The notes beneath the pieces are model-generated. The model had not been told where the DNA came from, ran no database searches, and was given only the letters and a program-made list of their open reading frames with translations. Shown piece by piece: positions 1 through 64,000 of a stretch of DNA of 64,000 nucleotides. Every line of letters starts with the position of its first letter. The first letter of the stretch is position 1. Both the position numbers and the translations under genes were made by a program. This DNA comes from Gammaproteobacteria bacterium (GTDB taxonomy: Bacteria; Pseudomonadota; Gammaproteobacteria; Burkholderiales; Rhodocyclaceae), in assembly GCA_018828385.1 (NCBI GenBank), contig JAHJVE010000007.1:62001-126000 (forward strand), in the 5' to 3' direction.

Positions 1-1190
1 TGCCCGGTGCCGACCATGATCGCCGTCGGCGTCGCCAGACCGAGCGCGCACGGGCAGGCGATGACCAGCACGGCGACGGCATTGACCAGCGCCTCGGCGA
101 AATCGCCGGCATACCACCACCAGCCGGCGAAGGTGGCGAGCGCGATGACGCACACCGTCGGCACAAAAATCGCCGAAATCCGGTCGGCCAGCCGCTGCAC
201 CGGCGCCTTCGAACCCTGCGCCTCGCCGACCATGCGGATGATGCCGGCGAGCAGCGTGTGCTCACCAACGCCAGTCGCCCGGCAGCGCATCGCCCCCTGG
301 CCGTTGGCCGTCGCGGCAAAAACCTTGTCGCCGGCTCGCTTGCCCACCGGCATGCTCTCGCCGGTCAGCATCGCCTCATTGACGCTCGATTCGCCGTCGA
401 TCAACTCGCCATCGACCGGCACGCTTTCACCCGGACGAACGAGGAAAACGTCACCCGGCATCAGCGCTTCGACCGGCATATCGATCCACTGTCCATCGCG
501 TTCGACGCGCGCCGTCTTGGGCTGCAGACGGATCAGCGACTCGATGGCCTCCGAGGTCCGCGCCTTGGCCCGCGCTTCGAGCAGTTTGCCGAGCAGGACC
601 AGCGTGATGACTGCCGAACCGGCCTCGAAATAGACATGCTGGGCCAGCCCGAACAGCGTGACCACCGTCGAAAAACCCCAGGCCATGCTCGTCCCGAGCG
701 CCACCAGCACATCCATATTGGCGCCGCCGCCACGCAGGGCCTTGAAGCCGCCATCGTAGAAACGCCAGCCGATCCAGAACTGCACCGGCGTCGCCAGCGC
801 CAGCTGGAACCAGCGCGGCAGTTCGTTCATGTGGCCATGTTCGCCGAACATGAAAAGCATCTGCCCGACGAGCGGCAAGGTCAGCGCCACCGAAATCCAG
901 AAACGACGGATTTCGCTACGGTAAACGAGCAATTTCGCGGCTTTTTCACGTTCGCGCGTTTGCCCATCGACCACCGCAGCCGTGAAGCCGGCCTTGGCGA
1001 CAGCGGCCACCACCGCTGCTTCGTCGGCACCAGCCGAAAGACGAATGCGCGCCCGCTCGGCGGCCAGATTGACATTGGCCTGCATGCCGGCCTGGCGATT
1101 GAGCACCTTCTCCAGCCGCGCCGAACAAGCGGCGCAGGTCATGCCGCCGATGGCAAACTCGACGACCCGACCGCTATCTGCCTCGGTCAT
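1..1190 (-). CDS. copA: Copper-translocating P-type ATPase (partial, runs off left edge)
   Basis: P1B-type ATPase that would export Cu(I) across the inner membrane. About 396 N-terminal residues are visible: one heavy-metal-binding domain with GMTCAAC (CxxC at residues 19-22), hydrophobic segments, the actuator motif LTGES near residue 275 and the metal-transporting CPC motif at residues 379-381 followed by ALGLATP. The phosphorylation and ATP-binding domains lie outside the window. The start ATG overlaps the stop of the stress-protein gene (ATGA), so the two are probably cotranscribed. Standing behind a TauE/SafE-like gene, hemN and fnr, it could serve copper supply to a cbb3 oxidase (CcoI-like role); that is inference. 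Silver transport cannot be excluded. Confidence 0.93.
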
Positions 1191-1612
1191 TTGACCAGCA
1201 GGACCGGGCAAGGCGCCAGATGCAAAACCCGCGTCGCCACCGACCCCATGACCAACCCGGCCAGGGCGCCCAGCCCGTGCGCCCCCATGACGATCAGGTC
1301 GCAAGCCAGTTCATCGGCCAGCCTGGCTACCACCTCAGCCGGCTGGCCGACATGAATGTGCGTCGTATGAAAACGCCCCGCCGCATCCAGTTTTTTCTGG
1401 GCCTCGACCAGATGCTCCTGCCCCTCTTCGAGATAGTAGGCGTGCAGCGTTTCCTTGCCGACATGGGCCTGCACGCGACCAATCGGAATCGGCGCATGGA
1501 CGTGCAGCAGGTGGATTTCCGGCACATCGCGAAACCAGCCGACGTGAGTGATCAGATGATCAACCGCGCGCAAGGAACATTCGGAACCATCAACCGGCAA
1601 GAGGATTTTCAT
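1187..1612 (-). CDS. Universal stress protein, UspA family
   Basis: 141-residue single-domain cytoplasmic stress protein. It opens with the usual [11 protein letters not shown] strand and ends with the ATP-binding signature [15 protein letters not shown] (G-2X-G-9X-G-S) and PCPVLLV. The family binds ATP and helps under redox or nutrient stress. The gene sits between a TauE/SafE-like gene (15 bp upstream) and copA (4-base overlap), so it looks like part of the same micro-aerobic/copper transcription unit. Specific ligand and trigger are not visible from sequence. Confidence 0.93.
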
Positions 1613-1627
1613 GATCTCACTTCCAAG

Positions 1628-2299
1628 CTAATTCAGGCCCGTCAGACGGAACAGGCCGAAGAATCCATATATCCCAAAGCCTAGCACCAACAGGCCGGAC
1701 AGGGTACGCACGACCGGCCGCCGGACGAATTCGTTGAGTCGCGCCAGGACGATGCCGGCGAGCAATAAATTAGGCAGGGTTCCGAGGCCGAAGGCCAGCA
1801 TCATCAGACCGCCGCGCGTTGCCGAACCGGCCGTCAGCGCACTGGCCAGCGCGCTGTAGACCAGACCGCAAGGCAGCCAGCCCCACAGCAGGCCAAGCGG
1901 AAAAGCCTGGCCAATGCTGCGCGCCGGCAGAAAGCGCCGGGTCAGCGGTTGCAGATGGACCCACAGTTTTTGTCCGGCGCGCTCGGTAAAAGCCAGCGCC
2001 CGAGTGACACCCAGCAGGTAAAGGCCAAGCGCCACGAGCATCAGATTGGCGATGAAATAGAGGATCATCCGGGCCGGCACCTGCCCTTCCAGCCCCATGC
2101 TGGCCGCCCCCAGCGCCCCGGCAATGGCACCGGCCGCGGCATAGGAGAGAATTCGCCCGCCGTTGTAGGCGAGATGCATCGACCAGCGCGCCGTAACACC
2201 CATAGACAGGGCGCCGACGATGCCGCCGCACATGCCGACGCAATGCGTGCCGCCGAGCAGGCCGACAAGGAAAAGGGCAAGAAAACCGGAATCAGGCAT
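1628..2299 (-). CDS. Sulfite exporter TauE/SafE (UreH-like) family membrane protein
   Basis: 223-residue inner-membrane protein with about six hydrophobic segments. The N-terminus carries GGTHCVGMCGG, the conserved cysteine motif of the UreH/DsbD-like branch of TauE/SafE proteins. In Betaproteobacteria this branch commonly lies beside ccoGHIS, hemN and fnr and is thought to act in copper or metal handling for cytochrome oxidase assembly; that role is inferred from context. ATG at 2297-2299. Downstream are a stress protein and copA on the same strand. Confidence 0.85.
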   Translation of the reverse strand: MPDSGFLALFLVGLLGGTHCVGMCGGIVGALSMGVTARWSMHLAYNGGRILSYAAAGAIAGALGAASMGLEGQVPARMILYFIANLMLVALGLYLLGVTRALAFTERAGQKLWVHLQPLTRRFLPARSIGQAFPLGLLWGWLPCGLVYSALASALTAGSATRGGLMMLAFGLGTLPNLLLAGIVLARLNEFVRRPVVRTLSGLLVLGFGIYGFFGLFRLTGLN

Positions 2300-2313
2300 C
2301 GAACAGTATCAAC

Positions 2314-2344
2314 AAAAGCAAAGCGGGCAGTTTAACTGCCCGCT
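2314..2344 (-). terminator. Hairpin terminator after hemN
   Basis: An 11-bp perfect inverted repeat (arms 2322-2332 and 2334-2344) lies just after the hemN stop. Read on the minus strand it is followed by a T-rich stretch (TTTGCTTTTG), giving a moderately good intrinsic terminator between hemN and the TauE/SafE-like gene. Confidence 0.6.
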
Positions 2345-2362
2345 CGACCTGCTGCATACTGC

Positions 2363-3766
2363 TTAGATTACCTTCGAATACGTCGCGCGCTGGCGCCCGG
2401 CCCGCAGATATCGGTCGAAGACCATCGAAATGATGCGCACGAGAAGACGCCCCGGCGGCAGGACGGTAATCCATTCGCGTTCGATCTTGAGCAGGCCGGC
2501 CCGCTCCATTTCCTTCAGATCCTCCAGCTCGGCCTCGAAATACTTGCGGAAGTCGATCAGGTGGGCGCTTTCGATGCTCTCGATCGACAACTCGAAATGG
2601 CACATCAGGGCCTGGATGATGGAGCGACGCAGAATATCGTCGGCCGTCAACTCGATGCCGCGGAACACCGGCAGCGTGCCGGTATCGAGGGCGTCGTAGT
2701 ACTCGTCGGCGGTCTTGACGTTCTGGTAGTAGCTTGGCCCGACCTTGCTGATCGACGAAATGCCGAAAGACAGCATGTCGCAGTCGGCATAAGTCGAATA
2801 GCCCTGGAAATTGCGGTGGAGGCGGCCCTGACGCTGGGCAACAGCGAGTTCGTCATCGGGCTTGGCGAAGTGGTCCATGCCGATAAAAACGTAACCGGCA
2901 TCGGTCAGCTTCTTGATGGCCAGCGCCAGAATCTGCAGCTTGGTATCGGCCGACGGCAGGTCACCATCGTTGATCCGGCGCTGCGGCTTGAACATGCTCG
3001 GCATGTGCGCGTAGTTGTAGATCGACAGGCGGTCCGGGTCCATGGCCAGCACGCGCTCGATGGTCCGGTTGAAACCCATCACCGTCTGGTGCGGCAGGCC
3101 GTAGATCAGATCGACGGAAACCGACTTGAAACCATTGGCCCGCGCATCGCGGATCACGCTGTAGGTTTCTTCCTCGCTCTGCACACGATTGACGGCGACC
3201 TGGACCTTTTCGTCGAAATCCTGAACGCCAACGCTCATCCGGTTGAAGCCGAGTTCGCCGAGCAGGGCGACCGTAGCCGTATCGACCTTGCGCGGATCGA
3301 CTTCGATCGAATACTCACCGCCCTCAAGCAGCTTGAAATGCTTGCGTGTTTCGCCCATGAGCTGGCGCATTTCATCGTGCGACAGGAAGGTTGGCGTACC
3401 GCCGCCCCAATGCAGCTGGATGACCTCATGCTCGCCATCGCGACCTTCCAGTGCCGCGGCCTGGATATCCAGTTCTTTTGCCAGATAGCGGAGGTATTTC
3501 GCACTGCGCCCGTGATCCTTGGTGATGATTTTGTTACAGGCGCAGTAATAGCAAATAGTGTTACAGAAAGGTATGTGGAAGTATAATGACAGAGGTCGAC
3601 TTATGCCGCCAATGTTGCGCTTGCCCAGCCAGAGCTTGGCAGCCTCCGAGTCGAAAGCCTCGACAAAGCGGTCAGCCGTCGGATAGGACGTGTAACGGGG
3701 GCCGTTTACATCAAAACGGCGGATGATCTGGGGATCGAAGACGAGGTTTTCGGTTGCGAAATTCAT
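2363..3766 (-). CDS. hemN: Oxygen-independent coproporphyrinogen III oxidase HemN
   Basis: Radical-SAM enzyme for anaerobic haem synthesis, decarboxylating coproporphyrinogen III to protoporphyrinogen IX. It shows the family start GPRYTSYPTADRF, the iron-sulfur cluster motif CNTICYYC (CX3CX2C) followed by AC, the GGGTPTFL segment and the HemN C-terminal domain; about 467 residues is normal length. I chose ATG at 3766; an in-frame GTG at 3778 is the alternative, and neither has a strong ribosome-binding site. Divergent from fnr, with an FNR box about 60 bp upstream, which fits induction under low oxygen. Confidence 0.95.
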   Translation of the reverse strand: MNFATENLVFDPQIIRRFDVNGPRYTSYPTADRFVEAFDSEAAKLWLGKRNIGGISRPLSLYFHIPFCNTICYYCACNKIITKDHGRSAKYLRYLAKELDIQAAALEGRDGEHEVIQLHWGGGTPTFLSHDEMRQLMGETRKHFKLLEGGEYSIEVDPRKVDTATVALLGELGFNRMSVGVQDFDEKVQVAVNRVQSEEETYSVIRDARANGFKSVSVDLIYGLPHQTVMGFNRTIERVLAMDPDRLSIYNYAHMPSMFKPQRRINDGDLPSADTKLQILALAIKKLTDAGYVFIGMDHFAKPDDELAVAQRQGRLHRNFQGYSTYADCDMLSFGISSISKVGPSYYQNVKTADEYYDALDTGTLPVFRGIELTADDILRRSIIQALMCHFELSIESIESAHLIDFRKYFEAELEDLKEMERAGLLKIEREWITVLPPGRLLVRIISMVFDRYLRAGRQRATYSKVI

Positions 3767-3821
3767 TAGGCCAGCCACTAAAAGTAGGTCTGATTATGTT
3801 CGGAAGGTTCGATTTTATGGT

Positions 3822-3835
3822 TGACTTGGATCAAG
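3822..3835. promoter_or_regulatory. FNR/Anr box between hemN and fnr
   Basis: TTGACTTGGATCAA matches the FNR consensus TTGAT-N4-ATCAA at 9 of 10 positions. It lies 17 bp before the fnr ATG and 57 bp before hemN. Position suggests negative autoregulation of fnr and oxygen-dependent control of hemN. Confidence 0.75.
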
Positions 3836-3851
3836 CGAACGCAGGTTGAAA

Positions 3852-4595
3852 ATGGCTCAAACACACCCGCTAAATCAAGAAATTTCGCTATCGGTCATCA
3901 AGACGGCTTGCTCCAATTGTAACCTGCGTGAGCTATGCCTGCCTTTTGGCCTAAGCCTCGAAGAACTTGAACGCCTCGACGATCTGGTTTCGACCCGCCG
4001 CCGCATCAAGCGAGGCGACCACCTCTACCGCGCCGGTGAAGTTTTTGACGCGATCTACGCCATTCGCAGCGGCTTCTTCAAGACCGACGTGTTGCTTGAA
4101 GACGGTCGCGACCAGGTGACCGGCTTCCAGATGGCCGGCGAATTGCTGGGCCTCGATGGCATCAGCACCGAACACCACACCTGCAACGCGATTGCGCTTG
4201 AAGACAGCGAGATTTGCGCCATTCCGTTTTCGCGCCTCGAGGTACTGTCACGTGAAATCCACACGCTGCAGCATCATTTCCACAAGGTCATGAGCCGCGA
4301 AATCGTCCGCGACCATGGTGTCATGATGTTGCTCGGCACGATGCGCGCCGAGGAACGCCTGGCCGCCTTCCTGCTCAACCTGTCGCAACGCTTCACGGCA
4401 CGTGGTTTCTCGCATGCCGAGTTCTACCTGCGCATGACGCGCGAGGAAATCGGCAGCTATCTCGGCCTCAAGCTGGAAACCGTTTCACGCGCCTTCTCCC
4501 GCTTTCAGGAAGAAGGCCACATTGCCGTCCAGCAGAAGCATATTCGCATTCTCAACGTCAATGGGCTCAAAGCCCTGATGAATCACCGGGCCTGA
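3852..4595 (+). CDS. fnr: Fnr/Crp-family oxygen-sensing transcriptional regulator
   Basis: Cytoplasmic global regulator that binds a [4Fe-4S] cluster without oxygen and then dimerises on FNR boxes. The N-terminus has the cluster cysteines CSNCNLRELC and a further Cys in EHHTCNA, i.e. the four expected ligands. A cyclic-nucleotide-like beta barrel follows, then a Crp-type helix-turn-helix with EEIGSYLGLKLETVSR as recognition region. 247 residues from ATG 3852, preceded by GCAGG; a TTG at 3846 would add two residues. An FNR box overlaps its promoter region. Confidence 0.95.
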   Translation: MAQTHPLNQEISLSVIKTACSNCNLRELCLPFGLSLEELERLDDLVSTRRRIKRGDHLYRAGEVFDAIYAIRSGFFKTDVLLEDGRDQVTGFQMAGELLGLDGISTEHHTCNAIALEDSEICAIPFSRLEVLSREIHTLQHHFHKVMSREIVRDHGVMMLLGTMRAEERLAAFLLNLSQRFTARGFSHAEFYLRMTREEIGSYLGLKLETVSRAFSRFQEEGHIAVQQKHIRILNVNGLKALMNHRA

Positions 4596-4608
4596 ACGCC
4601 GGCGGCCC

Positions 4609-5106
4609 CTACCAGCGCAGGCGGGCAAGTTCCGCTGCGCGCCGGACAATGCGCTGCAACAAGGATTCGGCGCGTCGTCGGCCTGCCGTCGAATCGCCCG
4701 GCGAGCGATACGCCAAGTGGATCCCGGTCGGGTTCTCCGCCAACGAATACAGGGCAATGGACAGCGGGCATAGCGTCAGTTGCCGCGGGTCTTCGCGGAC
4801 CAACTCGGCGGCCAGCAGGCTGCTGCAGAACTGAATGATTTCCGCTTCGCCGTAGGGAATCGCTCCGCCGCCAACGGCGGTGCGGGCGAGCATGTCGCGA
4901 AACGGCAGGATGCTGCCAACCACCAGGCCTTCGCTCTCGATGGCTTCGACCAGCCCGTCGTGGGCGGTCCGGAAATCGGAATTGCTCACCGTGACAAGGA
5001 CCGTATCATCGGCCATCGTTGGCATGGAAATGCCGAGCAGCAACAGGAAAACCAGAAAAAAATGGGACGCCCCGTGGGACGTCCCAAACAGATGTACAGA
5101 AACCAT
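4609..5106 (-). CDS. DUF302 family exported protein
   Basis: Small protein with an N-terminal hydrophobic signal (FFLVFLLLLGISMPTMA, cleavage likely before DD) and a DUF302 domain. DUF302 proteins are of unknown function. The start is uncertain: ATG 5106 gives 165 residues, an upstream start at 5139 is possible. Unusually, the intrinsic terminator of the upstream porin (5056-5086) lies inside the first codons, so the T-run of the terminator encodes the FF of the signal peptide. Expression may therefore depend on read-through or on a promoter within the terminator. Confidence 0.7.
   Translation of the reverse strand: MVSVHLFGTSHGASHFFLVFLLLLGISMPTMADDTVLVTVSNSDFRTAHDGLVEAIESEGLVVGSILPFRDMLARTAVGGGAIPYGEAEIIQFCSSLLAAELVREDPRQLTLCPLSIALYSLAENPTGIHLAYRSPGDSTAGRRRAESLLQRIVRRAAELARLRW
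5056..5086 (-). terminator. Intrinsic terminator of the porin gene
   Basis: On the minus strand a 7-bp stem (TGGGACG/CGTCCCA, arms at 5063-5069 and 5080-5086) is followed directly by seven T residues. It lies 86 bp past the porin stop and overlaps the start of the DUF302 gene. Confidence 0.8.
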
Positions 5107-5171
5107 CTGACGCAAGAGTTCGATTCCCGGACGCTTCAACGAAAAGCGAACCGTCCGGGTAATTCGGTTGC

Positions 5172-6287
5172 TTAGAACGAGTGCTTCATACCGATCGCCA
5201 GGCCGTTGATGCCGGCGCTGGTACCAGAGCTGTTACCCATCGGGTTGATGGTGTAGGCAGCATTGACGTCGTTCTTGATGTGGGCGTAGTCAGCGTACAG
5301 TTCGGTACGCTTGGACAGGGCGTAGCGTGCGCCGAGGCCGATCTTCCAGGCATCGCGGTCGGTCAGGGTCTTGTCCTTGACCTGGCCGAACATGCCGAGC
5401 ACGGAGAACTTGCCGACCGGCACGGTGGCGCCGATGAACCAGTTGCGACGATCGTACTTCTGGTTGGCCGCCAGACCAAAGGCAGCGGCAGCGAAGGTCG
5501 TGTTGCCGCCGATGAACGAGTTCACATCGCCCTTGATGACGTCGTAGACGCCGCTGACCTTGACTACGCCGAAGTCGTAGGAAGCGCCGGCAGTGGCAAC
5601 GTAGAGGCGGGAGTTGTCGTAACCGACAGCCCGGGTGGTTTCATAGTCGAGATCGATGCTGATCGGACCATTGGCGTAGATCAGGTTGGCCGACAGCAGA
5701 CGGTCGTCACCGTTGTTGCCCGTGGTGGTCGCGGTCATCGGCGAGTGGACAGTGTTCAGGCTGCCTTCGGCGCCCTGGGTGTTGGTGGCGGTAGCCAGGA
5801 TCACGGTGAAGCCGCTGAAGGACGGCGAGATGTAGGCGATGGCGTTGGCCGCACGGTCGTACTGGGTGGTCATCGAGGTCAGGCTGGCGACCGAGTAGTT
5901 GCCGAACGGGCTGTACTTGCCGTAGATGCCGTAGCGGATGCCGTCGAGGTAACCGGCAACGGCGGTACCGAAGCCACCCGTCACGCCAACGTACTGGTGG
6001 CCGGCCGAGGCCAGGCCGGTGTTGGTATCCGGGCTGATGCGGTATTGCAGATCGAACAGGGCCTTGAGGCCGTTGCCCAGATCCTCGACGCCCTTGAAGC
6101 CGATGTGGCTCTGCGAAGCAGCGCTTTGCAGATCGTACTGCGACTGGCCGCTGGCGACTGCGCCGTTGCTGCCTTGACGGAACATGACACCCATATCGAC
6201 GTTACCGTAGATGGTGACGTTGGATTGTGCGAAGGCTGCACCGGACGTAACAGCTGCAACAGCCAGCGCGATAAGTTTTTTCTGCAT
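5172..6287 (-). CDS. Gram-negative general porin (OmpC/Omp32-like)
   Basis: Outer-membrane trimeric beta-barrel porin for passive diffusion of small solutes. From ATG 6287 (ribosome site GGAG 8-12 bp before) the 371-residue precursor has a signal peptide MQKKLIALAVAAVTSGAAFA and then the betaproteobacterial opening SNVTIYGNVDMG. Alternating polar/hydrophobic strands continue to the end and the last residue is Phe, the outer-membrane assembly signal. Monocistronic, with its own terminator. A start at 6302 is possible but leaves a poor signal peptide. Confidence 0.93.
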   Translation of the reverse strand: MQKKLIALAVAAVTSGAAFAQSNVTIYGNVDMGVMFRQGSNGAVASGQSQYDLQSAASQSHIGFKGVEDLGNGLKALFDLQYRISPDTNTGLASAGHQYVGVTGGFGTAVAGYLDGIRYGIYGKYSPFGNYSVASLTSMTTQYDRAANAIAYISPSFSGFTVILATATNTQGAEGSLNTVHSPMTATTTGNNGDDRLLSANLIYANGPISIDLDYETTRAVGYDNSRLYVATAGASYDFGVVKVSGVYDVIKGDVNSFIGGNTTFAAAAFGLAANQKYDRRNWFIGATVPVGKFSVLGMFGQVKDKTLTDRDAWKIGLGARYALSKRTELYADYAHIKNDVNAAYTINPMGNSSGTSAGINGLAIGMKHSF

Positions 6288-6458
6288 TGAATTGCTCCTC
6301 AATCATCTTTTGTGTGAATGAACCCCGGGGGTATTGCACCCCGCACGAATCTCCCCTCTCCCATCCCGAGGGTAGCGTTCGGCCTAATGAATTGCGAAGC
6401 CCGTGCCAGGCCGCGACGAAAGGTCGAAAAATGTCCGCAAAGCCGCTTGCTGCTTTGA

Positions 6459-6492
6459 TTTCGGGCCTTTTTCCCGGTTGACCGCAGCAATC
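6459..6492 (+). repeat. Dispersed 35-bp repeat, copy 1
   Basis: Core CCCGGTTGACCGCAGCAATC after a T-rich GGGCC half. Intergenic, upstream of the porin. Confidence 0.8.
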
Positions 6493-6579
6493 GACTGAAC
6501 CGCCCGAGACGTTCATTTTCTGGACAATTGCTGCACTGCTGAGCCAAAACGAAACAGTGTTCAGTGTTTCATCAGGCGC

Positions 6580-6603
6580 AAAAAAGCCCGGCGAACCGGG
6601 CTT
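6580..6603 (-). terminator. Intrinsic terminator of the PqqU-like receptor gene
   Basis: Minus strand AAGCCCGG-TTCG-CCGGGCTT followed by a T-run, about 20 bp after the receptor stop codon. Textbook rho-independent form. Confidence 0.9.
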
Positions 6604-6624
6604 GAGCGGGGGGAATGGAGGTGC

Positions 6625-8709
6625 TCAAAACTGGTAACGGGCGCTGACGCCGGCCAGCCAGGTGCGGCCCGGCGCAGCTTCGTAGAAGCGATCAAACCCG
6701 GCACCGACGATGACCGAGCCGACGTACTGGCGATCGAAGATGTTGTCGAAACGCAGGAAGCTGCGCAGGCTCACATCGCCATATTTACGGTCGATGCCGA
6801 AGCGCAGGTTGGCAATGGCGTAGGCGGGTGCGACCTGCTTGGCATTGGTGTCCTCGACGTACACCTTGCTGCGGGCGATGCCTTCGACGGCGGCATGGAA
6901 GCCGCTGGCCGGATGCTTCCAGGCCAGCTCGCCGAACAGGGTATGGGCGGGCACGCCGGGCAGACGGTTGCCGGCATTGATGAGGCCGGATGAAGAGGTG
7001 AAGGCTTCGTCGTAACGAGCGTCGAGCAGGGTGTAGGCAAGACGGCTGGAGAGGTTGTTGGCCCAGCGGCTGTCGATGGCCGCTTCGATGCCGCGACGCA
7101 GCGTCTGGCCGGCATTGCGGTAAGTCGTCCGGCCGCCAAGGGAGGAATCGACGACCAGTTCGTCCTCGGTTTCGATCTGGAAGACGGCCAGGTCGAGGCG
7201 CGTGTTGCTGCCAACGAAGGCCTTGAGTCCGGTTTCGTAATGGGTGCTGGTCGACGGCTTGAGGTCGTAGCTGAAGGTGCCACCGGGGCCGGAATAGAAC
7301 AGTTCGCCGAAGGTCGGCGCCTCGAAGCCGCGGGCGGCGCTGGCGTAGAGATTGACGGTCGGGGTCAGGCGGAACATGGCGGCGATGGTCGGCGTCGTCT
7401 TCTCGTAGCTGACGCTGCCGCTGTCGTTACCGTTGCTCAGGTAGGCGTCTTCGACATCGAAGGCAACCTGGCTGTGGCGCAAGCCGCCGCTGAAGGTCCA
7501 GCGCTCGCCCTGCCATTCGGCCTGGGCGTACTGGTCGAAACTGGCGACGCGGTCTTCTTCCTGGCGACGCAGCGTGCCCATGACGCCGAGCGTGGCGCCG
7601 ATGAAGTTTTCGTAACCGCGCCGTTGGTCGACCGACTGCTCGTAGTCGACGCCGACGGTCGTCGTCAGCTTGCCGCCGGCCAGCTGGAAGCGGCCGACCC
7701 AGCGCGTCGAGGCGCCGGCAAAGTCGCGGTCGAAATCGATGATGCCGCCGGAGTGCGCCGGATCGGCTTGGGTGCCAGGCGGTATCGACTGGTATTGCGT
7801 GGTCGACCGTTGCCCGGCGTAGGCCGAGACAAATACCGATTGATCGCCGAAGCGGTGCTCGTAAGTTACCCCGCCCTGCTTGTGGTCGAGGTTCTTGCGC
7901 GTGTTGTAGAGGAGCGGCGATGAAGCGACGCTACGCGGATCGGCCTGGTAGCCGGCCCAGCTCTGGCCCTGCGGATCGTCGGCCGTCTGCTGGAAGCTGT
8001 TGGCGATGAAAGTCAGTTTGCCGTCCTGGCTCGGCCGGTAGGTCAGCTTGACCATGACCTGGTCGCGTTCGGCCTTGCTGTGGTCGCGGTAGCCATCGGT
8101 GGCGAAGCGCGAGGCGTCGATGACGTAGCCGAGACCGCCGACCTCGCCCTGGGCCGTGAGGTCGGCTTTCCACATGTTGTCGCTACCGGCGATGAAGCCG
8201 CCTTCGACGCTCGGCCGGCCCGTACCGTCGGCCGTGAACATCTGGATGACGCCGCCGGCATGGTTGCCATAGACAACAGCCATCGGCCCGCGCAGGACTT
8301 CGATGCGCTCGGCGCGATCGAGGTTGAAGGTGGCGACCTGCCCCTGGCCGTCCGGCATCGAGGCCGGAATACCGTCAGCGACGAGGCGGATGCCGCGCAC
8401 GCCGAAGGCCGAGCGGGCACCGAAGCCGCGCGACGAGATCTGCAGGTCCTGCGCGTAGTTCTGGCGATTCTGCACGGTGATGCCGGGCACCGCGGCCAGC
8501 GCCTCGGAGGCATTGACCCGCGCCTGATCGGCGCCGATGCGGGCGGCGTCGACGACATCGACGGCGGCCGGCAAATCGAAGGTGTTGTGTTCGACGCGGC
8601 TGCCGCTGACGACGACAGCGTCGAGGGTCAGTGCCGTTTCGGCAGCGATGCCGAGGCAGGGAAAGGCAGCGGCGAGGATGACGGCGAGGCGCTTCGGGTT
8701 TTGTCTCAT
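6625..8709 (-). CDS. pqqU: TonB-dependent outer-membrane receptor, PqqU/YncD-like
   Basis: 694-residue TonB-dependent receptor with signal peptide, plug domain and 22-strand barrel. From memory of E. coli YncD (now PqqU, the PQQ importer) several diagnostic stretches agree closely: QNRQNYAQDLQISSRGFG, GIPASMPDGQGQ, TTQYQSIPPG, ELVVDSSLGGRTTY and REYVGSVIV-like QYVGSVIVGAG near the C-terminus. The protein ends in Phe. This supports import of pyrroloquinoline quinone, which fits the two PQQ alcohol dehydrogenases in the window. No TonB box was assigned. ATG 8709 was taken as start; an ATG at 8745 lies in a dispersed repeat. No strong ribosome site precedes either. Confidence 0.85.
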   Translation of the reverse strand: MRQNPKRLAVILAAAFPCLGIAAETALTLDAVVVSGSRVEHNTFDLPAAVDVVDAARIGADQARVNASEALAAVPGITVQNRQNYAQDLQISSRGFGARSAFGVRGIRLVADGIPASMPDGQGQVATFNLDRAERIEVLRGPMAVVYGNHAGGVIQMFTADGTGRPSVEGGFIAGSDNMWKADLTAQGEVGGLGYVIDASRFATDGYRDHSKAERDQVMVKLTYRPSQDGKLTFIANSFQQTADDPQGQSWAGYQADPRSVASSPLLYNTRKNLDHKQGGVTYEHRFGDQSVFVSAYAGQRSTTQYQSIPPGTQADPAHSGGIIDFDRDFAGASTRWVGRFQLAGGKLTTTVGVDYEQSVDQRRGYENFIGATLGVMGTLRRQEEDRVASFDQYAQAEWQGERWTFSGGLRHSQVAFDVEDAYLSNGNDSGSVSYEKTTPTIAAMFRLTPTVNLYASAARGFEAPTFGELFYSGPGGTFSYDLKPSTSTHYETGLKAFVGSNTRLDLAVFQIETEDELVVDSSLGGRTTYRNAGQTLRRGIEAAIDSRWANNLSSRLAYTLLDARYDEAFTSSSGLINAGNRLPGVPAHTLFGELAWKHPASGFHAAVEGIARSKVYVEDTNAKQVAPAYAIANLRFGIDRKYGDVSLRSFLRFDNIFDRQYVGSVIVGAGFDRFYEAAPGRTWLAGVSARYQF

Positions 8710-8743
8710 GATTTTTGTCTTGTTCAGGTTGATGCGGAATTTC

Positions 8744-8776
8744 ATTTTTGGCCAAATTTCCCGGTCGACCGTAGGA
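8744..8776 (+). repeat. Dispersed 35-bp repeat, copy 2
   Basis: TTTTTGGCCAAATTTC then CCGGTCGACCGTAGGA (variant with GTCGAC centre). Upstream of the PqqU-like gene. Confidence 0.85.
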
Positions 8777-8871
8777 GTCGACCTCGGCTCGATTATCGGC
8801 GCGGCGCGCAAGCCGGGCGCCGCGGCAATCGCCAAACGGGCCTCATGAAAATCATGAGATGGCCCGATTTC

Positions 8872-8904
8872 ATTTTTGGCCCTTTTTTCCGGTCGACCGT
8901 AGGA
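8872..8904 (+). repeat. Dispersed 35-bp repeat, copy 3
   Basis: TTTTTGGCCCTTTTTT then CCGGTCGACCGTAGGAA. Shares the GTCGAC centre and left flank with copy 2, suggesting a local duplication. Confidence 0.85.
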
Positions 8905-8987
8905 ACAGCTGTTTTGATTTGCAGCAGGCGTTCGTTTTTTCCACAGTTGCCTGAGCAGAAATCGCCGCCCAGCCGGCGTTTTGCCGT

Positions 8988-9003
8988 TAGCACACTCCTT
9001 GCT
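8988..9003 (+). promoter_or_regulatory. Possible sigma-54 promoter (imperfect)
   Basis: TAGCACACTCCTTGCT has the right spacing (ten bases between the -24 and -12 dinucleotides) and a good TTGC, but the -24 GG is AG. It would drive the unknown gene at 9067. Confidence 0.35.
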
Positions 9004-9066
9004 AAAGGCATAAATCAAGAAAAAACCCCGACCCACTACTGCAAGTGAGCGACCTGGAGACAACCG

Positions 9067-9753
9067 ATGAAGCTTGAAGAACTACTGCATCACACCCTGG
9101 CCATTCATGCCCCGTGGCGCATCGTCCGCGTCCGCAACGATCTCGGCAAAAGCCAGATCGACATCTGGGTCGCCCGCGAAGCCCAGCGCAGCGGCTGGTT
9201 CTTCACCGCACGCAGCAGCCCCCTGCCCGGCAGCGAACAGATCTGGCGCCACATCAACATCGGCAATGCGCGTTGCATCGTTCATGCCGTCATCCCCAAC
9301 GAAGTCGAAGACGCCGACCTGCAATGGCTGGGCGAAGCCGGCCAACCATTTACCCGCGCCTTCGCCCGGCAGATTGCCGGCATGTTCATGCAAGGCGTCA
9401 GCTTCGCCTCGGTCTGCGCCCTGCTCGACCTGCCCGTCGCCGATCTCTGGAAATTCAAGCATCGCCTGGACACCGGCAAATCCGGCCTGTCCGCCCAGGG
9501 CGGCAGCGCCGAGGCCAACTCGGCCGTGGTCCCGGCCCCCAACGACCCGATCTGGGAAGAACTGCTCAGCGGCAGCCTCCAGCTCGACATCCGCATCCTC
9601 AGCCTCAAGCTGTTGCTGACCAAACTGCGCGAGCAATTCTCGGTCATCGGCGACAGCGAAGTGCGCAACCTCAAAGCCCACGAATTGCAGCGCTACTTCA
9701 CCCGCCACGAAAAAATGCTGAGCCACGAACTGGCGCAACTTGCCCGCAACTGA
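9067..9753 (+). CDS. Conserved hypothetical protein
   Basis: 228-residue soluble protein not recognised. It starts MKLEELLHHTLAIHAPWRI, has a beta-rich first third with aromatic pairs (GWFFTAR), a central helical part including WKFKHRL, a Ser/Ala-rich linker near residues 140-155 and a helical C-terminus rich in Leu and His. No signal peptide, membrane segment or cysteine cluster is seen. GGAGAC precedes the ATG. The next gene begins 20 bp later, so the two likely form an operon. Confidence 0.7.
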   Translation: MKLEELLHHTLAIHAPWRIVRVRNDLGKSQIDIWVAREAQRSGWFFTARSSPLPGSEQIWRHINIGNARCIVHAVIPNEVEDADLQWLGEAGQPFTRAFARQIAGMFMQGVSFASVCALLDLPVADLWKFKHRLDTGKSGLSAQGGSAEANSAVVPAPNDPIWEELLSGSLQLDIRILSLKLLLTKLREQFSVIGDSEVRNLKAHELQRYFTRHEKMLSHELAQLARN

Positions 9754-9773
9754 ACGAGACCACTGGCAAAACA

Positions 9774-10763
9774 ATGAAAACCCGACAAGAACTGATCTCC
9801 GTCAGCCGCGCCGCCGAACTGATCGAGGCCGGCAAATACCTCAGCATCGCCGGCGATGAAGCCGCCCTCAGGCAACTCCCCCAAGGCCACTGGATCGGCG
9901 GCACGATTCCCTATTTCATGGCGGCCGAAGGTGGCACGGTCAGCCGCGACCAGGTCTTCGTCAGCGAAATCGGCGGCTACGCTGCGCCGCCGCAACTGCG
10001 CTTCTACGATGCCGGCAGCCTGCCGCAAATCTGCCGCAACGCCCCGGACAACGGCTACAGCATCCTGATCATTCCCGCCTTCAGCGACTGCCACGCCGGC
10101 TTTGCCCAAAACGCCCCGAACTTCGAAGAGATGTACATGAAGCCGCTGATCGGCTGGATCGCCGGCGTGCACCTCGACGACCTGGGCAAAGTCACGCCCA
10201 AGGTCGTGCTCGGCAGCACCGGCGAATTCTCCGAAACCGACGCCGTCGTCATGGACGTCCCGCTGCCGCCGGAAAAATTCGCCCAGATCGACATCGTCAA
10301 CCTCTTCCGCCCCGGCAGCGGGGCCGGCATCCGCTTCCTCAACAACGGCTTCAGCGCCGGCGACTGCCTCATCGACGGCCAGGCCGCCAACCTCGCCGAC
10401 TACCTCGCGGCCAAGCAGATCGACACCCGCCTGCCGCTAGTCGCCGACTACAGCGGCGCGCTGATCAACGTCAGCATCCGCGACATCGACCACGCGGCGC
10501 GCAGCGTCGAGTTCTACGCCCCGGTCTTCCCCGGCCTCGAATACCGCGTCGCCGCGCCGCTCGCCGACTACGTCGCCGCGTTCCACAACGCCCTGCCCGA
10601 CGGCGGAACGGACATCGCCTTTTCCTGCAACTGCATCCTCAACTTCCTGCACTCGCAGCTCGAAGGCAAGCGAACGGGCGAAGTCACCGGCCCGATGACC
10701 TTCGGCGAAATCGGCTACCAGCTACTCAACCAGACCCTGGTTTACCTCAACGTCACCGAGTAA
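9774..10763 (+). CDS. Conserved hypothetical protein with FIST-like C-terminus
   Basis: 329-residue cytoplasmic protein with no signal peptide. The middle has SILIIPAFSDCHAGFA; the end, FSCNCILNFLHSQLEGK followed by GPMTFGEIGYQLLNQTLVYL, resembles the end of FIST sensory domains (Cys-rich strand, then a GEI motif and a closing NQT strand). FIST domains bind small ligands in signalling, but the N-terminal half is not obviously FIST, so the assignment is tentative. ATG at 9774 directly follows the preceding gene. Confidence 0.7.
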   Translation: MKTRQELISVSRAAELIEAGKYLSIAGDEAALRQLPQGHWIGGTIPYFMAAEGGTVSRDQVFVSEIGGYAAPPQLRFYDAGSLPQICRNAPDNGYSILIIPAFSDCHAGFAQNAPNFEEMYMKPLIGWIAGVHLDDLGKVTPKVVLGSTGEFSETDAVVMDVPLPPEKFAQIDIVNLFRPGSGAGIRFLNNGFSAGDCLIDGQAANLADYLAAKQIDTRLPLVADYSGALINVSIRDIDHAARSVEFYAPVFPGLEYRVAAPLADYVAAFHNALPDGGTDIAFSCNCILNFLHSQLEGKRTGEVTGPMTFGEIGYQLLNQTLVYLNVTE

Positions 10764-10807
10764 GCCTGCGGCGGCAACCCTGGGTTAATCCGTTTCCCGG
10801 CCTTGCG

Positions 10808-10839
10808 AATTTCGACCGTTTTCCCGGTTGACCGTAGCC
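10808..10839 (+). repeat. Dispersed 35-bp repeat, copy 4
   Basis: Divergent left half, intact core CCCGGTTGACCGTAGCCA. Lies between the unknown gene and the FKBP gene. Confidence 0.7.
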
Positions 10840-10937
10840 AGCCGGTTGCCGCCCGCACGCGCCGATTGCCACCGTCGCCACTTCCCGCTAACGTCCGCCC
10901 TGAACATTTTTCCAACCCCGCAACGAAGGTTCCCGAC

Positions 10938-11345
10938 ATGCAAAAACGCATCATCGCCAGCGCCGCCCTCCTCCTCGCCCTTTCCATCCCGGCCGTGGCC
11001 GCCGAGCCGAAGGCCGAAATGACCGCCTCCGGCATCGCCATCACCATGCTCAAGGAAGGCAGCGGCGCCAGCCCGCAGGCCAGCGACACGGTCAAGGTGC
11101 ACTATCGCGGCACCCTGACCAATGGCCAGGAATTCGACAGTTCGTACAAGCGCAACGAACCGGCCGCCTTCCCGCTCAACCGCGTCATCCCGTGCTGGAC
11201 CGAAGGGGTGCAGAAGATCAAGGTCGGCGGCAAGGCCAAGCTCGTCTGCCCGCCCCAGCTCGCTTACGGCAGCCGCGGCGTGCCCGGCATTCCGCCCAAT
11301 TCGACGCTGGTCTTCGAAGTCGAATTGCTCGACATCGCCAGGTAA
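10938..11345 (+). CDS. FKBP-type peptidyl-prolyl cis-trans isomerase, exported
   Basis: 135-residue precursor with signal peptide MQKRIIASAALLLALSIPAVAA and one FKBP domain. Conserved features: VKVHYRGTLTNGQEFDSS, CWTEGVQKIKVGGKAKL, YGSRGVPGIPPNSTLVFEVE. It catalyses proline isomerisation during periplasmic folding. ATG 10938 was chosen because the signal peptide begins there; upstream sequence in the same frame holds a dispersed repeat and is not coding. Two hairpins (11351-11370, 11373-11408) follow the stop. Confidence 0.93.
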   Translation: MQKRIIASAALLLALSIPAVAAEPKAEMTASGIAITMLKEGSGASPQASDTVKVHYRGTLTNGQEFDSSYKRNEPAAFPLNRVIPCWTEGVQKIKVGGKAKLVCPPQLAYGSRGVPGIPPNSTLVFEVELLDIAR

Positions 11346-11350
11346 GACAG

Positions 11351-11408
11351 CAGCCGGTGCAAGCCGGCTGAAACAGGCGGCGCCTGGTCCGGCTCATGCG
11401 CCGCCTGT
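11351..11408 (+). terminator. Tandem hairpins after the FKBP gene
   Basis: A 7-bp stem CAGCCGG/CCGGCTG (11351-11370) is followed by a perfect 11-bp stem ACAGGCGGCGC/GCGCCGCCTGT (11373-11408). There is no U-run, so termination by this structure alone is uncertain. Confidence 0.45.
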
Positions 11409-11468
11409 CATTCAATCGTCATTCCAGTGGCGCAGACTCCAGAGCTTGCCACTCTGCCGGAAGCGACC

Positions 11469-12110
11469 ATGCGCCACCTTTCCCTGCTCCTGTCCGCCCT
11501 GCTGTTTTCGGCCTTTGCCCAGGCCGCCACGACTGCAAACATCACTACTGCCAGTTGCTCCGGCAGTCAGTCATTCGACCTGAGCAACGGCGCTCTGCTG
11601 TCCTGCGACGGCGATTTTTCGCTGATCGGCGGCAGCATCGATTCGGACATCAGCATCACGATCAGATCGCAGGGTTTATTGACACTTGGCGACCTGATGC
11701 TAAGTGCGCCAGTCGTCCAATTGCTCTCGATGACTGATGAAATATCTCTGGCTGGCAGTTGGAGCATCACTGCTGGCTCGGTCAATATTGGTAACACCAA
11801 TCGACTGGAAATTTCTCCAGCCCCGAGCGCAAGCCAAGGCTCCATCCCGAGAATAATCGTCGGGACAATGCCCATCCTCAGCGATATCGCACAGGGGCAA
11901 GCGCACCTGATCACGCTGCGCAGTGGAGAGGGCATTTTCGTGCGCCAGGGAGGCGATATTGACCTTCGTACCGGTGGACAAATCGTACTGAACGGTGGCG
12001 GTGGGCTGGCACTGGTCTCTTCGGTACCTGAGCCCGCCATGGTCTGGTCATTGCTCGGTGGCGGGCTGCTCCTTGCCATCCGCCGAAATCGCCGGAAAGC
12101 CCAGCTCTGA
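11469..12110 (+). CDS. PEP-CTERM sorted exported protein
   Basis: 213-residue precursor with signal peptide (MRHLSLLLSALLFSAFAQA), a Ser/Thr/Gly-rich beta body and a C-terminal VPEP motif followed by a hydrophobic helix and RRNRRK. That tripartite tail is the PEP-CTERM signal recognised by the exosortase/EpsH system for surface or exopolysaccharide-linked export. The body has no recognised domain. ATG 11469 chosen for the signal peptide. No exosortase gene lies in the window. Confidence 0.85.
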   Translation: MRHLSLLLSALLFSAFAQAATTANITTASCSGSQSFDLSNGALLSCDGDFSLIGGSIDSDISITIRSQGLLTLGDLMLSAPVVQLLSMTDEISLAGSWSITAGSVNIGNTNRLEISPAPSASQGSIPRIIVGTMPILSDIAQGQAHLITLRSGEGIFVRQGGDIDLRTGGQIVLNGGGGLALVSSVPEPAMVWSLLGGGLLLAIRRNRRKAQL

Positions 12111-12117
12111 GCGGCCC

Positions 12118-12756
12118 TCAGTCGAGCGTCCGGCGGATTGCCGCGGCCAGCACGGCCGGATCTTCAGCCCCAACCACGATCTCCCGGCCATCGACGATAA
12201 AGGTCGGCACCTGGCGAATGCCGGCCCGGCGAACCTCGGCTTCCATGCCGCGCACGGTGTCGACATCGCGCCCTGACGAGAGATAGGCCGCTACCTCGTC
12301 GCCGGGATAACCGCATTCGACCGCCACCTGCGCCAGCAAGTCCGGATCGCCGATCCGCTCGCCGCGCTGGAACTGGGCGACGAACAGGCGCTCGACGAGG
12401 CGGGCCGCATCGCCGCGTTGCTGCGCCCAGTGGATCAGGCGGTGGGCCTGCAGGGTGTTGGCGCGGACTTCGATTTTTTCGAAAGCGTAGTCGACGCCCC
12501 ACGGCCGGCCGGCGGCGCGCACGCGCTCGAAGAGCGCCGCGACCGGCGCCGGCCCGCCGAATTTCTTTTCGAGAAACGGCAGGTAGGGCTCGCCTTCGGG
12601 CGGCGTATCGGGGTTCAGGAAAAACGGCCGCCAGCGCTTCTCGCAGACAAAGTCGGGCCGCTCGCGGCGCACCTCGGCAATCGCCGCGTCGAGCCGGCGC
12701 AGGCCGATGTAGCACCACGGGCAGACGAGGTCGGAAACGATGTCGATGCAGGTCAT
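12118..12756 (-). CDS. DsbA-family oxidoreductase, FrnE-like
   Basis: 212-residue thioredoxin-fold protein without a signal peptide, so probably cytoplasmic. The active-site motif is CPWC (SDLVCPWCYIGLRRL), the central part is the all-helical insertion typical of FrnE/2-hydroxychromene carboxylate isomerase relatives, and the cis-Pro loop is RQVPTFIVDGR. Likely a disulfide oxidoreductase or isomerase; the substrate is unknown. It begins 45 bp after the prolyl aminopeptidase gene on the same strand and may be the tail of that operon. Converges with the PEP-CTERM gene. Confidence 0.88.
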   Translation of the reverse strand: MTCIDIVSDLVCPWCYIGLRRLDAAIAEVRRERPDFVCEKRWRPFFLNPDTPPEGEPYLPFLEKKFGGPAPVAALFERVRAAGRPWGVDYAFEKIEVRANTLQAHRLIHWAQQRGDAARLVERLFVAQFQRGERIGDPDLLAQVAVECGYPGDEVAAYLSSGRDVDTVRGMEAEVRRAGIRQVPTFIVDGREIVVGAEDPAVLAAAIRRTLD

Positions 12757-12801
12757 GGGCCGATCATACCGGCGAACGCCGCGCGGCGTTGACCGGCAGA
12801 C

Positions 12802-13719
12802 TCAGTCGAAATTTTCGGTGCACTCCGCCATCCAGCCCAGCGCCTTGATGCAGGCGCGGGCCATGGCCGGCGACAGGGCGTCGTGGCCGGCGCTCGCCAC
12901 CGGCACCCAGGTCGCCTCGGGCCAGGCCCGGTGCAGGGTTTCGGCAGCAATCGGCGGACAAACCGGGTCGGCCATGCCTTGCACGATGACCGCCGGCAGG
13001 TGGTGGATGCGGGCGATACCGGCCAGCAACTGGCCGGGCACGAGAAAGCAGTTGCGCGTCAGGTAATGCATCTGGATGCGCGCCCGGGCCATTTGCATGG
13101 CGTCGAGCCGCCCGTCGAGCGGCGTCTTGCCGACCAGTTGGCGCTGATAGTTGAGCCACAGCCGGGCCGCCTCGGCCGCGGTTTGCGGATCGTCGCCGAG
13201 GATGCGGCGGGAAAACGAGGTCAGCGGATGGCCCCGCTCCGACTCCGGCAGCAAGTCGCCGAGGCCGCGGGCGTAGGCGACGATTTCTTCGTGCGAACCG
13301 AGAAAGATGCCGTGCATGACCAGGCCGAGGACGCTTTCCGGATAAATCTGGGCATAGGCCAGGGCCAGCAGGCTGCCCCACGAGCCGCCGAAGACGATCC
13401 AGCCGGAGATGCCGAGGGCCTCGCGCACGGCGTCGATATCGGCGACCAGGTCGAGGGTCGTGTTTGCCTCCAGCTCGCCACTCGGCAGACTGCGTCCGGC
13501 GCCGCGCTGGTCGATGAGGACGACGCGGAAAAAATCCGGATCGAACAGCCGCCGATGCTCGGAAAGGCAACCGCCACCCGGCCCGCCGTGGAGGAAGACA
13601 ACAGGGATGCCGTCAAACGGACCGCATTCCTCGACATGCAGGATATGCCCGTCGCCGACCGCCATCTGCCGGACGCAGCGCGGCCGGCACTCGGGAAACA
13701 GATGTTGATCTTCTGACAT
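12802..13719 (-). CDS. pip: Prolyl aminopeptidase (proline iminopeptidase)
   Basis: Alpha/beta-hydrolase of peptidase family S33 that removes N-terminal proline from peptides. 305 residues. Visible motifs: oxyanion-hole HGGPGGG, the family signature DQRGAGRS, nucleophile elbow GGSWGS, an acidic residue in QGMADPVC and the catalytic His in SAGHDAL. The start codon overlaps the stop of the response regulator by one base (TGATG), making it the last gene of a tightly coupled seven-gene operon. Why a peptidase is coupled to a TonB receptor and two-component system is unclear. Confidence 0.93.
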   Translation of the reverse strand: MSEDQHLFPECRPRCVRQMAVGDGHILHVEECGPFDGIPVVFLHGGPGGGCLSEHRRLFDPDFFRVVLIDQRGAGRSLPSGELEANTTLDLVADIDAVREALGISGWIVFGGSWGSLLALAYAQIYPESVLGLVMHGIFLGSHEEIVAYARGLGDLLPESERGHPLTSFSRRILGDDPQTAAEAARLWLNYQRQLVGKTPLDGRLDAMQMARARIQMHYLTRNCFLVPGQLLAGIARIHHLPAVIVQGMADPVCPPIAAETLHRAWPEATWVPVASAGHDALSPAMARACIKALGWMAECTENFD

Positions 13720-14366
13720 CAGGCCTCGATCAGGCCGTTGCGCACGGCAACCAGCGTCAGCTCGGCGGCGTTCTGCACGTTGAGCTTCTGCTTGATGTGA
13801 TAAAGATGGGTGCCGACCGTGCTCGGACTCAGGCAGAAATCCTCGGCCACGTCGTTGACCGAGCGGCCTTCGGCGAGCTTCATGAAGACGGCCAGTTCCT
13901 TTTCGGTCAGCGTGTCCACCGGGTTGCTCGAGCCGGACAGCTGGGCCAGGGCGACGGCCTGCGCCAGTTCCGGGTCGAGGTAACGGCGCTCACCGGCCAC
14001 CTGGCCGACGGCGCGCAGGAATTCCTCGGGCGCCGCCCGCTTGCACAGGTAGCCGCGGGCGCCAAGACGCAGGGCGCGCACCGGCACGATGTCGTCGTTG
14101 TGGGCCGAGAGCATCAGCACTTTGGCTTTGGCATCCCAGACGAGCAGGCGCTCAAGCGCTGCCAGGCCGCCGATACCGGGCATCGAAACGTCCATCACGA
14201 CGACATCCGGGTTGAGTTCGGCGTAGAGGCGGACGGCGCTTTCGCCGTTCTCGGCCTCGCCAACCACGGTGGCGCCCGCCCCTTCGAGCAGGCAACGAAA
14301 GCCGAGGCGAACCATGGCGTGATCGTCGGCGAGCAGGACGCGCTTGCCTTGCAGGGCGTTGTTCAT
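13719..14366 (-). CDS. NarL/LuxR-type response regulator
   Basis: 215 residues. Receiver domain with acidic pair D14-D15, phospho-acceptor D59 (VVVMDVSMPG) and Lys in YLCKRA; C-terminal LuxR helix-turn-helix (LTEKELAVFMKLAEGRSVNDVAE, then SPSTVGTHLYHIKQKL). It pairs with the histidine kinase directly upstream, whose stop codon it overlaps by 4 bases. By context it should control alcohol-oxidation or PQQ/metal uptake genes, similar in place to the two-component regulators of PQQ dehydrogenases in pseudomonads; that is inference. Confidence 0.93.
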   Translation of the reverse strand: MNNALQGKRVLLADDHAMVRLGFRCLLEGAGATVVGEAENGESAVRLYAELNPDVVVMDVSMPGIGGLAALERLLVWDAKAKVLMLSAHNDDIVPVRALRLGARGYLCKRAAPEEFLRAVGQVAGERRYLDPELAQAVALAQLSGSSNPVDTLTEKELAVFMKLAEGRSVNDVAEDFCLSPSTVGTHLYHIKQKLNVQNAAELTLVAVRNGLIEA

Positions 14367-15772
14367 GCGAATTCCTCCGGGGAGTGTTGCGCGATGGCGT
14401 CAGGCAGGCGGGCGAAGATGCGGAAGCCGCCGCCGGCCGGTTGTTCGAATTGCAGATGGCCGCCCAGCGCGGCGATGCGTTCGCCCATGCCGGCCAGGCC
14501 GAGGCCGCAGCCGGGCTGCGCCGAGGGTTGGCCGGAACGGCCGCGACCGTTGTCGGCCAGGGTCAGCTGCAGCCAGCCGGCGACGCGGCTGATGGCCAGA
14601 TCGACCTGCGTGGCGTGCGCGTGGCGGACGACATTGGTCAGGCCTTCCTGAACGATGCGGACGACGGCCATGGCCAGATCGTCGGCAACGGGCTGTTCGC
14701 CGATGGCCAGATGGCGGTTCACGACAATGTCCGGGTGCTGCGCCTGCCAGCCGGCGAGTTGGCGCTCGAGCGTCGCAGCCAGACCGTTGCCGACAGCCGG
14801 GCGCAGGCGGTGCAGGATATTGCGCACGCCGTCCTGCATTTCGCCGGTGACGGCGACGATGCCCTGGGCCGGGACATGCAGGGCCGGGGCGTCGGCGGTG
14901 CGCTGGACGATGGCGCCGGCCAGGGCGCGCACGGCGGTAATGCCCTGGGCCAGCTCGTCGTGCAGCTCGCGGGCGATGATGCGGCGTTCCGCTTCGAGGC
15001 GGTCATGCATCTGGCGGTCGACTTCGCGGGCGCTTTCGAGGCGGACATTGTCGTCCACCGCTTCGCCCAGCCGGTCGGCCATGCCGTTGAAGGCGCGCGA
15101 AATGCGGCCGAGTTCCGGCGTCGCAAAAACCGGCAGGCGGGTGTCGAAACGGCCGCGCCCGGTGCGGTCGAGGGCGCGCATGATCTGGGCCAGCGGGCGC
15201 AGGGCGCGGCCGAGCGCCGTGCGCGTCGCCACGAAGAGCACGCCGAGCAGGCCGAGCGCCCAGCCGGCCATGGCGGCCAGTTCGTCCCAGGCGTCGAGAA
15301 TGGCGCGCGAATCGTCGGGATGCAGCGTCAAGGTATAGCCCTCGACGACCAGCGTGCGGGCAGGATATTGACTGGCCAGCAAGCCGGCGAACCAGTCCGG
15401 CGCCATGCGCCCGGCCTTGTAACTCGGGGCTGGCGAACGGTAGATCGTGGCGCCGGCCAGCGTGCGGATTTCCAGCTCGTTGGCGCGCACCCGGCCAATG
15501 GCGCGGGCGACAGTGAGCAGTCGCTCACCCCGCGTCGCGGCCGGCACGTCGTGCATTTCGCCAAGCACGGCCTTGAGCCATTGCTCGGAAACCCGCGATG
15601 CCGCCTCGACTTCCTCGTGGATGGCATTGCGCGTACCGTGCAGCCAGAGGCCGGCAAGGACGATGAGCAGGCTGGCCGCCAGCGCGGTCAGGACGAGGCC
15701 GACGCGGGTGTGCAGGGAGAGCTTTGCATTCCCACGGTCAACCGGAAATTTTGGCCAAAAATAAAAGGTCAT
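14363..15772 (-). CDS. Membrane sensor histidine kinase (HisKA_3 type)
   Basis: 469 residues. Two transmembrane helices (about residues 25-45 and 160-180) bracket a periplasmic sensor of the LapD/MoxY N-terminal type; a HAMP linker, a HisKA_3 dimerisation helix with ELHDE (phospho-acceptor H271) and a HATPase_c domain (NVVRHAHA, DNGRGR, GLGLAGMGERI) follow. The start ATG overlaps the receptor stop (ATGA). The first 14 residues (MTFYFWPKFPVDRG) are encoded by a dispersed-repeat copy, so the N-terminus looks extended by that element. Forms a pair with the NarL-type regulator downstream. Confidence 0.92.
   Translation of the reverse strand: MTFYFWPKFPVDRGNAKLSLHTRVGLVLTALAASLLIVLAGLWLHGTRNAIHEEVEAASRVSEQWLKAVLGEMHDVPAATRGERLLTVARAIGRVRANELEIRTLAGATIYRSPAPSYKAGRMAPDWFAGLLASQYPARTLVVEGYTLTLHPDDSRAILDAWDELAAMAGWALGLLGVLFVATRTALGRALRPLAQIMRALDRTGRGRFDTRLPVFATPELGRISRAFNGMADRLGEAVDDNVRLESAREVDRQMHDRLEAERRIIARELHDELAQGITAVRALAGAIVQRTADAPALHVPAQGIVAVTGEMQDGVRNILHRLRPAVGNGLAATLERQLAGWQAQHPDIVVNRHLAIGEQPVADDLAMAVVRIVQEGLTNVVRHAHATQVDLAISRVAGWLQLTLADNGRGRSGQPSAQPGCGLGLAGMGERIAALGGHLQFEQPAGGGFRIFARLPDAIAQHSPEEFA
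15728..15762 (-). repeat. Dispersed 35-bp repeat, copy 5
   Basis: Near-perfect copy (minus strand TTTTTGGCCAAAATTT, CCGGTTGACCGTGGGAAT) lying within the first codons of the histidine kinase gene. Confidence 0.9.
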
Positions 15773-18102
15773 TTGCCACCAAACACGTAACGCACGCCGA
15801 GCCAGGCGGCACGCGGGGCGCCGGGTGCGACGAAGGTTTCACGACGCCAGTCGTCCGGATCGAGCTGCAGGCTGCCGCCGACGAAGGGGTTTTCGGCCAG
15901 GGCGCCGGCCGTCGCGTAGTGCTTGTCGAAGACGTTGTTGACCTTGGCGAACAGCTGCCAGCCGCCACCCAGCCTGGCTTCGGCGTTGAGGTTGAGGATG
16001 GCGTAGCCGGCAACCTTGCCCGGGCCGTCGAAGGTGCGCGTGTTGGCATTGAGGTCGGTATAGGTGCCGCTCTGGTGCTGGTTGTTTTCGTTGCCACGCA
16101 CGTATTGGCTGGAGAAGGCCTGGACGTCGCCGCCGAGGCGCAGCCAGTCGGTGGCGCGCCAGGCGAGGCCGAGCTTGAGGCTGTGCGTCGGCAGGCCGGG
16201 GATGTGGTTGCCCTTCTTGACCAGAATTTCGTCGTCCTGACCGGCGCCGGTACATTCGGCCGTCGTGCCGCGCGAGCTGTTGTTGGCGCCGAGCAGACAG
16301 GCGTCGGAACGGAAGGTGGCCTGCAGCCAGCTGTAGTTGGCGTACCAGTCGAGGCGGCGATGGCTGCCGTTGAGGCCGAGTTCGAGGCCCTGGCGCAGGG
16401 TCTTGCCGTAGTTGGTGAAGTAACCGGCGCTGGTCGAGGTGCCGACGAACAGGATGTCGTCGCTGCTCATGGTGCGGAACAGGCCGGCGTTCCAGTTGGT
16501 GTCACCGGCCAGTTTGCCGCGCAGGCCGGCTTCGAGTGTGCGGGCAACGACCTGCTTCAGATACGGGTCGGCGGCCATCGAGTTGGGCAGGGTGCACGGG
16601 TTGGCCGGGTCAGCGCAGCCGAGTTCGATCGGCGTCGGCACGCGGTTGCCCTGGCTGAAGCCGGCGTAGGCATTGAGCGCCGGGACGATCTGCCAGCTCA
16701 AGCCAAGCGCCGGGTTGAGCTTGCGATACTTGTGATCACCGTCGAGGTTGGGCGCCGTGCGATTGAGTTCGTCGAAGGTCGTGACGTGGCTCATGTTGTA
16801 GCGCGCCGAGGCGGTCAGGTGCAGGTTGGGCAGCAGCGAGAAGGTGTCGGTCAGGAACAGGCTGGCCGTGCTGGTCTTGCCGTTGATCTGGTTTTCGACA
16901 GCGAGCGCCGACAGATTGGTCACCCCGCGACTGGCGTCAAGATCGCCGAGTTCCTGCGTCTGCTGGAAGTTGATGCGGGCCTGGTCGTAGGAAGCGCCGA
17001 CGGCGAGTTGATGCTGCTGGCCGCTGAAGTTCCACTGGCCGGCGAGGCCCGTGCTGCGCTGCTCGGTCCTGGTCCGGTTGTTGGCCCCGGTTTCATCGGG
17101 CGCCGGGCCGACCATGCCGCCGGTTACCCAGTCTTCGTAGTCGGTTTCGTAATCGTCGTTCATGTCGCCATTCAGCGTGCGCGTCTTGGTCCGCCGGTGA
17201 TAGACGCTGGCGGAGAGGCTTTGCGTGTCGCTGAGCCACAGCTTGCCGTTGAGCGCCAGCTGGGTCAGGTCGTTGCGCGTCTCGTCGGGGTGCGTGAAGA
17301 TCGATTCGCGGCGCTCGGCGAGCATCGATTCGGGCAGCAGGCCATTGCCGATCAGCTTGCTGCGCGCCTTGGTCAGCGTCAGATCAGCCTCGCCGGCAGC
17401 GTTGCGGAAAGACAGCTTGCCGAAGAACTGTTTGACGTCGGACGGCGAATGGTCGCGCCAGCCGTCTTCGCGGAACCAGTCACCGGCGCCGTACCAGCCA
17501 AAGGTGCCGTTGTTGCCGCCGTACTCGAGTTCGGTGTTGGTGCGGTTGAAACTGCCGCCGGAAAACTCGATCTTGCCGCCCGGGTGCGAAAAACCGCTCT
17601 TGGTCCGCATGGCCAGCGCGCCGCCCAGGGTATTGAGGCCGAAAGCCGGGTTGGAGCCGGGAACGAGGTCGATGCCGGCAATCGCCGAATTGGGGATCGC
17701 ATCCCAGTTGACCGTATCGCCGAAAGGCTCGTTGACGCGCACGCCGTCGACGTAAACCGACAGCCCCTGGGCCGTGCCGAGCAGCGGCGAGGCAGTGAAG
17801 CCGCGGTAATTGAGGTCGGCCTGGTAGGGATTGCCGGTGACTTCATTGACGGTCACGGCCGGCACCTGGCGAACCAGTTGTTCGGCGATGTTCTGGCTCT
17901 CGATTTCGTCGAGGCGGCGGTCGTCGAGCGACTGGACGTTGGCCGGCAGGTGCAGGCGCGGCACGCCGATGCCGGACAGCGGCGTGGTGCCGACGACTTC
18001 GACGGTCTCCGTGGTGACCACCGTCTCGGCGGCGAAAGCCGGGGCGAAGGCGGCGGAGATGGCGACGGCGAGCAGGGAACGGGCGGGGGTTTGTCTCTTC
18101 AT
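15769..18102 (-). CDS. TonB-dependent outer-membrane receptor of the PQQ-dehydrogenase operon
   Basis: 777-residue precursor: signal peptide MKRQTPARSLLAVAISAAFA, plug domain (VYVDGVRVNEPFGDTVNWD, GGALAMRTKSGF) and C-terminal barrel ending LGVRYVFGGK. Its start overlaps the tonB stop (ATGA) and its stop overlaps the kinase start (ATGA), an unusually tight arrangement for a receptor, its own TonB and its own regulator. The substrate is not visible; the neighbours suggest something needed by PQQ dehydrogenases, such as a lanthanide or metal chelate, PQQ itself or an aromatic alcohol. A different subfamily from the PqqU-like receptor at 6625. Confidence 0.9.
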   Translation of the reverse strand: MKRQTPARSLLAVAISAAFAPAFAAETVVTTETVEVVGTTPLSGIGVPRLHLPANVQSLDDRRLDEIESQNIAEQLVRQVPAVTVNEVTGNPYQADLNYRGFTASPLLGTAQGLSVYVDGVRVNEPFGDTVNWDAIPNSAIAGIDLVPGSNPAFGLNTLGGALAMRTKSGFSHPGGKIEFSGGSFNRTNTELEYGGNNGTFGWYGAGDWFREDGWRDHSPSDVKQFFGKLSFRNAAGEADLTLTKARSKLIGNGLLPESMLAERRESIFTHPDETRNDLTQLALNGKLWLSDTQSLSASVYHRRTKTRTLNGDMNDDYETDYEDWVTGGMVGPAPDETGANNRTRTEQRSTGLAGQWNFSGQQHQLAVGASYDQARINFQQTQELGDLDASRGVTNLSALAVENQINGKTSTASLFLTDTFSLLPNLHLTASARYNMSHVTTFDELNRTAPNLDGDHKYRKLNPALGLSWQIVPALNAYAGFSQGNRVPTPIELGCADPANPCTLPNSMAADPYLKQVVARTLEAGLRGKLAGDTNWNAGLFRTMSSDDILFVGTSTSAGYFTNYGKTLRQGLELGLNGSHRRLDWYANYSWLQATFRSDACLLGANNSSRGTTAECTGAGQDDEILVKKGNHIPGLPTHSLKLGLAWRATDWLRLGGDVQAFSSQYVRGNENNQHQSGTYTDLNANTRTFDGPGKVAGYAILNLNAEARLGGGWQLFAKVNNVFDKHYATAGALAENPFVGGSLQLDPDDWRRETFVAPGAPRAAWLGVRYVFGGK

Positions 18103-18848
18103 GTTGTTTTTTTGAGTTTGTAATTGATGGGTACGACGACTTGAATTTCGTTGGCCTCCAGTGCTTCGGGCAGCGGCGGCAGGCCGGCCAGGGCTTCGAG
18201 CATGGCCAGGGCATGCTGGTCGAGAACATCGAAGCCGCTCGAACGGTCGAGGACGACGCCGAGCAGGTTGCCCTTGCGCGCCACCTTCAGGCGCAGGCGC
18301 ACTTCGCCCTCCCAGCCGCGCATGGCGGCGACGCGCGGGTATTCCTGATGGCGGGCGAAGAGTTCGCCGAGGCGCTGGCGATAGCCGGCGAGGACTTCGC
18401 TTTGCGGGCGCTGCGGCGCGATGGCGGGGGCCGGCCGGGCGATTTCTGCAACCGGCGCGGAAACCGGCGCTGAAGCCTCGGCGGCCGGGGCGACGCTTTC
18501 GGCGGCCAGCGCCGATGACGGCGATGGCGCGTTTGCCGGCACGTTGGCCGGCCCGGCAGTCTGCGTCGCAGGCGGAACCATCCGCTCCCTGCGCCGTGTT
18601 TCCTGCCGGGCCTTCTGGGGGACGGCTGCCGGCGCCGGGGCGGGTTCGGCAACAGGTCCGGATTCGGTGACGGCGATCAGGCGGATCGACGCCAGTAGTG
18701 GTGGCAGGCTGACCGGGCCGTTCTTGCGCTCCCAGGACGTCAGCGCCAACAGCGAGCCGTGGAGCAGCACGGACAATCCCAGAATTGCCCAAAATTTCCG
18801 GTTGACCGCAGGAATGGCCGGCGCCTCGATGTTGGCCGGGGTGATCAC
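18099..18848 (-). CDS. tonB: TonB energy-transducing protein
   Basis: 249 residues. N-terminal membrane anchor (FWAILGLSVLLHGSLLAL), a long Pro/Ala-rich periplasmic spacer (residues about 65-155) and a TonB C-terminal domain with YPRVAAMRGWEGEVRLRLKV. It would couple the proton-motive force to the receptor encoded next to it. GTG start at 18848 overlaps the stop of the metallohydrolase gene (GTGA). No exbB/exbD are in the window. Residues AVNRKFWAI, just before and into the anchor, are encoded by a dispersed-repeat copy. Confidence 0.92.
   Translation of the reverse strand: MITPANIEAPAIPAVNRKFWAILGLSVLLHGSLLALTSWERKNGPVSLPPLLASIRLIAVTESGPVAEPAPAPAAVPQKARQETRRRERMVPPATQTAGPANVPANAPSPSSALAAESVAPAAEASAPVSAPVAEIARPAPAIAPQRPQSEVLAGYRQRLGELFARHQEYPRVAAMRGWEGEVRLRLKVARKGNLLGVVLDRSSGFDVLDQHALAMLEALAGLPPLPEALEANEIQVVVPINYKLKKTT
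18782..18815 (+). repeat. Dispersed 35-bp repeat, copy 6
   Basis: AATTGCCCAAAATTT then CCGGTTGACCGCAGGAAT, antisense within tonB, encoding the residues at the start of its membrane anchor. Confidence 0.88.
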
Positions 18849-19783
18849 GGTTTGGCTCCCAACGCCTGCAGTTCGGCGGCCGGGAAGAGATGGCCGACCG
18901 AGCGGCGATACTCGCTGGCGGCGACCGGCAGGCGGGCGAACTCGGCGGGCAGCGGGCGGGCCAGCACGTCGTTCATGTCCAGCCCGTCTTTCGCCGCCGA
19001 GCGCATGGCAGCGCTCAGCCAGGTCAGCCAGGCGCGCGTCTGGCGGATCGGGCCGGCATCGGCGCTCGGCACACCATGGCCGGGCAGCAGCACCTTGAAA
19101 CCGGTTTCGCGGGTCAGCGCTTCAAGCTGGTCGAGCGCCTTGAGCCAGTGGCCGACGTCGGCATGCGGCGTGGTCGGGGCGCGGCCGTTGAAGGCGAGGT
19201 CGCCAGCAAAGACGACGCCGCTGGCTGCATCGACGACGACCAGATCGGCGCCGGTATGACCGTCGAGGGCAACGAGGCGCAGGCGGCGGCCGGCGACTTC
19301 AACGATGCCGGCGCTCAGCGTCCGGCCAGGCAGCTGGACTTCGGTGCCCTTCATCCAGTCGCCGGACATCCGGTAGAGGTTCTCGGCAAAAGCATTGCCG
19401 TCGGCGGCGATGCCGTCGCGCGTTTCGGCCAGCGCGGCAATCGGCAGGTCGGCAAAAGCCTGGTTGCCGAGGAAGTGGTCGGGATGGTGGTGGGTGTTGA
19501 TGACCAGGGCGATGGGCTTGGCCGTGACCGCGGCAATCGCCCGCCGCATCTGCTGGCCGTAGCGCAGCGAGGGGCCGCTGTCGATGACGATGACGCCTTG
19601 CGGGGCGACGATGAAGGCAGTGTTGACGATGTTGCCGCCGTTGTCGGTGGTGAAGTCCTCGGTCTTGCCGATGAAGGCGTAGACGTTTTTGGCGATCGGC
19701 CTGGCGCTCAGCCGGTAGTCGAAATCGACCGCCTGAAGCTGGCCGGCAACGAGCAGGAGCAGGACACCGAGCAGGCGTTTCAC
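18845..19783 (-). CDS. Quinoprotein-associated zinc metallohydrolase (MBL fold)
   Basis: 312-residue exported metallo-beta-lactamase-fold protein with signal peptide MKRLLGVLLLLVAGQLQA. Zinc ligands appear in NTHHHPDHFLGN, ALDGHTGAD, VFAGDLAF and LLPGHG. It matches the SoxH-related group that accompanies PQQ-dependent dehydrogenases (quinoprotein relay system zinc metallohydrolase). The reaction is unknown. GTG start at 19783 overlaps the stop of the SoxYZ-like gene (GTGA); its stop overlaps the tonB start (GTGA). Confidence 0.9.
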   Translation of the reverse strand: MKRLLGVLLLLVAGQLQAVDFDYRLSARPIAKNVYAFIGKTEDFTTDNGGNIVNTAFIVAPQGVIVIDSGPSLRYGQQMRRAIAAVTAKPIALVINTHHHPDHFLGNQAFADLPIAALAETRDGIAADGNAFAENLYRMSGDWMKGTEVQLPGRTLSAGIVEVAGRRLRLVALDGHTGADLVVVDAASGVVFAGDLAFNGRAPTTPHADVGHWLKALDQLEALTRETGFKVLLPGHGVPSADAGPIRQTRAWLTWLSAAMRSAAKDGLDMNDVLARPLPAEFARLPVAASEYRRSVGHLFPAAELQALGAKP

Positions 19784-20550
19784 TGGTCTATCCTCGCCGT
19801 GAACGCGTTGCCGTTGTTGTCGCGGCCGGTTGCTTCAACCGGGCCGTCAGCACTGACGCGCTGCAGGGTGAACACCGGGTTTTCGCTGACCGGCTCGTAG
19901 GTCTGGACGCGCATGAGGCGCTTGCCGGCGGCGTCGGCGAAGTTGATTTCTTCAAGAAAGAAGGCCGGCGTGCCGGCAACCAGGCCAGTATCCATCGGAT
20001 GCACGATGCGCATGCGCAGGCGGCCGGCGTTCGGGCCATCGCTCCACTGGCGACCGCTCACTTCGTTGAGGCGCTGCTGCCATTCCTTCGAGCCGCCCGC
20101 CGCCGACGGTGCCGTGCAGCCGCCGCCCACCGTGTTCACCCACGTTCCGCCGACGTGCCAGACGCCATCGGCCGTGCGCACGGCAGCGCGAACCGGCGTC
20201 GATTGCTGCAGCTTGACGCGAAAGCCGAGGAAAGCCGGGGCATCTTCGGGGAAAAAACGCAGCACCTGGACGATGGGATTGAAATCTGCGAATACGACGA
20301 CTTCAGCCACCCCCGGCAAGGCCGTGGCGTCGACGGTGACCGGCACCTGCATCGGGTTTTCGGCGGTCGATGGCGCAATGACCTTGACGCGCGGATCGAA
20401 GAGTACCGGCGCCCCGGCCAGGAAAGCCTTCTGCATGTCCGACCAGCGCGCCGAATCGAGCGGATCGCCGCTCTCGCGCAAGGCTGCGGCCTCGGCCGGG
20501 GGCATCAAGGCCGCCAGCGCAATCGCCGCAATGGTCAGAGGGTATTTCAT
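19780..20550 (-). CDS. Quinoprotein dehydrogenase-associated SoxYZ-like carrier protein
   Basis: 256-residue exported protein, signal peptide MKYPLTIAAIALAALMPPAEA. The first half resembles SoxY (FDPRVKVIAPSTAENPMQVPV, FADFNPIVQVLRF) and carries a single Cys in VGGGCTAPSA, like the SoxY swinging-arm cysteine but internal because SoxZ is fused behind it (MRIVHPMDTG, FFLEEINFADAAG). This fused form is known from clusters for PQQ-dependent alcohol oxidation; its cargo is unknown. ATG 20550 is preceded by AGGAGCGAG. First gene of the overlapping operon. Confidence 0.9.
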   Translation of the reverse strand: MKYPLTIAAIALAALMPPAEAAALRESGDPLDSARWSDMQKAFLAGAPVLFDPRVKVIAPSTAENPMQVPVTVDATALPGVAEVVVFADFNPIVQVLRFFPEDAPAFLGFRVKLQQSTPVRAAVRTADGVWHVGGTWVNTVGGGCTAPSAAGGSKEWQQRLNEVSGRQWSDGPNAGRLRMRIVHPMDTGLVAGTPAFFLEEINFADAAGKRLMRVQTYEPVSENPVFTLQRVSADGPVEATGRDNNGNAFTARIDQ

Positions 20551-20646
20551 CGTTGTCTCGCTCCTGTTCGCCCTGTGGTCTGCTTCGAAATTAACGGAAC
20601 TCAATGAAGGCGCCGGATTTGTGTTCCTGGCTAGGCGCGAACCACA

Positions 20647-20666
20647 GCGATAGCCAACGCTATCGC
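20647..20666. repeat. Perfect inverted repeat (hairpin/operator candidate)
   Basis: GCGATAGC-CAAC-GCTATCGC: 8-bp arms, 4-base loop, no T-run, 97 bp upstream of the SoxYZ-like gene. Could be an operator for a dimeric regulator. Confidence 0.6.
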
Positions 20667-20986
20667 GAGGATGAGCAACGACGCCAGGGACGCAAAGACA
20701 AGCTTTCATGTTTCGCTAATTGCGAAGCAGACCACTCAAGGCTGTTTGAAAAGGAGTGTGCAAAGCGCGTGCCAAGATCGGAGCATTTCGGGCAATCGCT
20801 GATCTGGCGGGCAAAGGCGGCGTGACCCAGCACACTGTCACAGCGCCTGAACAACCCGGGTGTGCAACTTTGGAGCAGATGGTGACTATTGGAACAGGCC
20901 GCCCGGGCGCCGCCCTGCTCCACGCTAAAAGCCCGAAATGCCGCCATCCGCCCCGTAAACAGGAGCGCCGGGCATTCCGGCCCGGC

Positions 20987-21003
20987 TTGGCACAGCCCTT
21001 GCA
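20987..21003 (+). promoter_or_regulatory. Sigma-54 promoter of the lanthanide-type PQQ dehydrogenase gene
   Basis: TTGGCACAGCCCTTGCA: -24 GG at 20989-20990 and -12 GC at 21001-21002, exactly ten bases apart, matching TGGCAC-N5-TTGCA. The predicted start site is about 120 bp before the ATG at 21134. Confidence 0.8.
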
Positions 21004-21133
21004 GATTGTGTTCCCTGCCAGCGAGCCGGTTCAGGGAATGGAGGTGGCTCGCCAGCATGTCATTCCACGCGGTCGGGCCGTGTTCAGCACGGTTTTCCGC
21101 GTTGGAACCATCGGAAAATCAAGGAGACAATCC

Positions 21134-22918
21134 ATGCATAGTCATACCCCCTTCAAGCGGAGCGTACTTACTCTCGCGCTTCTGACGGCCGCTGCCTTTG
21201 CCGGCAGCCCGGCCAGCGCCGGTGTCACCGACGCCGACATCCTCAACGACGCCAAGACGCCCGGCGACGTGGTCAGCTTCGGCCTCGGCACCCAAGGTCA
21301 GCGTTTCAGCCCGTCCACCCAGATCAACACCAAGTCGGTGAAGAACCTGGTCCCGGCCTGGTCGATGTCCTTCGGCGGCGAAAAGCAGCGCGGTCAGGAA
21401 TCGCAACCGGTCATCGCCAACGGCAAGATGTTCGTGACCGCCTCCTACAGCCGCCTGTTCGCCATCGACGTCAAGACCGGCAAGAAGCTGTGGAAGTACG
21501 AGCACCGCCTGCCGGACGGCATCATGCCGTGCTGCGACGTGATCAACCGCGGCGCCGCCCTGTATGACAACCTGGTCATCTTCGCCACGCTGGATGCCCA
21601 GCTGGTCGCCATGAACCAGGACACCGGCAAGGTCGTCTGGAAAGAAAAGCTCGGTGACTATGCCGCCGGCTACTCTGCCTCCGCCGCCCCGATCATCGCC
21701 AAGGGCAAGCTGATCACCGGCATCTCCGGTGGCGAATTCGGCGCTGTCGGCCGCATCGACGCCCGCGATCCGAAGACCGGCAAGCTGATCTGGTCGCGTC
21801 CGACCGTCGAAGGCCACATGGGCTATCGCTACGACGCCGACGGCAAGGCCATGGAAAACGGCATCTCCGGCACCCTCAACGCCACCTGGTCGGGCGACCT
21901 CTGGCAAACCGGCGGTGCAGCGACCTGGAACGGCGCTACCTACGATCCGGAAACCAACCTGATCTTCGCCGGTACCGGCAACCCGGCCCCGTGGAACAGC
22001 CACCTGCGTCCGGGTGACAACCTCTTCTCGTCCTCTACCGTCGCCATCGACGCCGACACCGGCAAGATCGCCTGGCACTTCCAGGGCACCCCGCACGATG
22101 GCTGGGACTTTGACGGCGTGAACGAATTCGTTTCCTTCGACTACAAGGATCCGAAGACCGGCAAGATCATCAAGGCTGGCGCCAAGGCCGACCGCAACGG
22201 CTTCTTCTTCGTTAACAACCGGACCAACGGCAAGCTCCTCGGCGCCTACCCGTTCGTCAAGAAGATTACCTGGGCTACCGGCTTCAACCTCGAAACGGGC
22301 CGTCCGAACTACATCGAAGAAGGCCGTCCGGGTGACCCGACCGCCAGCGCCGATGGCAAGAAGGGCAAGGTCGTCTTCTCGGCTCCGTCCTTCCTCGGCG
22401 GCAAGAACCAGCAGCAAATGGCCTACAGCCCGCAAACCGGCCTCTTCTACGTGCCGGCTAACGAGTGGTCGATGGACATCTGGAACGAACCCGTTTCCTA
22501 CAAGAAGGGCGCTGCTTACCTCGGCGCCGGCTTCACCATCAAGGCTCTGAACGACGACTACATCGGCGCCCTGCGCGCCATCGATCCGCAGACCGGCAAG
22601 ATCGTCTGGGAAAACAAGAACTACGCTCCGCTCTGGGGCGGCGTCCTGACCACCGCTGGCGGTCTGGTTTTCTACGGCACCCCGGAAGGCTACCTGAAGG
22701 GTCTTGATGCCAAGACCGGCAAGGAACTGTGGTCGTTCAACGTCGGTACCGGCATCGTTGCACCGCCGGTCAGCTGGGAACAGGATGGCGAGCAGATGAT
22801 CGCCGTGACGACCGGCTGGGGCGGCGCCGTTCCGCTCTGGGGCGGCGACGTGGCCAAGCGCGTGAACTTCCTCGAACAGGGCGGTTCGGTGTGGGTCTTC
22901 AAGCTGCACAAGGGTTAA
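21134..22918 (+). CDS. PQQ-dependent alcohol dehydrogenase, lanthanide (XoxF/PedH/ExaF-like) type
   Basis: 594-residue periplasmic quinoprotein with signal peptide ending PASA, eight-bladed propeller and the adjacent-cysteine motif GIMPCCDV that contacts PQQ. It oxidises primary alcohols and passes electrons to cytochrome c. Metal-site residues agree with the lanthanide type: Glu in GGEFGAVG, Asn in GTGNPAPWN, catalytic Asp325 and the extra Asp327 in DGWDFDG; calcium enzymes have Ala, Ser or Thr at the last position. ATG 21134 has AAGGAG 9 bp before it. Transcribed from a sigma-54 promoter. Codon use suggests high expression. Methanol versus longer alcohols cannot be decided here. Confidence 0.92.
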
Positions 22919-22930
22919 TTTGAAGTTAGG

Positions 22931-22989
22931 TCGGGCGCTTCGGCGCCCGATTGAAACGGCGCGACGGCTTCGGCCCTCGCGCCGTTTTT
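22931..22989 (+). terminator. Double-hairpin terminator after the lanthanide-type dehydrogenase
   Basis: First hairpin TCGGGCGC-TTCG-GCGCCCGA (22931-22950); second ACGGCGCGA/TCGCGCCGT (22956-22984) followed by TTTTC. The second has intrinsic-terminator form. Confidence 0.8.
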
Positions 22990-22990
22990 C

Positions 22991-23025
22991 GTTTTTGGAC
23001 ATTTTCCCCGGTTGACCGTGGGAAT
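22991..23025 (+). repeat. Dispersed 35-bp repeat, copy 7
   Basis: TTTTTGGACATTTTCC then CCGGTTGACCGTGGGAAT; directly follows the terminator. Confidence 0.85.
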
Positions 23026-23059
23026 GCATCGCGCCGTGGCTGGGTAATCGCACGAATAC

Positions 23060-23103
23060 CCACTCCCTCCCCTTCAAGGGGAGGGCTGAGGTGGGGATGG
23101 GGT
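23060..23103. repeat. Palindromic element of the widespread SPPLEGEG type
   Basis: CTCCCTCCCCTTCAAGGGGAGGG followed by TGAGGTGGGGATGGGG. The centre CCCTCCCCTT-GGGGAGGG is a near palindrome. Elements with this sequence, often mistranslated as HLSPPLEGEG, are scattered through many proteobacterial genomes; single copy here. Confidence 0.6.
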
Positions 23104-23293
23104 AAAACTGGCCGGAACATGGCACCAAATACGTGGGTTTACTCACCCATCCCCCTGACAAAGCCACTAAGCAACCGACTAAGCCGCCAAACAACGGCAG
23201 CCAAGTCTCTGCTTATCCCGACCTCACCCTTGTCCATAGGATACCGGCCCTGCGGGCCATAAGGGAGGAGAAGATGCGTCCCACATTTGTCTG

Positions 23294-23328
23294 GTTTTTG
23301 GCCAAAAAAATTCTGGTTGACCGCAGAA
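23294..23328 (+). repeat. Dispersed 35-bp repeat, copy 8
   Basis: TTTTTGGCCAAAAAAATT then CTGGTTGACCGCAGAA; ends directly at the 3' end of the cytochrome gene. Confidence 0.8.
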
Positions 23329-23330
23329 GC

Positions 23331-23789
23331 TCACTTGCTTGCTTCAGCCCGCGACTCGAAAAATACCTGAATGGCCCAGGCCAGTTCCTGCTTGAGTACG
23401 CCCTGCCACGGCGGCATGTGGGTGACGCCGACGATGATCTTGCCTTTGCGCACGCTCTTGGCGAACCAGGCATCGTTGTCGCGCCTGCAGGCGGCGTTCA
23501 GCTCGGCGTCGCTGATCCGTTTGCAAAAACGGTTGAGATTGCGCAGGTCGGGGGCCGGGGCAGCATTGGTGCTGGCGTCGGCGCCGTGGCAGCGGGCGCA
23601 GGCCTGGTTGTAGGCCTGCTGGCCGATGGCCAGAGCGACCGGGTTGCCGCGGTAGGGGTTTTCAGACAGCCAGGTGGCGCCGAGCGGCGGCAGACCGTCG
23701 GCTTCGACCGCCGGGGCGACGGCCACTTCGTTGGCCGCGGCCAAGCTTGAAAGAAACGCGGTGAATAACACGACGAGCAGTTTCTGCAT
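23331..23789 (-). CDS. Periplasmic cytochrome c, PedF-like
   Basis: 152-residue class I cytochrome c with signal peptide MQKLLVVLFTAFLSSLAAA. Haem-binding motif CARCH; the distal Met is probably in THMPPW. The stretch WLSENPYRGNPVALAIGQQAYNQ parallels the PedF cytochrome at 41044 (WLKSNPYRGNKTAIAIGSSAFNQ), so the two are paralogues. It should accept electrons from a PQQ alcohol dehydrogenase. Its start is 2 bp after the pentapeptide gene, forming a unit with it and the calcium-type dehydrogenase. Two extra Cys (FCKR, AACRR) may form a disulfide. Confidence 0.9.
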   Translation of the reverse strand: MQKLLVVLFTAFLSSLAAANEVAVAPAVEADGLPPLGATWLSENPYRGNPVALAIGQQAYNQACARCHGADASTNAAPAPDLRNLNRFCKRISDAELNAACRRDNDAWFAKSVRKGKIIVGVTHMPPWQGVLKQELAWAIQVFFESRAEASK

Positions 23790-23791
23790 GG

Positions 23792-24361
23792 TTATTCCCA
23801 GTCGGTCGGGCAGCCGGTGCAGCCCTCAAAATCGGCATCGTGAAATACCGCGAAACGGCGATAGGTGCCGGAAAGGTTGGCCTGCCGGAAGTTGACCGTG
23901 AAGAATTTGGTCTCCTGCAGGTTGGCGTTGGTCAGGCGGGCACCGACAAACCAGGCAAAATTGGCTTTCGCCGCTTCCAGGTTGGCGGCGGTCAGGTCGG
24001 CATTGGTGAAATCGGTACGGAACAGGCGGGCGAATTCGAGATCGGCACCGATCAATTTGGCGCCGCGAAAGGTCGCCGTCGGCGCACTGAGCTTGCTCAG
24101 CCTGGCGCCACTCAGGTCGGCGCCATCGAGATTGGCTCCGGCCAGGTTGGCGCCGCGCAGATCGGCCCGCGCCAGTTGGGCGCCGCTGAGGTCGGCTCCG
24201 GCCAGGTTCTGGCCGGCCAGATTGGCGTGGCGCAGGTCGGCCCCCGGACAGCGGGTATGCGGCCAGATGCCGCAGCCGTTGATGACCAGCGGCACAAAGG
24301 GTTCGCCGGCGATTGCTACGGTCGACCCGAAAAAAAGGGCAAAAATGAAATGTCTGGGCAT
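23792..24361 (-). CDS. Exported pentapeptide-repeat protein
   Basis: 189 residues: signal peptide (FIFALFFGSTVAIAG), a short GCGIWPHTRCPG segment and then about 20 A(D/N)Lxx pentapeptides (ADLRHANLAGQNLAGADLSG and so on) predicted to form a right-handed quadrilateral beta-helix, ending FEGCTGCPTDWE. Function in the periplasm unknown; pentapeptide proteins are seen with some PQQ-dehydrogenase clusters. Much of the signal peptide is encoded by a dispersed-repeat copy, suggesting that the element created or replaced the export signal. Confidence 0.88.
   Translation of the reverse strand: MPRHFIFALFFGSTVAIAGEPFVPLVINGCGIWPHTRCPGADLRHANLAGQNLAGADLSGAQLARADLRGANLAGANLDGADLSGARLSKLSAPTATFRGAKLIGADLEFARLFRTDFTNADLTAANLEAAKANFAWFVGARLTNANLQETKFFTVNFRQANLSGTYRRFAVFHDADFEGCTGCPTDWE
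24312..24346 (-). repeat. Dispersed 35-bp repeat, copy 9
   Basis: Minus strand TTTTTGCCCTTTTTTTCG then GGTCGACCGTAGCAAT; lies in frame inside the signal-peptide codons of the pentapeptide gene. Confidence 0.85.
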
Positions 24362-24453
24362 CGTTGTCGCTCGAAAATCGATTCAAACCAAATCATTCCC
24401 AGGCTGAGCCAGCGTCCATGCAGCGCTGACCCAGCCTTGCTTGCGGGCAATCC

Positions 24454-24477
24454 GCAGGCCGGGGGAATCCGGCCTGC
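24454..24477 (-). terminator. Hairpin after the calcium-type dehydrogenase gene
   Basis: Perfect 9-bp stem GCAGGCCGG/CCGGCCTGC with a 6-base loop, 30 bp past the stop. No T-run; may reduce read-through into the pentapeptide gene. Confidence 0.45.
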
Positions 24478-24506
24478 AGCGGGAACGGTTGAAGCGAAAT
24501 GCTCGC

Positions 24507-26375
24507 TCAGTTCTTCAGCGACTTCGGCAGCTTGAAGACCCACATCGAGCCGCCCTGGGTGACCTGCTTGGTCAGTTCGGCCATGTCGCCACCCCACAGC
24601 GGCACGGCGCCGCCGTAGCCGGACTGGATGCCGACAAACTGTTCGCCATCCATTTCCCAGGTGATCGGCACGGAAACCACGCCGGAGCCGGTCTGGAACT
24701 TCCACAGCTCCTTGCCGTTCCTGGCGTCGAAGGCCTTGACGTAGCCGTCGGAGGTGCCGGTGAACAACAGGCCGCCAGCGGTGGTCATGGTGCCGGCCCA
24801 GAGCGGGAATTTCTCCTTGTGCTCCCAGACGATCTTGCCGGTCTTCGGGTCGAGGGCGCGCAGGGTGCCAACATGGTCGTCGTACAGACGCTTGATGCGG
24901 AAGCCCTGGCCGAGGTAGGCGGAACCGGCCTTGTAGGTCAGTTTTTCGGTCCAGTAATCCATCGCCCAGTGGTTGGCCGGGATGTAGAACAGCTCGGTCT
25001 GCTGGCTGTAGCTCATCGGCATCCAGTTGGTGCCGCCGAGGAAAGGCGGCGAAACGTAGACGGTATCGCCCTTGTCGGCGCCCGCCTTGGGGGCCGGCGG
25101 GCGGTTGCCCTTTTCGATCGGCTTGCCGGTCTTGAGGTCGAAACCGGACGCCCAGGTAATGCCGTCAACGAACGGCCAGGCGCCGATCAGCGAGGTTGGC
25201 TTGTTCGGGTAGCCGGCGCCCTTGGCCAGTTTTTCGCGGTCGGTAACGAAGAAGAAGCCGTTGCGGTCGGCGTGGGCCGAGGCCTTGATCAGCTTGCCGC
25301 TCTTTGGATCCTTGTACTCGAAGAGAACCACCGAGTTGTTGCCGGAGAAGTCCCAGGCATCGTTCGGCGTGTGCTGGTAGAAGCCCTTGAGCTCGCCGCT
25401 GCTGGCGTCGACATAGGCCTGGCCGGAGGTGAACAGGCTGTCCCAGTTGCGCGGGTCGTCGCCTTCCTTGGTCCGGTGCCAGGTATTCCACGGTGCCGGG
25501 TTGCCGGCACCGATGACCACGGTGTTGTTATCGACGTCGAAGCTCGCCGTCTGCCACGGCGCACCACCGCCGTGGTTCCAGGCATCGACCAGCTTGCCAT
25601 CCTTGTCGCGCGGCCACGAAGGCGCCTTGGCGTCGCCGGTGGTGACACTTTCCTTGCCGTTCAGGCGGCCCATGTGGCCTTCGACCAGCGGCCGCGCCCA
25701 GACTTCCTCGCCGGTATCCGGATCGCGCGCAAACAGCCAGCCGACAACGCCGAACTCGTCACCCGAAGAACCATGCACCAGCAGCATCTTGCCGCTCTTC
25801 TGATCCTTCACGACAAACGGCGCGCCGGTCATCGTGTAGCCGATCTTGTGGTCGCCGAACTTCTTCTTCCAGACGACCTTGCCGGTGTCCTTGTTGAGCG
25901 CCACGATGCTGGCGTCGAGCGTGCCGAAGAAAATCTTGTCGCCGTAGATGGCCGGGCCGCGATTGACCACGTCGCAGCAGGGGCGGATGTCTTCCGGCAG
26001 ACGCGCTTCGTACTCCCACAGGCGCTTGCCGCTCCTGGCGTCGATCGCGAAAATGCGCGAATACGACGAGGTGATATAGATGACGCCATCGTGCACCAGC
26101 GCCTGGCCTTCCTGGCCGCGCTGCTTCTCGCCGCCGAAGGAGAAACTCCAGGCCGGCACCAGATGATCGACGTTTTTCGTGTTGATCCGGGTCAGCGGGC
26201 TGTAGCGCTGGGCCTTCATGCCGAGGCCGTAGGACAGCACATCGCCGGTCGTCTTGTCGTCGTTGAGAATATCCTCCCAGCTCACCGCCTTGCTGGCCAT
26301 GGCCGGCGTGCAGAAAGTGGCCGCAAGCAATGCGGCAAGGAGGGTCTGGCGGGGGGTGAAGCGGATCGGTTCCAT
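24507..26375 (-). CDS. PQQ-dependent alcohol dehydrogenase, calcium (ExaA/PedE-like) type
   Basis: 622-residue periplasmic quinoprotein: signal peptide TLLAALLAATFCTPAMA, eight-bladed propeller, adjacent cysteines in DIRPCCDVVNRG, metal-site GDEFGVVG and GAGNPAPWN, catalytic Asp342 in NDAWDFSG. The residue two after the catalytic Asp is Ser344, as in Ca-dependent enzymes, not the Asp of the lanthanide type. Oxidises primary alcohols. AGGAGACGAAAG precedes ATG 26375. Divergent from a two-component system (26586-28516) that probably controls it; no sigma-54 promoter was found upstream. Downstream: pentapeptide protein and cytochrome c. Confidence 0.93.
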   Translation of the reverse strand: MEPIRFTPRQTLLAALLAATFCTPAMASKAVSWEDILNDDKTTGDVLSYGLGMKAQRYSPLTRINTKNVDHLVPAWSFSFGGEKQRGQEGQALVHDGVIYITSSYSRIFAIDARSGKRLWEYEARLPEDIRPCCDVVNRGPAIYGDKIFFGTLDASIVALNKDTGKVVWKKKFGDHKIGYTMTGAPFVVKDQKSGKMLLVHGSSGDEFGVVGWLFARDPDTGEEVWARPLVEGHMGRLNGKESVTTGDAKAPSWPRDKDGKLVDAWNHGGGAPWQTASFDVDNNTVVIGAGNPAPWNTWHRTKEGDDPRNWDSLFTSGQAYVDASSGELKGFYQHTPNDAWDFSGNNSVVLFEYKDPKSGKLIKASAHADRNGFFFVTDREKLAKGAGYPNKPTSLIGAWPFVDGITWASGFDLKTGKPIEKGNRPPAPKAGADKGDTVYVSPPFLGGTNWMPMSYSQQTELFYIPANHWAMDYWTEKLTYKAGSAYLGQGFRIKRLYDDHVGTLRALDPKTGKIVWEHKEKFPLWAGTMTTAGGLLFTGTSDGYVKAFDARNGKELWKFQTGSGVVSVPITWEMDGEQFVGIQSGYGGAVPLWGGDMAELTKQVTQGGSMWVFKLPKSLKN

Positions 26376-26585
26376 GTTTTCTTTCGTCTCCTGAATAGTG
26401 TCTTTGCTCTCCCGAGGGGCCCGGGTGGCCTGCCCTGATCGACAGACGAGCCGAGTATAGGAAGCGAAATCGCCCGCAGTCTCGGGACAAGCTCCCCGCC
26501 AAACCGGGAAATTTTCCCGAGGGCAAGGCAAGCCGGTACGAAACCTGCTGAATCCATGGCATCTCGGGGAAAACAAAGGTCAGGC

Positions 26586-27872
26586 ATGGATCTCAGAAGG
26601 CGATTGGTGCTGTATCTCGGCGCGCTGCTCGGCGCCTTGCTGGTCATGGCCATCCTGATCAACCTCCATTCGCTGCGCGGCGATATCCAGGCAGAAGTGA
26701 GTGCTTCGCAACGGCTGGTCGCCGTGCTGCTCGACGCCCAGGCCGCGGCGGTCCGGCCGGACGACCTGAAGGCCAAACTGGACAACGCCGGGCTGCGCCA
26801 CCTGAGCATCAGCCTCGATGCTCCGCCAACGCCAGGCGATGCCGGCCCCCTGGCCAGCCTGCTTGGCATCGCCCCGAGCGCCGAAGCACCGCGAACCCTG
26901 CGCCTCGGCGAGCATCTGTTCTATATCGCGCCCAATCCTGCCTCGGAAATTGACGAGCGCCTGGGTGACACTGTTCGACTTTTCATCACCCTGTTGCTCT
27001 TTTTTGGAGCAACCCTGCTGGTCGCCTGGTGGGCAGCCGACCGCGCCCTGTCACCGGTTCGCGAACTGGAAGCTGGCCTGCATCGGCTGGCTGCTGGCGC
27101 CAGCGACGCCGCCCTGCCCGCCTTCGCGCTGCGCGAGTTCCGCCGCGTGGCCAGCGCCATCGACGCGCTGGCCGCCGCCCTGGGCAGTTCGCGCGCCGCC
27201 CAGCACCAGCTCGCCCGCCGCCTCATCGCCGTGCAGGAAGAAGAGCGCCGGACGCTGGCAAGGGAATTGCATGACGAGATGGGGCAAACGCTGACAGCCA
27301 TCGGCGTCACCGCCGCTTTTCTCGAACGCAATGCGCCGCGCCTCGATGCACAGCGCGTCACCGAATGCGCCGAAGATCTGCGCCGCGACGTGCGAACCAG
27401 TGGCGAGCAGTTGCGCGCCATGCTCAAGCGCTTGCGGCCACACGGCCTCGACGCGCTGGGTCTGGCCAGCGCGCTGCGCGAGCTGGTGGCGAGCTGGCAG
27501 CAACGCGAGTCGGGCATCGATTTCCGGCTGGAGATGCCGACGCAACTACCGGCGCTCGGCGAAACGGCGGCGCTGGTCTTGTACCGCGTCGTGCAGGAAG
27601 CTGTGACCAATGTCGTTCGCCACAGCGGCGCCCGGCATTGCCGCATCGGCATCAAGGCGGCCGGCGGTACTTTGAGGTTATGTGTCGAAGACGATGGCAA
27701 GGGCCTGCCCGAAGTCGGCCCGGCCCGCCGGGGCGGACTGCTCGGCATGGAGGAAAGGCTGGACATGGCAGGCGGCAGTCTGACAATTGCAAGCGTCGAA
27801 CCGACGGGGCTATGCCTGCTGGCCAGCCTGCCGGTAAGGACAGAAGAACAACAGGAGGAGGAACTCGCATGA
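26586..27872 (+). CDS. Membrane sensor histidine kinase (NarX/HisKA_3 type)
   Basis: 428 residues with two transmembrane helices (about 6-28 and 130-152), a small periplasmic loop, HAMP, a HisKA_3 helix with ELHDEMGQT (phospho-acceptor H229) and a HATPase domain (TNVVRHSGA, DDGKGLP, GLLGMEERL). ATG 26586 is taken because the first helix follows at once; an ATG at 26556 is possible. The stop overlaps the regulator start (ATGA). Divergent from the calcium-type dehydrogenase, so it may sense alcohol, metal or redox state for dehydrogenase choice. Confidence 0.92.
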   Translation: MDLRRRLVLYLGALLGALLVMAILINLHSLRGDIQAEVSASQRLVAVLLDAQAAAVRPDDLKAKLDNAGLRHLSISLDAPPTPGDAGPLASLLGIAPSAEAPRTLRLGEHLFYIAPNPASEIDERLGDTVRLFITLLLFFGATLLVAWWAADRALSPVRELEAGLHRLAAGASDAALPAFALREFRRVASAIDALAAALGSSRAAQHQLARRLIAVQEEERRTLARELHDEMGQTLTAIGVTAAFLERNAPRLDAQRVTECAEDLRRDVRTSGEQLRAMLKRLRPHGLDALGLASALRELVASWQQRESGIDFRLEMPTQLPALGETAALVLYRVVQEAVTNVVRHSGARHCRIGIKAAGGTLRLCVEDDGKGLPEVGPARRGGLLGMEERLDMAGGSLTIASVEPTGLCLLASLPVRTEEQQEEELA

Positions 27873-28516
27873 TTCGCATCATTCTGGTCGACGACCACGC
27901 CATCGTCCGTACCGGCTACCGCCGTCTGCTCGATGCAGAACCCGGCATGCAGGTGGTGGGCGAAGCCGCCTGTGCCGACGAGGCCAACGCGCTCGTCCTG
28001 CGCACCACGGCCGACGTCGCCCTGATCGACCTCAGCCTGCGCGGTAGCAGCGGTATCGAAGCCATCCGCGGCATGCTGACCCGCCAGCCCGGCCTGAAAG
28101 TGCTCGTTCTCTCCATGCACGAAGGGGCCGGCCACATCACCCAGGCCCTGAAAAGCGGCGCCATGGGCTACCTGACCAAATATTGCGAACCCGGTGACGT
28201 GATCGACGGAATCCGCCGCATCGCCGCCGGCAAGCGCGTCTTCTCGCCGGAAATTGCCCAGGTGCTGGCCGAGGAAGCCATCGACGGCGATGGCGCCCTG
28301 GCCCATCTCACGCCGCGCGAATTTGAAGTCCTGCGCATGCTGGCCCATGGCGAATCGGCCAGCTGCATTGCCAATTCGATGCACCTGAGCCCGAAAACTG
28401 TGCTCAACTACCTTACCCTGATCCGGCAGAAGCTCAATGCCGACAACGATTTCAAGCTGCTTCACCTGGCCGCACGGCATGGCCTGGTGGACATGAGCAG
28501 AACCATCAATGCCTGA
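27869..28516 (+). CDS. NarL/LuxR-type response regulator
   Basis: 215 residues: receiver with D8-D9, phospho-acceptor D54 (ALIDLSLRG) and Lys in YLTKYCEP; LuxR-type helix-turn-helix LTPREFEVLRMLAHGESASC with SPKTVLNYLTLIRQKL. Coupled by a 4-base overlap to the kinase before it. In pseudomonads a similar regulator controls the PQQ ethanol dehydrogenase (ExaE/AgmR, PedR); orthology is suggested by position and type only. Confidence 0.92.
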   Translation: MIRIILVDDHAIVRTGYRRLLDAEPGMQVVGEAACADEANALVLRTTADVALIDLSLRGSSGIEAIRGMLTRQPGLKVLVLSMHEGAGHITQALKSGAMGYLTKYCEPGDVIDGIRRIAAGKRVFSPEIAQVLAEEAIDGDGALAHLTPREFEVLRMLAHGESASCIANSMHLSPKTVLNYLTLIRQKLNADNDFKLLHLAARHGLVDMSRTINA

Positions 28517-28556
28517 ACCCCGCCCCTTTCAACAATCAACAATCCGGAGTACAGAA

Positions 28557-28937
28557 ATGTTCCGTCACCACACACTGGCCGCGCTGCTCGCCTGCAGCCT
28601 GATCACCCCCGCCGCCTTGGCCGATGCCAAGCTCGATACCGACATGAAGAAACTGGCCGTCTCCAGCGGCTGCACGACCTGCCACGGCATCGAAAAGGAC
28701 AAACCGGGCCCTGACGGCATGAAGCCGATCGGCCCCGCCTGGATCGATGTTGCCGCCCAGTATCGCGGCAAGCCGGGCGCCACCGAATTCCTCACCCGCG
28801 TTGTCCAGGAAGGCTCCAACCCCTATTCCAGCCACTGGCGGAACCGTGTTTCCGGCATCGCCATGCCGCCCAATGCCGTCGCCATCAGCCCGGCCGATAC
28901 CCGCCAGCTGGTTTCCTGGATACTGTCGCTGAAGTAA
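28557..28937 (+). CDS. Small periplasmic cytochrome c
   Basis: 126-residue precursor, signal peptide MFRHHTLAALLACSLITPAALA, one CTTCH haem site and a Met ligand in GIAMPPNAV; typical c-551/c-552 size. ATG 28557 follows CGGAGTACAGAA. It follows the two-component genes by 40 bp and could carry electrons from the PQQ dehydrogenases to a terminal oxidase. Confidence 0.92.
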   Translation: MFRHHTLAALLACSLITPAALADAKLDTDMKKLAVSSGCTTCHGIEKDKPGPDGMKPIGPAWIDVAAQYRGKPGATEFLTRVVQEGSNPYSSHWRNRVSGIAMPPNAVAISPADTRQLVSWILSLK

Positions 28938-28988
28938 GCAGCAGCCGCGTTGCCGGCTGACCGGCCCAATCTTCTGGAGTCTCCGTCC

Positions 28989-29855
28989 ATGCACAAAACC
29001 TCCCTCGCCGCCCGTCTCGCGGCGTCTCTCGCCGGCCTGTTGCTGGCTGTCTGCTGCGGCGCCGCTTCGGCCGGCGAGCGCGCCACCTCGCGGGAAGCCC
29101 GCGCCATGTTCGATCAGGCCGTGAAGTATCTGCAGGCCAACGGCCCCGAGAAATCCTGGGCCGCCTTCAGCGACCGCAAAGGCCCCTTCGTCAAGAAAGA
29201 CCTTTACGTCTACGTGATCGACCGCCGGGGTACCTACGTCGCCAACGGCGCGGCGCCCGACACGCTGGTCGGCCTCAACGTGCTCGACAGCGTCGACGCC
29301 GCCGGCACGCCGCTCTTCCGCCACATGATCGCGGTCACCGACAAGCAGACGGAAGCGCGCATCCGCTACGTCTGGCTCAATCGCAAGACCAATCATGTCG
29401 AGCCGAAGAACGCCTGGCTGCACCGCTCCGGTGACTACATCCTCGGCGTCGGCTACTACTCGCCGCACGCCACGGCGATCGATGCCCAGAAGCTGCTCGG
29501 CGAGGCAGTCGCTTTCGCCATCCAGAACGGCATGGGCAATGCCACCAAGGCATTCAACGACGGCCGCGGGGCTTTCGTGCATGACGACCTTTATGTTTTC
29601 GCCGTCAATCTCGACAGCGGAAAATTCGAGGCGCACGGCATGAACCCGGCATGGACCGGCACCGACGCGCGCGACCTGCACGATGTCGAAGGCCACGCCC
29701 TGATCCAGGAAATGATCGACCAGGCTAAAACCAAGGGCACCGGCGTCGTCGATTACGTCTGGCGCAATCCGGTCACCAACGCCGTCGAGCGCAAACGCTC
29801 CTTCATCCAGCGCGTCGACAACAGCCTGCTCGGCGTTGGCTACTACCTCGACTGA
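28989..29855 (+). CDS. Exported tandem Cache-domain protein
   Basis: 288-residue precursor with signal peptide ending GAASAG and two consecutive Cache_2-type sensor domains. The halves are clear repeats of each other: both have a KSWAAFSDRKGPFVKKDLYVYVID / KAFNDGRGAFVHDDLYVFAV block (each given here in part), a YVWLNRKTN / YVWRNPVTN block and the ending LGVGYYSP / LGVGYYLD. No membrane helix or output domain, so it may be a soluble ligand-binding partner for a sensor. It follows the cytochrome c gene and precedes a kinase with a similar Cache domain. Confidence 0.85.
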   Translation: MHKTSLAARLAASLAGLLLAVCCGAASAGERATSREARAMFDQAVKYLQANGPEKSWAAFSDRKGPFVKKDLYVYVIDRRGTYVANGAAPDTLVGLNVLDSVDAAGTPLFRHMIAVTDKQTEARIRYVWLNRKTNHVEPKNAWLHRSGDYILGVGYYSPHATAIDAQKLLGEAVAFAIQNGMGNATKAFNDGRGAFVHDDLYVFAVNLDSGKFEAHGMNPAWTGTDARDLHDVEGHALIQEMIDQAKTKGTGVVDYVWRNPVTNAVERKRSFIQRVDNSLLGVGYYLD

Positions 29856-29897
29856 ACGCTAGCGTAGTGCTGCGCTAGCCCCGGATTCAGCCATTTC

Positions 29898-29932
29898 AAA
29901 ATTGGCCAAAATTTCCGGTTGACCGTAGCAAT
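29898..29932 (+). repeat. Dispersed 35-bp repeat, copy 10
   Basis: AAAATTGGCCAAAATTT then CCGGTTGACCGTAGCAAT, among the most complete copies; sits immediately before an intrinsic terminator. Confidence 0.9.
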
Positions 29933-29937
29933 CCTAG

Positions 29938-29964
29938 AACCGGCCCACGTGGCCGGTTTTTTTT
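29938..29964 (+). terminator. Intrinsic terminator of the two-component/cytochrome/Cache operon
   Basis: Perfect 8-bp stem AACCGGCC-CACGT-GGCCGGTT followed by eight T residues. Confidence 0.92.
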
Positions 29965-30114
29965 CGCCGCCCCGTTTTCCAATTGCCGACGCGTCGTCGA
30001 CGGTAGATACTGGACACGGATGGGGTGTGTTGCGTTGCGCCATCTGTCCGCAAGAGCCGGGATGTCATTGTTCGCGGGCCTACCCGGCCGCCATCCGCGA
30101 AGAGGGAGATCATC

Positions 30115-33100
30115 ATGTTTGCGCCATTGAATCGGCTCAGTATCCGCAACCGGATCTGGAGCATCGTTGCCATTTTCATTGGCAGCGTCCTGCTGACCAG
30201 CGTCATCGATGTCACAACGTTGCGCAACGCCCTGCACCAGGACAAGGAAGGGAACATCCGGCAACTGGTCGAAAATGCGCACAGCGTTCTGGCGCATTAT
30301 CAGGAACTCGAACGATCCGGCAGCCTGAGCCGCGCCGCCGCCCAGGCTATGGCCATCGCCACCATCAAGGGCATGCGCTACAACGGCAAGGATTATTTCT
30401 GGCTCAACGACAACCAGACGCCACCGCGCATGGTCATGCACCCGATCTCGCCGGAACTCGACGGTCAACCGCTGCTCGGCGACAAATTCAACTGCGTGAC
30501 CAGCATGCGCAACGGCACCGAAGGCCCGTTTGTGCCAACCGATGGCAAGAAAAACCTGCTCCAGGCCTTCACCGAACTGGTCGCCCAAACTGGCCACGGC
30601 TATGTCACCTACCCGTGGCCCAAGGTCAATCCGGACGGCAAAAGCACACAGGACAGATTCCCCAAGCTTTCCTATGTCAAAGGCTTTGCCCCATGGGGGT
30701 GGACGGTCGGTTCCGGCATCTACATCGACGACATCGATGCCGCCGTGCATGCCCGGGCCATCCAGCACCTTTTCCACGTACTCGGGATTGCCTCCGCCCT
30801 GCTGCTCCTGGCCAGCCTGATTGCCGGCAGCATCACCGCTCCGCTGAAAGCCACGATGCGCGCCATGCACGACATCGCCCACGGCAACGCCGGACTCGAC
30901 CAACGCCTGGCCGTTGAAGGACGCAGCGAAATCGCCGAACTGGCCGGCAATTTCAATGACATGCTCGATCACATCGAGCGCCGCGACGAGGCTCTCCTCA
31001 AGCAGCAAGCCGGCCTCGAGCAGGAAGTTTCGCGGCGTACGGCCAGCCTGCGCGAAGCCAACCGGCAACTGGATGCCGAACTGGCCGAGCGCAAGCGCAT
31101 CGAGAAGATCATCTCCGCCGGTAAATCCCGCATGCACGCCCTGCTCGACGCCACCGACGAAGCCGTCATGCTGCTCGCGCCGGACGCCACGGTGCTCGAG
31201 ATCAACGCCTTCGCCGCCCGCCGCTTCGGCAGGACGCCGCAGCAGATGATCGGGACGAACTTCCTCGATCACATGCCGGCGGAACTGGCCAAAACCCGCG
31301 GCGCCATGATGCGGGCTGCCGTTGCCAGCGGAGACATCGTCCGCTTCCAGGACCAGCGCGGCTCGACCTGGTTCGACAACAACCTCTTCCCGGTCAAGGA
31401 CGAAGGCGGGGTCATCGAGAGTGTCGCCGTTTTTGCCAAGGACATCTCCGAACAAAAGCGCGTTCAGATGGACGAGGAGCTTTTCCTGCAACTGGGCACC
31501 GTCCTCATGCGCTGGGGTGTCGACTCGCGGGCCATCGCCCAGATTTTCTGCGACGGCATTCTGCCCATGTTCAATCTCGACGCCGCCTGCATCGTCGTTA
31601 TCGGCAAGGATGGCCTGCTTTCCCTCGCCGCCACGGCCGGCAACGTGGCCAGGACCGTCATCGAAGATATCGCCGGTAGCGGCAACGAGGGCCCGGCATG
31701 CCAGCCCCTGGCCGAACTCATGGCCAGCGGCCGGCACCAGGTAGTCCATATCGAAAACGAGAGCTGCCCCCTCTGCGTGGCCAACCCCCAGGCGCCCTCC
31801 GCCCGCACCGCCATCCTGCTCCCCCTGAAAATCCATGGCGAACACTGGGGCGTTCTCGCGCTGTACGGCAAGGAGCCCGATCAGTTTGACGACAGCCTGC
31901 TGCAGCAACGCCTGCTGGCCAGTGCCAACCGCCTGGTCATTACCCTCGAATCCGCCCTGCGCCAGGAAAGACTGGCCCTCTTCGACCTCGCCCTGGCGGA
32001 AGTCGGCAATGCGGTGATGATCACCGATGCCGAGAGCAAGATCATCTGGGTCAATCACTCCTTTAGCCAGCTTTCCGGCTATACCAACGAGGAACTGCAC
32101 GGCCAGCCGCCCCGCATTTTCAACTCCGGCACCCAGGATGCCGTGTTCTTCCGACACTTCTGGGAGAGCATCTCGGGCGGCAACACTTGGCGCGGTGACA
32201 TCGTCAACCGGCGCAAGGACGGCAGCCTGTACACCGCCAGCCAGATGGTGACCCCCCTGTTCAACGCCGAAGGCAAGATCAGCCACTACATCGCCGTGCT
32301 CGAGGACATCAGCGAACGCAAACGCCAGGAACTGGAACTCAAGAAAAACTACGAGCATTTGCGCGTCCTCAACGAGCAACTGGAAAACGCCCAGAACCAG
32401 CTCCTGCAGTCGGAAAAAATGGCCTCCATCGGCCAGCTCGCCGCCGGCGTCGCCCACGAGATCAACAACCCGATCGGCTTCGTCAACTCCAACCTGGGCA
32501 CCCTCAAAAACTATGTCGACGAACTGCTCAACGTCATCCACGCCTACAGCGCCGCCGACCCGCTACTCGCCGGGCACCCCGAGTTCAGCGCCAGCATCGC
32601 CGCCCGCAAGGCAGAAGCCGACCTCGATTTCCTCGGCGATGACATTCAGAGCCTGATCAAGGAATCGCGCGAAGGTATCGCCCGCGTCACCCGGATCGTC
32701 CAGGACCTCAAGGACTTCTCGCGCATCGACAGCATGGACTGGGCCGAGGCCAATCTCGAGCAAGGGCTGGACAGCACGCTCAATATCGCGATGAACGAAA
32801 TCAAGTTCAAAGCCGACATCGTCAAGGAATATGCCGGCATCCCCGACATCGAATGCCTCGGCTCGCAATTGAACCAGGTATTCATGAACCTCCTCGTCAA
32901 CGCCGCCCACGCCATCGAAACTCGCGGCACCATCACCATCCGCACCGGCAGGACGGACGACGCGGTCTGGGTCGAAATCGCCGATACCGGCCGCGGCATC
33001 CCGCCGGAAAACCTCAAACGCATCTTCGACCCCTTCTTCACCACCAAAGCCGTCGGCAAAGGCACCGGCCTCGGCCTCTCACTCGCCTACAGCATCGTCC

Positions 33101-33216
33101 AGAAACACCACGGCAAACTCGACGTCAGCAGCAAAGTCGGCGTCGGCAGTTGCTTCCGTGTGGAGATTCCGGTGCGGCAACCGGCGCCGGCAGAGGCAAG
33201 CTCCGTCGCAGTCTGA
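30115..33216 (+). CDS. Multidomain sensor histidine kinase (Cache-HAMP-PAS-GAF-PAS-HisKA)
   Basis: 1033 residues. Order: transmembrane helix (about 14-36), periplasmic single-Cache_2 domain ([24 protein letters not shown]), second helix (about 222-244), HAMP, coiled coil, PAS (about 345-450), GAF (about 470-620), PAS/PAC (about 625-740), HisKA with [10 protein letters not shown] (phospho-acceptor His) and HATPase_c ([25 protein letters not shown]). No receiver domain and no regulator gene adjacent. The Cache domain resembles that of the exported protein encoded before it. GAGGGAG precedes ATG 30115. Target unknown. Confidence 0.9.
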
Positions 33217-33392
33217 GGCGGGGACGCCTATCGGATTGGCTCCCGGCTTGAGCGCGCGGCTCGGCCAGATCGCTTTTGTTCTGGCGTCCTGCAAACTGAC
33301 TGCTCCATTCCTGAACACCTGTTGAGCTGTTGATCACGCCGGGGTCTGCTCCCGGCTGTGCAGAATGCCTTCTCCGGCAAACCAAGTCTTTG

Positions 33393-33426
33393 AAAATTGG
33401 CCATTTTTTCCGGTTGACCGTAGGAA
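33393..33426 (+). repeat. Dispersed 35-bp repeat, copy 11
   Basis: AAAATTGGCCATTTTTT then CCGGTTGACCGTAGGAAT; ends 10 bp before the -24 box of the aldehyde dehydrogenase promoter. Confidence 0.9.
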
Positions 33427-33435
33427 TGGCATGGC

Positions 33436-33451
33436 TGGCACACGGCATGCA
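33436..33451 (+). promoter_or_regulatory. Sigma-54 promoter of the aldehyde dehydrogenase gene
   Basis: TGGCACACGGCATGCA: -24 GG at 33437-33438 and -12 GC at 33449-33450, ten bases apart. The -12 box is ATGC rather than TTGC. Confidence 0.7.
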
Positions 33452-33567
33452 CATTAGATGGCACGAGTCACGGCAGGTCATTTCAGGAATCAACCGAATC
33501 TGCCGGCTTCGAGTTAGCCCTTTGAATTACCAATTTCCAACTTCATTCAAGAACACTGGAGACAACC

Positions 33568-35088
<1,521 letters not shown>

Positions 35089-35134
35089 ACCGGGCATCTC
35101 CTCCACTGGCCGCACAGTTTTGCGGGCAACTCTT

Positions 35135-35162
35135 TGGGGGCGGGCAACCGCCCCCCTTTTTT
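35135..35162 (+). terminator. Intrinsic terminator/attenuator between aldehyde dehydrogenase and DUF779 genes
   Basis: GGGGGCGG-GCAA-CCGCCCCC stem with TTTTTT directly after it. Only 11 bp before the DUF779 ATG, so it may reduce rather than end transcription. Confidence 0.85.
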
Positions 35163-35173
35163 GGGAGAAATTC

Positions 35174-35545
35174 ATGGTCGATCGTGTCATTTGTACGCCG
35201 GCAACGCTTGAACTCATTGCGCTCCTGAAACAGCAATACGGCCCGGAACTCATGTTCCACCAGTCCGGAGGCTGTTGCGACAACAGCGCCGCCAACTGCT
35301 ACCTGCCCACCGACCTCACCATCGGCCCCTACGACGTCCATCTCGGTGACATCGGCGGCGTGCCTTTCTACATCAGCGCCTCGCAATACGAATACTGGAA
35401 GCATACGCAACTGATCATTGACGTCATCGACGGATCGGGCGGCACCTTCTCGCTCGAAGGCAACACCGGCAAGGCTTTCCACACCCGTTCGCGGCTGTTC
35501 ACCGACGCCGAATGGGCCGAACTGCAGGCGGCTGGCCTCGTTTAA
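35174..35545 (+). CDS. DUF779 family protein
   Basis: 123-residue cytoplasmic protein. The conserved HQSGGCCDNSAANCY motif with paired cysteines and GDIGGVPFYIS identify DUF779, a family of unknown function usually encoded beside aldehyde dehydrogenases; the cysteines suggest metal binding. GGGAG precedes ATG 35174 and overlaps the tail of the upstream terminator. Confidence 0.9.
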   Translation: MVDRVICTPATLELIALLKQQYGPELMFHQSGGCCDNSAANCYLPTDLTIGPYDVHLGDIGGVPFYISASQYEYWKHTQLIIDVIDGSGGTFSLEGNTGKAFHTRSRLFTDAEWAELQAAGLV

Positions 35546-35562
35546 TCCAAGGAACCATTCAC

Positions 35563-35898
35563 ATGAACAAGCAACTGAGCTCCACCCTGCTGCCGCTGCT
35601 CGCAGCCACTCTCTTTGTCGCCCACGCTCCGGCCAAGGCCGCCGATGGCGAAGCCATCGTCAAGAAAGCCCGTTGCGTCGCCTGCCATGCCGTTGACCAG
35701 AAGCGCGTCGGCCCGGCCTACAAGGACGTCGCCGCCAAATACAAGGGTGACGCCAAGGCGCCGGAAGTCCTGTTCGAGAAAGTCCGCCACGGCGGCTCCG
35801 GCAACTGGGGCACGGTCCCGATGATCCCCCACCCGGCCGACAAGATCAGCGACGACGACCTGCACGCCGCGATCCAGTGGGTCCTCTCGCTGCACTGA
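35563..35898 (+). CDS. Periplasmic cytochrome c-551/c-552 type
   Basis: 111-residue precursor, signal peptide ending APAKA, one CVACH haem motif, GPAYKDVAAKY and Met ligand in VPMIPH, the classic c8-type small electron carrier. 17 bp after the DUF779 gene with AAGGAA before the ATG. May link the alcohol-oxidation chain to an oxidase or denitrification enzymes. Confidence 0.93.
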   Translation: MNKQLSSTLLPLLAATLFVAHAPAKAADGEAIVKKARCVACHAVDQKRVGPAYKDVAAKYKGDAKAPEVLFEKVRHGGSGNWGTVPMIPHPADKISDDDLHAAIQWVLSLH

Positions 35899-35926
35899 GC
35901 TTTCGCTCACCCCGCTTGCTGCTGTA

Positions 35927-35962
35927 GGGCGCCGGGCCGGCCACCAGGCCGGCCGAGCGCCC
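35927..35962 (+). terminator. Hairpin after the cytochrome c gene
   Basis: Long GC-rich stem: outer GGGCGC/GCGCCC, inner GGCCGGCC/GGCCGGCC with loop ACCA. No T-run, but dispersed-repeat copy 12 follows 10 bp later. Confidence 0.5.
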
Positions 35963-35971
35963 GGCTGGCCG

Positions 35972-36011
35972 TTTCCCACGGTCAACCGGAAATAAAAGCC
36001 AAAATCAAAAT
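35972..36011 (-). repeat. Dispersed 35-bp repeat, copy 12
   Basis: Minus strand TTTTGGCTTTTATTT then CCGGTTGACCGTGGGAAA; left half expanded by a few bases. Confidence 0.8.
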
Positions 36012-36107
36012 CGACATGCGGCACGCAGGCCGCAGATTGCCCGGCCTGAATGGGCCAGTCCTTGGTAAAATTGACCGCTTTTTCTGGCGAAAGAAGCGGA
36101 GAGCAAG

Positions 36108-36968
36108 ATGAGCACCCTAACCACAGGCGATCGAGTGTTACACCCCAACCAGCAGGAATGGGGTCTCGGCAAGGTGCTCAGCGCAACGCCCGACAATCTC
36201 GATGTATTTTTTGTCGGCGCCGGCCGCAAGCGCCTTTCACGTTCCTTCATCAAACTCGAAAAAGCCGAAGGCGCGGCCTCGAAACACCGCCTCCTCGACA
36301 ACCTCATCGTCGCCTCCGAGATGGTCAGCGACGATTATGTGACGATCCCCATGGCGATTGACCGCTTCATGGAGAAATACCCCAACGGTTTCGAGGACGC
36401 CGATTTCATCAAGAGCGCGCGCGAAACCAATCTGCGCGGCCAGAAGATGTGCGCCCAGTTGCTGAGCCATGAAGAGCTGTCGCGGCTCATCGGCGAAGGC
36501 AGTTTCGACGCCGTCTGCGACCGTGCCCGGCACGTCGAAACCAGCGCCAACCTGCTGACCAAGAGCGAGCGCAAGGTGCTGCACGAAGCCATCGAGCTGC
36601 CCGCCTGCCAAAAGCTGTTCTCGCTGGCCCTGGCCGATCTGCTCTACGGAACCGAAGCCGAGGAAGCGCGCTTCAAGCACTTCCTGCGCACGCTCGGCAT
36701 CCTCGAGCTGAACAAATGGCCGTTTGCGACGCTGTTCAGCTTCCTCCGCCACCCGCAGCAATCCGCCTACATCAAGCCGAGCGCCATCCAGAACGCCGCC
36801 AAGGCGCTGTGCTGGCGCATCAATTACAAGCCCGAGCCGAACTGGAAGACCTACGATGCGGTCACCCGGCTCTACAGCTACGTCCGCACCAACCTGCTCG
36901 AAGAAGGCCTGATGCCGCGCGACCTGGTCGACGTGCAAGCCTTCATCTGGTCCGTCGCCCAGAAATAA
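36108..36968 (+). CDS. DUF3553-domain protein
   Basis: 286-residue soluble protein. The first 60 residues (GDRVLHPNQQEWGLGKVLSA) fit the DUF3553 small beta domain, similar to the nucleic-acid-binding module seen in UvrD/CarD-like proteins. The rest is helical with no recognised fold and no catalytic motif. ATG 36108 has GGAGAGCAAG before it. Followed 24 bp later by a small gene on the same strand. Confidence 0.75.
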   Translation: MSTLTTGDRVLHPNQQEWGLGKVLSATPDNLDVFFVGAGRKRLSRSFIKLEKAEGAASKHRLLDNLIVASEMVSDDYVTIPMAIDRFMEKYPNGFEDADFIKSARETNLRGQKMCAQLLSHEELSRLIGEGSFDAVCDRARHVETSANLLTKSERKVLHEAIELPACQKLFSLALADLLYGTEAEEARFKHFLRTLGILELNKWPFATLFSFLRHPQQSAYIKPSAIQNAAKALCWRINYKPEPNWKTYDAVTRLYSYVRTNLLEEGLMPRDLVDVQAFIWSVAQK

Positions 36969-36991
36969 CCCCAAATTCAGAAAGGAAAAAC

Positions 36992-37258
36992 ATGAACGCC
37001 CAAGCCCTGGCCGAAAAACTCAACAAGCTCGGATTCACCCCCGTCTCCCTGAGCGAACCATCAAAACGCGTCGACGGGATGATCGTCTTCACCAAGGGCG
37101 TGCATGTTCAGGTACCGCTGCATGGTGACGAACCCAACGTCGTCCTTGAAAGCGACGACGGCAATCTGGAGTTTTACGATGCCCAGGGCAAGATCGAGGA
37201 TCTGATCGCCGATTTGAAGGCCGCCCTGCAGAACGAACAGGCCATGCTGTCGCGCTGA
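36992..37258 (+). CDS. Small hypothetical protein
   Basis: 88 residues, soluble, not recognised. Begins MNAQALAEKLNKLGFTPV, has a short beta-rich middle (VHVQVPLHGDEPNVVLES) and a C-terminal helix. AAAGGA precedes the ATG. Likely cotranscribed with the DUF3553 gene. Converges with the gene at 37281. Confidence 0.7.
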   Translation: MNAQALAEKLNKLGFTPVSLSEPSKRVDGMIVFTKGVHVQVPLHGDEPNVVLESDDGNLEFYDAQGKIEDLIADLKAALQNEQAMLSR

Positions 37259-37280
37259 ACCGGCCGGAAAGGCGCCCGCC

Positions 37281-37964
37281 TCAGCGCGGCGCCCAGCCGC
37301 CGCAAACCGGAAAGACCTGGCCGACAAAGCAATTGGCCGCGTCGCTGCACAGATAGGCAGCAAACTCGGCATCCTCCTCGGCGCTGACCAGCCGCCCGAG
37401 CGGAACCTCGCGCTTGAGGCGCTCCTGAAAACGCGGGTCGGCCTGAACTTCGGGGGGAAAGTAGGTCGGGTTCTCGACGAAATTCTGGGCGATGGCATTG
37501 ACCTGGACATTGTGCGGCGCGACTTCGACGCCAACAGCCTGTACGTAGGCCAGTTGGGCGCCGCGCGCCGCGCTGTAGGTCGACCGCCCCTTCATGCCGC
37601 GCAGGGCGGAAGCGCTGCCCATGACCAGGATCTTGCCCGAACGGCGGGCGATCATCGCCGGCAACACGGCCCGGCACAGCCGCGCCAGCGGATGAACGAG
37701 CACACCGAAAACATCGTTCCACTCGGCTTCCGAAACCTCGGCCACCGCCGTGCCGGGGGCCGGAATGGCCAGGTTGGCGACGAGAACGTCGATCGGCCCG
37801 GCCTCGGCAACCACGGCGGCCGGCGCCCCGACCTCGACGAGATCGGCGGTATTGGCGATCACCGTGGCCCCGTGCCGGGCCAACACCGCGCACAGCACCG
37901 GCCCCATGAACTGGTCGGCCTGGGTGACCAGTACCCGTTTACCAAGAAGATTTTGCTCGGGCAT
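37281..37964 (-). CDS. Putative halohydrin dehalogenase (SDR-like)
   Basis: 227-residue Rossmann-fold protein related to short-chain dehydrogenases but lacking their marks. The Gly-rich NAD(P) loop is replaced by T14-QADQ-F19-M-G21, and the catalytic set is S117-X12-Y130-X3-R134, with Arg where SDRs have Lys. These are the two published signatures of halohydrin dehalogenases (T-X4-F/Y-X-G and S-X12-Y-X3-R), which convert vicinal haloalcohols to epoxides without NAD. The region NFVENPTYFPPEV and the end GQVFPVCGGW also match that family as I recall HheC. Substrate unknown; a catalytically altered SDR is the alternative. Confidence 0.75.
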   Translation of the reverse strand: MPEQNLLGKRVLVTQADQFMGPVLCAVLARHGATVIANTADLVEVGAPAAVVAEAGPIDVLVANLAIPAPGTAVAEVSEAEWNDVFGVLVHPLARLCRAVLPAMIARRSGKILVMGSASALRGMKGRSTYSAARGAQLAYVQAVGVEVAPHNVQVNAIAQNFVENPTYFPPEVQADPRFQERLKREVPLGRLVSAEEDAEFAAYLCSDAANCFVGQVFPVCGGWAPR

Positions 37965-37996
37965 GGCGGCTCCTTTGGCGAGGTGGCGGCGACGCC

Positions 37997-38488
37997 TCAG
38001 GGGGCCGCGGGCGGTGTGGTGAGCGTCTCGAGACGATCCTCCACCTCGCCGATGTAGGCGGCAAGCGTGTTCGCGGACTGCTCGGAAAAGGCGCGGAAAT
38101 CGTGTTCAAGCTGATCGATCCGGGCAATCACGGCAGTTTTCGATTCAAGGTTCAGGCTCGACTGCCGGGCCAGCTCCGCCTCCAGGAAAGTGCGCAATTC
38201 GGTAAACCGCGAGGCCTCGGCGCGGTCGGCCAGTTCCCGGTTGGTGTGCAACTCGCGTGAATTGCGGCGGGCTTCAAGGAGGACAGAGCCTTGCAGGTAG
38301 AGCACATAGACCAGAAACAGCGCGGTAACGAAGACGAGCAGCCCGAGCATGACCAGCCCCAGCGGCATTTGCACCGAGGTGAAGCCGAGCCACAAGTCGG
38401 TCGGCGACAGGAAGACCCCCCAGTTCAGGGCGGTGAAGGCGGCGATCAAGGCCAGAATGAGCAGCAACAACAGGGATTGGAGTTTCAT
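37997..38488 (-). CDS. LapA-domain (DUF1049) inner-membrane protein
   Basis: 163 residues. Two transmembrane helices (about 3-23 and 38-62) joined by a short loop NWGVFLSPTDLWLGFTSV, then a cytoplasmic coiled coil of about 95 residues. The membrane part fits the lipopolysaccharide assembly protein A/DUF1049 domain; the long coiled coil is more than usual. AGGAAACTAGTC precedes ATG 38488. Ends 32 bp before the dehalogenase-like gene on the same strand. Confidence 0.8.
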   Translation of the reverse strand: MKLQSLLLLLILALIAAFTALNWGVFLSPTDLWLGFTSVQMPLGLVMLGLLVFVTALFLVYVLYLQGSVLLEARRNSRELHTNRELADRAEASRFTELRTFLEAELARQSSLNLESKTAVIARIDQLEHDFRAFSEQSANTLAAYIGEVEDRLETLTTPPAAP

Positions 38489-38612
38489 GACTAGTTTCCT
38501 GATTGACTGATGTTTTTGGGAATTCACCCGAAACCGGCATCAGGCCATACTGCACCGGAAAGAACTCCAGCATATCACGCGTTTCCGGCCAGCCAGGTGC
38601 GGCAGCACACGC

Positions 38613-38635
38613 AAAAAAAAACCACCCGATGGTGG
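38613..38635 (-). terminator. Intrinsic terminator of the pedF-cytochrome b561 operon
   Basis: On the minus strand CCACC-ATCG-GGTGG followed by nine T residues, about 95 bp past the cytochrome b561 stop; repeat copy 13 lies between. Confidence 0.8.
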
Positions 38636-38644
38636 CGATGGATT

Positions 38645-38681
38645 TTCTTTTTGGCTGTTTTTTCCGGTTGACCGTAGCAAT
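38645..38681 (+). repeat. Dispersed 35-bp repeat, copy 13
   Basis: CTTTTTGGCTGTTTTTT then CCGGTTGACCGTAGCAAT; in the 3' trailer of the pedF operon. Confidence 0.88.
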
Positions 38682-38728
38682 CGGTATTACTTTAGTCAGA
38701 GCACATTGCTGCACCGTGAAGCAGCTGT

Positions 38729-39262
38729 TCAGTTTTTGAACAACCTGCCGGGCAACATGCGTTGCAAAGTGCCATCACGCTGGAGGGCGTGTTTGAGGCC
38801 GCCGGCGATGTGCAGGGCAACAAAACCGGCCAGGCTCCAGACCAAGGCAACATGGGCTTGTTTGAAGGCGCCGTTGAGCGTTTCGTCAGGCCAGCCGAGC
38901 TTGGGCAGTGCGATGCCGAAGAACTTGATGGCGTAGGGCGTGAAGGACGAGGCGAGAAAGCCGGCCAGCGGCGCCAGCAGGAGCAAGGCGTAAAGCGCAT
39001 GGTGAGTGGCGGTGGCGAGTTTCGCTTCCCAGCCGCTAACCTCCAGTTTCGGCGCCGGATGACCGCGGCGCCAGGCCAGACGGGTGGCGATGAGGATCAG
39101 CGCGAGCAGGCCGAGGGACTTGTGCAGCCCGTAGGCAGCACTGCGCTCGGCGCCCTTGGGCAGATCGACCATGGTCCAGCCCAGCCAGAGCAGCCAGATG
39201 ACGACGACGGCCTGCGCCCAGTGCAGCGCGATGGCCGGCAGCGTGTAGCGCTGGCCGCTCAT
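38729..39262 (-). CDS. Cytochrome b561 family membrane protein
   Basis: 177-residue four-helix membrane cytochrome b561 (YLPAIALHWAQAVVVIWLL-type first helix, LHKSLGLLAL, ATHHALYALLLLAPLAGFL, QAHVALVWSL), with His residues in each helix for two haems. It would move electrons between periplasmic carriers and the quinone pool. ATG overlaps the stop of the beta-propeller gene (ATGA). Last gene of the pedF operon. Confidence 0.92.
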   Translation of the reverse strand: MSGQRYTLPAIALHWAQAVVVIWLLWLGWTMVDLPKGAERSAAYGLHKSLGLLALILIATRLAWRRGHPAPKLEVSGWEAKLATATHHALYALLLLAPLAGFLASSFTPYAIKFFGIALPKLGWPDETLNGAFKQAHVALVWSLAGFVALHIAGGLKHALQRDGTLQRMLPGRLFKN

Positions 39263-40203
39263 TGGATGCTGACACCCCAGGGCAGCTGGCCGACTTCGAT
39301 GTCAGCCAGCTTTTTGTAGCTGGCCGTATCGATGACGGAAACCGTGCCGGAGCGACCATTGGCCACGTACAGCTTGGTGCCGTCCGGGGTGATTGCCATG
39401 TTCCACGGGCGCTTGCCGACTTCGACGGTGGCGACGACGGTGTTGCTGGCGACGTCGATGGCCATCACCGACGGATCTCGCCCGTTGGAGACGAAGACGC
39501 GCTTGCCGTCCGGGTGAACAGCGATCCCCGCTGGGTACTGGCCTGCCGGGATTTCAGCCAGGACGCGGCGTTCGGCGACGTCGATGACGTAAACCTTGCT
39601 GGCAACTTCGCTGGCCACATAAGCCCGGCTGCCGTCGGGCAGGAAGCCGATGCCGCGCGGCCGCTTGCCGACCGGAACGCTGGCCACTTGCTTGCGCGCC
39701 TTCACATCGACGACATCGACCTGCTCGGCCTCTTCGGCGCTGACGTAGAGCCAGCGGCCGTCCGGGCTGAACACGGCATGCTCCGGGTTCTTGCCATGCA
39801 CCTTGATGCGGGCCAGTTCCTTGCCCTCGGGCGCAGCGAGCAGGACGACACTGTTGTCGTCCTCGACCGCCACGGCGAGCAGCGTGCCATCGGCCGAGAG
39901 GCTGACGCCTTCCGGCGAATCGCCGACGAGAACAGTCTTGAGCAATTGCCCGGTAGCGGTATCGACGATGAGCAGACTGCCCGTCTTGCCGTCGCTCAGG
40001 TACAACCTGCCGCCTCCGCTGGCAATGCCGCGCGGCCGCACGCCGACCGCAAAGTCGCGCAGGCGCTGGTCGGTGGCGGTATCGATGACGCTGACAGTCG
40101 CCGTTTTTTCGTTCGGCACGTAGGCCATCGGAGCGGCCAGCGCAAGGCCGGCAAATGCGCCGACCAGGGCAGCCATGAGGAGTTTCGGCAGGGTTCGTTG
40201 CAT
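39259..40203 (-). CDS. PQQ-catabolism-associated YVTN beta-propeller protein
   Basis: 314-residue exported protein with signal peptide ending GLALA and about seven YVTN/Lactonase-type blades (repeated RPRGI, LYVSAEEAEQVDVVDV, LYVANGRSGTVSVIDTA). Proteins of this type recur in PQQ-dependent alcohol oxidation clusters; function unknown. Two bp after the substrate-binding gene and overlapping cytochrome b561 by 4 bases. Confidence 0.9.
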   Translation of the reverse strand: MQRTLPKLLMAALVGAFAGLALAAPMAYVPNEKTATVSVIDTATDQRLRDFAVGVRPRGIASGGGRLYLSDGKTGSLLIVDTATGQLLKTVLVGDSPEGVSLSADGTLLAVAVEDDNSVVLLAAPEGKELARIKVHGKNPEHAVFSPDGRWLYVSAEEAEQVDVVDVKARKQVASVPVGKRPRGIGFLPDGSRAYVASEVASKVYVIDVAERRVLAEIPAGQYPAGIAVHPDGKRVFVSNGRDPSVMAIDVASNTVVATVEVGKRPWNMAITPDGTKLYVANGRSGTVSVIDTASYKKLADIEVGQLPWGVSIQ

Positions 40204-40205
40204 GC

Positions 40206-41054
40206 TCAGCCCGCCTGATGCGTAATGCCGTGACGCTTGAAGATATCGGCAATCGAGCCATCCTTCTTCAAGTCGGCCAGGGCATTGCCGATCGCTTCGG
40301 CCAGGGCCTGATCCTCGACCTTGACGGCCATGCCAAGCTTCCAGCTATCGACTTTCAGTTCGGCAAATTTCGGGCTTTCGAGAACCAGATTGCCCTGCCC
40401 CTGGGTCGCCGCTTCGAGCTCGGCACGTGGCGCCAGAACAGCCGCCACCTTGCCTTCGGCCATCCCCTTGGCGGCTTCGGCAACGTTCTTGAAATGCACG
40501 ACGTTCTCGCGCAGGCGGCCATTGAGCACACCGAGCATGAAGGAGTCAGCCAGCGATGCCGTTTCGACACCGATTTTCTCGCGCGTGAAGATTTCCAGCG
40601 CGACCGCTGCCGAGCCGGCCAACGGTTTCGGCACGCGCTCCGGATTGCGCGCCAGGGCAAGCGTTTCGACGTGGTAGGTACCGAAAATACGGACCTTGTC
40701 GTTGGCCCGTGCCAGGTATTCGTCTACCGGCACATGCATCATCACGTCGGACGGCGGCGTGCCCAGGTAATGGCCTTTCCAGACCATGTTGCGCAGGTCG
40801 TCGTTCATGTCTTCATCGGCGTTGTAGCCGACGACTTCGGCAGTCAGGCCGAGCTTTGCGGCAATCGCCCGGGCGACGTCGGCATCGATGCCCTTGCCAC
40901 CACTGATCGAATACGGCGCGAAATCGTTATACACCGCAACGCGCAACCGGCCGCGCTGGCGGATCGTTTCGAGGCCATCGGCCAGCGCCGGCAAGGCGGC
41001 GGCCATGGGCAGGGCGGCAAGCGCTTTCAGCCAGCGGCGGCGATCATTCTTCAT
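40206..41054 (-). CDS. Quinoprotein dehydrogenase-associated periplasmic substrate-binding protein
   Basis: 282-residue family 3 solute-binding protein (RLRVAVYNDFAPYSISGGKGIDADVARAIA, quoted here in part: RLRVAVYNDFAPYSI). The N-terminus RRRWLKALAALPMAAALPALA is an export signal with a twin-arginine-like RRRWLK. No permease or ATPase is adjacent, as usual for this group linked to PQQ dehydrogenases (PedG/MoxJ-like), where it may assist dehydrogenase maturation. ATG 41054 lies inside the end of pedF (11-base overlap). Confidence 0.9.
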   Translation of the reverse strand: MKNDRRRWLKALAALPMAAALPALADGLETIRQRGRLRVAVYNDFAPYSISGGKGIDADVARAIAAKLGLTAEVVGYNADEDMNDDLRNMVWKGHYLGTPPSDVMMHVPVDEYLARANDKVRIFGTYHVETLALARNPERVPKPLAGSAAVALEIFTREKIGVETASLADSFMLGVLNGRLRENVVHFKNVAEAAKGMAEGKVAAVLAPRAELEAATQGQGNLVLESPKFAELKVDSWKLGMAVKVEDQALAEAIGNALADLKKDGSIADIFKRHGITHQAG

Positions 41055-41472
41055 GGACGGTTTCCAGCCACGAACGGATGGTCCACATGGCTTCCTGGCT
41101 GAAGATGCCTTCGAACGGAGGCATGTAGACACGACCGTCGCGCACGGCGCCGTGGCGAATGCGATTCAGGAAGATTTCATCGCCTTCGTCACCAGCAGGC
41201 AGGTAGCGCAGATCCGGGGCGATACCGCCGGAAATGGCGCCCAGGCCGTGACAACGGGCACAGTTCTGGTTGAAGGCTGAACTGCCGATGGCAATGGCGG
41301 TCTTATTACCACGGTAGGGATTGCTCTTGAGCCATTCAGTGCCGACTGATTTCAAGCCGGAAGTGTCCACTGCTTGCGGCGTAACGTCGCCGTGAGCAAA
41401 AACCTGCGGTGCGGCCGTGCAGATGAAAAGGGCTGCGGCAACAGCGCTGATGTGTCGGAACGGATGTTTCAC
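41044..41472 (-). CDS. pedF: Cytochrome c-550 PedF
   Basis: 142-residue periplasmic cytochrome c that accepts electrons from PQQ alcohol dehydrogenases. Signal peptide ends PQVFA, mature protein begins HGDVTPQAVDTSGL; haem motif CARCH; Met ligand in VYMPPFEG; ending SQEAMWTIRSWLET. GTG start at 41472 with AGGAGACATT before it. First gene of the operon pedF-binding protein-propeller-cytochrome b561, read from a sigma-54 promoter at 41520-41537. Confidence 0.92.
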   Translation of the reverse strand: MKHPFRHISAVAAALFICTAAPQVFAHGDVTPQAVDTSGLKSVGTEWLKSNPYRGNKTAIAIGSSAFNQNCARCHGLGAISGGIAPDLRYLPAGDEGDEIFLNRIRHGAVRDGRVYMPPFEGIFSQEAMWTIRSWLETVHEE

Positions 41473-41519
41473 AATGTCTCCTTGTTTGATTGCGGGATAC
41501 TGCCTTTGTGACAAAGCTT

Positions 41520-41537
41520 CTGCAAACCCTGTGCCAG
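41520..41537 (-). promoter_or_regulatory. Sigma-54 promoter of the pedF operon
   Basis: Minus strand CTGGCACAGGGTTTGCAG: -24 GG at 41535-41534 and -12 GC at 41523-41522, ten bases apart. About 50 bp before the pedF GTG. Confidence 0.8.
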
Positions 41538-41615
41538 CTCTTCGATCGGAATGAGAAATCGCCGTGTTACAGCCCATTGCAGGAGAGGGCAAAAAACCGC
41601 TGGTTTGAGTGAGAC

Positions 41616-41632
41616 TTGGCACGGCACTTGCT
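41616..41632 (+). promoter_or_regulatory. Sigma-54 promoter of the AcoR-like activator gene
   Basis: TTGGCACGGCACTTGCT is a full consensus match (TGGCACG-N4-TTGCT): -24 GG at 41618-41619, -12 GC at 41630-41631. Back-to-back with the pedF promoter, leaving about 80 bp between them for shared activator sites. Confidence 0.85.
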
Positions 41633-41747
41633 CAAAGGTGTAGCGCACTGCTCGCTACATTGCTAATAAAAAGGGCAGGTGTTACGTTATGAAACAACAC
41701 AACTATAAATAGCTCTAAATAGACATAGAGACGTCGCCGGAGGAGAG

Positions 41748-43733
41748 ATGGGACAGATACAACTATTGGCTGACATACACGGCCAGCGCCTGCAACAGGC
41801 TCGACAACTCTTTTTTGCCGAAGGTGCCTTGCCCGACGGTTTGATCGATCCGGTCATCATTCGTTCCTGGGAACGTTGCCGGCGCTTCGGCCTGGGCGAA
41901 GGCAACGCCATCCCGGCCGTCGAGGCCATGGACCGCATTGCCCTGAAAACAGAACAGGACCGCAACCGCTTCCTGCTCGCCCAGGGGCGGCCGATCATGG
42001 AGCATGTCTACGAGCAGATTCGCGAATCCGGCAGCATGGTCATCCTGGCCGACGCCAACGGCCTGCTCCTCGAAACGGTCGGCGATGCCGACTTCGTGGA
42101 CCGCGCCGACCGCATTGCACTGGCTGCCGGTGCTTCGTGGGATGAAAACCAACGCGGCACCAACGCCATCGGCACCGCACTGTCCGAGGAAGGTCCGGTC
42201 TCCATACTTGGCGGCGAACATTATCTTGAGCGCAACGGCTTTCTGACCTGCTGCGCCAGCCCGATCTTCGGGCCGGATGGCCGTCTCATCGGCGTTCTCG
42301 ACATTTCCGGCGACTATCGCAGCTACCAGAGCCACACGCTGGGACTGGTCCGCATGTCTTCGGCCATCGTCGAAAAACGGCTGTTCGAATCGATGCACGC
42401 CCGCGACATCCTCGTCTGCTTCCACGCCCGCGCCGACTACCTCGGCAGCCCGAAGGAAGGCATCGCCGCCGTTTCGCCGGACGGCCAGGTGCTGGCCATG
42501 AACCGCAACGGTACCGAACTGCTCGGCATTCGCCAGGTCGACGCCGTGCGCCGCGACTTTTCGATGGTTTTCGAAAGCAACCTGTCGGCCCTCATCGACC
42601 GCCTGCGCCACATGCAGCAAAGCAGTTACGAGATCAACGTCAATGGCAAATCCCTGCACGTCCAGCTGCGCGGTCAGTTGCCACCGCTATCGGTAGCCGG
42701 CCGCGTCTACGACGAACCGGCCTCCCTGCGCTCGCCGCGCCGGCCCGACGCCGCTGTCCAGTCGGGCCCGACGCTCGATACCCTGAACACTGGCGACGCC
42801 CGCCTGCAAGCCGCCATCGAGCGTGCCCGGCGCATTCTCGGCAAAGACATCCCCATCCTCATCCAGGGCGAATCAGGTGCCGGCAAGGAAATGTTCGCCA
42901 AGGGCTTCCACAACAGCGGCCCGCGCTGCACCGGCCCCTTCGTCGCCCTGAACTGCGCATCGATCCCGGAAACCCTGATCGAATCCGAACTATTCGGCTA
43001 CCAGGGCGGCGCCTTCACCGGCGCCCGCAAGGAAGGCGCGCCAGGCAAGATCCAGCAGGCGCATGGCGGCACGCTGTTCCTCGACGAAATCGGCGACATG
43101 CCGCTCAACCTGCAGGCCCGCCTGCTGCGCGTGCTGCAGGAGCGTTGCGTCACGCCGCTGGGCAGCACGCGGGCGATCCAGGTCGATATTTCGCTGGTCT
43201 GCGCAACCCACCGTAAATTGCGTGAAGAAGTCGCCCGCGGCGCCTTCCGCGAAGACCTTTATTACCGGCTCAACGGCATGAGCGTGACCATGCCCGCCCT
43301 GCGCGAGCGGACCGACATCCGCGCCCTGGTCGCCAAGATCGCTGCCTCCGAAACGACCACCCGCAGTCTGCAGGTGCGCTTCTCCGACAAGGCCCAGCAG
43401 GCCATCGAGAACTACGCCTGGCCGGGCAACATCCGCCAGCTGTTCAATGTCATCCGGGTCGCCATCGCCCTGCTCGACGACGACGAATCGCTGATTTCCG
43501 AAGCTCACCTGCCGGAAGAGCTATTCGAAACAATCATTGCCAGCCCGCCCGGCGCGCAGCAAGGTTTCGACCCATGGGCCGCAGCCCCGCTGGAAGGCGC
43601 CAACAGCATGGATGCGATCAGCCGCCAGGCCGCCATGCGTGCCCTCGATGCCGCCGGCGGCAACATCTCCTCAGCCGCCCGCCAGCTCGGCATCAGCCGC
43701 AATACGCTGTATCGCAAGCTGGGCAGGATGTAG
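41748..43733 (+). CDS. Sigma-54-dependent AcoR-type transcriptional activator
   Basis: 661 residues: GAF-like sensor (about 80-210), PAS-like segment (about 230-330), AAA+ domain with Walker A GESGAGKE (starts at residue 374), GAFTGA sigma-54 contact loop (about 420) and FLDEIGDMP, and a Fis-type helix-turn-helix (ISSAARQLGISRNTLYRKL) at the end. It would sense an alcohol or aldehyde-derived signal and open the sigma-54 promoters found before the PQQ dehydrogenase, aldehyde dehydrogenase and pedF genes. Its own gene has a sigma-54 promoter, implying positive autoregulation or control by another activator. GGAGGAGAG precedes the ATG. Confidence 0.93.
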   Translation: MGQIQLLADIHGQRLQQARQLFFAEGALPDGLIDPVIIRSWERCRRFGLGEGNAIPAVEAMDRIALKTEQDRNRFLLAQGRPIMEHVYEQIRESGSMVILADANGLLLETVGDADFVDRADRIALAAGASWDENQRGTNAIGTALSEEGPVSILGGEHYLERNGFLTCCASPIFGPDGRLIGVLDISGDYRSYQSHTLGLVRMSSAIVEKRLFESMHARDILVCFHARADYLGSPKEGIAAVSPDGQVLAMNRNGTELLGIRQVDAVRRDFSMVFESNLSALIDRLRHMQQSSYEINVNGKSLHVQLRGQLPPLSVAGRVYDEPASLRSPRRPDAAVQSGPTLDTLNTGDARLQAAIERARRILGKDIPILIQGESGAGKEMFAKGFHNSGPRCTGPFVALNCASIPETLIESELFGYQGGAFTGARKEGAPGKIQQAHGGTLFLDEIGDMPLNLQARLLRVLQERCVTPLGSTRAIQVDISLVCATHRKLREEVARGAFREDLYYRLNGMSVTMPALRERTDIRALVAKIAASETTTRSLQVRFSDKAQQAIENYAWPGNIRQLFNVIRVAIALLDDDESLISEAHLPEELFETIIASPPGAQQGFDPWAAAPLEGANSMDAISRQAAMRALDAAGGNISSAARQLGISRNTLYRKLGRM

Positions 43734-43795
43734 GAAGGCAGTTATTAGTCGTCAGTTGCTAGTTATCAGCTGCTGGCAAAACCTTTAGCCAAACG

Positions 43796-44179
43796 CTACA
43801 GACCGACCAGCAGCGGATTCCGTGTCAGCGCCACGCTGACGATGTAGGCGTAGGCCAGCACGGCCAGCCACAAGTAGCGCATCCGGATCGCCATGGTCCG
43901 GCCGCGTTTGAGCGCCATCATGCCGAGCAGGATATAGGCGAGCAGGCCGAAGAGCTTGGCGGTCAGCCAGCCGTTCACAAACGGGTACTGGCCGCTCAAC
44001 CAGGCCACGGTCAGGGCGCTGCCGAGCAGCAGGGTATCGACGATATGCGGCAGGATGCGCGTCAGTCGGTGCTGGCGCAGCGGCGATTCGCGCCGCATCC
44101 ACCAGCCGCGCAGACAGAAGCCGAGGCCGCTGAGGACGACACAGGTGACGTGCAGATGTTTGAGGGCGAGATAGCTCAC
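43796..44179 (-). CDS. SirB2 family inner-membrane protein
   Basis: 127-residue protein with four hydrophobic helices (YLALKHLHVTCVVLSGLGF, ILPHIVDTLLLGSALTVAWL, FGLLAYILLGMMAL, LAVLAYAYIVSVAL) and the conserved LKHLH start of SirB2/invasion-gene-expression-up-regulator proteins. Function unknown; often near NnrS. GTG start at 44179 overlaps the nnrS stop (GTGA). Confidence 0.85.
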   Translation of the reverse strand: MSYLALKHLHVTCVVLSGLGFCLRGWWMRRESPLRQHRLTRILPHIVDTLLLGSALTVAWLSGQYPFVNGWLTAKLFGLLAYILLGMMALKRGRTMAIRMRYLWLAVLAYAYIVSVALTRNPLLVGL

Positions 44180-45486
44180 TGCGCAGCAAGTCTGGCCGCG
44201 AGAGCAGCCTCGATGTCGGCCAGATGCCCGCGATAGCGCCGGATGGCGCATGCCAGATTCCACCACAGCCAGCCGTTGGCCACGGCGAAGGCCAGCCCGG
44301 CCGGCCGGGCCAGCCAGACCGGAAAGAAAATGGCGGCCAGCAACAAGGCCAGGGCCGCGGCATGGGCGAGCATCTGGCGGTGCATTTCGGCTTCGGACAG
44401 GATCTTGTTCATGGCCGGGGCCGGCACCTTGGCCTGGCCGCTGCTCTGCAAATGCATCCAGGACAGGAAGGGAACGATCTTGTAGAGCATGCCGGTGATG
44501 AAGGGCAGGAAGCCGCCGGCGACGAGCAGCACGCCGAAGGCCAGGCTCCAGCCGTCGATGTCGGCGGCCGCCGGCCAGACTGCTACGGTCGACAGCAAAA
44601 AAAGGGCAAAAATGGAAGCGATCAGGCCGAGCTGCCAGTAGCGGTAGGTGGCATCCGGCCGGGCCCGCCGACGCTTGCCCTGCAGGCGCAGAGTCAGCCC
44701 GGCAAAGGCGATGCCGGCCAGCGCCGCGCCAAGCTGGGCAAGGCGGGCGAGCAGCGGCCAGTCGGCGAGGATGGCCAGGCTCCACAACAGCAGCATGAGC
44801 AGCATGAAAAGCGGAAACCACCAACTGGCTCGCGCCGGGTAGCCCGGGGTCAGCTGGAACATCGGCACCACGACGTAGGCCATGGCGGCGAGCAGCACGC
44901 CGGCCCAGCCGCCCAACCCCCAGCCGGCATGCAGGTCGGCCAGCGCCATGAGCGGCAAGGGCCACCCATAAGCCAGCCCGAGCGCCAACACGACGCCCAG
45001 GCCAACGACGCCGGCCAGGCTGAACAGGGCGAACTTGATGCCGCGTATGGTCGGGCTGGTCGTCGGTACGTCAATCAGCGCCATGATCGTGACGACGAGA
45101 AAGAGCAGCACGGTCAGGGTCAGGACCAAGGCGGCGCTGCCGAGCACGGTGGGTGTGCCCGACAGCAAGCCGGCGGCCAGCAGCAGCACCCCGACCGAAA
45201 GGCCGACATGGACGCTGCGGGCGACGGCCAGCGGTCGCTTGAGGTTGGCTCCGGCCACCACAGGCAGGATCTGGATCAGCGCGCCGAGCATGACCTGGAG
45301 CATGAAGCCGATGGTGATCAGGTGAGTAGCGGCCAGCGCGCCCGGGGTCCAGCGCGAGGCGAAAATATCCGGCCCTTCGTAGGCGACGAGCAAACCGGCG
45401 AGTACGGCGAAAAGCGGCGCCGTCAGGAAGAAGCGCAGCGGGGCGGCAAAGGGCGGCGCGTTTTCGAAGGCCAGCATCGCTTGCAT
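44176..45486 (-). CDS. nnrS: NnrS family haem/copper membrane protein
   Basis: 436-residue protein with about twelve transmembrane helices; conserved His in THLITIGFMLQVMLGALIQ and PVVAG, and the second-half motif LPFITGMLYKIVPFLSWMH. NnrS is a haem- and copper-containing protein induced under nitric-oxide stress in denitrifiers. One transmembrane stretch (SIFALFLLSTVAVWPA) is encoded by a dispersed-repeat copy. Heads the nnrS-sirB2 unit. No FNR or NNR box was found just upstream. Confidence 0.9.
   Translation of the reverse strand: MQAMLAFENAPPFAAPLRFFLTAPLFAVLAGLLVAYEGPDIFASRWTPGALAATHLITIGFMLQVMLGALIQILPVVAGANLKRPLAVARSVHVGLSVGVLLLAAGLLSGTPTVLGSAALVLTLTVLLFLVVTIMALIDVPTTSPTIRGIKFALFSLAGVVGLGVVLALGLAYGWPLPLMALADLHAGWGLGGWAGVLLAAMAYVVVPMFQLTPGYPARASWWFPLFMLLMLLLWSLAILADWPLLARLAQLGAALAGIAFAGLTLRLQGKRRRARPDATYRYWQLGLIASIFALFLLSTVAVWPAAADIDGWSLAFGVLLVAGGFLPFITGMLYKIVPFLSWMHLQSSGQAKVPAPAMNKILSEAEMHRQMLAHAAALALLLAAIFFPVWLARPAGLAFAVANGWLWWNLACAIRRYRGHLADIEAALAARLAAQ
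44579..44613 (-). repeat. Dispersed 35-bp repeat, copy 14
   Basis: Minus strand TTTTTGCCCTTTTTTTGC then TGTCGACCGTAGCAGT; in frame inside nnrS, encoding part of a membrane helix. Same left half as copy 9. Confidence 0.8.
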
Positions 45487-45517
45487 GGAGCCTGAATTAT
45501 CGAGTGAAGCGGCCGAC

Positions 45518-45745
45518 TCAGCGCGAGATCAGGATTTCGAAGGTGCCGTCGGGCAGCAGCTCGGTTTCGTAATCGTGGCCGTTCTGGCGCAGCACCTTGT
45601 AGAGCGGATGCGGCTCACGGAAGAGGAGCAGCAGCATCTTCTCGCCGTCCTTGAGCCGGTCGAGCATTTCCATGGTGGCGACAAAGGGTTCGGGCGGCTC
45701 CATGTAGCGGGCGTCTACGACATGCGGGGTCTTGGGGTGGGTCAT
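45518..45745 (-). CDS. DUF2249 small protein
   Basis: 75-residue soluble protein (VVDARYMEPPEPFVATMEML, LLFREPHPLYKVL, FEILISR) matching DUF2249, a TusA-like fold common beside hemerythrin, NnrS and denitrification genes. The usual TusA cysteine is absent. 31 bp upstream of nnrS on the same strand, so possibly cotranscribed. Confidence 0.85.
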   Translation of the reverse strand: MTHPKTPHVVDARYMEPPEPFVATMEMLDRLKDGEKMLLLLFREPHPLYKVLRQNGHDYETELLPDGTFEILISR

Positions 45746-45766
45746 TATCCTGGATACCGTAGTTGA

Positions 45767-45884
45767 ACGTGCCCGTTGGTGCGTTTGGGCGGGTGGCTGG
45801 CGCGACGCGACGAGGCGGCAGGCTCATGCCTGCAACGAGGAGCAACAAAGTCAGGCGCCCGCCCAGATGCGCCAACGGGCACGT
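45767..45884. mobile_element. MITE-like 118-bp element with terminal inverted repeats
   Basis: Ends ACGTGCCCGTTGG...CCAACGGGCACGT form a 13-bp perfect terminal inverted repeat that continues imperfectly for about 30 bp (GGGCGGG/CCCGCCC arms). The centre holds a perfect hairpin GCAGGC-TCAT-GCCTGC (45818-45833). No coding capacity. Sits between the DUF2249 and hemerythrin genes. Could be a transposase-dependent miniature element or a very large hairpin. Confidence 0.65.
45818..45833. repeat. Central hairpin of the MITE-like element
   Basis: GCAGGCTCATGCCTGC: 6-bp perfect arms with a 4-base loop at the middle of the larger inverted repeat. Confidence 0.75.
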
Positions 45885-45984
45885 AGCGTCCGACGCCATT
45901 TTGGTGAGCGATTCCGGAGCAAGGAATTTCAGTATTCATCGGCAGATCCACAAAGTAGCAAGCGATCAACTGCGGTTTCCAGGA

Positions 45985-46428
45985 TTAATCGCAGAGTTCC
46001 GTTTCCAGCCGTTCGAGAACGGCCGGCAGTTCAGCCGTCAGATGCTGGTCGCACATGGGATAGAGCATGTTCTCTTCCTTCATGTTGTGCTGTTGCATCA
46101 TGATGACCAGGGTATCGGCCTGGCCGAGGTATTCCTCGGCATCGGCCGTCTTCAGGGCATTTATCGCATCATCCATGAGTCCGCGCAGCTGCTCGTGCTC
46201 CATGCGCATGACCTGGGTTGGCCCCTGGCGCATGCCGGTCTGGGCCTCAAAGGTCGGGAAAAGTGTTTTTTCTTCGCTGGCGAAATGGGCCAGCATGGCC
46301 GAGCGAAAATGCCCGAAGGCGACCAGGGCAAGCTCCAGATTTCCTTTGCTGACGGCCTGTTCGGCTTCGGCGAACAGGTCGTCGCAACGGCGATGGTCTT
46401 CGGTCATGAAACTGCGAATGGTGGTCAT
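45985..46428 (-). CDS. Hemerythrin HHE-domain protein
   Basis: 147-residue four-helix protein with metal-ligand pattern EDHRRCDDLF, HFRSAMLAHFASEEKTLFP, MRMEHEQLRGLM and MQQHNMKEENMLYP. HHE proteins carry a di-iron site and act in oxygen or NO sensing, storage or iron-sulfur repair. ATG 46428. Next to an ODP di-iron protein on the same strand and near nnrS, consistent with a nitrosative/oxygen stress cluster. Confidence 0.9.
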   Translation of the reverse strand: MTTIRSFMTEDHRRCDDLFAEAEQAVSKGNLELALVAFGHFRSAMLAHFASEEKTLFPTFEAQTGMRQGPTQVMRMEHEQLRGLMDDAINALKTADAEEYLGQADTLVIMMQQHNMKEENMLYPMCDQHLTAELPAVLERLETELCD

Positions 46429-46509
46429 GGGCGGCTCAGTAGCTAAGGATGAGCCATTCTCGGGGTAGCCGCCCAAACGGCTCCTTGACCGCCATCAAAT
46501 CCGCCTCAA

Positions 46510-47250
46510 TCAGCTGCCGCAGATGCCGACCTGCAAGCCGTCGAACCAGTTGATAAAACGCTGGACATCGGCGCCCTGGTAGATGGCACCGTGTTGCGGG
46601 CAGAGCATGTCGATCTCCATTTGCGACACCCGCTCGCACCAGCGGCGCTTGGCTTCGTTGGAACCCATCCAGCGCCGGTGGAAACCTTCGGCATGACGGA
46701 TGTGGGCATCGAAATTTTCCACGAACAAGCCATCGTCGCCGGGCGGCAACAAGGCTGCGCCAACGTCACCGGAAAACAGGACCTTGGCCAGCTTGTCGTA
46801 AAGATGGAGATTACCCGATGAATGCAGGTAATGCGCCGGAATGGCCTGGAGGTGCAAGCCGTCGAGCGAGATGTCGAGACCTTCGTCGGGCATTGCGATA
46901 AAAGTTTCCGCCGTACCGCCAAAATGTGGAATGAAGCTGCTCCACAGCCAGCTGACATAGCAGCGCATCTTCGGGTTGAATTCCAGCCACAGGGCCAGCG
47001 ACGAACAGATGTCGGGGTCCTGGTGCGAGGCGAAAATGGCCGACAGGGCAGAGGGGTCGAATTCAGAAGACAAGGCCGAGAACACCGCCGGGAAGACCTC
47101 GGCGCCGCCCGGGTCGAGCAAAATTCCCTGGCTGCCATGGGTGACCAGGTATTCATTGGTATCGATCAGGTAATTCGGCTTGTCCGGATCGCGCACGATG
47201 GCGACCCATTTGTGATTGCCATCCTGAAAGATCGTTTTGGTTTTTTTCAC
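46510..47250 (-). CDS. Oxygen-binding di-iron (ODP) MBL-fold protein
   Basis: 246 residues with a metallo-beta-lactamase fold like the oxidase half of flavodiiron proteins: ASHQDPDICSSL replaces the HxExDH motif, then IPHFGGTAETF, HYLHSSGNLHLYD, LFSGDVGAALLPP and CPQHGAIYQG. No flavodoxin domain. ODP proteins bind oxygen and often partner a chemoreceptor-like protein; a receptor-like stub is encoded just upstream. GTG start at 47250 with GGAGCGGATGC before it. Confidence 0.87.
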   Translation of the reverse strand: MKKTKTIFQDGNHKWVAIVRDPDKPNYLIDTNEYLVTHGSQGILLDPGGAEVFPAVFSALSSEFDPSALSAIFASHQDPDICSSLALWLEFNPKMRCYVSWLWSSFIPHFGGTAETFIAMPDEGLDISLDGLHLQAIPAHYLHSSGNLHLYDKLAKVLFSGDVGAALLPPGDDGLFVENFDAHIRHAEGFHRRWMGSNEAKRRWCERVSQMEIDMLCPQHGAIYQGADVQRFINWFDGLQVGICGS

Positions 47251-47268
47251 GCATCCGCTCCCGTATTC

Positions 47269-47898
47269 TCAGTTGCCGGTAAAAAAGGCCGACCGGCGCA
47301 GCGATTCCAGCGAGGCACGAATTTCTTCGACGACGCCGTCGAACTCCCCCGACACCTGGGCCAGCGGCACGGCGAAGGATTGTCCGTAGGCCGCCTCGAT
47401 CTTGGCTGATTTGGCCAGCACACCGCCCAGCTCGACCATCCGGAAGGCATCGTCGAGCGCCGCTCTCAGCTGCTTGCGCAAGCGCGCCAGACGTTCGGCA
47501 TGACGGTCGTTTTCAACTTCCCGCGCGGCCAGCACGGCAGGCCCGCAGGCCGCCGAGGATTGCTCGACCGCCTGACGCAGCAGCGCGGTATGGCGAATAT
47601 CCTGCAGCACGACCGAAACTTCGGTTACACAAGCGTGAATATGGGTGGTCAACGCCGACATGCCGTCGCGCAAATCCTGCGAAAAGACTCGCAATTCGTT
47701 GGACAGGACGCCGAATCCCCGCGCCGCCGTACCGGCCCGCTTGGCAAGGAAAATGGCGTTGAGCGCCATGATGTTGATCTTGAAGGCAACGCCGACGACC
47801 GCCTTGATTTCCTCGTTGATACGGACGATGCGCAAGAGGTCAACGCCGGCCTGTTGCGCCTTGCTCGGTCGGGTGGTCAATGCAGTCGTCATGGTCAT
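47269..47898 (-). CDS. Cytoplasmic chemoreceptor-like protein (truncated signalling domain)
   Basis: 209-residue helical protein with no membrane segment. Residues about 25-75 (NEEIKAVVGVAFKINIMALN, AIFLAKRAGTAARGFGVLSN) resemble the tip region of methyl-accepting proteins (INLLALNAAIEAARAGE...RGFAVVA) but charge positions are changed and the rest of the coiled coil is short. It may sense through the ODP di-iron protein encoded next to it, as in ODP-chemoreceptor pairs, or be a regulatory remnant. 18 bp upstream of the ODP gene. Confidence 0.75.
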   Translation of the reverse strand: MTMTTALTTRPSKAQQAGVDLLRIVRINEEIKAVVGVAFKINIMALNAIFLAKRAGTAARGFGVLSNELRVFSQDLRDGMSALTTHIHACVTEVSVVLQDIRHTALLRQAVEQSSAACGPAVLAAREVENDRHAERLARLRKQLRAALDDAFRMVELGGVLAKSAKIEAAYGQSFAVPLAQVSGEFDGVVEEIRASLESLRRSAFFTGN

Positions 47899-47976
47899 TG
47901 CGCAGCCTGTCGTTCAGTCAGATGGCAATGTATCAATTCCGGCAAGGAACAACTAGCAAATTGTCGGTTTTGCCAC

Positions 47977-49725
47977 TTATTTTTCGAGCACATAGCTGCC
48001 CGGTGCATCGGCCAGTGCCGGGAATTTACGGTTGGCTGCCGGGTAGGCATCGACCAGATGTCCGGTCCGTTCGCCCAACCAGCGGGTCCAGTCGTCCCAC
48101 CAGGTGCCCGGCTTTTTCTCGGCCCGGTCGAACCAGTGCTCCCAATGCTCGTTGCGTTCGGGGTCACCGATCCAGTAGGCACGCTTGGGCGGGTTGGCCG
48201 GCGGATTGACGATGCCGAGAATGTGCCCGGAGGTCGACAGCACGAAGCGCACGGGCGCCTTGACGTTGATCTGCTTGCGGATGCGGTAGCACTGCTTCCA
48301 CGGTGCGATGTGGTCGTCTTCGGCGGTCACCGCATAGAGCGGCTGTTCGATGAGGTCGAGGTCGATCGCTTCGCCGGCAATGGTCAGCTTGTCGCGCTTA
48401 ATCAGGTTGTTGTTGAGGTAGAACTCGCGCAGGTAGTAGGAGTGCATGGCCTGCGGCATGCGCGTCGTGTCCATGTTCCAGAACAGCACGTCGAACGGCG
48501 GCAGCGGCTGACCGAGCAAATAGCTGTTGACCCAGTAGTTCCAGATCAGCGGGTTGGAACGCAGCATGCGGAAGGAACTGGCCATTTCGCTGCCGTCGAG
48601 GAACCCCTTCTTGGCCATCGACTCTTCGAGCGCATTGATACAGGCTTCGTCGATAAAAACGTCGATGTCGCCGGGGTGGGCAAAATCGGTCAGGGTCGTG
48701 AACAGTGTCCAGTGGGCGACCGGCACCTTGTCCGCCCCAAAACGTTTGTTGGCCCAGGCCATGTAGGTGCTGGCCAGCGTGCCGCCGATGCAGTAGCCGA
48801 CCAGATGGACCTGGGGCACCTTGCAGAACTCGGTCGCGACACGCACGACTTCATTGACCCCTTCCAGCAGGTAATCGTCGAAACGGACGTCGGACATGGC
48901 TTCATCCGGATTTTTCCAGCTCGTGATGAAGACCGAGAAACCCTGGTCGGTCAGGTGCTTGACCAGGCTCTTCCTGGCCGTCAGGTCGAGGATGTAGAAC
49001 TTGTTGATCCACGGCGTGATGATGACGACGGGCATCGCCCTAACCTTTTCGGTGGTCGGCGCGTAGTGGATCAGTTCGACCATCCGGTTGCGGAAGACGA
49101 CCTTGCCCGGCGTCGTCGCCAGATCCTCGCCGACCTTGAAGGCGTCCGGCTCGACCATCAGGATATTCTTGGCCTTGACGTCGCGCTGGAAGTTCTCCCA
49201 GCCCTGCTTGAGGCTGCCGCCATTGGTTGCAACAAAGCGTTTCATGGCCACCGGGTTGAGCCAGAAGAAATTGGTCGGCGCCACCATGTTGAGCCAGTTA
49301 CGCAGCCAGAAGGCGGAGCGGCGACGTTCCTTGTCGGACAGCCCCGGTGTCTCGAACAGCATGTCCTCGAAGCGGTGTTCGAAGGCGACGTACCATTCCT
49401 TGACGATGTCCCAGCTCGCCGACTCGGTCCAGATCGGATCGGAAAAACGGGCGTCGTCGTTACTCGGCCGGACGACGTCGCCGGAAGGAAGCCCCAGCGC
49501 GCGGCGCATGACGTGCGACTGGAGCGCAACCAGATCGCCCGACAGCGCGTTCAAAGCGCGGGTCAGTTCCTGCGGGTGCATGAGCCAGGCCATTTGCGCA
49601 TTGAGCAGCGAGGTCGTCACACCGTAGGGATCAATGGCGTTGCTGACGGCCTTGCCGAGCGATTCGACCGGACTCAGGGTATTGATATCGACGCCGTTGT
49701 GGCGGCCGGTTCCGTTACCAGACAT
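47977..49725 (-). CDS. phaC: Class I polyhydroxyalkanoate synthase
   Basis: 582-residue enzyme that polymerises 3-hydroxyacyl-CoA into PHA at the granule surface. N-terminal PhaC domain (SDPIWTESASWDIVKEWYV), alpha/beta-hydrolase core with lipase-like box GYCIGG (nucleophile C312), catalytic Asp in TAEDDHIAPW and His in STSGHILGIVNPP. AGAGGTAA precedes ATG 49725. No phaA, phaB or phasin in the window. Confidence 0.95.
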   Translation of the reverse strand: MSGNGTGRHNGVDINTLSPVESLGKAVSNAIDPYGVTTSLLNAQMAWLMHPQELTRALNALSGDLVALQSHVMRRALGLPSGDVVRPSNDDARFSDPIWTESASWDIVKEWYVAFEHRFEDMLFETPGLSDKERRRSAFWLRNWLNMVAPTNFFWLNPVAMKRFVATNGGSLKQGWENFQRDVKAKNILMVEPDAFKVGEDLATTPGKVVFRNRMVELIHYAPTTEKVRAMPVVIITPWINKFYILDLTARKSLVKHLTDQGFSVFITSWKNPDEAMSDVRFDDYLLEGVNEVVRVATEFCKVPQVHLVGYCIGGTLASTYMAWANKRFGADKVPVAHWTLFTTLTDFAHPGDIDVFIDEACINALEESMAKKGFLDGSEMASSFRMLRSNPLIWNYWVNSYLLGQPLPPFDVLFWNMDTTRMPQAMHSYYLREFYLNNNLIKRDKLTIAGEAIDLDLIEQPLYAVTAEDDHIAPWKQCYRIRKQINVKAPVRFVLSTSGHILGIVNPPANPPKRAYWIGDPERNEHWEHWFDRAEKKPGTWWDDWTRWLGERTGHLVDAYPAANRKFPALADAPGSYVLEK

Positions 49726-49769
49726 GGGATTACCTCTTACTGATTCAGTGTGAATACAACGAATTGATG

Positions 49770-51182
49770 TTACGCCGTTATGAACTCGCCGGGGAGCGGC
49801 AAGCGGACATTCGACCAGCCGAGGGTGGTTTCGATGGCCTGCTTGAAATTGGCCGAGGCGCCGGCTTCGCCGTGCACAACGAAGGTATTGGCCGGCGCTT
49901 TGTGAAAACCGCCCAGCCACTTGAGCAAGGCGGCCTGATCGGCATGCGCCGACAGCCCGCCAACGGTATAAATACGCGCCCGAACCGGTACGGTCTGGCC
50001 GAAGATGCGGACCAGCCTGGCACCATCGACGAGACGGCGACCGAGCGTGCCAGCCGCCTGGAAGCCGGCGATCAGCACGCTGCACTCGCTGCGCGGCAGG
50101 TTTTCGCGCAGGTGGTACTTGATCCGCCCGGCCTCGCACATGCCGCTGGCCGAGATGATCACGGCGCCGCTGCGGATGTCGTTGAGCTGGATCGAGCGCT
50201 CGACATCGGCGACCAGTTCCAGGCTCATCTGCTTGGGATGCGCTTTCAGCCAGGCGATCAGCTCGCGCGTTTGCGGGTCGAGCAGATGCTGGTTGGCCAG
50301 CGTGATCCGTGTCGCCGCGTTGGCCATCGGCGAATCGACGTAAACCTTGAGCGGCGACAGGCGTTTGCGGCGCACGAGGTCGGCCAGCATGTAGACGATT
50401 TCCTGCGTCCGCCCGACGGCGAAAGCCGGGATGATCAGGTTGCCCTTGGCCGCCCGGGTGCGCTCGAAGGCGGCGACAATTTCATCCTCGGTTTCCGGCA
50501 GCGACCGGTGCAGGCGGTCGCCGTAGGTCGACTCGATAAGCAGCACGTCGGCCTCGTTGGGCGACGGCGCCGGGTCGCACAACACCGGCCGGTCGGGCAT
50601 GCCGAGATCGCCGGAAAAGACCAGCCGGCGAGGCTTGCCTTCGCCACCGACGGTGACTTCGAGTGAGGCCGAGCCGAGAATGTGGCCGGCATCGCGGAAA
50701 ATGACGCTGACGTTTTCGGCCATTTTTTCCGGTTGACCGTAGGAAACCGGCCGCAGCAGCTTGAGCGAGGCCAGCGCCTGCGCGACGGAATACAGGGGCG
50801 CCGGAATGCCCCGCTCCGCCTTGCCGCCACGCCGCCGATGGCGCAATTGCCACTCGGCTTCCTTTTCCTGGATGTGAGCGCTGTCCGGCAAGAGCACTTC
50901 AAGCAGGGCGATGGTCGCCGGCGTGGCATAAACGGGGCCGCGATAACCGAGCATCGAGAGCCGCGGCAACAGGCCGGAATGGTCGATGTGGGCGTGGGTG
51001 AGCAGAACGAAGTCGATTTGCCGGACATCGAAGCCGAAATTGAGCGCTTTCTGGTTCTTTTGCCGCGCTTCGGGGCCGCCTTGAAACATGCCGCAATCGA
51101 CCAGAAAACGGACACCGCCCGCTTCCACCAAGGTACAGGAACCGGTCACTTCACCGGCCGCTCCGAGAAACCCGAGACGCAT
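49770..51182 (-). CDS. MBL-fold beta-CASP RNA/DNA metallohydrolase
   Basis: 470 residues: metallo-beta-lactamase core with THAHIDHSG, DAGHILGS and FSGDLG, a beta-CASP insertion (about 225-380) and C-terminal VGGLSAHADQ and VHGE motifs, i.e. a CPSF/YSH1-type nuclease, probably exonucleolytic on RNA. ATG 51182 has GGGAGGATTGAAAAC before it. A dispersed-repeat copy encodes the loop SYGQPEKMAEN at about residues 146-156, between the core strands, where it should be tolerated. Confidence 0.93.
   Translation of the reverse strand: MRLGFLGAAGEVTGSCTLVEAGGVRFLVDCGMFQGGPEARQKNQKALNFGFDVRQIDFVLLTHAHIDHSGLLPRLSMLGYRGPVYATPATIALLEVLLPDSAHIQEKEAEWQLRHRRRGGKAERGIPAPLYSVAQALASLKLLRPVSYGQPEKMAENVSVIFRDAGHILGSASLEVTVGGEGKPRRLVFSGDLGMPDRPVLCDPAPSPNEADVLLIESTYGDRLHRSLPETEDEIVAAFERTRAAKGNLIIPAFAVGRTQEIVYMLADLVRRKRLSPLKVYVDSPMANAATRITLANQHLLDPQTRELIAWLKAHPKQMSLELVADVERSIQLNDIRSGAVIISASGMCEAGRIKYHLRENLPRSECSVLIAGFQAAGTLGRRLVDGARLVRIFGQTVPVRARIYTVGGLSAHADQAALLKWLGGFHKAPANTFVVHGEAGASANFKQAIETTLGWSNVRLPLPGEFITA
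50712..50745 (+). repeat. Dispersed 35-bp repeat, copy 15
   Basis: TTTTCGGCCATTTTTT then CCGGTTGACCGTAGGAA; inside the beta-CASP gene, antisense to it, in frame. Confidence 0.9.
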
Positions 51183-51265
51183 GTTTTCAATCCTCCCGAC
51201 TTGGCGTAGCATGAACCTCAACAAGGCGAAATACAATGCCAGCAGACCATTTCAGGAGGTTAAGC

Positions 51266-51709
51266 ATGTTCCAGCATATCTTCGTCCCGACCGACGGCTC
51301 TGAACTCTCCCGCGCCACGGCACAACGCGCCGTCGCCTTCGCCAAGGAAGCCGGCGCCCGGATCACAGTGTTTTTCGCCAAGCCTGAATATCCCATCGCC
51401 TACTTCGGCGAAGGCGCCCTGATCGACCCGACGACGCCGGAAAAATTCGCCGAACTGGCCGACCAGCAAGCCTGCGAATACCTCGGTGAAGTCGAGAAAA
51501 TGTGCGCCGATGCCGGCGTCCAGTGCAGCACGGCCGCCGCCACCAGCGACGTCCCCTACGAAGCGATCATCGAAGCCGCCGAGAAATCCGGTTGCGACCT
51601 CATTTTCATGGCCTCCCACGGTCGTCGCGGCATCAGCGGCTTCCTGCTCGGCAGCGAGACCAACAAGGTACTGACCCACTCCAAGGTGCCGGTACTGGTT
51701 TATCGCTGA
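51266..51709 (+). CDS. Universal stress protein, UspA family
   Basis: 147 residues, start MFQHIFVPTDGSELSRAT, ending with the nucleotide motif MASHGRRGISGFLLGSET and KVPVLVYR. Strong ribosome site CAGGAGG before ATG 51266. Divergent from the beta-CASP gene. A hairpin follows the stop. Confidence 0.93.
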   Translation: MFQHIFVPTDGSELSRATAQRAVAFAKEAGARITVFFAKPEYPIAYFGEGALIDPTTPEKFAELADQQACEYLGEVEKMCADAGVQCSTAAATSDVPYEAIIEAAEKSGCDLIFMASHGRRGISGFLLGSETNKVLTHSKVPVLVYR

Positions 51710-51718
51710 AGCCAGCCT

Positions 51719-51740
51719 GGCGCCCGATCATCCGGGCGCC
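51719..51740 (+). terminator. Hairpin after the stress-protein gene
   Basis: GGCGCCCG-ATCATC-CGGGCGCC, 8-bp stem 10 bp past the stop, without a T-run. Confidence 0.5.
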
Positions 51741-51847
51741 GGATATGGATCCCCGCCATATCGAACCGTTGTCCCCCGGGCCGTGACGCACAGGCCCAGG
51801 ATTCGAAACAGAAATCCGCTTCCCTCTCGACTCTTCACCCACGAACA

Positions 51848-52900
51848 TTGAAGTCCATTGAATCCAGCACGGCGATCAACCTGAGAACGATAAGGTACCG
51901 GCTCGCCAACGACTTTCAGTTGGCCATCGTTACTTTTCTCGGCACCATCGTCCTGGTCGGAATCACGCCGTTCACCATCCTGCGTGGCCTCAATGCCCAG
52001 TGGGGCGGCTTGGCAATCGACCTGCTGATTCAATGCGGGATCTTGGGCAGCATGCTCCGCGCTTGGCTGACCGGCGATGCACACGGCCCGAGCATCTTCC
52101 TGGCCTATTTCATCGGCGTCACGGCAACCAGCGCCGTCTACATTCTGGGCGCCCCCGGGGTTTATTGGTTCTATCCGGCGGTCGTCGCCAACTTTTTTCT
52201 GGTTGACCGGCGCCGAGCCCTGGTCATCGCACTGCTCAGCCTGACCACCGTACTCGTCGGTGGCGGCTTTGCTGCCTCGCTGACCGATGCCGCCTCCTTC
52301 TTCGTGACGGCACTCGTCAGCGCCCTGCTCACCTACGCTTTCGCCTATCGCACGGCAATGCAGCGTACCCAACTGGAAACATTGGCCACCAAGGATGCGC
52401 TGACCGGGGCATTCAACCGGCGCTCCCTGCTCGACGAACTTGAGCGCGCACGCAAAACCGTCATCCGGGAACAGCGAAGTTACGGGATTCTCGTGCTCGA
52501 CCTTGACCTCTTCAAGAGCATCAACGACCAGCATGGGCATGCGGCGGGCGACCTGGTTCTCATCGAGTTTGCCCGCTTGCTCGAACAACATATCCGCAAG
52601 GATGATCGTCTGTTCCGCTACGGTGGCGAAGAATTCGTCGTTCTTGTCCAACAAATCACGGAGGAGAGCCTCCGATCAATGGCTGAGCACCTTCGTTCCG
52701 TCACCGAACAGCAGATCCACACCCCGGATGGCAAGCCGGTCACCACCTCCATCGGCGGCGCCCTGCTAAGCCCGGGCGAAGCTGTCGAAGCCTGGTTCGC
52801 GCGGGCCGATGCTGCGCTTTACTCAGCCAAGAATGCCGGCCGAAACCGGGTTCTGATCGCCCTCGACAACCGGATCAGCCCAGAAAAACAAGGCAGCTGA
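51848..52900 (+). CDS. Membrane-bound GGDEF diguanylate cyclase
   Basis: 350 residues. Five or six transmembrane helices (about 25-165) form an uncharacterised MASE-like sensor, then a GGDEF domain (TKDALTGAFNRRSLLDELER, DLDLFKSINDQHGHAAGD, active site RYGGEEFVVL). It makes cyclic di-GMP. No RxxD inhibitory site was noted. The proposed start is TTG 51848 without a clear ribosome site, so the N-terminus is uncertain. A partial dispersed repeat encodes NFFLVDRR at about residues 115-122 between helices. Confidence 0.88.
   Translation: MKSIESSTAINLRTIRYRLANDFQLAIVTFLGTIVLVGITPFTILRGLNAQWGGLAIDLLIQCGILGSMLRAWLTGDAHGPSIFLAYFIGVTATSAVYILGAPGVYWFYPAVVANFFLVDRRRALVIALLSLTTVLVGGGFAASLTDAASFFVTALVSALLTYAFAYRTAMQRTQLETLATKDALTGAFNRRSLLDELERARKTVIREQRSYGILVLDLDLFKSINDQHGHAAGDLVLIEFARLLEQHIRKDDRLFRYGGEEFVVLVQQITEESLRSMAEHLRSVTEQQIHTPDGKPVTTSIGGALLSPGEAVEAWFARADAALYSAKNAGRNRVLIALDNRISPEKQGS
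52192..52209 (+). repeat. Dispersed repeat, partial copy (18)
   Basis: CTTTTTTCTGGTTGACCG only; right and far-left parts absent. Lies within the diguanylate cyclase gene, in sense frame. Confidence 0.5.
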
Positions 52901-52962
52901 CCGGTTTTCCGCCTACCCTCTCCTGCCGCAAAGACGAAACCCGAAGCCGGGCGCCCCTTCTC

Positions 52963-53658
52963 TCAGAGCGCACTACGAATGGCCAACAACGCCCCTTCGC
53001 GCTGCACCGGCATGGCAAAGTCGAAAATATCGGTCTGGGCGGCCAGATCGAGATCGGCCAGAGGCAGGTTGGGCCAGGTGCCGGCCGTGAAGCGCTGGCC
53101 GAAATCGGAGTCCCGGACGCGCTGGATAAATAGTTCCGGACTAACTGCGTCGCCGCGCAATAGCGCTTCAATGTAGTCGGCGCAGGCAATGTCCTCGTCG
53201 CCATCGCGATCCACCCATTCGCCGGTAATGACGAAGCAGACGTCATCGGCCCCCGTTGCGCGGATAGCCTCAGCCGTTGCCCGGGCGCAGACCAGACTGG
53301 CAGCGTAGAGCCGACGCGAATGGCGAAACCGCTGCAGACCGCGCACACCGGCCGCCGTGGTCATCACCACCTGGCGGTCGGCCAGATCGGCCTGCATCAG
53401 TTGTGATGGTGAGTTGCCGAAATCGAAGCCGGGCACCGGATCGCCACCGCCGACGGCACCAACCGAAACCGGCTGCTGCATTTCTGCCAGCAGGGCCGTA
53501 GCCGCCGCGATGCGCTCGACCGGAAAAATCGCCCGCGCCCCCCGAGCCAGCATCACCGCCGCCGAGGTAAAAGAGCGCAGCACATCGATGACAACAACCG
53601 TATCAGTGACGACCGATTGATTCTGCAGGCGGTTCAGGAAGAAGCGGGAGAACTTCAT
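52963..53658 (-). CDS. 2-phosphosulfolactate phosphatase (ComB) family protein
   Basis: 231-residue soluble protein. ComB features: VVIDVLRSFTSAAVMLARGA near the start, DFGNSPSQL, TTAAGVRGLQ and the acidic ITGEWVDRDGDEDIACADYI metal-binding stretch. ComB dephosphorylates 2-phosphosulfolactate in coenzyme M synthesis, but bacterial relatives are widespread and their substrate here is unknown. ATG 53658; an upstream ATG at 53733 has no support. Confidence 0.85.
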   Translation of the reverse strand: MKFSRFFLNRLQNQSVVTDTVVVIDVLRSFTSAAVMLARGARAIFPVERIAAATALLAEMQQPVSVGAVGGGDPVPGFDFGNSPSQLMQADLADRQVVMTTAAGVRGLQRFRHSRRLYAASLVCARATAEAIRATGADDVCFVITGEWVDRDGDEDIACADYIEALLRGDAVSPELFIQRVRDSDFGQRFTAGTWPNLPLADLDLAAQTDIFDFAMPVQREGALLAIRSAL

Positions 53659-53729
53659 GGCGGCGATTGAAGCGGGGCTTTGAAACGCAAGCATAAACTC
53701 AAACCGGAATTTTTTCTGGCGGCCAACAG

Positions 53730-55091
53730 TCAAGCCAAGCGGTCAAAGAGTCGGCGATAAAGCAAACGCATCCGTTCCAGGCTGGACTGATCCGGAGGCA
53801 TCGGACCGTATCGATAGCGCTCAAAAAGCGTAGCCAGGTCGGCGGCCTGCTGACGAACATCCTCGCCGAACAGCGTTGTCTCTCGCAAGAACTCCCGAAC
53901 ATTCGCCGTCGCCGGACGCGGCATGTTGCGGACAAGGAACAGTCGCTCCATCGCTCTGTACAACTGCGAGGCACCAGCCCTTCCCGGTGAATACCGCCGC
54001 AACCGGACAAGATGCCAGTAGTCAAAGCGGATCCGTAGCCAGGTTCCTGCTCTCGCTTCTCTGAACAGGAAAACCGCGCCGCCTAGAAGCACGAGCAAGA
54101 TCAGGGCTAACAGGGACGCGATAACGGCCGAGCGATGCTCCTCCAACCACGCCTTGAGTTGGTTCCGGAAGTCTTCGAGCGCTTGCCCGATGGGCGCCAG
54201 CGCTTCGCTGATGGCCTCGTCCAGATCGGCCATCTGCATGATCGCGCCAGACTGCCACTCCGGCATGCCAGGGCGTTTTGCCGCTTCCCGCATTTGCGCC
54301 GGACTGGGCCAACCGCTGCCATGAGGTGCGTGCTCACCAAACCCCGAGTTCCCCGCCGCGCCTGAAGCACCTTGCCCGGTGCCGGTTCCACTAGCCTGAC
54401 CGGGGCGCTCATCCTTGCCAGCATCGCCAACAAATCCGATGTTGGTCAACTGCCCGTAACGCCAGGCAAGACTTGGCCAGGTCACCTGTGGCGTTGCCAG
54501 ATAAAACACCGCCCCCAGTGCCAGAATGATCGATGTTGCCGCCGCAATAGCCACGCCCTGCCCCGCATGGCCGGTGTGACCGAGACTGGACTCGCGGATG
54601 GACAGGGCATGGCGACTGATTTGTTCCGAGACCAGCGTAAATACCACCGCGATGACATAGGGAATCAGGTAGAACAACATCGTCCAGTCAGCGCGAAAAT
54701 GGGCCGCGGCGAAGATGACCATCACGGCTGAAACAAGCAAGCCAAGGTGTAACTGGCGACGCGTGGTCAGTACGCAGTTTTGCGCCGCCTGCAGCATCGC
54801 CAGCATATAGATGCCGGCCCGCGGAAAACCCCATCTTGGGATGAAGACGAACAGGGTCAGGACAAATGCAATGAGCAGAACGATAGTCTGCTTCTGCTTG
54901 CCGCTTCCTTCAGGCTCGCCGCGTTGCCGCCAGCCGAGCAGCAATGTCCAGCCAAAGACGATCGACCAGAACGAGACCTCGAAGCCGAAGCTGCCGTATT
55001 CGATGTCGAGAAAAGTATTGCAGACCAGTGCCAGAACAAGCGCCGCGAACAGGCCCAAATAGGCGGGGAGGTAGTTCATTGGCGCCTTCAT
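53730..55091 (-). CDS. DUF4129-domain membrane protein (TgpA-like without transglutaminase core)
   Basis: 453 residues: about six N-terminal transmembrane helices (to residue about 205), a Gly/Ser-rich periplasmic region, another helix (SAVIASLLALILLVLLGGAV) and a cytoplasmic DUF4129 domain (SPGRAGASQLYRAMERLFLV). The layout is that of TgpA-type proteins, but the transglutaminase Cys-His-Asp core normally between the helices is missing. Its start overlaps the DUF58 gene stop (ATGA) in a MoxR-DUF58-DUF4129 operon, a common trio of unknown function linked to envelope stress or complex assembly. Confidence 0.82.
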   Translation of the reverse strand: MKAPMNYLPAYLGLFAALVLALVCNTFLDIEYGSFGFEVSFWSIVFGWTLLLGWRQRGEPEGSGKQKQTIVLLIAFVLTLFVFIPRWGFPRAGIYMLAMLQAAQNCVLTTRRQLHLGLLVSAVMVIFAAAHFRADWTMLFYLIPYVIAVVFTLVSEQISRHALSIRESSLGHTGHAGQGVAIAAATSIILALGAVFYLATPQVTWPSLAWRYGQLTNIGFVGDAGKDERPGQASGTGTGQGASGAAGNSGFGEHAPHGSGWPSPAQMREAAKRPGMPEWQSGAIMQMADLDEAISEALAPIGQALEDFRNQLKAWLEEHRSAVIASLLALILLVLLGGAVFLFREARAGTWLRIRFDYWHLVRLRRYSPGRAGASQLYRAMERLFLVRNMPRPATANVREFLRETTLFGEDVRQQAADLATLFERYRYGPMPPDQSSLERMRLLYRRLFDRLA

Positions 55092-56374
55092 GGATTGAAC
55101 AGCCTGACCAGATCATCCCCCTGACGAACCATGAGGCAATGCGCCCCAAGCTCAAGGAGTTCGGCTTCTGTCTTGCGCGGGTCGCTGTACCGCCCCGACG
55201 GCGAGCTATTGGCAGGCAGAAAGCTGGATTGGTCAAAAACGATGGCAAACAGATGCACTTGACGGGCACACAAGGTAGCCAGGGCTTGCAGGGTTACCGG
55301 CTGACGCACATCGCGCTCGGACAGAAAGACAACGACCGTCTCGCCGCGCACGCTGTGGACTCCGACGTCGTCGAGCAGTTGCGCGTAGGGCGTATTTCCG
55401 TCACAGGCGACGACCGCCAGTTCGTCGAGAATGCCCTGAAAGTGGCCATCCCCGGAACCGCTCAGACCACGCAGGGAACGCTGGCCTTCGCCGGCAATCC
55501 GGGTGCGAATGTCTTGCGCGCAGGCGGCGCGCGCCATCGATGCTGCGATGCGCACGGCGTATTCAAAGGTCGATTCCTTGCCCTGGCCAATGTTCGATTC
55601 GGCCGCCTGATCAAGCGCGAGATAAAGGCAGGCTGAGGCCAGCGGCTCGTATTCGCGCACCATCAGTTCATTGAGGCGCGCCGTGGTCGGCCAATGAACG
55701 TGACGCGGATTGTCGCCCCGCCGGTATTCCCGCAGCCCGGAGAACTCGGCGGCACCAGCCCCTTCGGGGAGCAGATAGCCGCCGCGGTGAATCTGGCTGG
55801 GCGCCCCACGCAGCGGCAGCGACAGAATCAGGAAAACATCGGGGTAAATCGTCAGGTTCTGGATGCCTTCGTTGCGCGACACCTTCGCTTCGGTCAGCCC
55901 GAGCGGAAAACTGGAGGCCAGGCCAACCGGACCCAGGCGGTAGTACCCACGCTTCTCGCAAACGACCGGGACGTTGAATTGCTGGGTTTTTCGCCCGGGC
56001 AGGTAGGCCACCATGCCCAACACTTTTTGACTTGAGCCACTCGACGCGTCGGCCAGCCCGACAAATGGCAGGTGATCGATCAGTTCAACCATGAAGCGGG
56101 GCAACCAGCCGTGATTTTCAACCACGACCTTGAACTCAATCGTCTCACCCTCCTCCGCCCGGCTTGGCCCGCTGCGACTGACCGCCAGGTGGCGAACCAG
56201 CCAGCGCGGCCAGGTAAAACCGGTGATCAATGTCGCCATCAGCAAGGCCGGGATGGCCCACAAAAATGGCTGATTGCGGTTGATCGCCGCGAAATAGGCG
56301 ACGGCAGTCAGCCCCAGCAGGATAAAAACCTTGCGGTGCGCCGAAAACCAGCCGGAAATACCGCCGGAGTTCAT
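55088..56374 (-). CDS. DUF58 domain protein
   Basis: 428 residues. Two N-terminal membrane helices (about 13-60), a beta-rich middle and the DUF58 motif GEFSGLREYRRGDNPRHVHW-like AEFSGLREYRRGDNPRHVHW, followed by a von Willebrand A-like region (LYLALDQAAES, ETVVVFLSERD). DUF58 proteins work with MoxR AAA+ ATPases in assembly of metal or membrane complexes. Three bp after moxR. Confidence 0.9.
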   Translation of the reverse strand: MNSGGISGWFSAHRKVFILLGLTAVAYFAAINRNQPFLWAIPALLMATLITGFTWPRWLVRHLAVSRSGPSRAEEGETIEFKVVVENHGWLPRFMVELIDHLPFVGLADASSGSSQKVLGMVAYLPGRKTQQFNVPVVCEKRGYYRLGPVGLASSFPLGLTEAKVSRNEGIQNLTIYPDVFLILSLPLRGAPSQIHRGGYLLPEGAGAAEFSGLREYRRGDNPRHVHWPTTARLNELMVREYEPLASACLYLALDQAAESNIGQGKESTFEYAVRIAASMARAACAQDIRTRIAGEGQRSLRGLSGSGDGHFQGILDELAVVACDGNTPYAQLLDDVGVHSVRGETVVVFLSERDVRQPVTLQALATLCARQVHLFAIVFDQSSFLPANSSPSGRYSDPRKTEAELLELGAHCLMVRQGDDLVRLFNP

Positions 56375-56377
56375 GAC

Positions 56378-57301
56378 TTATACCGGCGGCGGCAGTTCGG
56401 CGAGAACCTGATTGAGGATTTCCCGTGCCGTGCGCCCGGCGGCGGCGGCCTGCGGACGAACGATCAGACGATGCTCGAGAATGGCGCCGGCCATCATTTT
56501 GACGATGTCCGGCGTCACGAAATCCTTGCCCCGCAGGAAGGCCATGCCTTGCGAACCCCGTGCCAGCGCCAGCGTTCCGCGCGGGCTGACGCCCAGGCGC
56601 AGATCGCCATGGGTGCGCGTCGCCGCAGTGATCTGCGCCATGTAGCGGGCGACATCGGCGTTGATGTGCACCGCCTTGACCGCCTCGCGGGCGGCGAGCA
56701 CATGCGTATCGTCAATCACCGGCGCCAGCGAGTCGATCGGATGCGCCTGCGCCTGGGCGGCCAGGATGCGGACCTCTTCGTCGAGGCTCGGATAGCCGAC
56801 ATGCAGGCGAACGAAAAAGCGGTCCAGTTGCGCCTCGGGTAGTGGGTGCGTGCCGGCCATGTCGATTGGATTCTGGGTGGCCAGAACCATGAAGACCTTG
56901 GGCAGGTCGTAGCTAATGCCATCGACGCTGACCCGGAATTCCTCCATGCACTCGAGCAGCGCCGACTGGGCGCGCGGCGTTGCCCGGTTGATTTCGTCGG
57001 CGAGCAGGATGTGGGTAAAAACCGGGCCGGGGCGAAACTCGAAATCCGACGTCTTCTGGTTGTAGATCGGCACGCCGGTGATGTCGGATGGCAGCAGGTC
57101 GGGCGTGCATTGCAGGCGCTTCATCTCGACATTGACGGAACGGGAAAGCGCCCGCGCCAGCATCGTCTTGCCGGTACCGGGGACATCTTCGAGCAGGACA
57201 TGGCCGCGACAGAGCAGCGAAACGACCGCCAGTTCGATGACCGAACGTTTGCCGACAATGACCTTCTCGACATTCGAGATAAGCGCTTGAATTGCTTCCA
57301 T
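56378..57301 (-). CDS. MoxR-family AAA+ ATPase
   Basis: 307 residues. Walker A LEDVPGTGKTML, Walker B ILLADEINRA, sensor 1 LATQNPIDMAGTHPLPEAQL (sensor and MoxR signature together), arginine finger region DRFFVRL and the lid GVSPRGTLALARGS. A chaperone-like ATPase acting with the DUF58 protein. First gene of the trio; the region 57302-57435 upstream separates it from the divergent DUF805 gene. Confidence 0.94.
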   Translation of the reverse strand: MEAIQALISNVEKVIVGKRSVIELAVVSLLCRGHVLLEDVPGTGKTMLARALSRSVNVEMKRLQCTPDLLPSDITGVPIYNQKTSDFEFRPGPVFTHILLADEINRATPRAQSALLECMEEFRVSVDGISYDLPKVFMVLATQNPIDMAGTHPLPEAQLDRFFVRLHVGYPSLDEEVRILAAQAQAHPIDSLAPVIDDTHVLAAREAVKAVHINADVARYMAQITAATRTHGDLRLGVSPRGTLALARGSQGMAFLRGKDFVTPDIVKMMAGAILEHRLIVRPQAAAAGRTAREILNQVLAELPPPV

Positions 57302-57435
57302 GAACCCCTCTCACTGAGAGCAACGGCCGACACGACAGTTGCCAGACGCATAAAAAGGCAAGCATCATGTCATACGGGATGACCAGTGCCAACCCGGCAC
57401 ATTGAAAAACACGCATGTTCAAGGGAGTGATTCAG

Positions 57436-57786
57436 ATGAACTGGTATGTTGAAGTGATGCGCAAATACGCAGTATTTCAGGGGCGTGCCCGGCGCAAGGA
57501 ATACTGGATGTTTTTCCTTTTCAATTTCCTGATCGCCTTTGGGCTGGGCTTTGCGATGGCATTCCTGAGCGCTCTGCTCGGCTTTGGTCAGTCGCTCACC
57601 AACGCCACGAGCACGCTTTACAGCCTCGCCGTAGTGATCCCCGGCCTCGCCGTCGGCGTTCGCCGGATGCATGACATCGGGCGCAGCGGCTGGTGGATTC
57701 TCTTTCCCTTCGTCAATCTCGTCTTCCTGTGCTTCAACAGCCAGAGCGGAGAAAACGACTACGGCCCGAACCCGAAAGGCGCATGA
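57436..57786 (+). CDS. DUF805 family membrane protein
   Basis: 116 residues with three transmembrane helices. Family marks: NWYVEVMRKYAVFQGRARRKEYW at the start (in part), GVRRMHDIGRSGWW and the closing GENDYGPNPK. Function unknown. ATG 57436 preceded by AAGGGAGTG. A dispersed repeat follows the stop. Confidence 0.9.
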   Translation: MNWYVEVMRKYAVFQGRARRKEYWMFFLFNFLIAFGLGFAMAFLSALLGFGQSLTNATSTLYSLAVVIPGLAVGVRRMHDIGRSGWWILFPFVNLVFLCFNSQSGENDYGPNPKGA

Positions 57787-57803
57787 CCAGGCGCGATAAG
57801 CCG

Positions 57804-57838
57804 ATTGCCACGGTCAACCGGGAAAAAGGCCAAAAAAC
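57804..57838 (-). repeat. Dispersed 35-bp repeat, copy 16
   Basis: Minus strand TTTTTTGGCCTTTTTC then CCGGTTGACCGTGGCAAT; located between the convergent DUF805 and hoxW genes, just after the hoxW stop. Confidence 0.9.
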
Positions 57839-57848
57839 GAAACTGCCT

Positions 57849-58340
57849 TCAGGCCAGCGCAGCTTGCTCCCAAGCCGACAGTAGCGGGTTGCGGCAGAGC
57901 CTTTGCAGTAATTCGAAGGCAAGCTCAAGGTTGCCTTCGGAAGCAGGGCTGAGCGCTTCGCCCAGCTCGAAAGTCTCGCCGCGAATGCACAGCACGAAGG
58001 CCGGAGGCGGTTCCTGGCCTTCGGTCTGGACGTACACCTGGAGCACCGCTTCGGGCGGTAGTTCGTGAGTCGTACAGGCGGCGCCGCTGGTCGGGGCGAT
58101 GCGCTGGAAGGTGAACGGCCCCGGCGTATTGGCGCCGGCGTCGATGAACAGCGCGAGTTGTCGGCCCTGCAGGTCGAGGGCGTGTTCGATCTGGAGCTGG
58201 AAGTCCTCGATCAGTTCGAACTGCTCGGCCAGGTTTTCATTTTTGAGCCATTTTTCCAGTTGACCGTAGCATTCCGGCCCGAGCGCGTCGTCGCCGCGGC
58301 TCGGGTTGCCGACGGCGAAGATGACGACGGGTGCGCTCAC
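57849..58340 (-). CDS. hoxW: Hydrogenase maturation protease HoxW-like
   Basis: 163-residue endopeptidase that trims the C-terminus of the hydrogenase large subunit after nickel insertion. Motifs: VIFAVGNPSRGDDALGPE with the metal-binding Asp/Glu, LFIDAG, and the ACTTHELPP His. ATG overlaps the hoxH stop (ATGA). A dispersed repeat encodes CYGQLEKWLKN (about residues 24-34) directly after the first motif; whether this loop hinders activity is unknown. Confidence 0.9.
   Translation of the reverse strand: MSAPVVIFAVGNPSRGDDALGPECYGQLEKWLKNENLAEQFELIEDFQLQIEHALDLQGRQLALFIDAGANTPGPFTFQRIAPTSGAACTTHELPPEAVLQVYVQTEGQEPPPAFVLCIRGETFELGEALSPASEGNLELAFELLQRLCRNPLLSAWEQAALA
58239..58272 (+). repeat. 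Dispersed 35-bp repeat, copy 17
   Basis: ATTTTTGAGCCATTTTT then CCAGTTGACCGTAGCAT; inside hoxW, antisense, in frame. Core differs at one base (CAG for CGG). Confidence 0.8.
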
Positions 58341-59800
58341 GAACGGCTCAGCGAATGAACGATGCGCCCTTCCGGATCGACCAGCTCGACTTCCAGCGGC
58401 ATCTTGCCGAGCGCATGCGTGGCGCAGGACAGGCAGGGGTCGAAGGCGCGGATGGCAACTTCGATGTGGTTGAGCAGGCCTTCGGTCACTTCGTGGCCGT
58501 GCAGGTAGCGGCGGGCGACGTGGCGGATGGCTTCGTTCATCGCCTGGTTGTTGTTGGTCGTCGACACGATCAGGTTGGCCATGGTCACCAGATCGTTTTC
58601 ATCAACGCGGTAGTGGTGGAACAGCGTGCCGCGCGGGGCCTCGATGACGCCGACGCCTTCCGACTGGCGCTTGCCCTGGACTACGAGGTCGCTGCCGAGC
58701 AGATCATCATCGTGGAGCAATTCCTTGATCACCTCGGCGGCGTGCAGCATCTCGATCATCCGCGTCCAGTGGTAGGCGAGCGGTGCGTGCATCGGCGAAC
58801 CGCCGGCGTAATCGACGAATTCCTTGCGCTCGTGTTCAGCGAAGGGCGTCGAGATCTGGCAGCAGTTCTGCACCCGGGCCAGCGGGCCGACCTTGTACCA
58901 GCCGTGTTCCTTGCCGATGGATTTGAAGTACGGGAATTTCATGTAGCTCCACGGCCGGACTTCTTCCTCGATGTACTGGTTGTATTGCTGGTAATCGACG
59001 TGGTCGAAGATGATCTTGCCGTTGTCGTCGCGGGCGCGCAGCGTGCCGTGATAGAAGTCGAGATCGCCGTTGTTGCCGACGATGGACATGAAATTGGAGC
59101 GGAAAATGCCGAAGCTGTTGTACAGCCCGGGGTCCTGCGTATGGACCTTCTGGATCAGCTGCACCGCGTCGCGCGACCACTGGACGATGTGATAGATGTC
59201 CTTGAGCAGTTCGTCGCGCTCGGCAATGGTCAATGCCTTGTTGACGCCGCCCGGGATGGCGCCCGTGCCATGGACGCGCTTGCCGGCCGTGACGCGGATG
59301 ACTTCCTGGCCGAACCGGCGCAGCAGCACGCCGCGTTTGGCCGTTTCCGGATGGGCCATGGCGACGCCGACGATATTGCGCTTGGTCACATCGCTATCGA
59401 AGCCAAACAGCAGGTCGGGCGAACAAAGGTGGAAGAAGTGCAGCGCATGCGATTGCAGCATCTGGCCGTAATGCATGAGCCGGCGCATCTTCTCGGCTGT
59501 CGCCGTAAGTTTTTTGGCGCCAACGATGACGTCGAGCGCCTTCGAAGCGGCCAGGTGGTGCGACACCGGGCAGATGCCGCACAGGCGCTGGACCATGACC
59601 GGGACTTCCCAATACGGCCGGCCCTGGATGAATTTTTCAAAGCCACGGAACTCGACGATGTGCAGGCGGACCTGATGCACCTTGTTCTGGTCGTCGAGCA
59701 GGATGGTCACCTTGCCGTGGCCCTCGACCCGGGAAACCGGGTCGATCGCGACGCGGCGCAGGGTTTCGGGGTGGGCGGCGGTTTCTAGTTGGTAGGTCAT
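58337..59800 (-). CDS. hoxH: NAD-reducing [NiFe] hydrogenase large subunit HoxH
   Basis: 487 residues. Nickel-iron site cysteines in [11 protein letters not shown] and [17 protein letters not shown] near the N-terminus; the tail after the final His ([19 protein letters not shown] and more) is the peptide removed by HoxW. Catalyses reversible hydrogen oxidation in the cytoplasmic group 3d complex. Preceded by hoxY, followed by hoxW with a 4-base overlap. Confidence 0.95.
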
Positions 59801-59812
59801 TTTCTACCTCAA

Positions 59813-60361
59813 TTAATCGTAGTGCATCAGGCCGTGCCCGAGTTCGGGCTCCTTGCCGGCCAACAGATCGGTCAGCACCTTCCAGATCGCATCAGCCGAC
59901 GGCGGACAGCCGGGCATGAAGTAATCGATCTTGACGACCTCATGGATCGGATGCACCTGGTTGAGCGGCAGAGGCAGTTCGGGATCGTTCGGAATCATGC
60001 CGTTGGCCAGGCCCGGGCTGGTGTGATAGACCTCTTCGAGGATGGTCGTCAGCGGCAGGTGGTTGCGCTGCGCAGGCAGGCCGCCGTTGATGGCGCAGGC
60101 GCCCATGGCGATGAGGATCTTGCAGTTCTTGCGGAACTCGCGCAGGACATGGACGTTCTCGGCATTGCACAGCCCGCCCTCGATGATGCCGATATCGCAG
60201 TCCGGGCTGCAGGTCTTGATGTCGGTCAGCGGCGAGCGGTCGAACTCGATGTGTTCGAGCAGCGTGAACAGCCGCTCGTCGATGTCGAGAAAGGACATGT
60301 GGCAGCCGAAACAGCCGGCCAGAGAGGTCGTGGCGACTTTCAGCTTTTTCTTGGCAGTCAT
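59813..60361 (-). CDS. hoxY: NAD-reducing hydrogenase small subunit HoxY
   Basis: 182 residues carrying one [4Fe-4S] cluster: GCFGCHMSFLDID, GGLCNAEN, GACAINGGLPAQRN and FMPGCPPSAD. Lacks a twin-arginine signal, as expected for a cytoplasmic enzyme. Starts one base after the hoxU stop; 12 bp before hoxH. Confidence 0.95.
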   Translation of the reverse strand: MTAKKKLKVATTSLAGCFGCHMSFLDIDERLFTLLEHIEFDRSPLTDIKTCSPDCDIGIIEGGLCNAENVHVLREFRKNCKILIAMGACAINGGLPAQRNHLPLTTILEEVYHTSPGLANGMIPNDPELPLPLNQVHPIHEVVKIDYFMPGCPPSADAIWKVLTDLLAGKEPELGHGLMHYD

Positions 60362-60362
60362 T

Positions 60363-61070
60363 TCAGCGGCCCTCCGTCGATTCGGCGGTTTCGGAAATCG
60401 GCGCCTTGTCGTACTTACGCTCGCCAATCGGCACGGCGAAGCCCTGGCGTTTCTTGAGAATGACGCCGACCGGGCAGACTTGCGCCGCCTTGTCGTCCAG
60501 CGTGAAGTCGGTGTCAGCCAACTGGCCGGATTTGGCATTGACGATCAGGTGCGTCTTGATGCCGCGCCCAGAGAGCGCAAAGACGTTCTTGCCATCGACA
60601 TCGCGGCTGGCCCGCACACACAGCGAGCAGAGGATGCAGCGGTTGAAGTCGAGCAAAAAGTCGGGATGCGAGGCGTCGACCGCACGATTCGGGAAGAAGT
60701 GGTCGTAGTGCGCCGACATCATGCCGAGGTGGTAGGCCGTCGCCTGCAACTGGCAATTGCCGCTCTTTTCGCACGACGGGCAGAAGTGGTTGCCCTCGAC
60801 GAACAGCATCTGGGTCAGCGCCCGGCGTTCGGCATTGATTTCCTCGGTCTCGCTCTCGACCACCATGCCGGGCGCCGCGCGCATGGTGCACGAAGCCGTG
60901 TGCCGGCCATTGACCTTGACCGTGCACAGCTTGCACGAGCCATGCGGCTTGAATTCCGGGTGGTAACAGAGGTGCGGAATGAAGACGCCGGCCGCGCTGG
61001 CCGCCTGGATGATGGTCTGCCCGTCGACGAAGGGGACGACCTTGCCGTCGAGCGTAAAGGTGTGGCTCAT
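60363..61070 (-). CDS. hoxU: Hydrogenase diaphorase subunit HoxU
   Basis: 235 residues: [2Fe-2S] domain with CYHPEFKPHGSCKLC and TASC, a His-ligated cluster segment HFCPSCEKSGNC and C-terminal ferredoxin-like CILCSLCVRA plus a final Cys in AAQVCPVG. Transfers electrons between HoxF and HoxYH. ATG 61070 overlaps the hoxF stop (ATGA). Confidence 0.94.
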   Translation of the reverse strand: MSHTFTLDGKVVPFVDGQTIIQAASAAGVFIPHLCYHPEFKPHGSCKLCTVKVNGRHTASCTMRAAPGMVVESETEEINAERRALTQMLFVEGNHFCPSCEKSGNCQLQATAYHLGMMSAHYDHFFPNRAVDASHPDFLLDFNRCILCSLCVRASRDVDGKNVFALSGRGIKTHLIVNAKSGQLADTDFTLDDKAAQVCPVGVILKKRQGFAVPIGERKYDKAPISETAESTEGR

Positions 61071-62950
61071 GATTGACCTCCATGTTCCGTCGCCAGATGG
61101 GCTGCCGCATCGTCGCGCCCGGTCATCTGCCGGGCAGCGGAGAGTTCGCGGTCGAGATTGAAGGCCGGCGTGAAGTCCTGCTGCATCATCCGCTTGTCGT
61201 AGGCCGGGCGGAACTTGGCGATGGTGTCGAGCACGGGATTGCAGGCGGTATGGCCGAGGCCGCAATGGCTCATGGCTTGCAGCAACTGGTTGAGTTTCTC
61301 GATTTCGGCGAAGTCGTAGGGCGAACCGCTGCCGTAATGCAGCTTGTCCATGAGGTTCTTGAGCAGCGAAGTGCCGACCCGGCACGGCGTGCAGAAACCG
61401 CAGCTTTCGTGCTGGAAGAAATGCACGTAGTTGCGCGCCACCTCGAACATGTCGCGGCTCTTGTTGAAGATGGTGAAAGCCCCCGCGGTCGGGAGATCTT
61501 CGAAACCGATCACCCGGTCGAATTCGTTCTCGGCGACGCAGATGCCGGATGGACCGCTGACCTGCACGGCCTGCGTGTCGGTCGCCCCGCAATCCTCCAG
61601 AACCTGACGGACGCTGACGCCGAACGGATATTCGTAGATACCTGGCCGCGCGCAATCGCCGGAAACCGAGAGAATCTTGGTTCCGGCCGACTGTTTGGTG
61701 CCGATGCCGGCGTACCATTCGCCGCCTTTCAGGGCGATCAAGGCCGCGGCGGCGAAGGTTTCGACGTTATTGACGATGGTCGGCTGGTCGAGATAGCCGT
61801 TGGTCACCGGGAAAGGCGGCCGGTTGCGCGGTGTGCCGCGCTTGCCTTCGAGCGACTCGATGAGCGCCGATTCCTCGCCGCAAACGTAGGCGCCGGCGCC
61901 GACATGGATTTCGATGTCGAAATCCGCCCCGGGCAGGCCGCAGATGTCCTTGCCCAGCAGATTTTCGCGCCGGCGGTTGGCCAGCACGGCGTTGAGATGG
62001 TCGAGCAGGTAACGATACTCGCCGCGCAGATAAACGAAGCCGCGGGTGGCGCCAATGGCGTAGGCGGCCACCGTCATGCCTTCGAAAACCAGATCGGGGC
62101 ACTTGGAGAGCAGGACGCGATCCTTGAAGGTGCCCGGTTCGCCTTCGTCGGCATTGCAGACGACGATGCGCTGATGGCCGGCCTTGAGCTGTGCATTGCG
62201 GCAGGCCTCCCACTTGAGGCCCGTGGTGAAGCCGGCGCCGCCGCGGCCACGCAGGCCGGAGCGCTTGATTTCGTCGAGCGTCGCACCGGGACCGCCGATG
62301 CCGCTGGGCAGGCCTTCGCGCCAGGAGCGCGTGTTGGAAGCATTGAGGCCGTCGCTGGGCGCCCGCGCCCTTGCGGCCAGCAAGGCTTCACCTGGCTTGA
62401 AGTCGGCATTGAGCAGAACGTCGGCGCGCCGGATGTTGTCTTCGATCTTGAAATAGGCCGGCGGCCAGTCGGTCAGCGGCACCTTGTTGCGGATCAGTTC
62501 GGCGATTTCGTCGATGCGCTCCAGGCTCAAGCCGGCAATCGCATAGTTATTGACCAGCATGCCCGGCCCCTGGTCGCACAGGCCGGTACAGGCCGTCTTG
62601 CCGACGCTGACCAGGCCGTCTTCGGAAACCTTGCCGCGCTCGACCCAGAGGTTGCTGCACAGGCGTTCCATGAGCGCCCGGTTGCCCTGCATGCGGTCGG
62701 TGATGTTGTCGGAAAACAACACCCGGTATTTGCCGCGCGGCTCGGTGTAAATGAAGGAGTAAAAACCGGCGACGCCCTCGATCTTGGTCCGCGGCACGCC
62801 GAGCATGGCCTGCATGCGGTCGATCGCTTCCGGCGGAACCCAGTCGCAAGCTTCCTGGATTTCACGCAGGATCTGCAACATGCAGGTCGGATCGCGTCGA
62901 TATCGGTTGATTACCCGGTCAACAACACCGGCGAGTGCTTCGGCGTCCAT
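61067..62950 (-). CDS. hoxF: NAD-reducing hydrogenase diaphorase subunit HoxF (with HoxE-like N-terminus)
   Basis: About 627 residues. The first 150 resemble NuoE/HoxE (AGFYSFIYTEPRGKYRV, TACTGLCDQGPGML); then a NuoF-like part with GLRGRGGAGFTTGLKW (NAD site), NADEGEPGTFKDR (FMN site), GAYVCGEESALIESLEG and the [4Fe-4S] motif SCGFCTPCRVG with a later Cys. Oxidises hydrogen-derived electrons onto NAD. ATG 62950 was taken; GTG 62965 with GGGAG 6 bases before it is a good alternative. First gene of hoxFUYHW. No hyp genes in the window. Confidence 0.93.
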   Translation of the reverse strand: MDAEALAGVVDRVINRYRRDPTCMLQILREIQEACDWVPPEAIDRMQAMLGVPRTKIEGVAGFYSFIYTEPRGKYRVLFSDNITDRMQGNRALMERLCSNLWVERGKVSEDGLVSVGKTACTGLCDQGPGMLVNNYAIAGLSLERIDEIAELIRNKVPLTDWPPAYFKIEDNIRRADVLLNADFKPGEALLAARARAPSDGLNASNTRSWREGLPSGIGGPGATLDEIKRSGLRGRGGAGFTTGLKWEACRNAQLKAGHQRIVVCNADEGEPGTFKDRVLLSKCPDLVFEGMTVAAYAIGATRGFVYLRGEYRYLLDHLNAVLANRRRENLLGKDICGLPGADFDIEIHVGAGAYVCGEESALIESLEGKRGTPRNRPPFPVTNGYLDQPTIVNNVETFAAAALIALKGGEWYAGIGTKQSAGTKILSVSGDCARPGIYEYPFGVSVRQVLEDCGATDTQAVQVSGPSGICVAENEFDRVIGFEDLPTAGAFTIFNKSRDMFEVARNYVHFFQHESCGFCTPCRVGTSLLKNLMDKLHYGSGSPYDFAEIEKLNQLLQAMSHCGLGHTACNPVLDTIAKFRPAYDKRMMQQDFTPAFNLDRELSAARQMTGRDDAAAHLATEHGGQS

Positions 62951-63024
62951 TTCGTTGTATCCCACGACAAGCTCCCGATTGTGCTCATGACATGAAAAGA
63001 CTAGCACCGGAACGTTTCCGTTTG

Positions 63025-63038
63025 TTGTCCGAGATCAA
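63025..63038. promoter_or_regulatory. FNR-like half-conserved box upstream of hoxF
   Basis: TTGTCCGAGATCAA: right half ATCAA perfect, left half TTGTC instead of TTGAT. The wider TTGTTG-N8-CAACAA is also a perfect inverted repeat. 75 bp before the hoxF ATG; plausible anaerobic control. Confidence 0.45.
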
Positions 63039-63076
63039 CAACCGGGTATTTGTAACACGCCAGAAAACCGGAATGT

Positions 63077-63101
63077 GCAACAATAGTGTTGCGTCGCAAC
63101 A
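63077..63101. promoter_or_regulatory. Overlapping inverted repeats between hoxF and fabI (operator candidate)
   Basis: GCAACA-ATAG-TGTTGC (63077-63092) overlaps TGTTGC-GTC-GCAACA (63087-63101). Two interlocked 6-bp dyads sharing one arm suggest a dimeric regulator site, about 86 bp before the fabI ATG. Confidence 0.5.
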
Positions 63102-63186
63102 TCGACCAAGCACCATCAATCCGTGATATTCGCCCATGCATGGTGCAGCGCAATACACCCCGATCGACTCTGCAAGGAAGAACAGC

Positions 63187-63996
63187 ATGACCACAATAAC
63201 CGAACAATCCCCCCTGGCCAGCATGAACGCCTTGCTGCCGCTGGCTGGCAAAAAAGGCCTGATTACCGGCGTCGCCAACGACAAATCGATCGCCTTTGCC
63301 GTGGCCAAGGCCATTCGCGCCCTGGGCGGTGAAATTGCCCTGACCTATCAGAACGACAAGACCGCCAAATACACCCAGCCGTTGGCCGAAGCGCTCGGCG
63401 CCAAGCTCTTCCTCAAGCTCGACGTCACCGAGGAAGGTAGCCTGGAAGCCGCCATCAAGCAGTGCGGCGACGCATTCGGCGAACTCGATTTCGCCATCCA
63501 CTCGATGGCCTTCTGCAACGGCGACGACCTGCACGGCCGCGTCATCGACACCACCGAAGCCGGCTTCGATTCGGCCATGAACATTTCCTGCCACAGCTTC
63601 CTGCGCATGGCCAAGGCGCTGGAGCCGCTGATGGCCCACGGCGGCTCGCTGATCACCATGTCCTACCTCGGCGCCGAGCGCGTCGTGCGCAACTACGGCG
63701 TCATGGGCATCATCAAGGCGGCGCTCGAATCGGCTGTCCGCTACATGGCCTACGACCTCGGCCCCAAGGGCATCCGCGTTTTCGCCGTGTCGCCCGGCCC
63801 GATCATGACCCGTGCCGCTTCCGGCATTGCCAACTTCAACACCCTGCTCGAAAACGACGCCGCCAAGGCACCGCTCGGCCGCACCGTGACCATCGACGAA
63901 GTCGGTGCCCTGACCGCCTTCCTGTGCACGCCCGGCTCGTCGGGCATGACCGGGCAGACCATTTACGTCGACGCCGGCGCCCATATCGTCGCCTGA
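63187..63996 (+). CDS. fabI: Enoyl-[acyl-carrier-protein] reductase (NADH) FabI
   Basis: 269-residue SDR-type enzyme for the last step of each fatty-acid elongation cycle. GLITGVANDKSIAFAVA cofactor loop, HSMAFCNGDDL, catalytic Tyr-X6-Lys as YGVMGIIKAALES (Y-X6-K pattern of FabI), SPGPIMTRAASGI and GQTIYVDAG. AAGGAAG precedes ATG 63187. Complete at the right edge. Confidence 0.94.
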   Translation: MTTITEQSPLASMNALLPLAGKKGLITGVANDKSIAFAVAKAIRALGGEIALTYQNDKTAKYTQPLAEALGAKLFLKLDVTEEGSLEAAIKQCGDAFGELDFAIHSMAFCNGDDLHGRVIDTTEAGFDSAMNISCHSFLRMAKALEPLMAHGGSLITMSYLGAERVVRNYGVMGIIKAALESAVRYMAYDLGPKGIRVFAVSPGPIMTRAASGIANFNTLLENDAAKAPLGRTVTIDEVGALTAFLCTPGSSGMTGQTIYVDAGAHIVA

Positions 63997-64000
63997 GGCT

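Follow-up and report, generated by a model that had tools for sequence, protein, structure and literature searches.

Organization of the seven-gene operon

The window (the whole 64,000-nucleotide stretch of DNA analysed here) contains seven open reading frames that run on the minus strand from 20550 down to 12802 and overlap at every junction, the junction letters reading GTGA, GTGA, ATGA, ATGA, ATGA, and TGATG in order along the operon. The original prediction of a seven-gene operon with these overlaps is borne out by the open reading frames and the printed junctions, and the grouping is more than chance since the gene order is found again in relatives. The overlaps had also been taken to imply strict co-expression; they are present in the window, but the spacings are not strictly kept in relatives.

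The first gene (19780-20550) codes for a 256-residue SoxYZ-like quinoprotein-associated carrier (TIGR04557, 220.5 bits with a cut-off of 140) whose SoxY and SoxZ domains were called on a longer reading frame, and the second (18845-19783) for a 312-residue quinoprotein relay system zinc metallohydrolase 1 (TIGR04558, 418 bits, cut-off 300). These are followed by a dedicated TonB of 249 residues (18099-18848) with a TonB_C domain (PF03544), a TIGR01352 match above cut-off, and one N-terminal transmembrane segment by hydropathy, and by a 777-residue TonB-dependent receptor (15769-18102, with the start codon at 18102) that has plug and barrel domains and is by homology of the LutH type, a putative receptor for lanthanide or a lanthanide chelate. 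Next come a 469-residue sensor histidine kinase (14363-15772; HAMP and HisKA_3 domains, and two transmembrane segments with ~115 residues between them) and a 215-residue LuxR-type response regulator (13719-14366) with REC-LuxR domain matches. The variable last gene (12802-13719) encodes a 305-residue prolyl-aminopeptidase-like alpha/beta hydrolase, which scores 236 bits against TIGR01249, below the cut-off of 259.75.

Alcohol dehydrogenases beside the operon

A gene for a PedH-type (lanthanide-type) PQQ alcohol dehydrogenase (21143-22918, plus strand; TIGR03075) adjoins the operon and is transcribed divergently from it; it had been overlooked previously. Its best PDB match is 6zcv (E 2e-255), which we take to be P. 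putida PedH. In enzymes of the lanthanide type the catalytic Asp is followed, two residues on, by a second Asp that marks the type, and the protein carries Asp at this +2 position (WDFDGVNE), as do 38 of 39 dehydrogenases at divergent loci; the remaining one (L102) is truncated by a contig end. A PedE-type (calcium-type) PQQ alcohol dehydrogenase is encoded at 24507-26378 on the minus strand (TIGR03075) and has the motif WDFSGNN, found in all 27 PedE-type copies. Outside the core loci there are four quinoproteins near receptors without the Asp mark (L065, L067, L127, and L142), and at the Stutzerimonas locus L110 only a calcium-type enzyme was observed. An open reading frame at 21119-23194 on the minus strand was discarded, being antisense to the PedH-type gene.

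A shared sigma-54 control region

The region between the operon and the PedH-type gene contains a pair of sigma-54-like sites, also not noticed previously: TGGCACGCGCTTTGCA at 20759-20774 on the minus strand, directed toward the operon, and TGGCACAGCCCTTGCA at 20988-21003 on the plus strand, directed toward the dehydrogenase. Sites were scored against the consensus TGGCAC-N5-TTGC at the conserved place in both directions, at 39 loci (including the window) that remain of 47 after removal of four duplicates and four Stutzerimonas loci that are arranged differently and lack the sigma-54 site pair. Both sites are present with at most two mismatches at all 39 loci; for TGGCACGCGCTTTGCA there are no mismatches in 18, one in 17, and two in four, and for TGGCACAGCCCTTGCA none in 24, one in seven, and two in eight. 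Among 780 shuffled sequences none matched perfectly, six had one mismatch, and 128 had two, so that the threshold of two mismatches was reached by 134 of 780 and sites with two mismatches are weak when taken alone.

Midway between the two sites is the non-palindromic block CTGCTCCAAAGTTGCA (20863-20878, minus strand), a candidate shared activator site. It occurs with at most two mismatches at 18 of the 39 loci and with three to seven at the remaining 21, and is the only site in the window with four or fewer; a search for a palindromic activator site gave no clear one. The candidate regulator of the paired sites is a sigma-54 activator encoded at 41748-43733 (plus strand), whose family is present in 16/16 genomes with the operon versus 37/105 others, and which has a sigma-54 pair of its own at 41521-41536 (minus) and 41617-41632 (plus).

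Conservation of the locus

We compared 116 receptor loci, not counting the window, after removal of four duplicate records; a further duplicate outside the core set (L145, the same record as L057) leaves 115 distinct loci. A core order of dehydrogenase // receptor-kinase-regulator is seen repeatedly in Rhodocyclales, the dehydrogenase being divergent and upstream in 34 of the 36 core loci where this could be tested. The same locus is present in Dechloromonas denitrificans (L092/L033) and D. hortensis (L084). Some otherwise similar loci have no carrier gene, some no hydrolase, some no recognisable TonB, and some no peptidase, and at three core loci (L037, L040, and L058) the kinase/regulator pair more closely resembles a second such pair in the window (26556-28516). 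The original prediction had looked to other Rhodocyclales for conservation of the gene order: the core order recurs there, and thus is not unique to this strain, while the full seven-gene set varies. The receptor family is present in 28 of 40 genomes with pqqE and in three of 81 without.

Relationships of the receptor

The operon receptor aligns with receptors of lut-like clusters over 678-772 residues at 32-34% identity (324-422 bits), the comparison set being these cluster receptors, and it matches them far better than PqqU does. Two of these clusters (L251 and L253) contain LutA-B-E-F-like genes, a receptor homolog, and lanmodulin; a third (L239) has transporter genes, lanmodulin, a receptor homolog, a kinase, and a regulator facing away, and two others (L257 and L258) have a receptor homolog, a kinase, a regulator facing away, and transporter genes, such that receptor and kinase adjoin each other in some lut-like clusters too. 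On a plasmid of M. nodulans a receptor homolog, a LuxR-type regulator, and lanmodulin are found together. When the L253 receptor is used as query it matches only two of the genome's 13 TonB receptors, the operon receptor (191+166 bits) and a paralog, C11 (384 bits); because the paralog scores higher, orthology of the operon receptor to LutH cannot be claimed. In a tree of 38 receptors, including 12 of the genome's 13 (one was too short), these two lie apart from the other receptors of the genome, which sit on long branches, although not every fork is supported. A genome search found no LutF/PedC-like permease (the best candidate has 24% identity and 32 bits) and no match to lanmodulin, and we therefore describe the receptor as LutH-type by sequence and make no claim of strict membership of a lut cluster.

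The surroundings of the relatives bear on whether the receptor instead serves iron siderophores or some other metal (Cu, Ni, Mo/W) and is merely parked in an alcohol region, which we consider unlikely. A siderophore-receptor model does match it, at 132.5 bits and so under the cut-off of 223.5, and some relatives are near a formate dehydrogenase (L131 and L055), a heavy-metal ATPase (L105), or a nickel transporter with a cytochrome c peroxidase (L178), or have no PQQ gene nearby (L177); of 18 lanmodulin-centred stretches only three contain the receptor, and of seven plasmid stretches examined four have a PQQ dehydrogenase. However, the divergent lanthanide-type dehydrogenase recurs with a shared sigma-54 control region, other homologs lie beside lanmodulin and a Lut/Ped transporter, and those of Variovorax, Burkholderia, Sphingobium, and Novosphingobium adjoin PQQ dehydrogenases. 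An acidic NGDxND motif is common to the close relatives but is not found in that form in lut-cluster receptors, and so provides no evidence on the cargo. The operon receptor most likely imports rare-earth metals.

A separate PQQ receptor

PQQ had been proposed as another candidate cargo. Import of PQQ, alone or complexed with a metal, to supply the nearby quinoproteins would fit the co-occurrence of the receptor with pqqE, its PQQ dehydrogenase context, and a structural model (a TonB-dependent transporter fold at a modest pLDDT of 66.4) whose closest solved structure is the PqqU-PQQ complex. A PDB sequence search with the receptor gave no match at 1e-5. The window, however, encodes a separate PqqU downstream of the operon and in the same direction (6625-8679, minus strand; PDB 6v81 and 9c4o, E about 1e-153), which keeps all eight contact positions, with Y99 as F, and PqqU is found within 9 kb downstream and in the same direction at 14 of 39 testable core loci. 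The signature residues of PqqU are given in the passages available as Y/F/W99, R304, and R365 (PMC12124388). By profile alignment the operon receptor keeps none of the eight contact positions and has L107, T304, and F378 at the signature positions, the alignment being loose near R304, where an Arg lies two residues before. With PqqU already encoded nearby, PQQ import by the operon receptor would be redundant, and the genome moreover encodes its own pqqE with, by eye, pqqA-D beside it. We therefore reject PQQ as the operon cargo on the basis of the separate PqqU and the absence of the contact residues, and regard this alternative as improbable.

The peptidase gene

The peptidase had been thought to fit a peptide ligand, so that the receptor would take up a peptide or peptide-derived compound and the last gene would process it. 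The TGATG coupling to the operon is in keeping with this, as is an alpha/beta hydrolase 40% identical to the peptidase that adjoins the receptor homolog in Burkholderia multivorans. But the peptidase gene lies immediately 3' of the regulator in only 19 of 43 testable core loci and not in the other 24, and the protein is probably cytoplasmic since hydropathy revealed no hydrophobic segment. The peptidase instead tracks PQQ-synthesis genes: it is followed by pqqE in two genomes (G053 and G106), and a 39% identical paralog adjoins the genome's own pqq genes. Peptide cargo was rejected on this distribution and association and is highly improbable; the best reading is that the peptidase belongs with the PQQ-synthesis genes.

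A model for lanthanide uptake and sensing

The original proposal of an uptake system tied to PQQ dehydrogenases gains support from the divergent dehydrogenase and the receptor's relatives. Among its three cargoes a lanthanide chelate is favoured because the dehydrogenase has the lanthanide-type Asp and the relatives are found in lut-like clusters, some beside lanmodulin. We consider it likely that the operon is a sigma-54-driven module for uptake and sensing of lanthanide, or a lanthanide chelate, that serves the PedH-type alcohol dehydrogenase. A sigma-54 activator, probably that at 41748-43733 and perhaps alcohol-responsive, would fire both divergent promoters such that the lanthanide-type dehydrogenase and the operon are made together. 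Powered by the operon's TonB, with ExbBD supplied from elsewhere, the LutH-type receptor would bring lanthanide or its chelate to the periplasm, and there the metal would be taken up by the dehydrogenase with its PQQ. The SoxYZ-like carrier and zinc hydrolase would act for the quinoprotein as their counterparts in the ped cluster do, and the peptidase may be an accessory of PQQ supply. We infer that the kinase, through its periplasmic part, senses either metal in the periplasm or the metal load, and that the LuxR-type regulator tunes either the PedE/PedH choice or the operon itself. Self-regulation through the operon's own two-component system is plausible, given that the kinase also adjoins the receptor in some lut-like clusters.

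More tentatively, and as something we hold to be possible rather than probable, lanthanide may be caught, sensed, and used wholly in the periplasm of non-methylotrophs by a complete acquisition device at the outer membrane: a LutH-type receptor with a TonB and a two-component sensor of its own, the sensor facing the periplasm, expressed from a sigma-54 region shared with the PedH-type enzyme. The lack of a LutF/PedC-like permease in the genome search would on such a scheme reflect working without cytoplasmic metal import.

If the uptake and sensing model is correct, the operon would supply a missing piece in the picture of rare-earth metal acquisition by bacteria other than the methanol eaters. 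The host is Dechloromonas-like, and many Rhodocyclales appear to carry the receptor wired to a PedH-type enzyme, so the outer-membrane lanthanide route would be open to direct tests in cultures of Dechloromonas, Azoarcus, or Denitromonas. Through the shared sigma-54 region, uptake of the metal would be coupled to use of the enzyme, the locus order may be a marker for lanthanide users outside the methylotrophs, and a single region separates the PQQ receptor from the receptor inferred for the metal.

Comparison with known systems

The component blocks of the operon, the ped cluster and LutH, are already known. Our searches of open-licence papers brought up no description of the combination, in agreement with the earlier statement that no described operon of this exact content was known. 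We also found no passage on sigma-54 control of lanthanide uptake, including in the available passages of a review (PMC11845868) in which a figure shows methanol dehydrogenase clusters with a tonB-like uptake system, some with a GAF sigma-54 regulator. Like the locus here, those clusters have genes for TonB-type uptake and for regulators of the sigma-54 type close to the genes of lanthanide enzymes; they are methylotroph mxa/xox clusters, likened from the figure legend, and paired sigma-54 promoters are not mentioned in the passages available (PMC11845868).

PqqU (YncD) is likewise a TonB receptor of the same fold that serves quinoproteins (PMC12124388, in part); it differs in that its PQQ contact residues are not found in the operon receptor, and the window has a separate PqqU. 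LanA of Methylotuvimicrobium buryatense is a TonB receptor needed for the lanthanide switch, and is likened here by its description only (PMC12482762, in part).

A closer parallel is the lut cluster of Methylorubrum extorquens AM1, in which a LutH-type TonB receptor serves a lanthanide PQQ dehydrogenase, lutH and lanM being META1p1785 and p1786. According to the passages available, when lutH was lost more La remained in the medium and an mxaF strain ceased to grow, although ~60% of cultures later acclimated (PMC7391723). Compared with that cluster, the lut transporter and lanmodulin were not found here by genome search, and the operon has its own TonB, the SoxYZ/hydrolase pair, a PedH-type rather than XoxF-type enzyme, and the sigma-54 sites. 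A kinase and regulator beside the receptor, as in the operon, are found in some alphaproteobacterial lut-like clusters.

The P. putida KT2440 ped cluster, as far as the available passages describe it, shares PedE- and PedH-type dehydrogenases, a PedF-type cytochrome, a pentapeptide protein, a SoxYZ-like carrier together with a zinc hydrolase close to pedH, and a two-component pair near pedE (PMC12997753). The window's second kinase/regulator pair is in a place comparable to that of PedS2/PedR2, the two being likened by position alone. KT2440 has PedA1A2BC (PMC12997753, in part), whereas the genome here was found to have no LutF/PedC-like permease; at 39259-41057 a solute-binding protein and a beta-propeller bear only a weak likeness to PedA parts (TIGR03866, 216.6 bits, under 287.3). 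In the passages available the outer-membrane route of the ped lanthanide system is described as unresolved and KT2440 as having no LutH homolog (PMC12997753; PMC6839425). Relative to the ped cluster as there described, the locus here adds a TonB, a LutH-type receptor, an extra kinase and regulator, and the paired sigma-54 sites.

Organization of the operon and its surroundings

Seven minus-strand genes (20550 to 12802) code in order for a SoxYZ-like carrier, a zinc metallohydrolase, TonB, a TonB-dependent receptor, a histidine kinase, a LuxR-type regulator and a prolyl-aminopeptidase-like hydrolase. All six gene overlaps described in the original prediction are present in the sequence, and the operon is real and recurring. 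The receptor (777 aa) starts at 18102, and the references used in the searches begin one codon downstream of this start. The carrier exceeds the curated threshold of TIGR04557 and the metallohydrolase that of TIGR04558, and the peptidase falls below the one for TIGR01249.

The region around the operon is ped-type, because it contains two PQQ alcohol dehydrogenases, a PedF-like cytochrome (114 bits; model cut-off 122), a pentapeptide protein and a kinase/regulator pair. The dehydrogenase divergent from the operon (21143-22918, plus strand) has the motif WDFDGVNE, in which the second residue past the catalytic Asp is again Asp, the lanthanide mark; its best solved relative is 6zcv, P. putida PedH. 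The second (24507-26378) has WDFSGNN and is of the calcium type. A PqqU gene (6625-8679, minus strand; E about 1e-153 to 6v81 and 9c4o) retains Q84, Q121, K274, R304, Q308, Q310 and R365, with Y99 replaced by F (residue roles as given in excerpts of PMC12124388), and scores 638.7 bits against the NCBIfam PqqU model, whose cut-off is 1200. This PqqU with its signature residues coexists with pqq genes in the same genome.

At about 20575-20739, SoxYZ is separated from the sigma-54 site of the operon by a MITE-like insertion, about 160 bp long and bounded by inverted repeats. None of three close relatives (L074, L076 and L077) has it, and contig C23 carries part of a second copy (79% over 109 bp).

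Conservation of the locus

The relatives comprised 121 genomes of the family, 40 of them with the receptor at 1e-60, 40 stretches mostly centred on receptors, and the top 80 of 591 named loci, which include Dechloromonas, Azonexus, Denitromonas, Azoarcus, Aromatoleum, Thauera, Stutzerimonas, Methyloversatilis and Variovorax. The kinase lies directly downstream of the receptor in 47 of 115 nonredundant loci with a receptor hit, and among these core loci, counted by tblastn score in stretches long enough, the regulator comes next in 46/46 and a dehydrogenase is divergent upstream in 34/36. The zinc hydrolase and SoxYZ are each present in 34 of 43, TonB is recognised in 35 of 46 (and may be under-detected by tblastn), the peptidase immediately follows the regulator in 19 of 43, and PqqU lies within 9 kb downstream in 14 of 39. 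From these counts, the recurring core is a dehydrogenase divergent from receptor-kinase-regulator; SoxYZ, the hydrolase, a recognisable TonB and the peptidase are each lacking at some of these loci.

The divergent dehydrogenase carries the Asp mark in 38 of 39 divergent loci, the window included, the 39th (L102) being cut by the contig end. Quinoproteins most like the lanthanide-type enzyme at nonredundant receptor loci have Asp in 52 instances and neither mark in four (L065, L067, L127 and L142; 32-40% identical, all outside the core), and PedE-like quinoproteins at receptor loci have Ser in 27/27.

Sigma-54 sites

Between the operon and the dehydrogenase are two sigma-54 sites, one directed toward the operon (20759-20774, minus strand) and one toward the dehydrogenase (20988-21003, plus strand). 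Removing four duplicates and four Stutzerimonas loci, the latter without the pair, reduced 47 divergent loci to 39, which are related and not independent events. On the operon side, 18, 17 and 4 of these loci have a best site with zero, one or two mismatches, and on the dehydrogenase side the corresponding counts are 24, 7 and 8. When these sequences were dinucleotide-shuffled 780 times, the best site was never perfect, had one mismatch in six and two in 128, so two-mismatch sites alone are weak. Midway between the two sites is the block CTGCTCCAAAGTTGCA, which is found with at most two mismatches in 18/39 loci.

The window has only one other strict divergent pair (41521-41536 and 41617-41632), situated between a true PedF gene (41044-41475, minus strand; TIGR04494 212 bits, cut-off 122) and a sigma-54 activator gene (41748-43733, plus strand). 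Opposite the activator, the minus-strand segment 37281-41475 encodes this PedF, a solute-binding protein, a YVTN beta-propeller and a cytochrome b561. Among the upstream regions of 20 activator relatives, our own included, seven (L157-L162 and L171) have both sites of this pair free of mismatches and six more have only the outward one so; the remainder have no clear pair. The activator family is present in 16/16 operon genomes versus 37/105 others. In 13 of the 16, the best copy shares a contig with the receptor, at a distance of about 16 to 134 kb. We infer that this activator acts on the operon.

Probable cargo of the receptor

PQQ and a lanthanide chelate were both among the cargoes originally proposed. 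PqqE co-occurs with the receptor family (28/40 genomes with the receptor vs 3/81 without), and PqqU is the nearest solved structure to a fold model of modest quality (pLDDT 66.4). PQQ itself is disfavoured, as none of eight PQQ contacts is kept in the operon receptor in a profile alignment to 23 PqqU sequences, and a separate PqqU is encoded at 6625-8679.

Seven stretches were fetched from 45 plasmid records with a receptor homolog at 1e-20. A PQQ dehydrogenase is nearby in four (Variovorax, Burkholderia, Sphingobium and Novosphingobium, the first three with the Asp mark), lanmodulin in one, and neither in two (Methylocalor and Ideonella). Downstream of the receptor homolog in Methylobacterium nodulans come a LuxR-type regulator and then a protein containing four [DN]PDxDG hands, whose match to lanmodulin 6mi5 has an E-value of 5e-38. 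Lanmodulin searches gave 25 matches in 398 genomes, and the receptor is present in three of the 18 stretches fetched around them (L251, L253 and L239) and missing in the other 15. L251 and L253 contain LutA, B, E and F-like genes, receptor and lanmodulin, matching the order of the lut cluster; L239 has transporter genes, lanmodulin, receptor and kinase with the regulator facing away. L257 and L258, fetched around receptor hits, have a receptor and a kinase, a regulator in the opposite orientation, and the transporter genes. The kinases and regulators of L239, L257 and L258 are distantly like the operon's pair.

The operon receptor matches the receptors of these five stretches at 324-422 bits, and PqqU matches them at 45-61 bits. 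As a query, the L253 receptor matches two of the genome's 13 receptors: a paralog encoded on contig C11, at 384 bits, and the operon receptor, at 191+166 bits. A tree, not all of whose forks are supported, places these receptors apart from the genome's other receptors, which sit on long branches. According to portions of PMC7391723, lutH loss in M. extorquens lowers La uptake and arrests growth of an mxaF strain, with later acclimation. Because of the lut-cluster and lanmodulin relatives, the receptor scores and the absent PQQ contacts, a lanthanide or its chelate is the best predicted cargo by homology and context, favouring that original candidate.

The C11 paralog (L071, 2315-4912) is a second LutH-family receptor, and the kinase/regulator pair next to it resembles the one at 26556-28516; in L069 a receptor near this type occupies the operon's place.

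Neither a LutF/PedC-like permease (best match 24%, 32 bits) nor a lanmodulin match is found in the genome, which is 99.55% complete. The wider family's cargo may not be uniform, since some receptor homologs adjoin formate dehydrogenase, a heavy-metal ATPase or a nickel transporter, and the enzyme near Stutzerimonas L110 is of the calcium type. By eye, the Methyloversatilis-like L055 and L131 place a LutH-family receptor and kinase/regulator beside a formate dehydrogenase-like cluster, and Azoarcus sp. Aa7 (L105) beside a heavy-metal ATPase-like gene and a MerR-type regulator.

The terminal peptidase

The peptidase is the last and variable gene. In two genomes of the family, G053 and G106, pqqE lies a few hundred bases after it; in Burkholderia multivorans a 40% relative sits between the receptor and pqq genes; and a 39% paralog adjoins our genome's own pqq genes (pqqA-D named by eye). 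These three peptidases (window, own paralog and Burkholderia) score 224-236 bits, below the prolyl aminopeptidase cut-off, which suggests a PQQ-linked subfamily. The genome's own pqq cluster, on contig C12 (L184, 5132-9559; pqqE by model, others by eye), is accompanied by a divergent prolyl-aminopeptidase-like gene, possibly a PqqA-processing peptidase.

Relation to known systems

As originally claimed, no such operon was found described in the open-licence PMC literature, among the matches listed. Excerpts of a P. putida ped review (PMC12997753) place genes for a SoxYZ-like protein and a zinc hydrolase close to pedH and state that a LutH homolog is absent. The same absence is stated in PMC6839425, which, citing others, describes a TonB-like protein and receptor conserved in lanthanide methylotrophs. 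Parts of other papers give LanA and LutH as the known receptors (PMC12482762), mention lutH homologs in Bradyrhizobium (PMC12628762) and, in a review's figure legend, list methanol dehydrogenase clusters that contain a tonB-like system and a GAF sigma-54 regulator (PMC11845868). The best reading of the operon is that it serves lanthanide uptake and sensing, is driven by sigma-54 and combines parts of the ped and LutH types.
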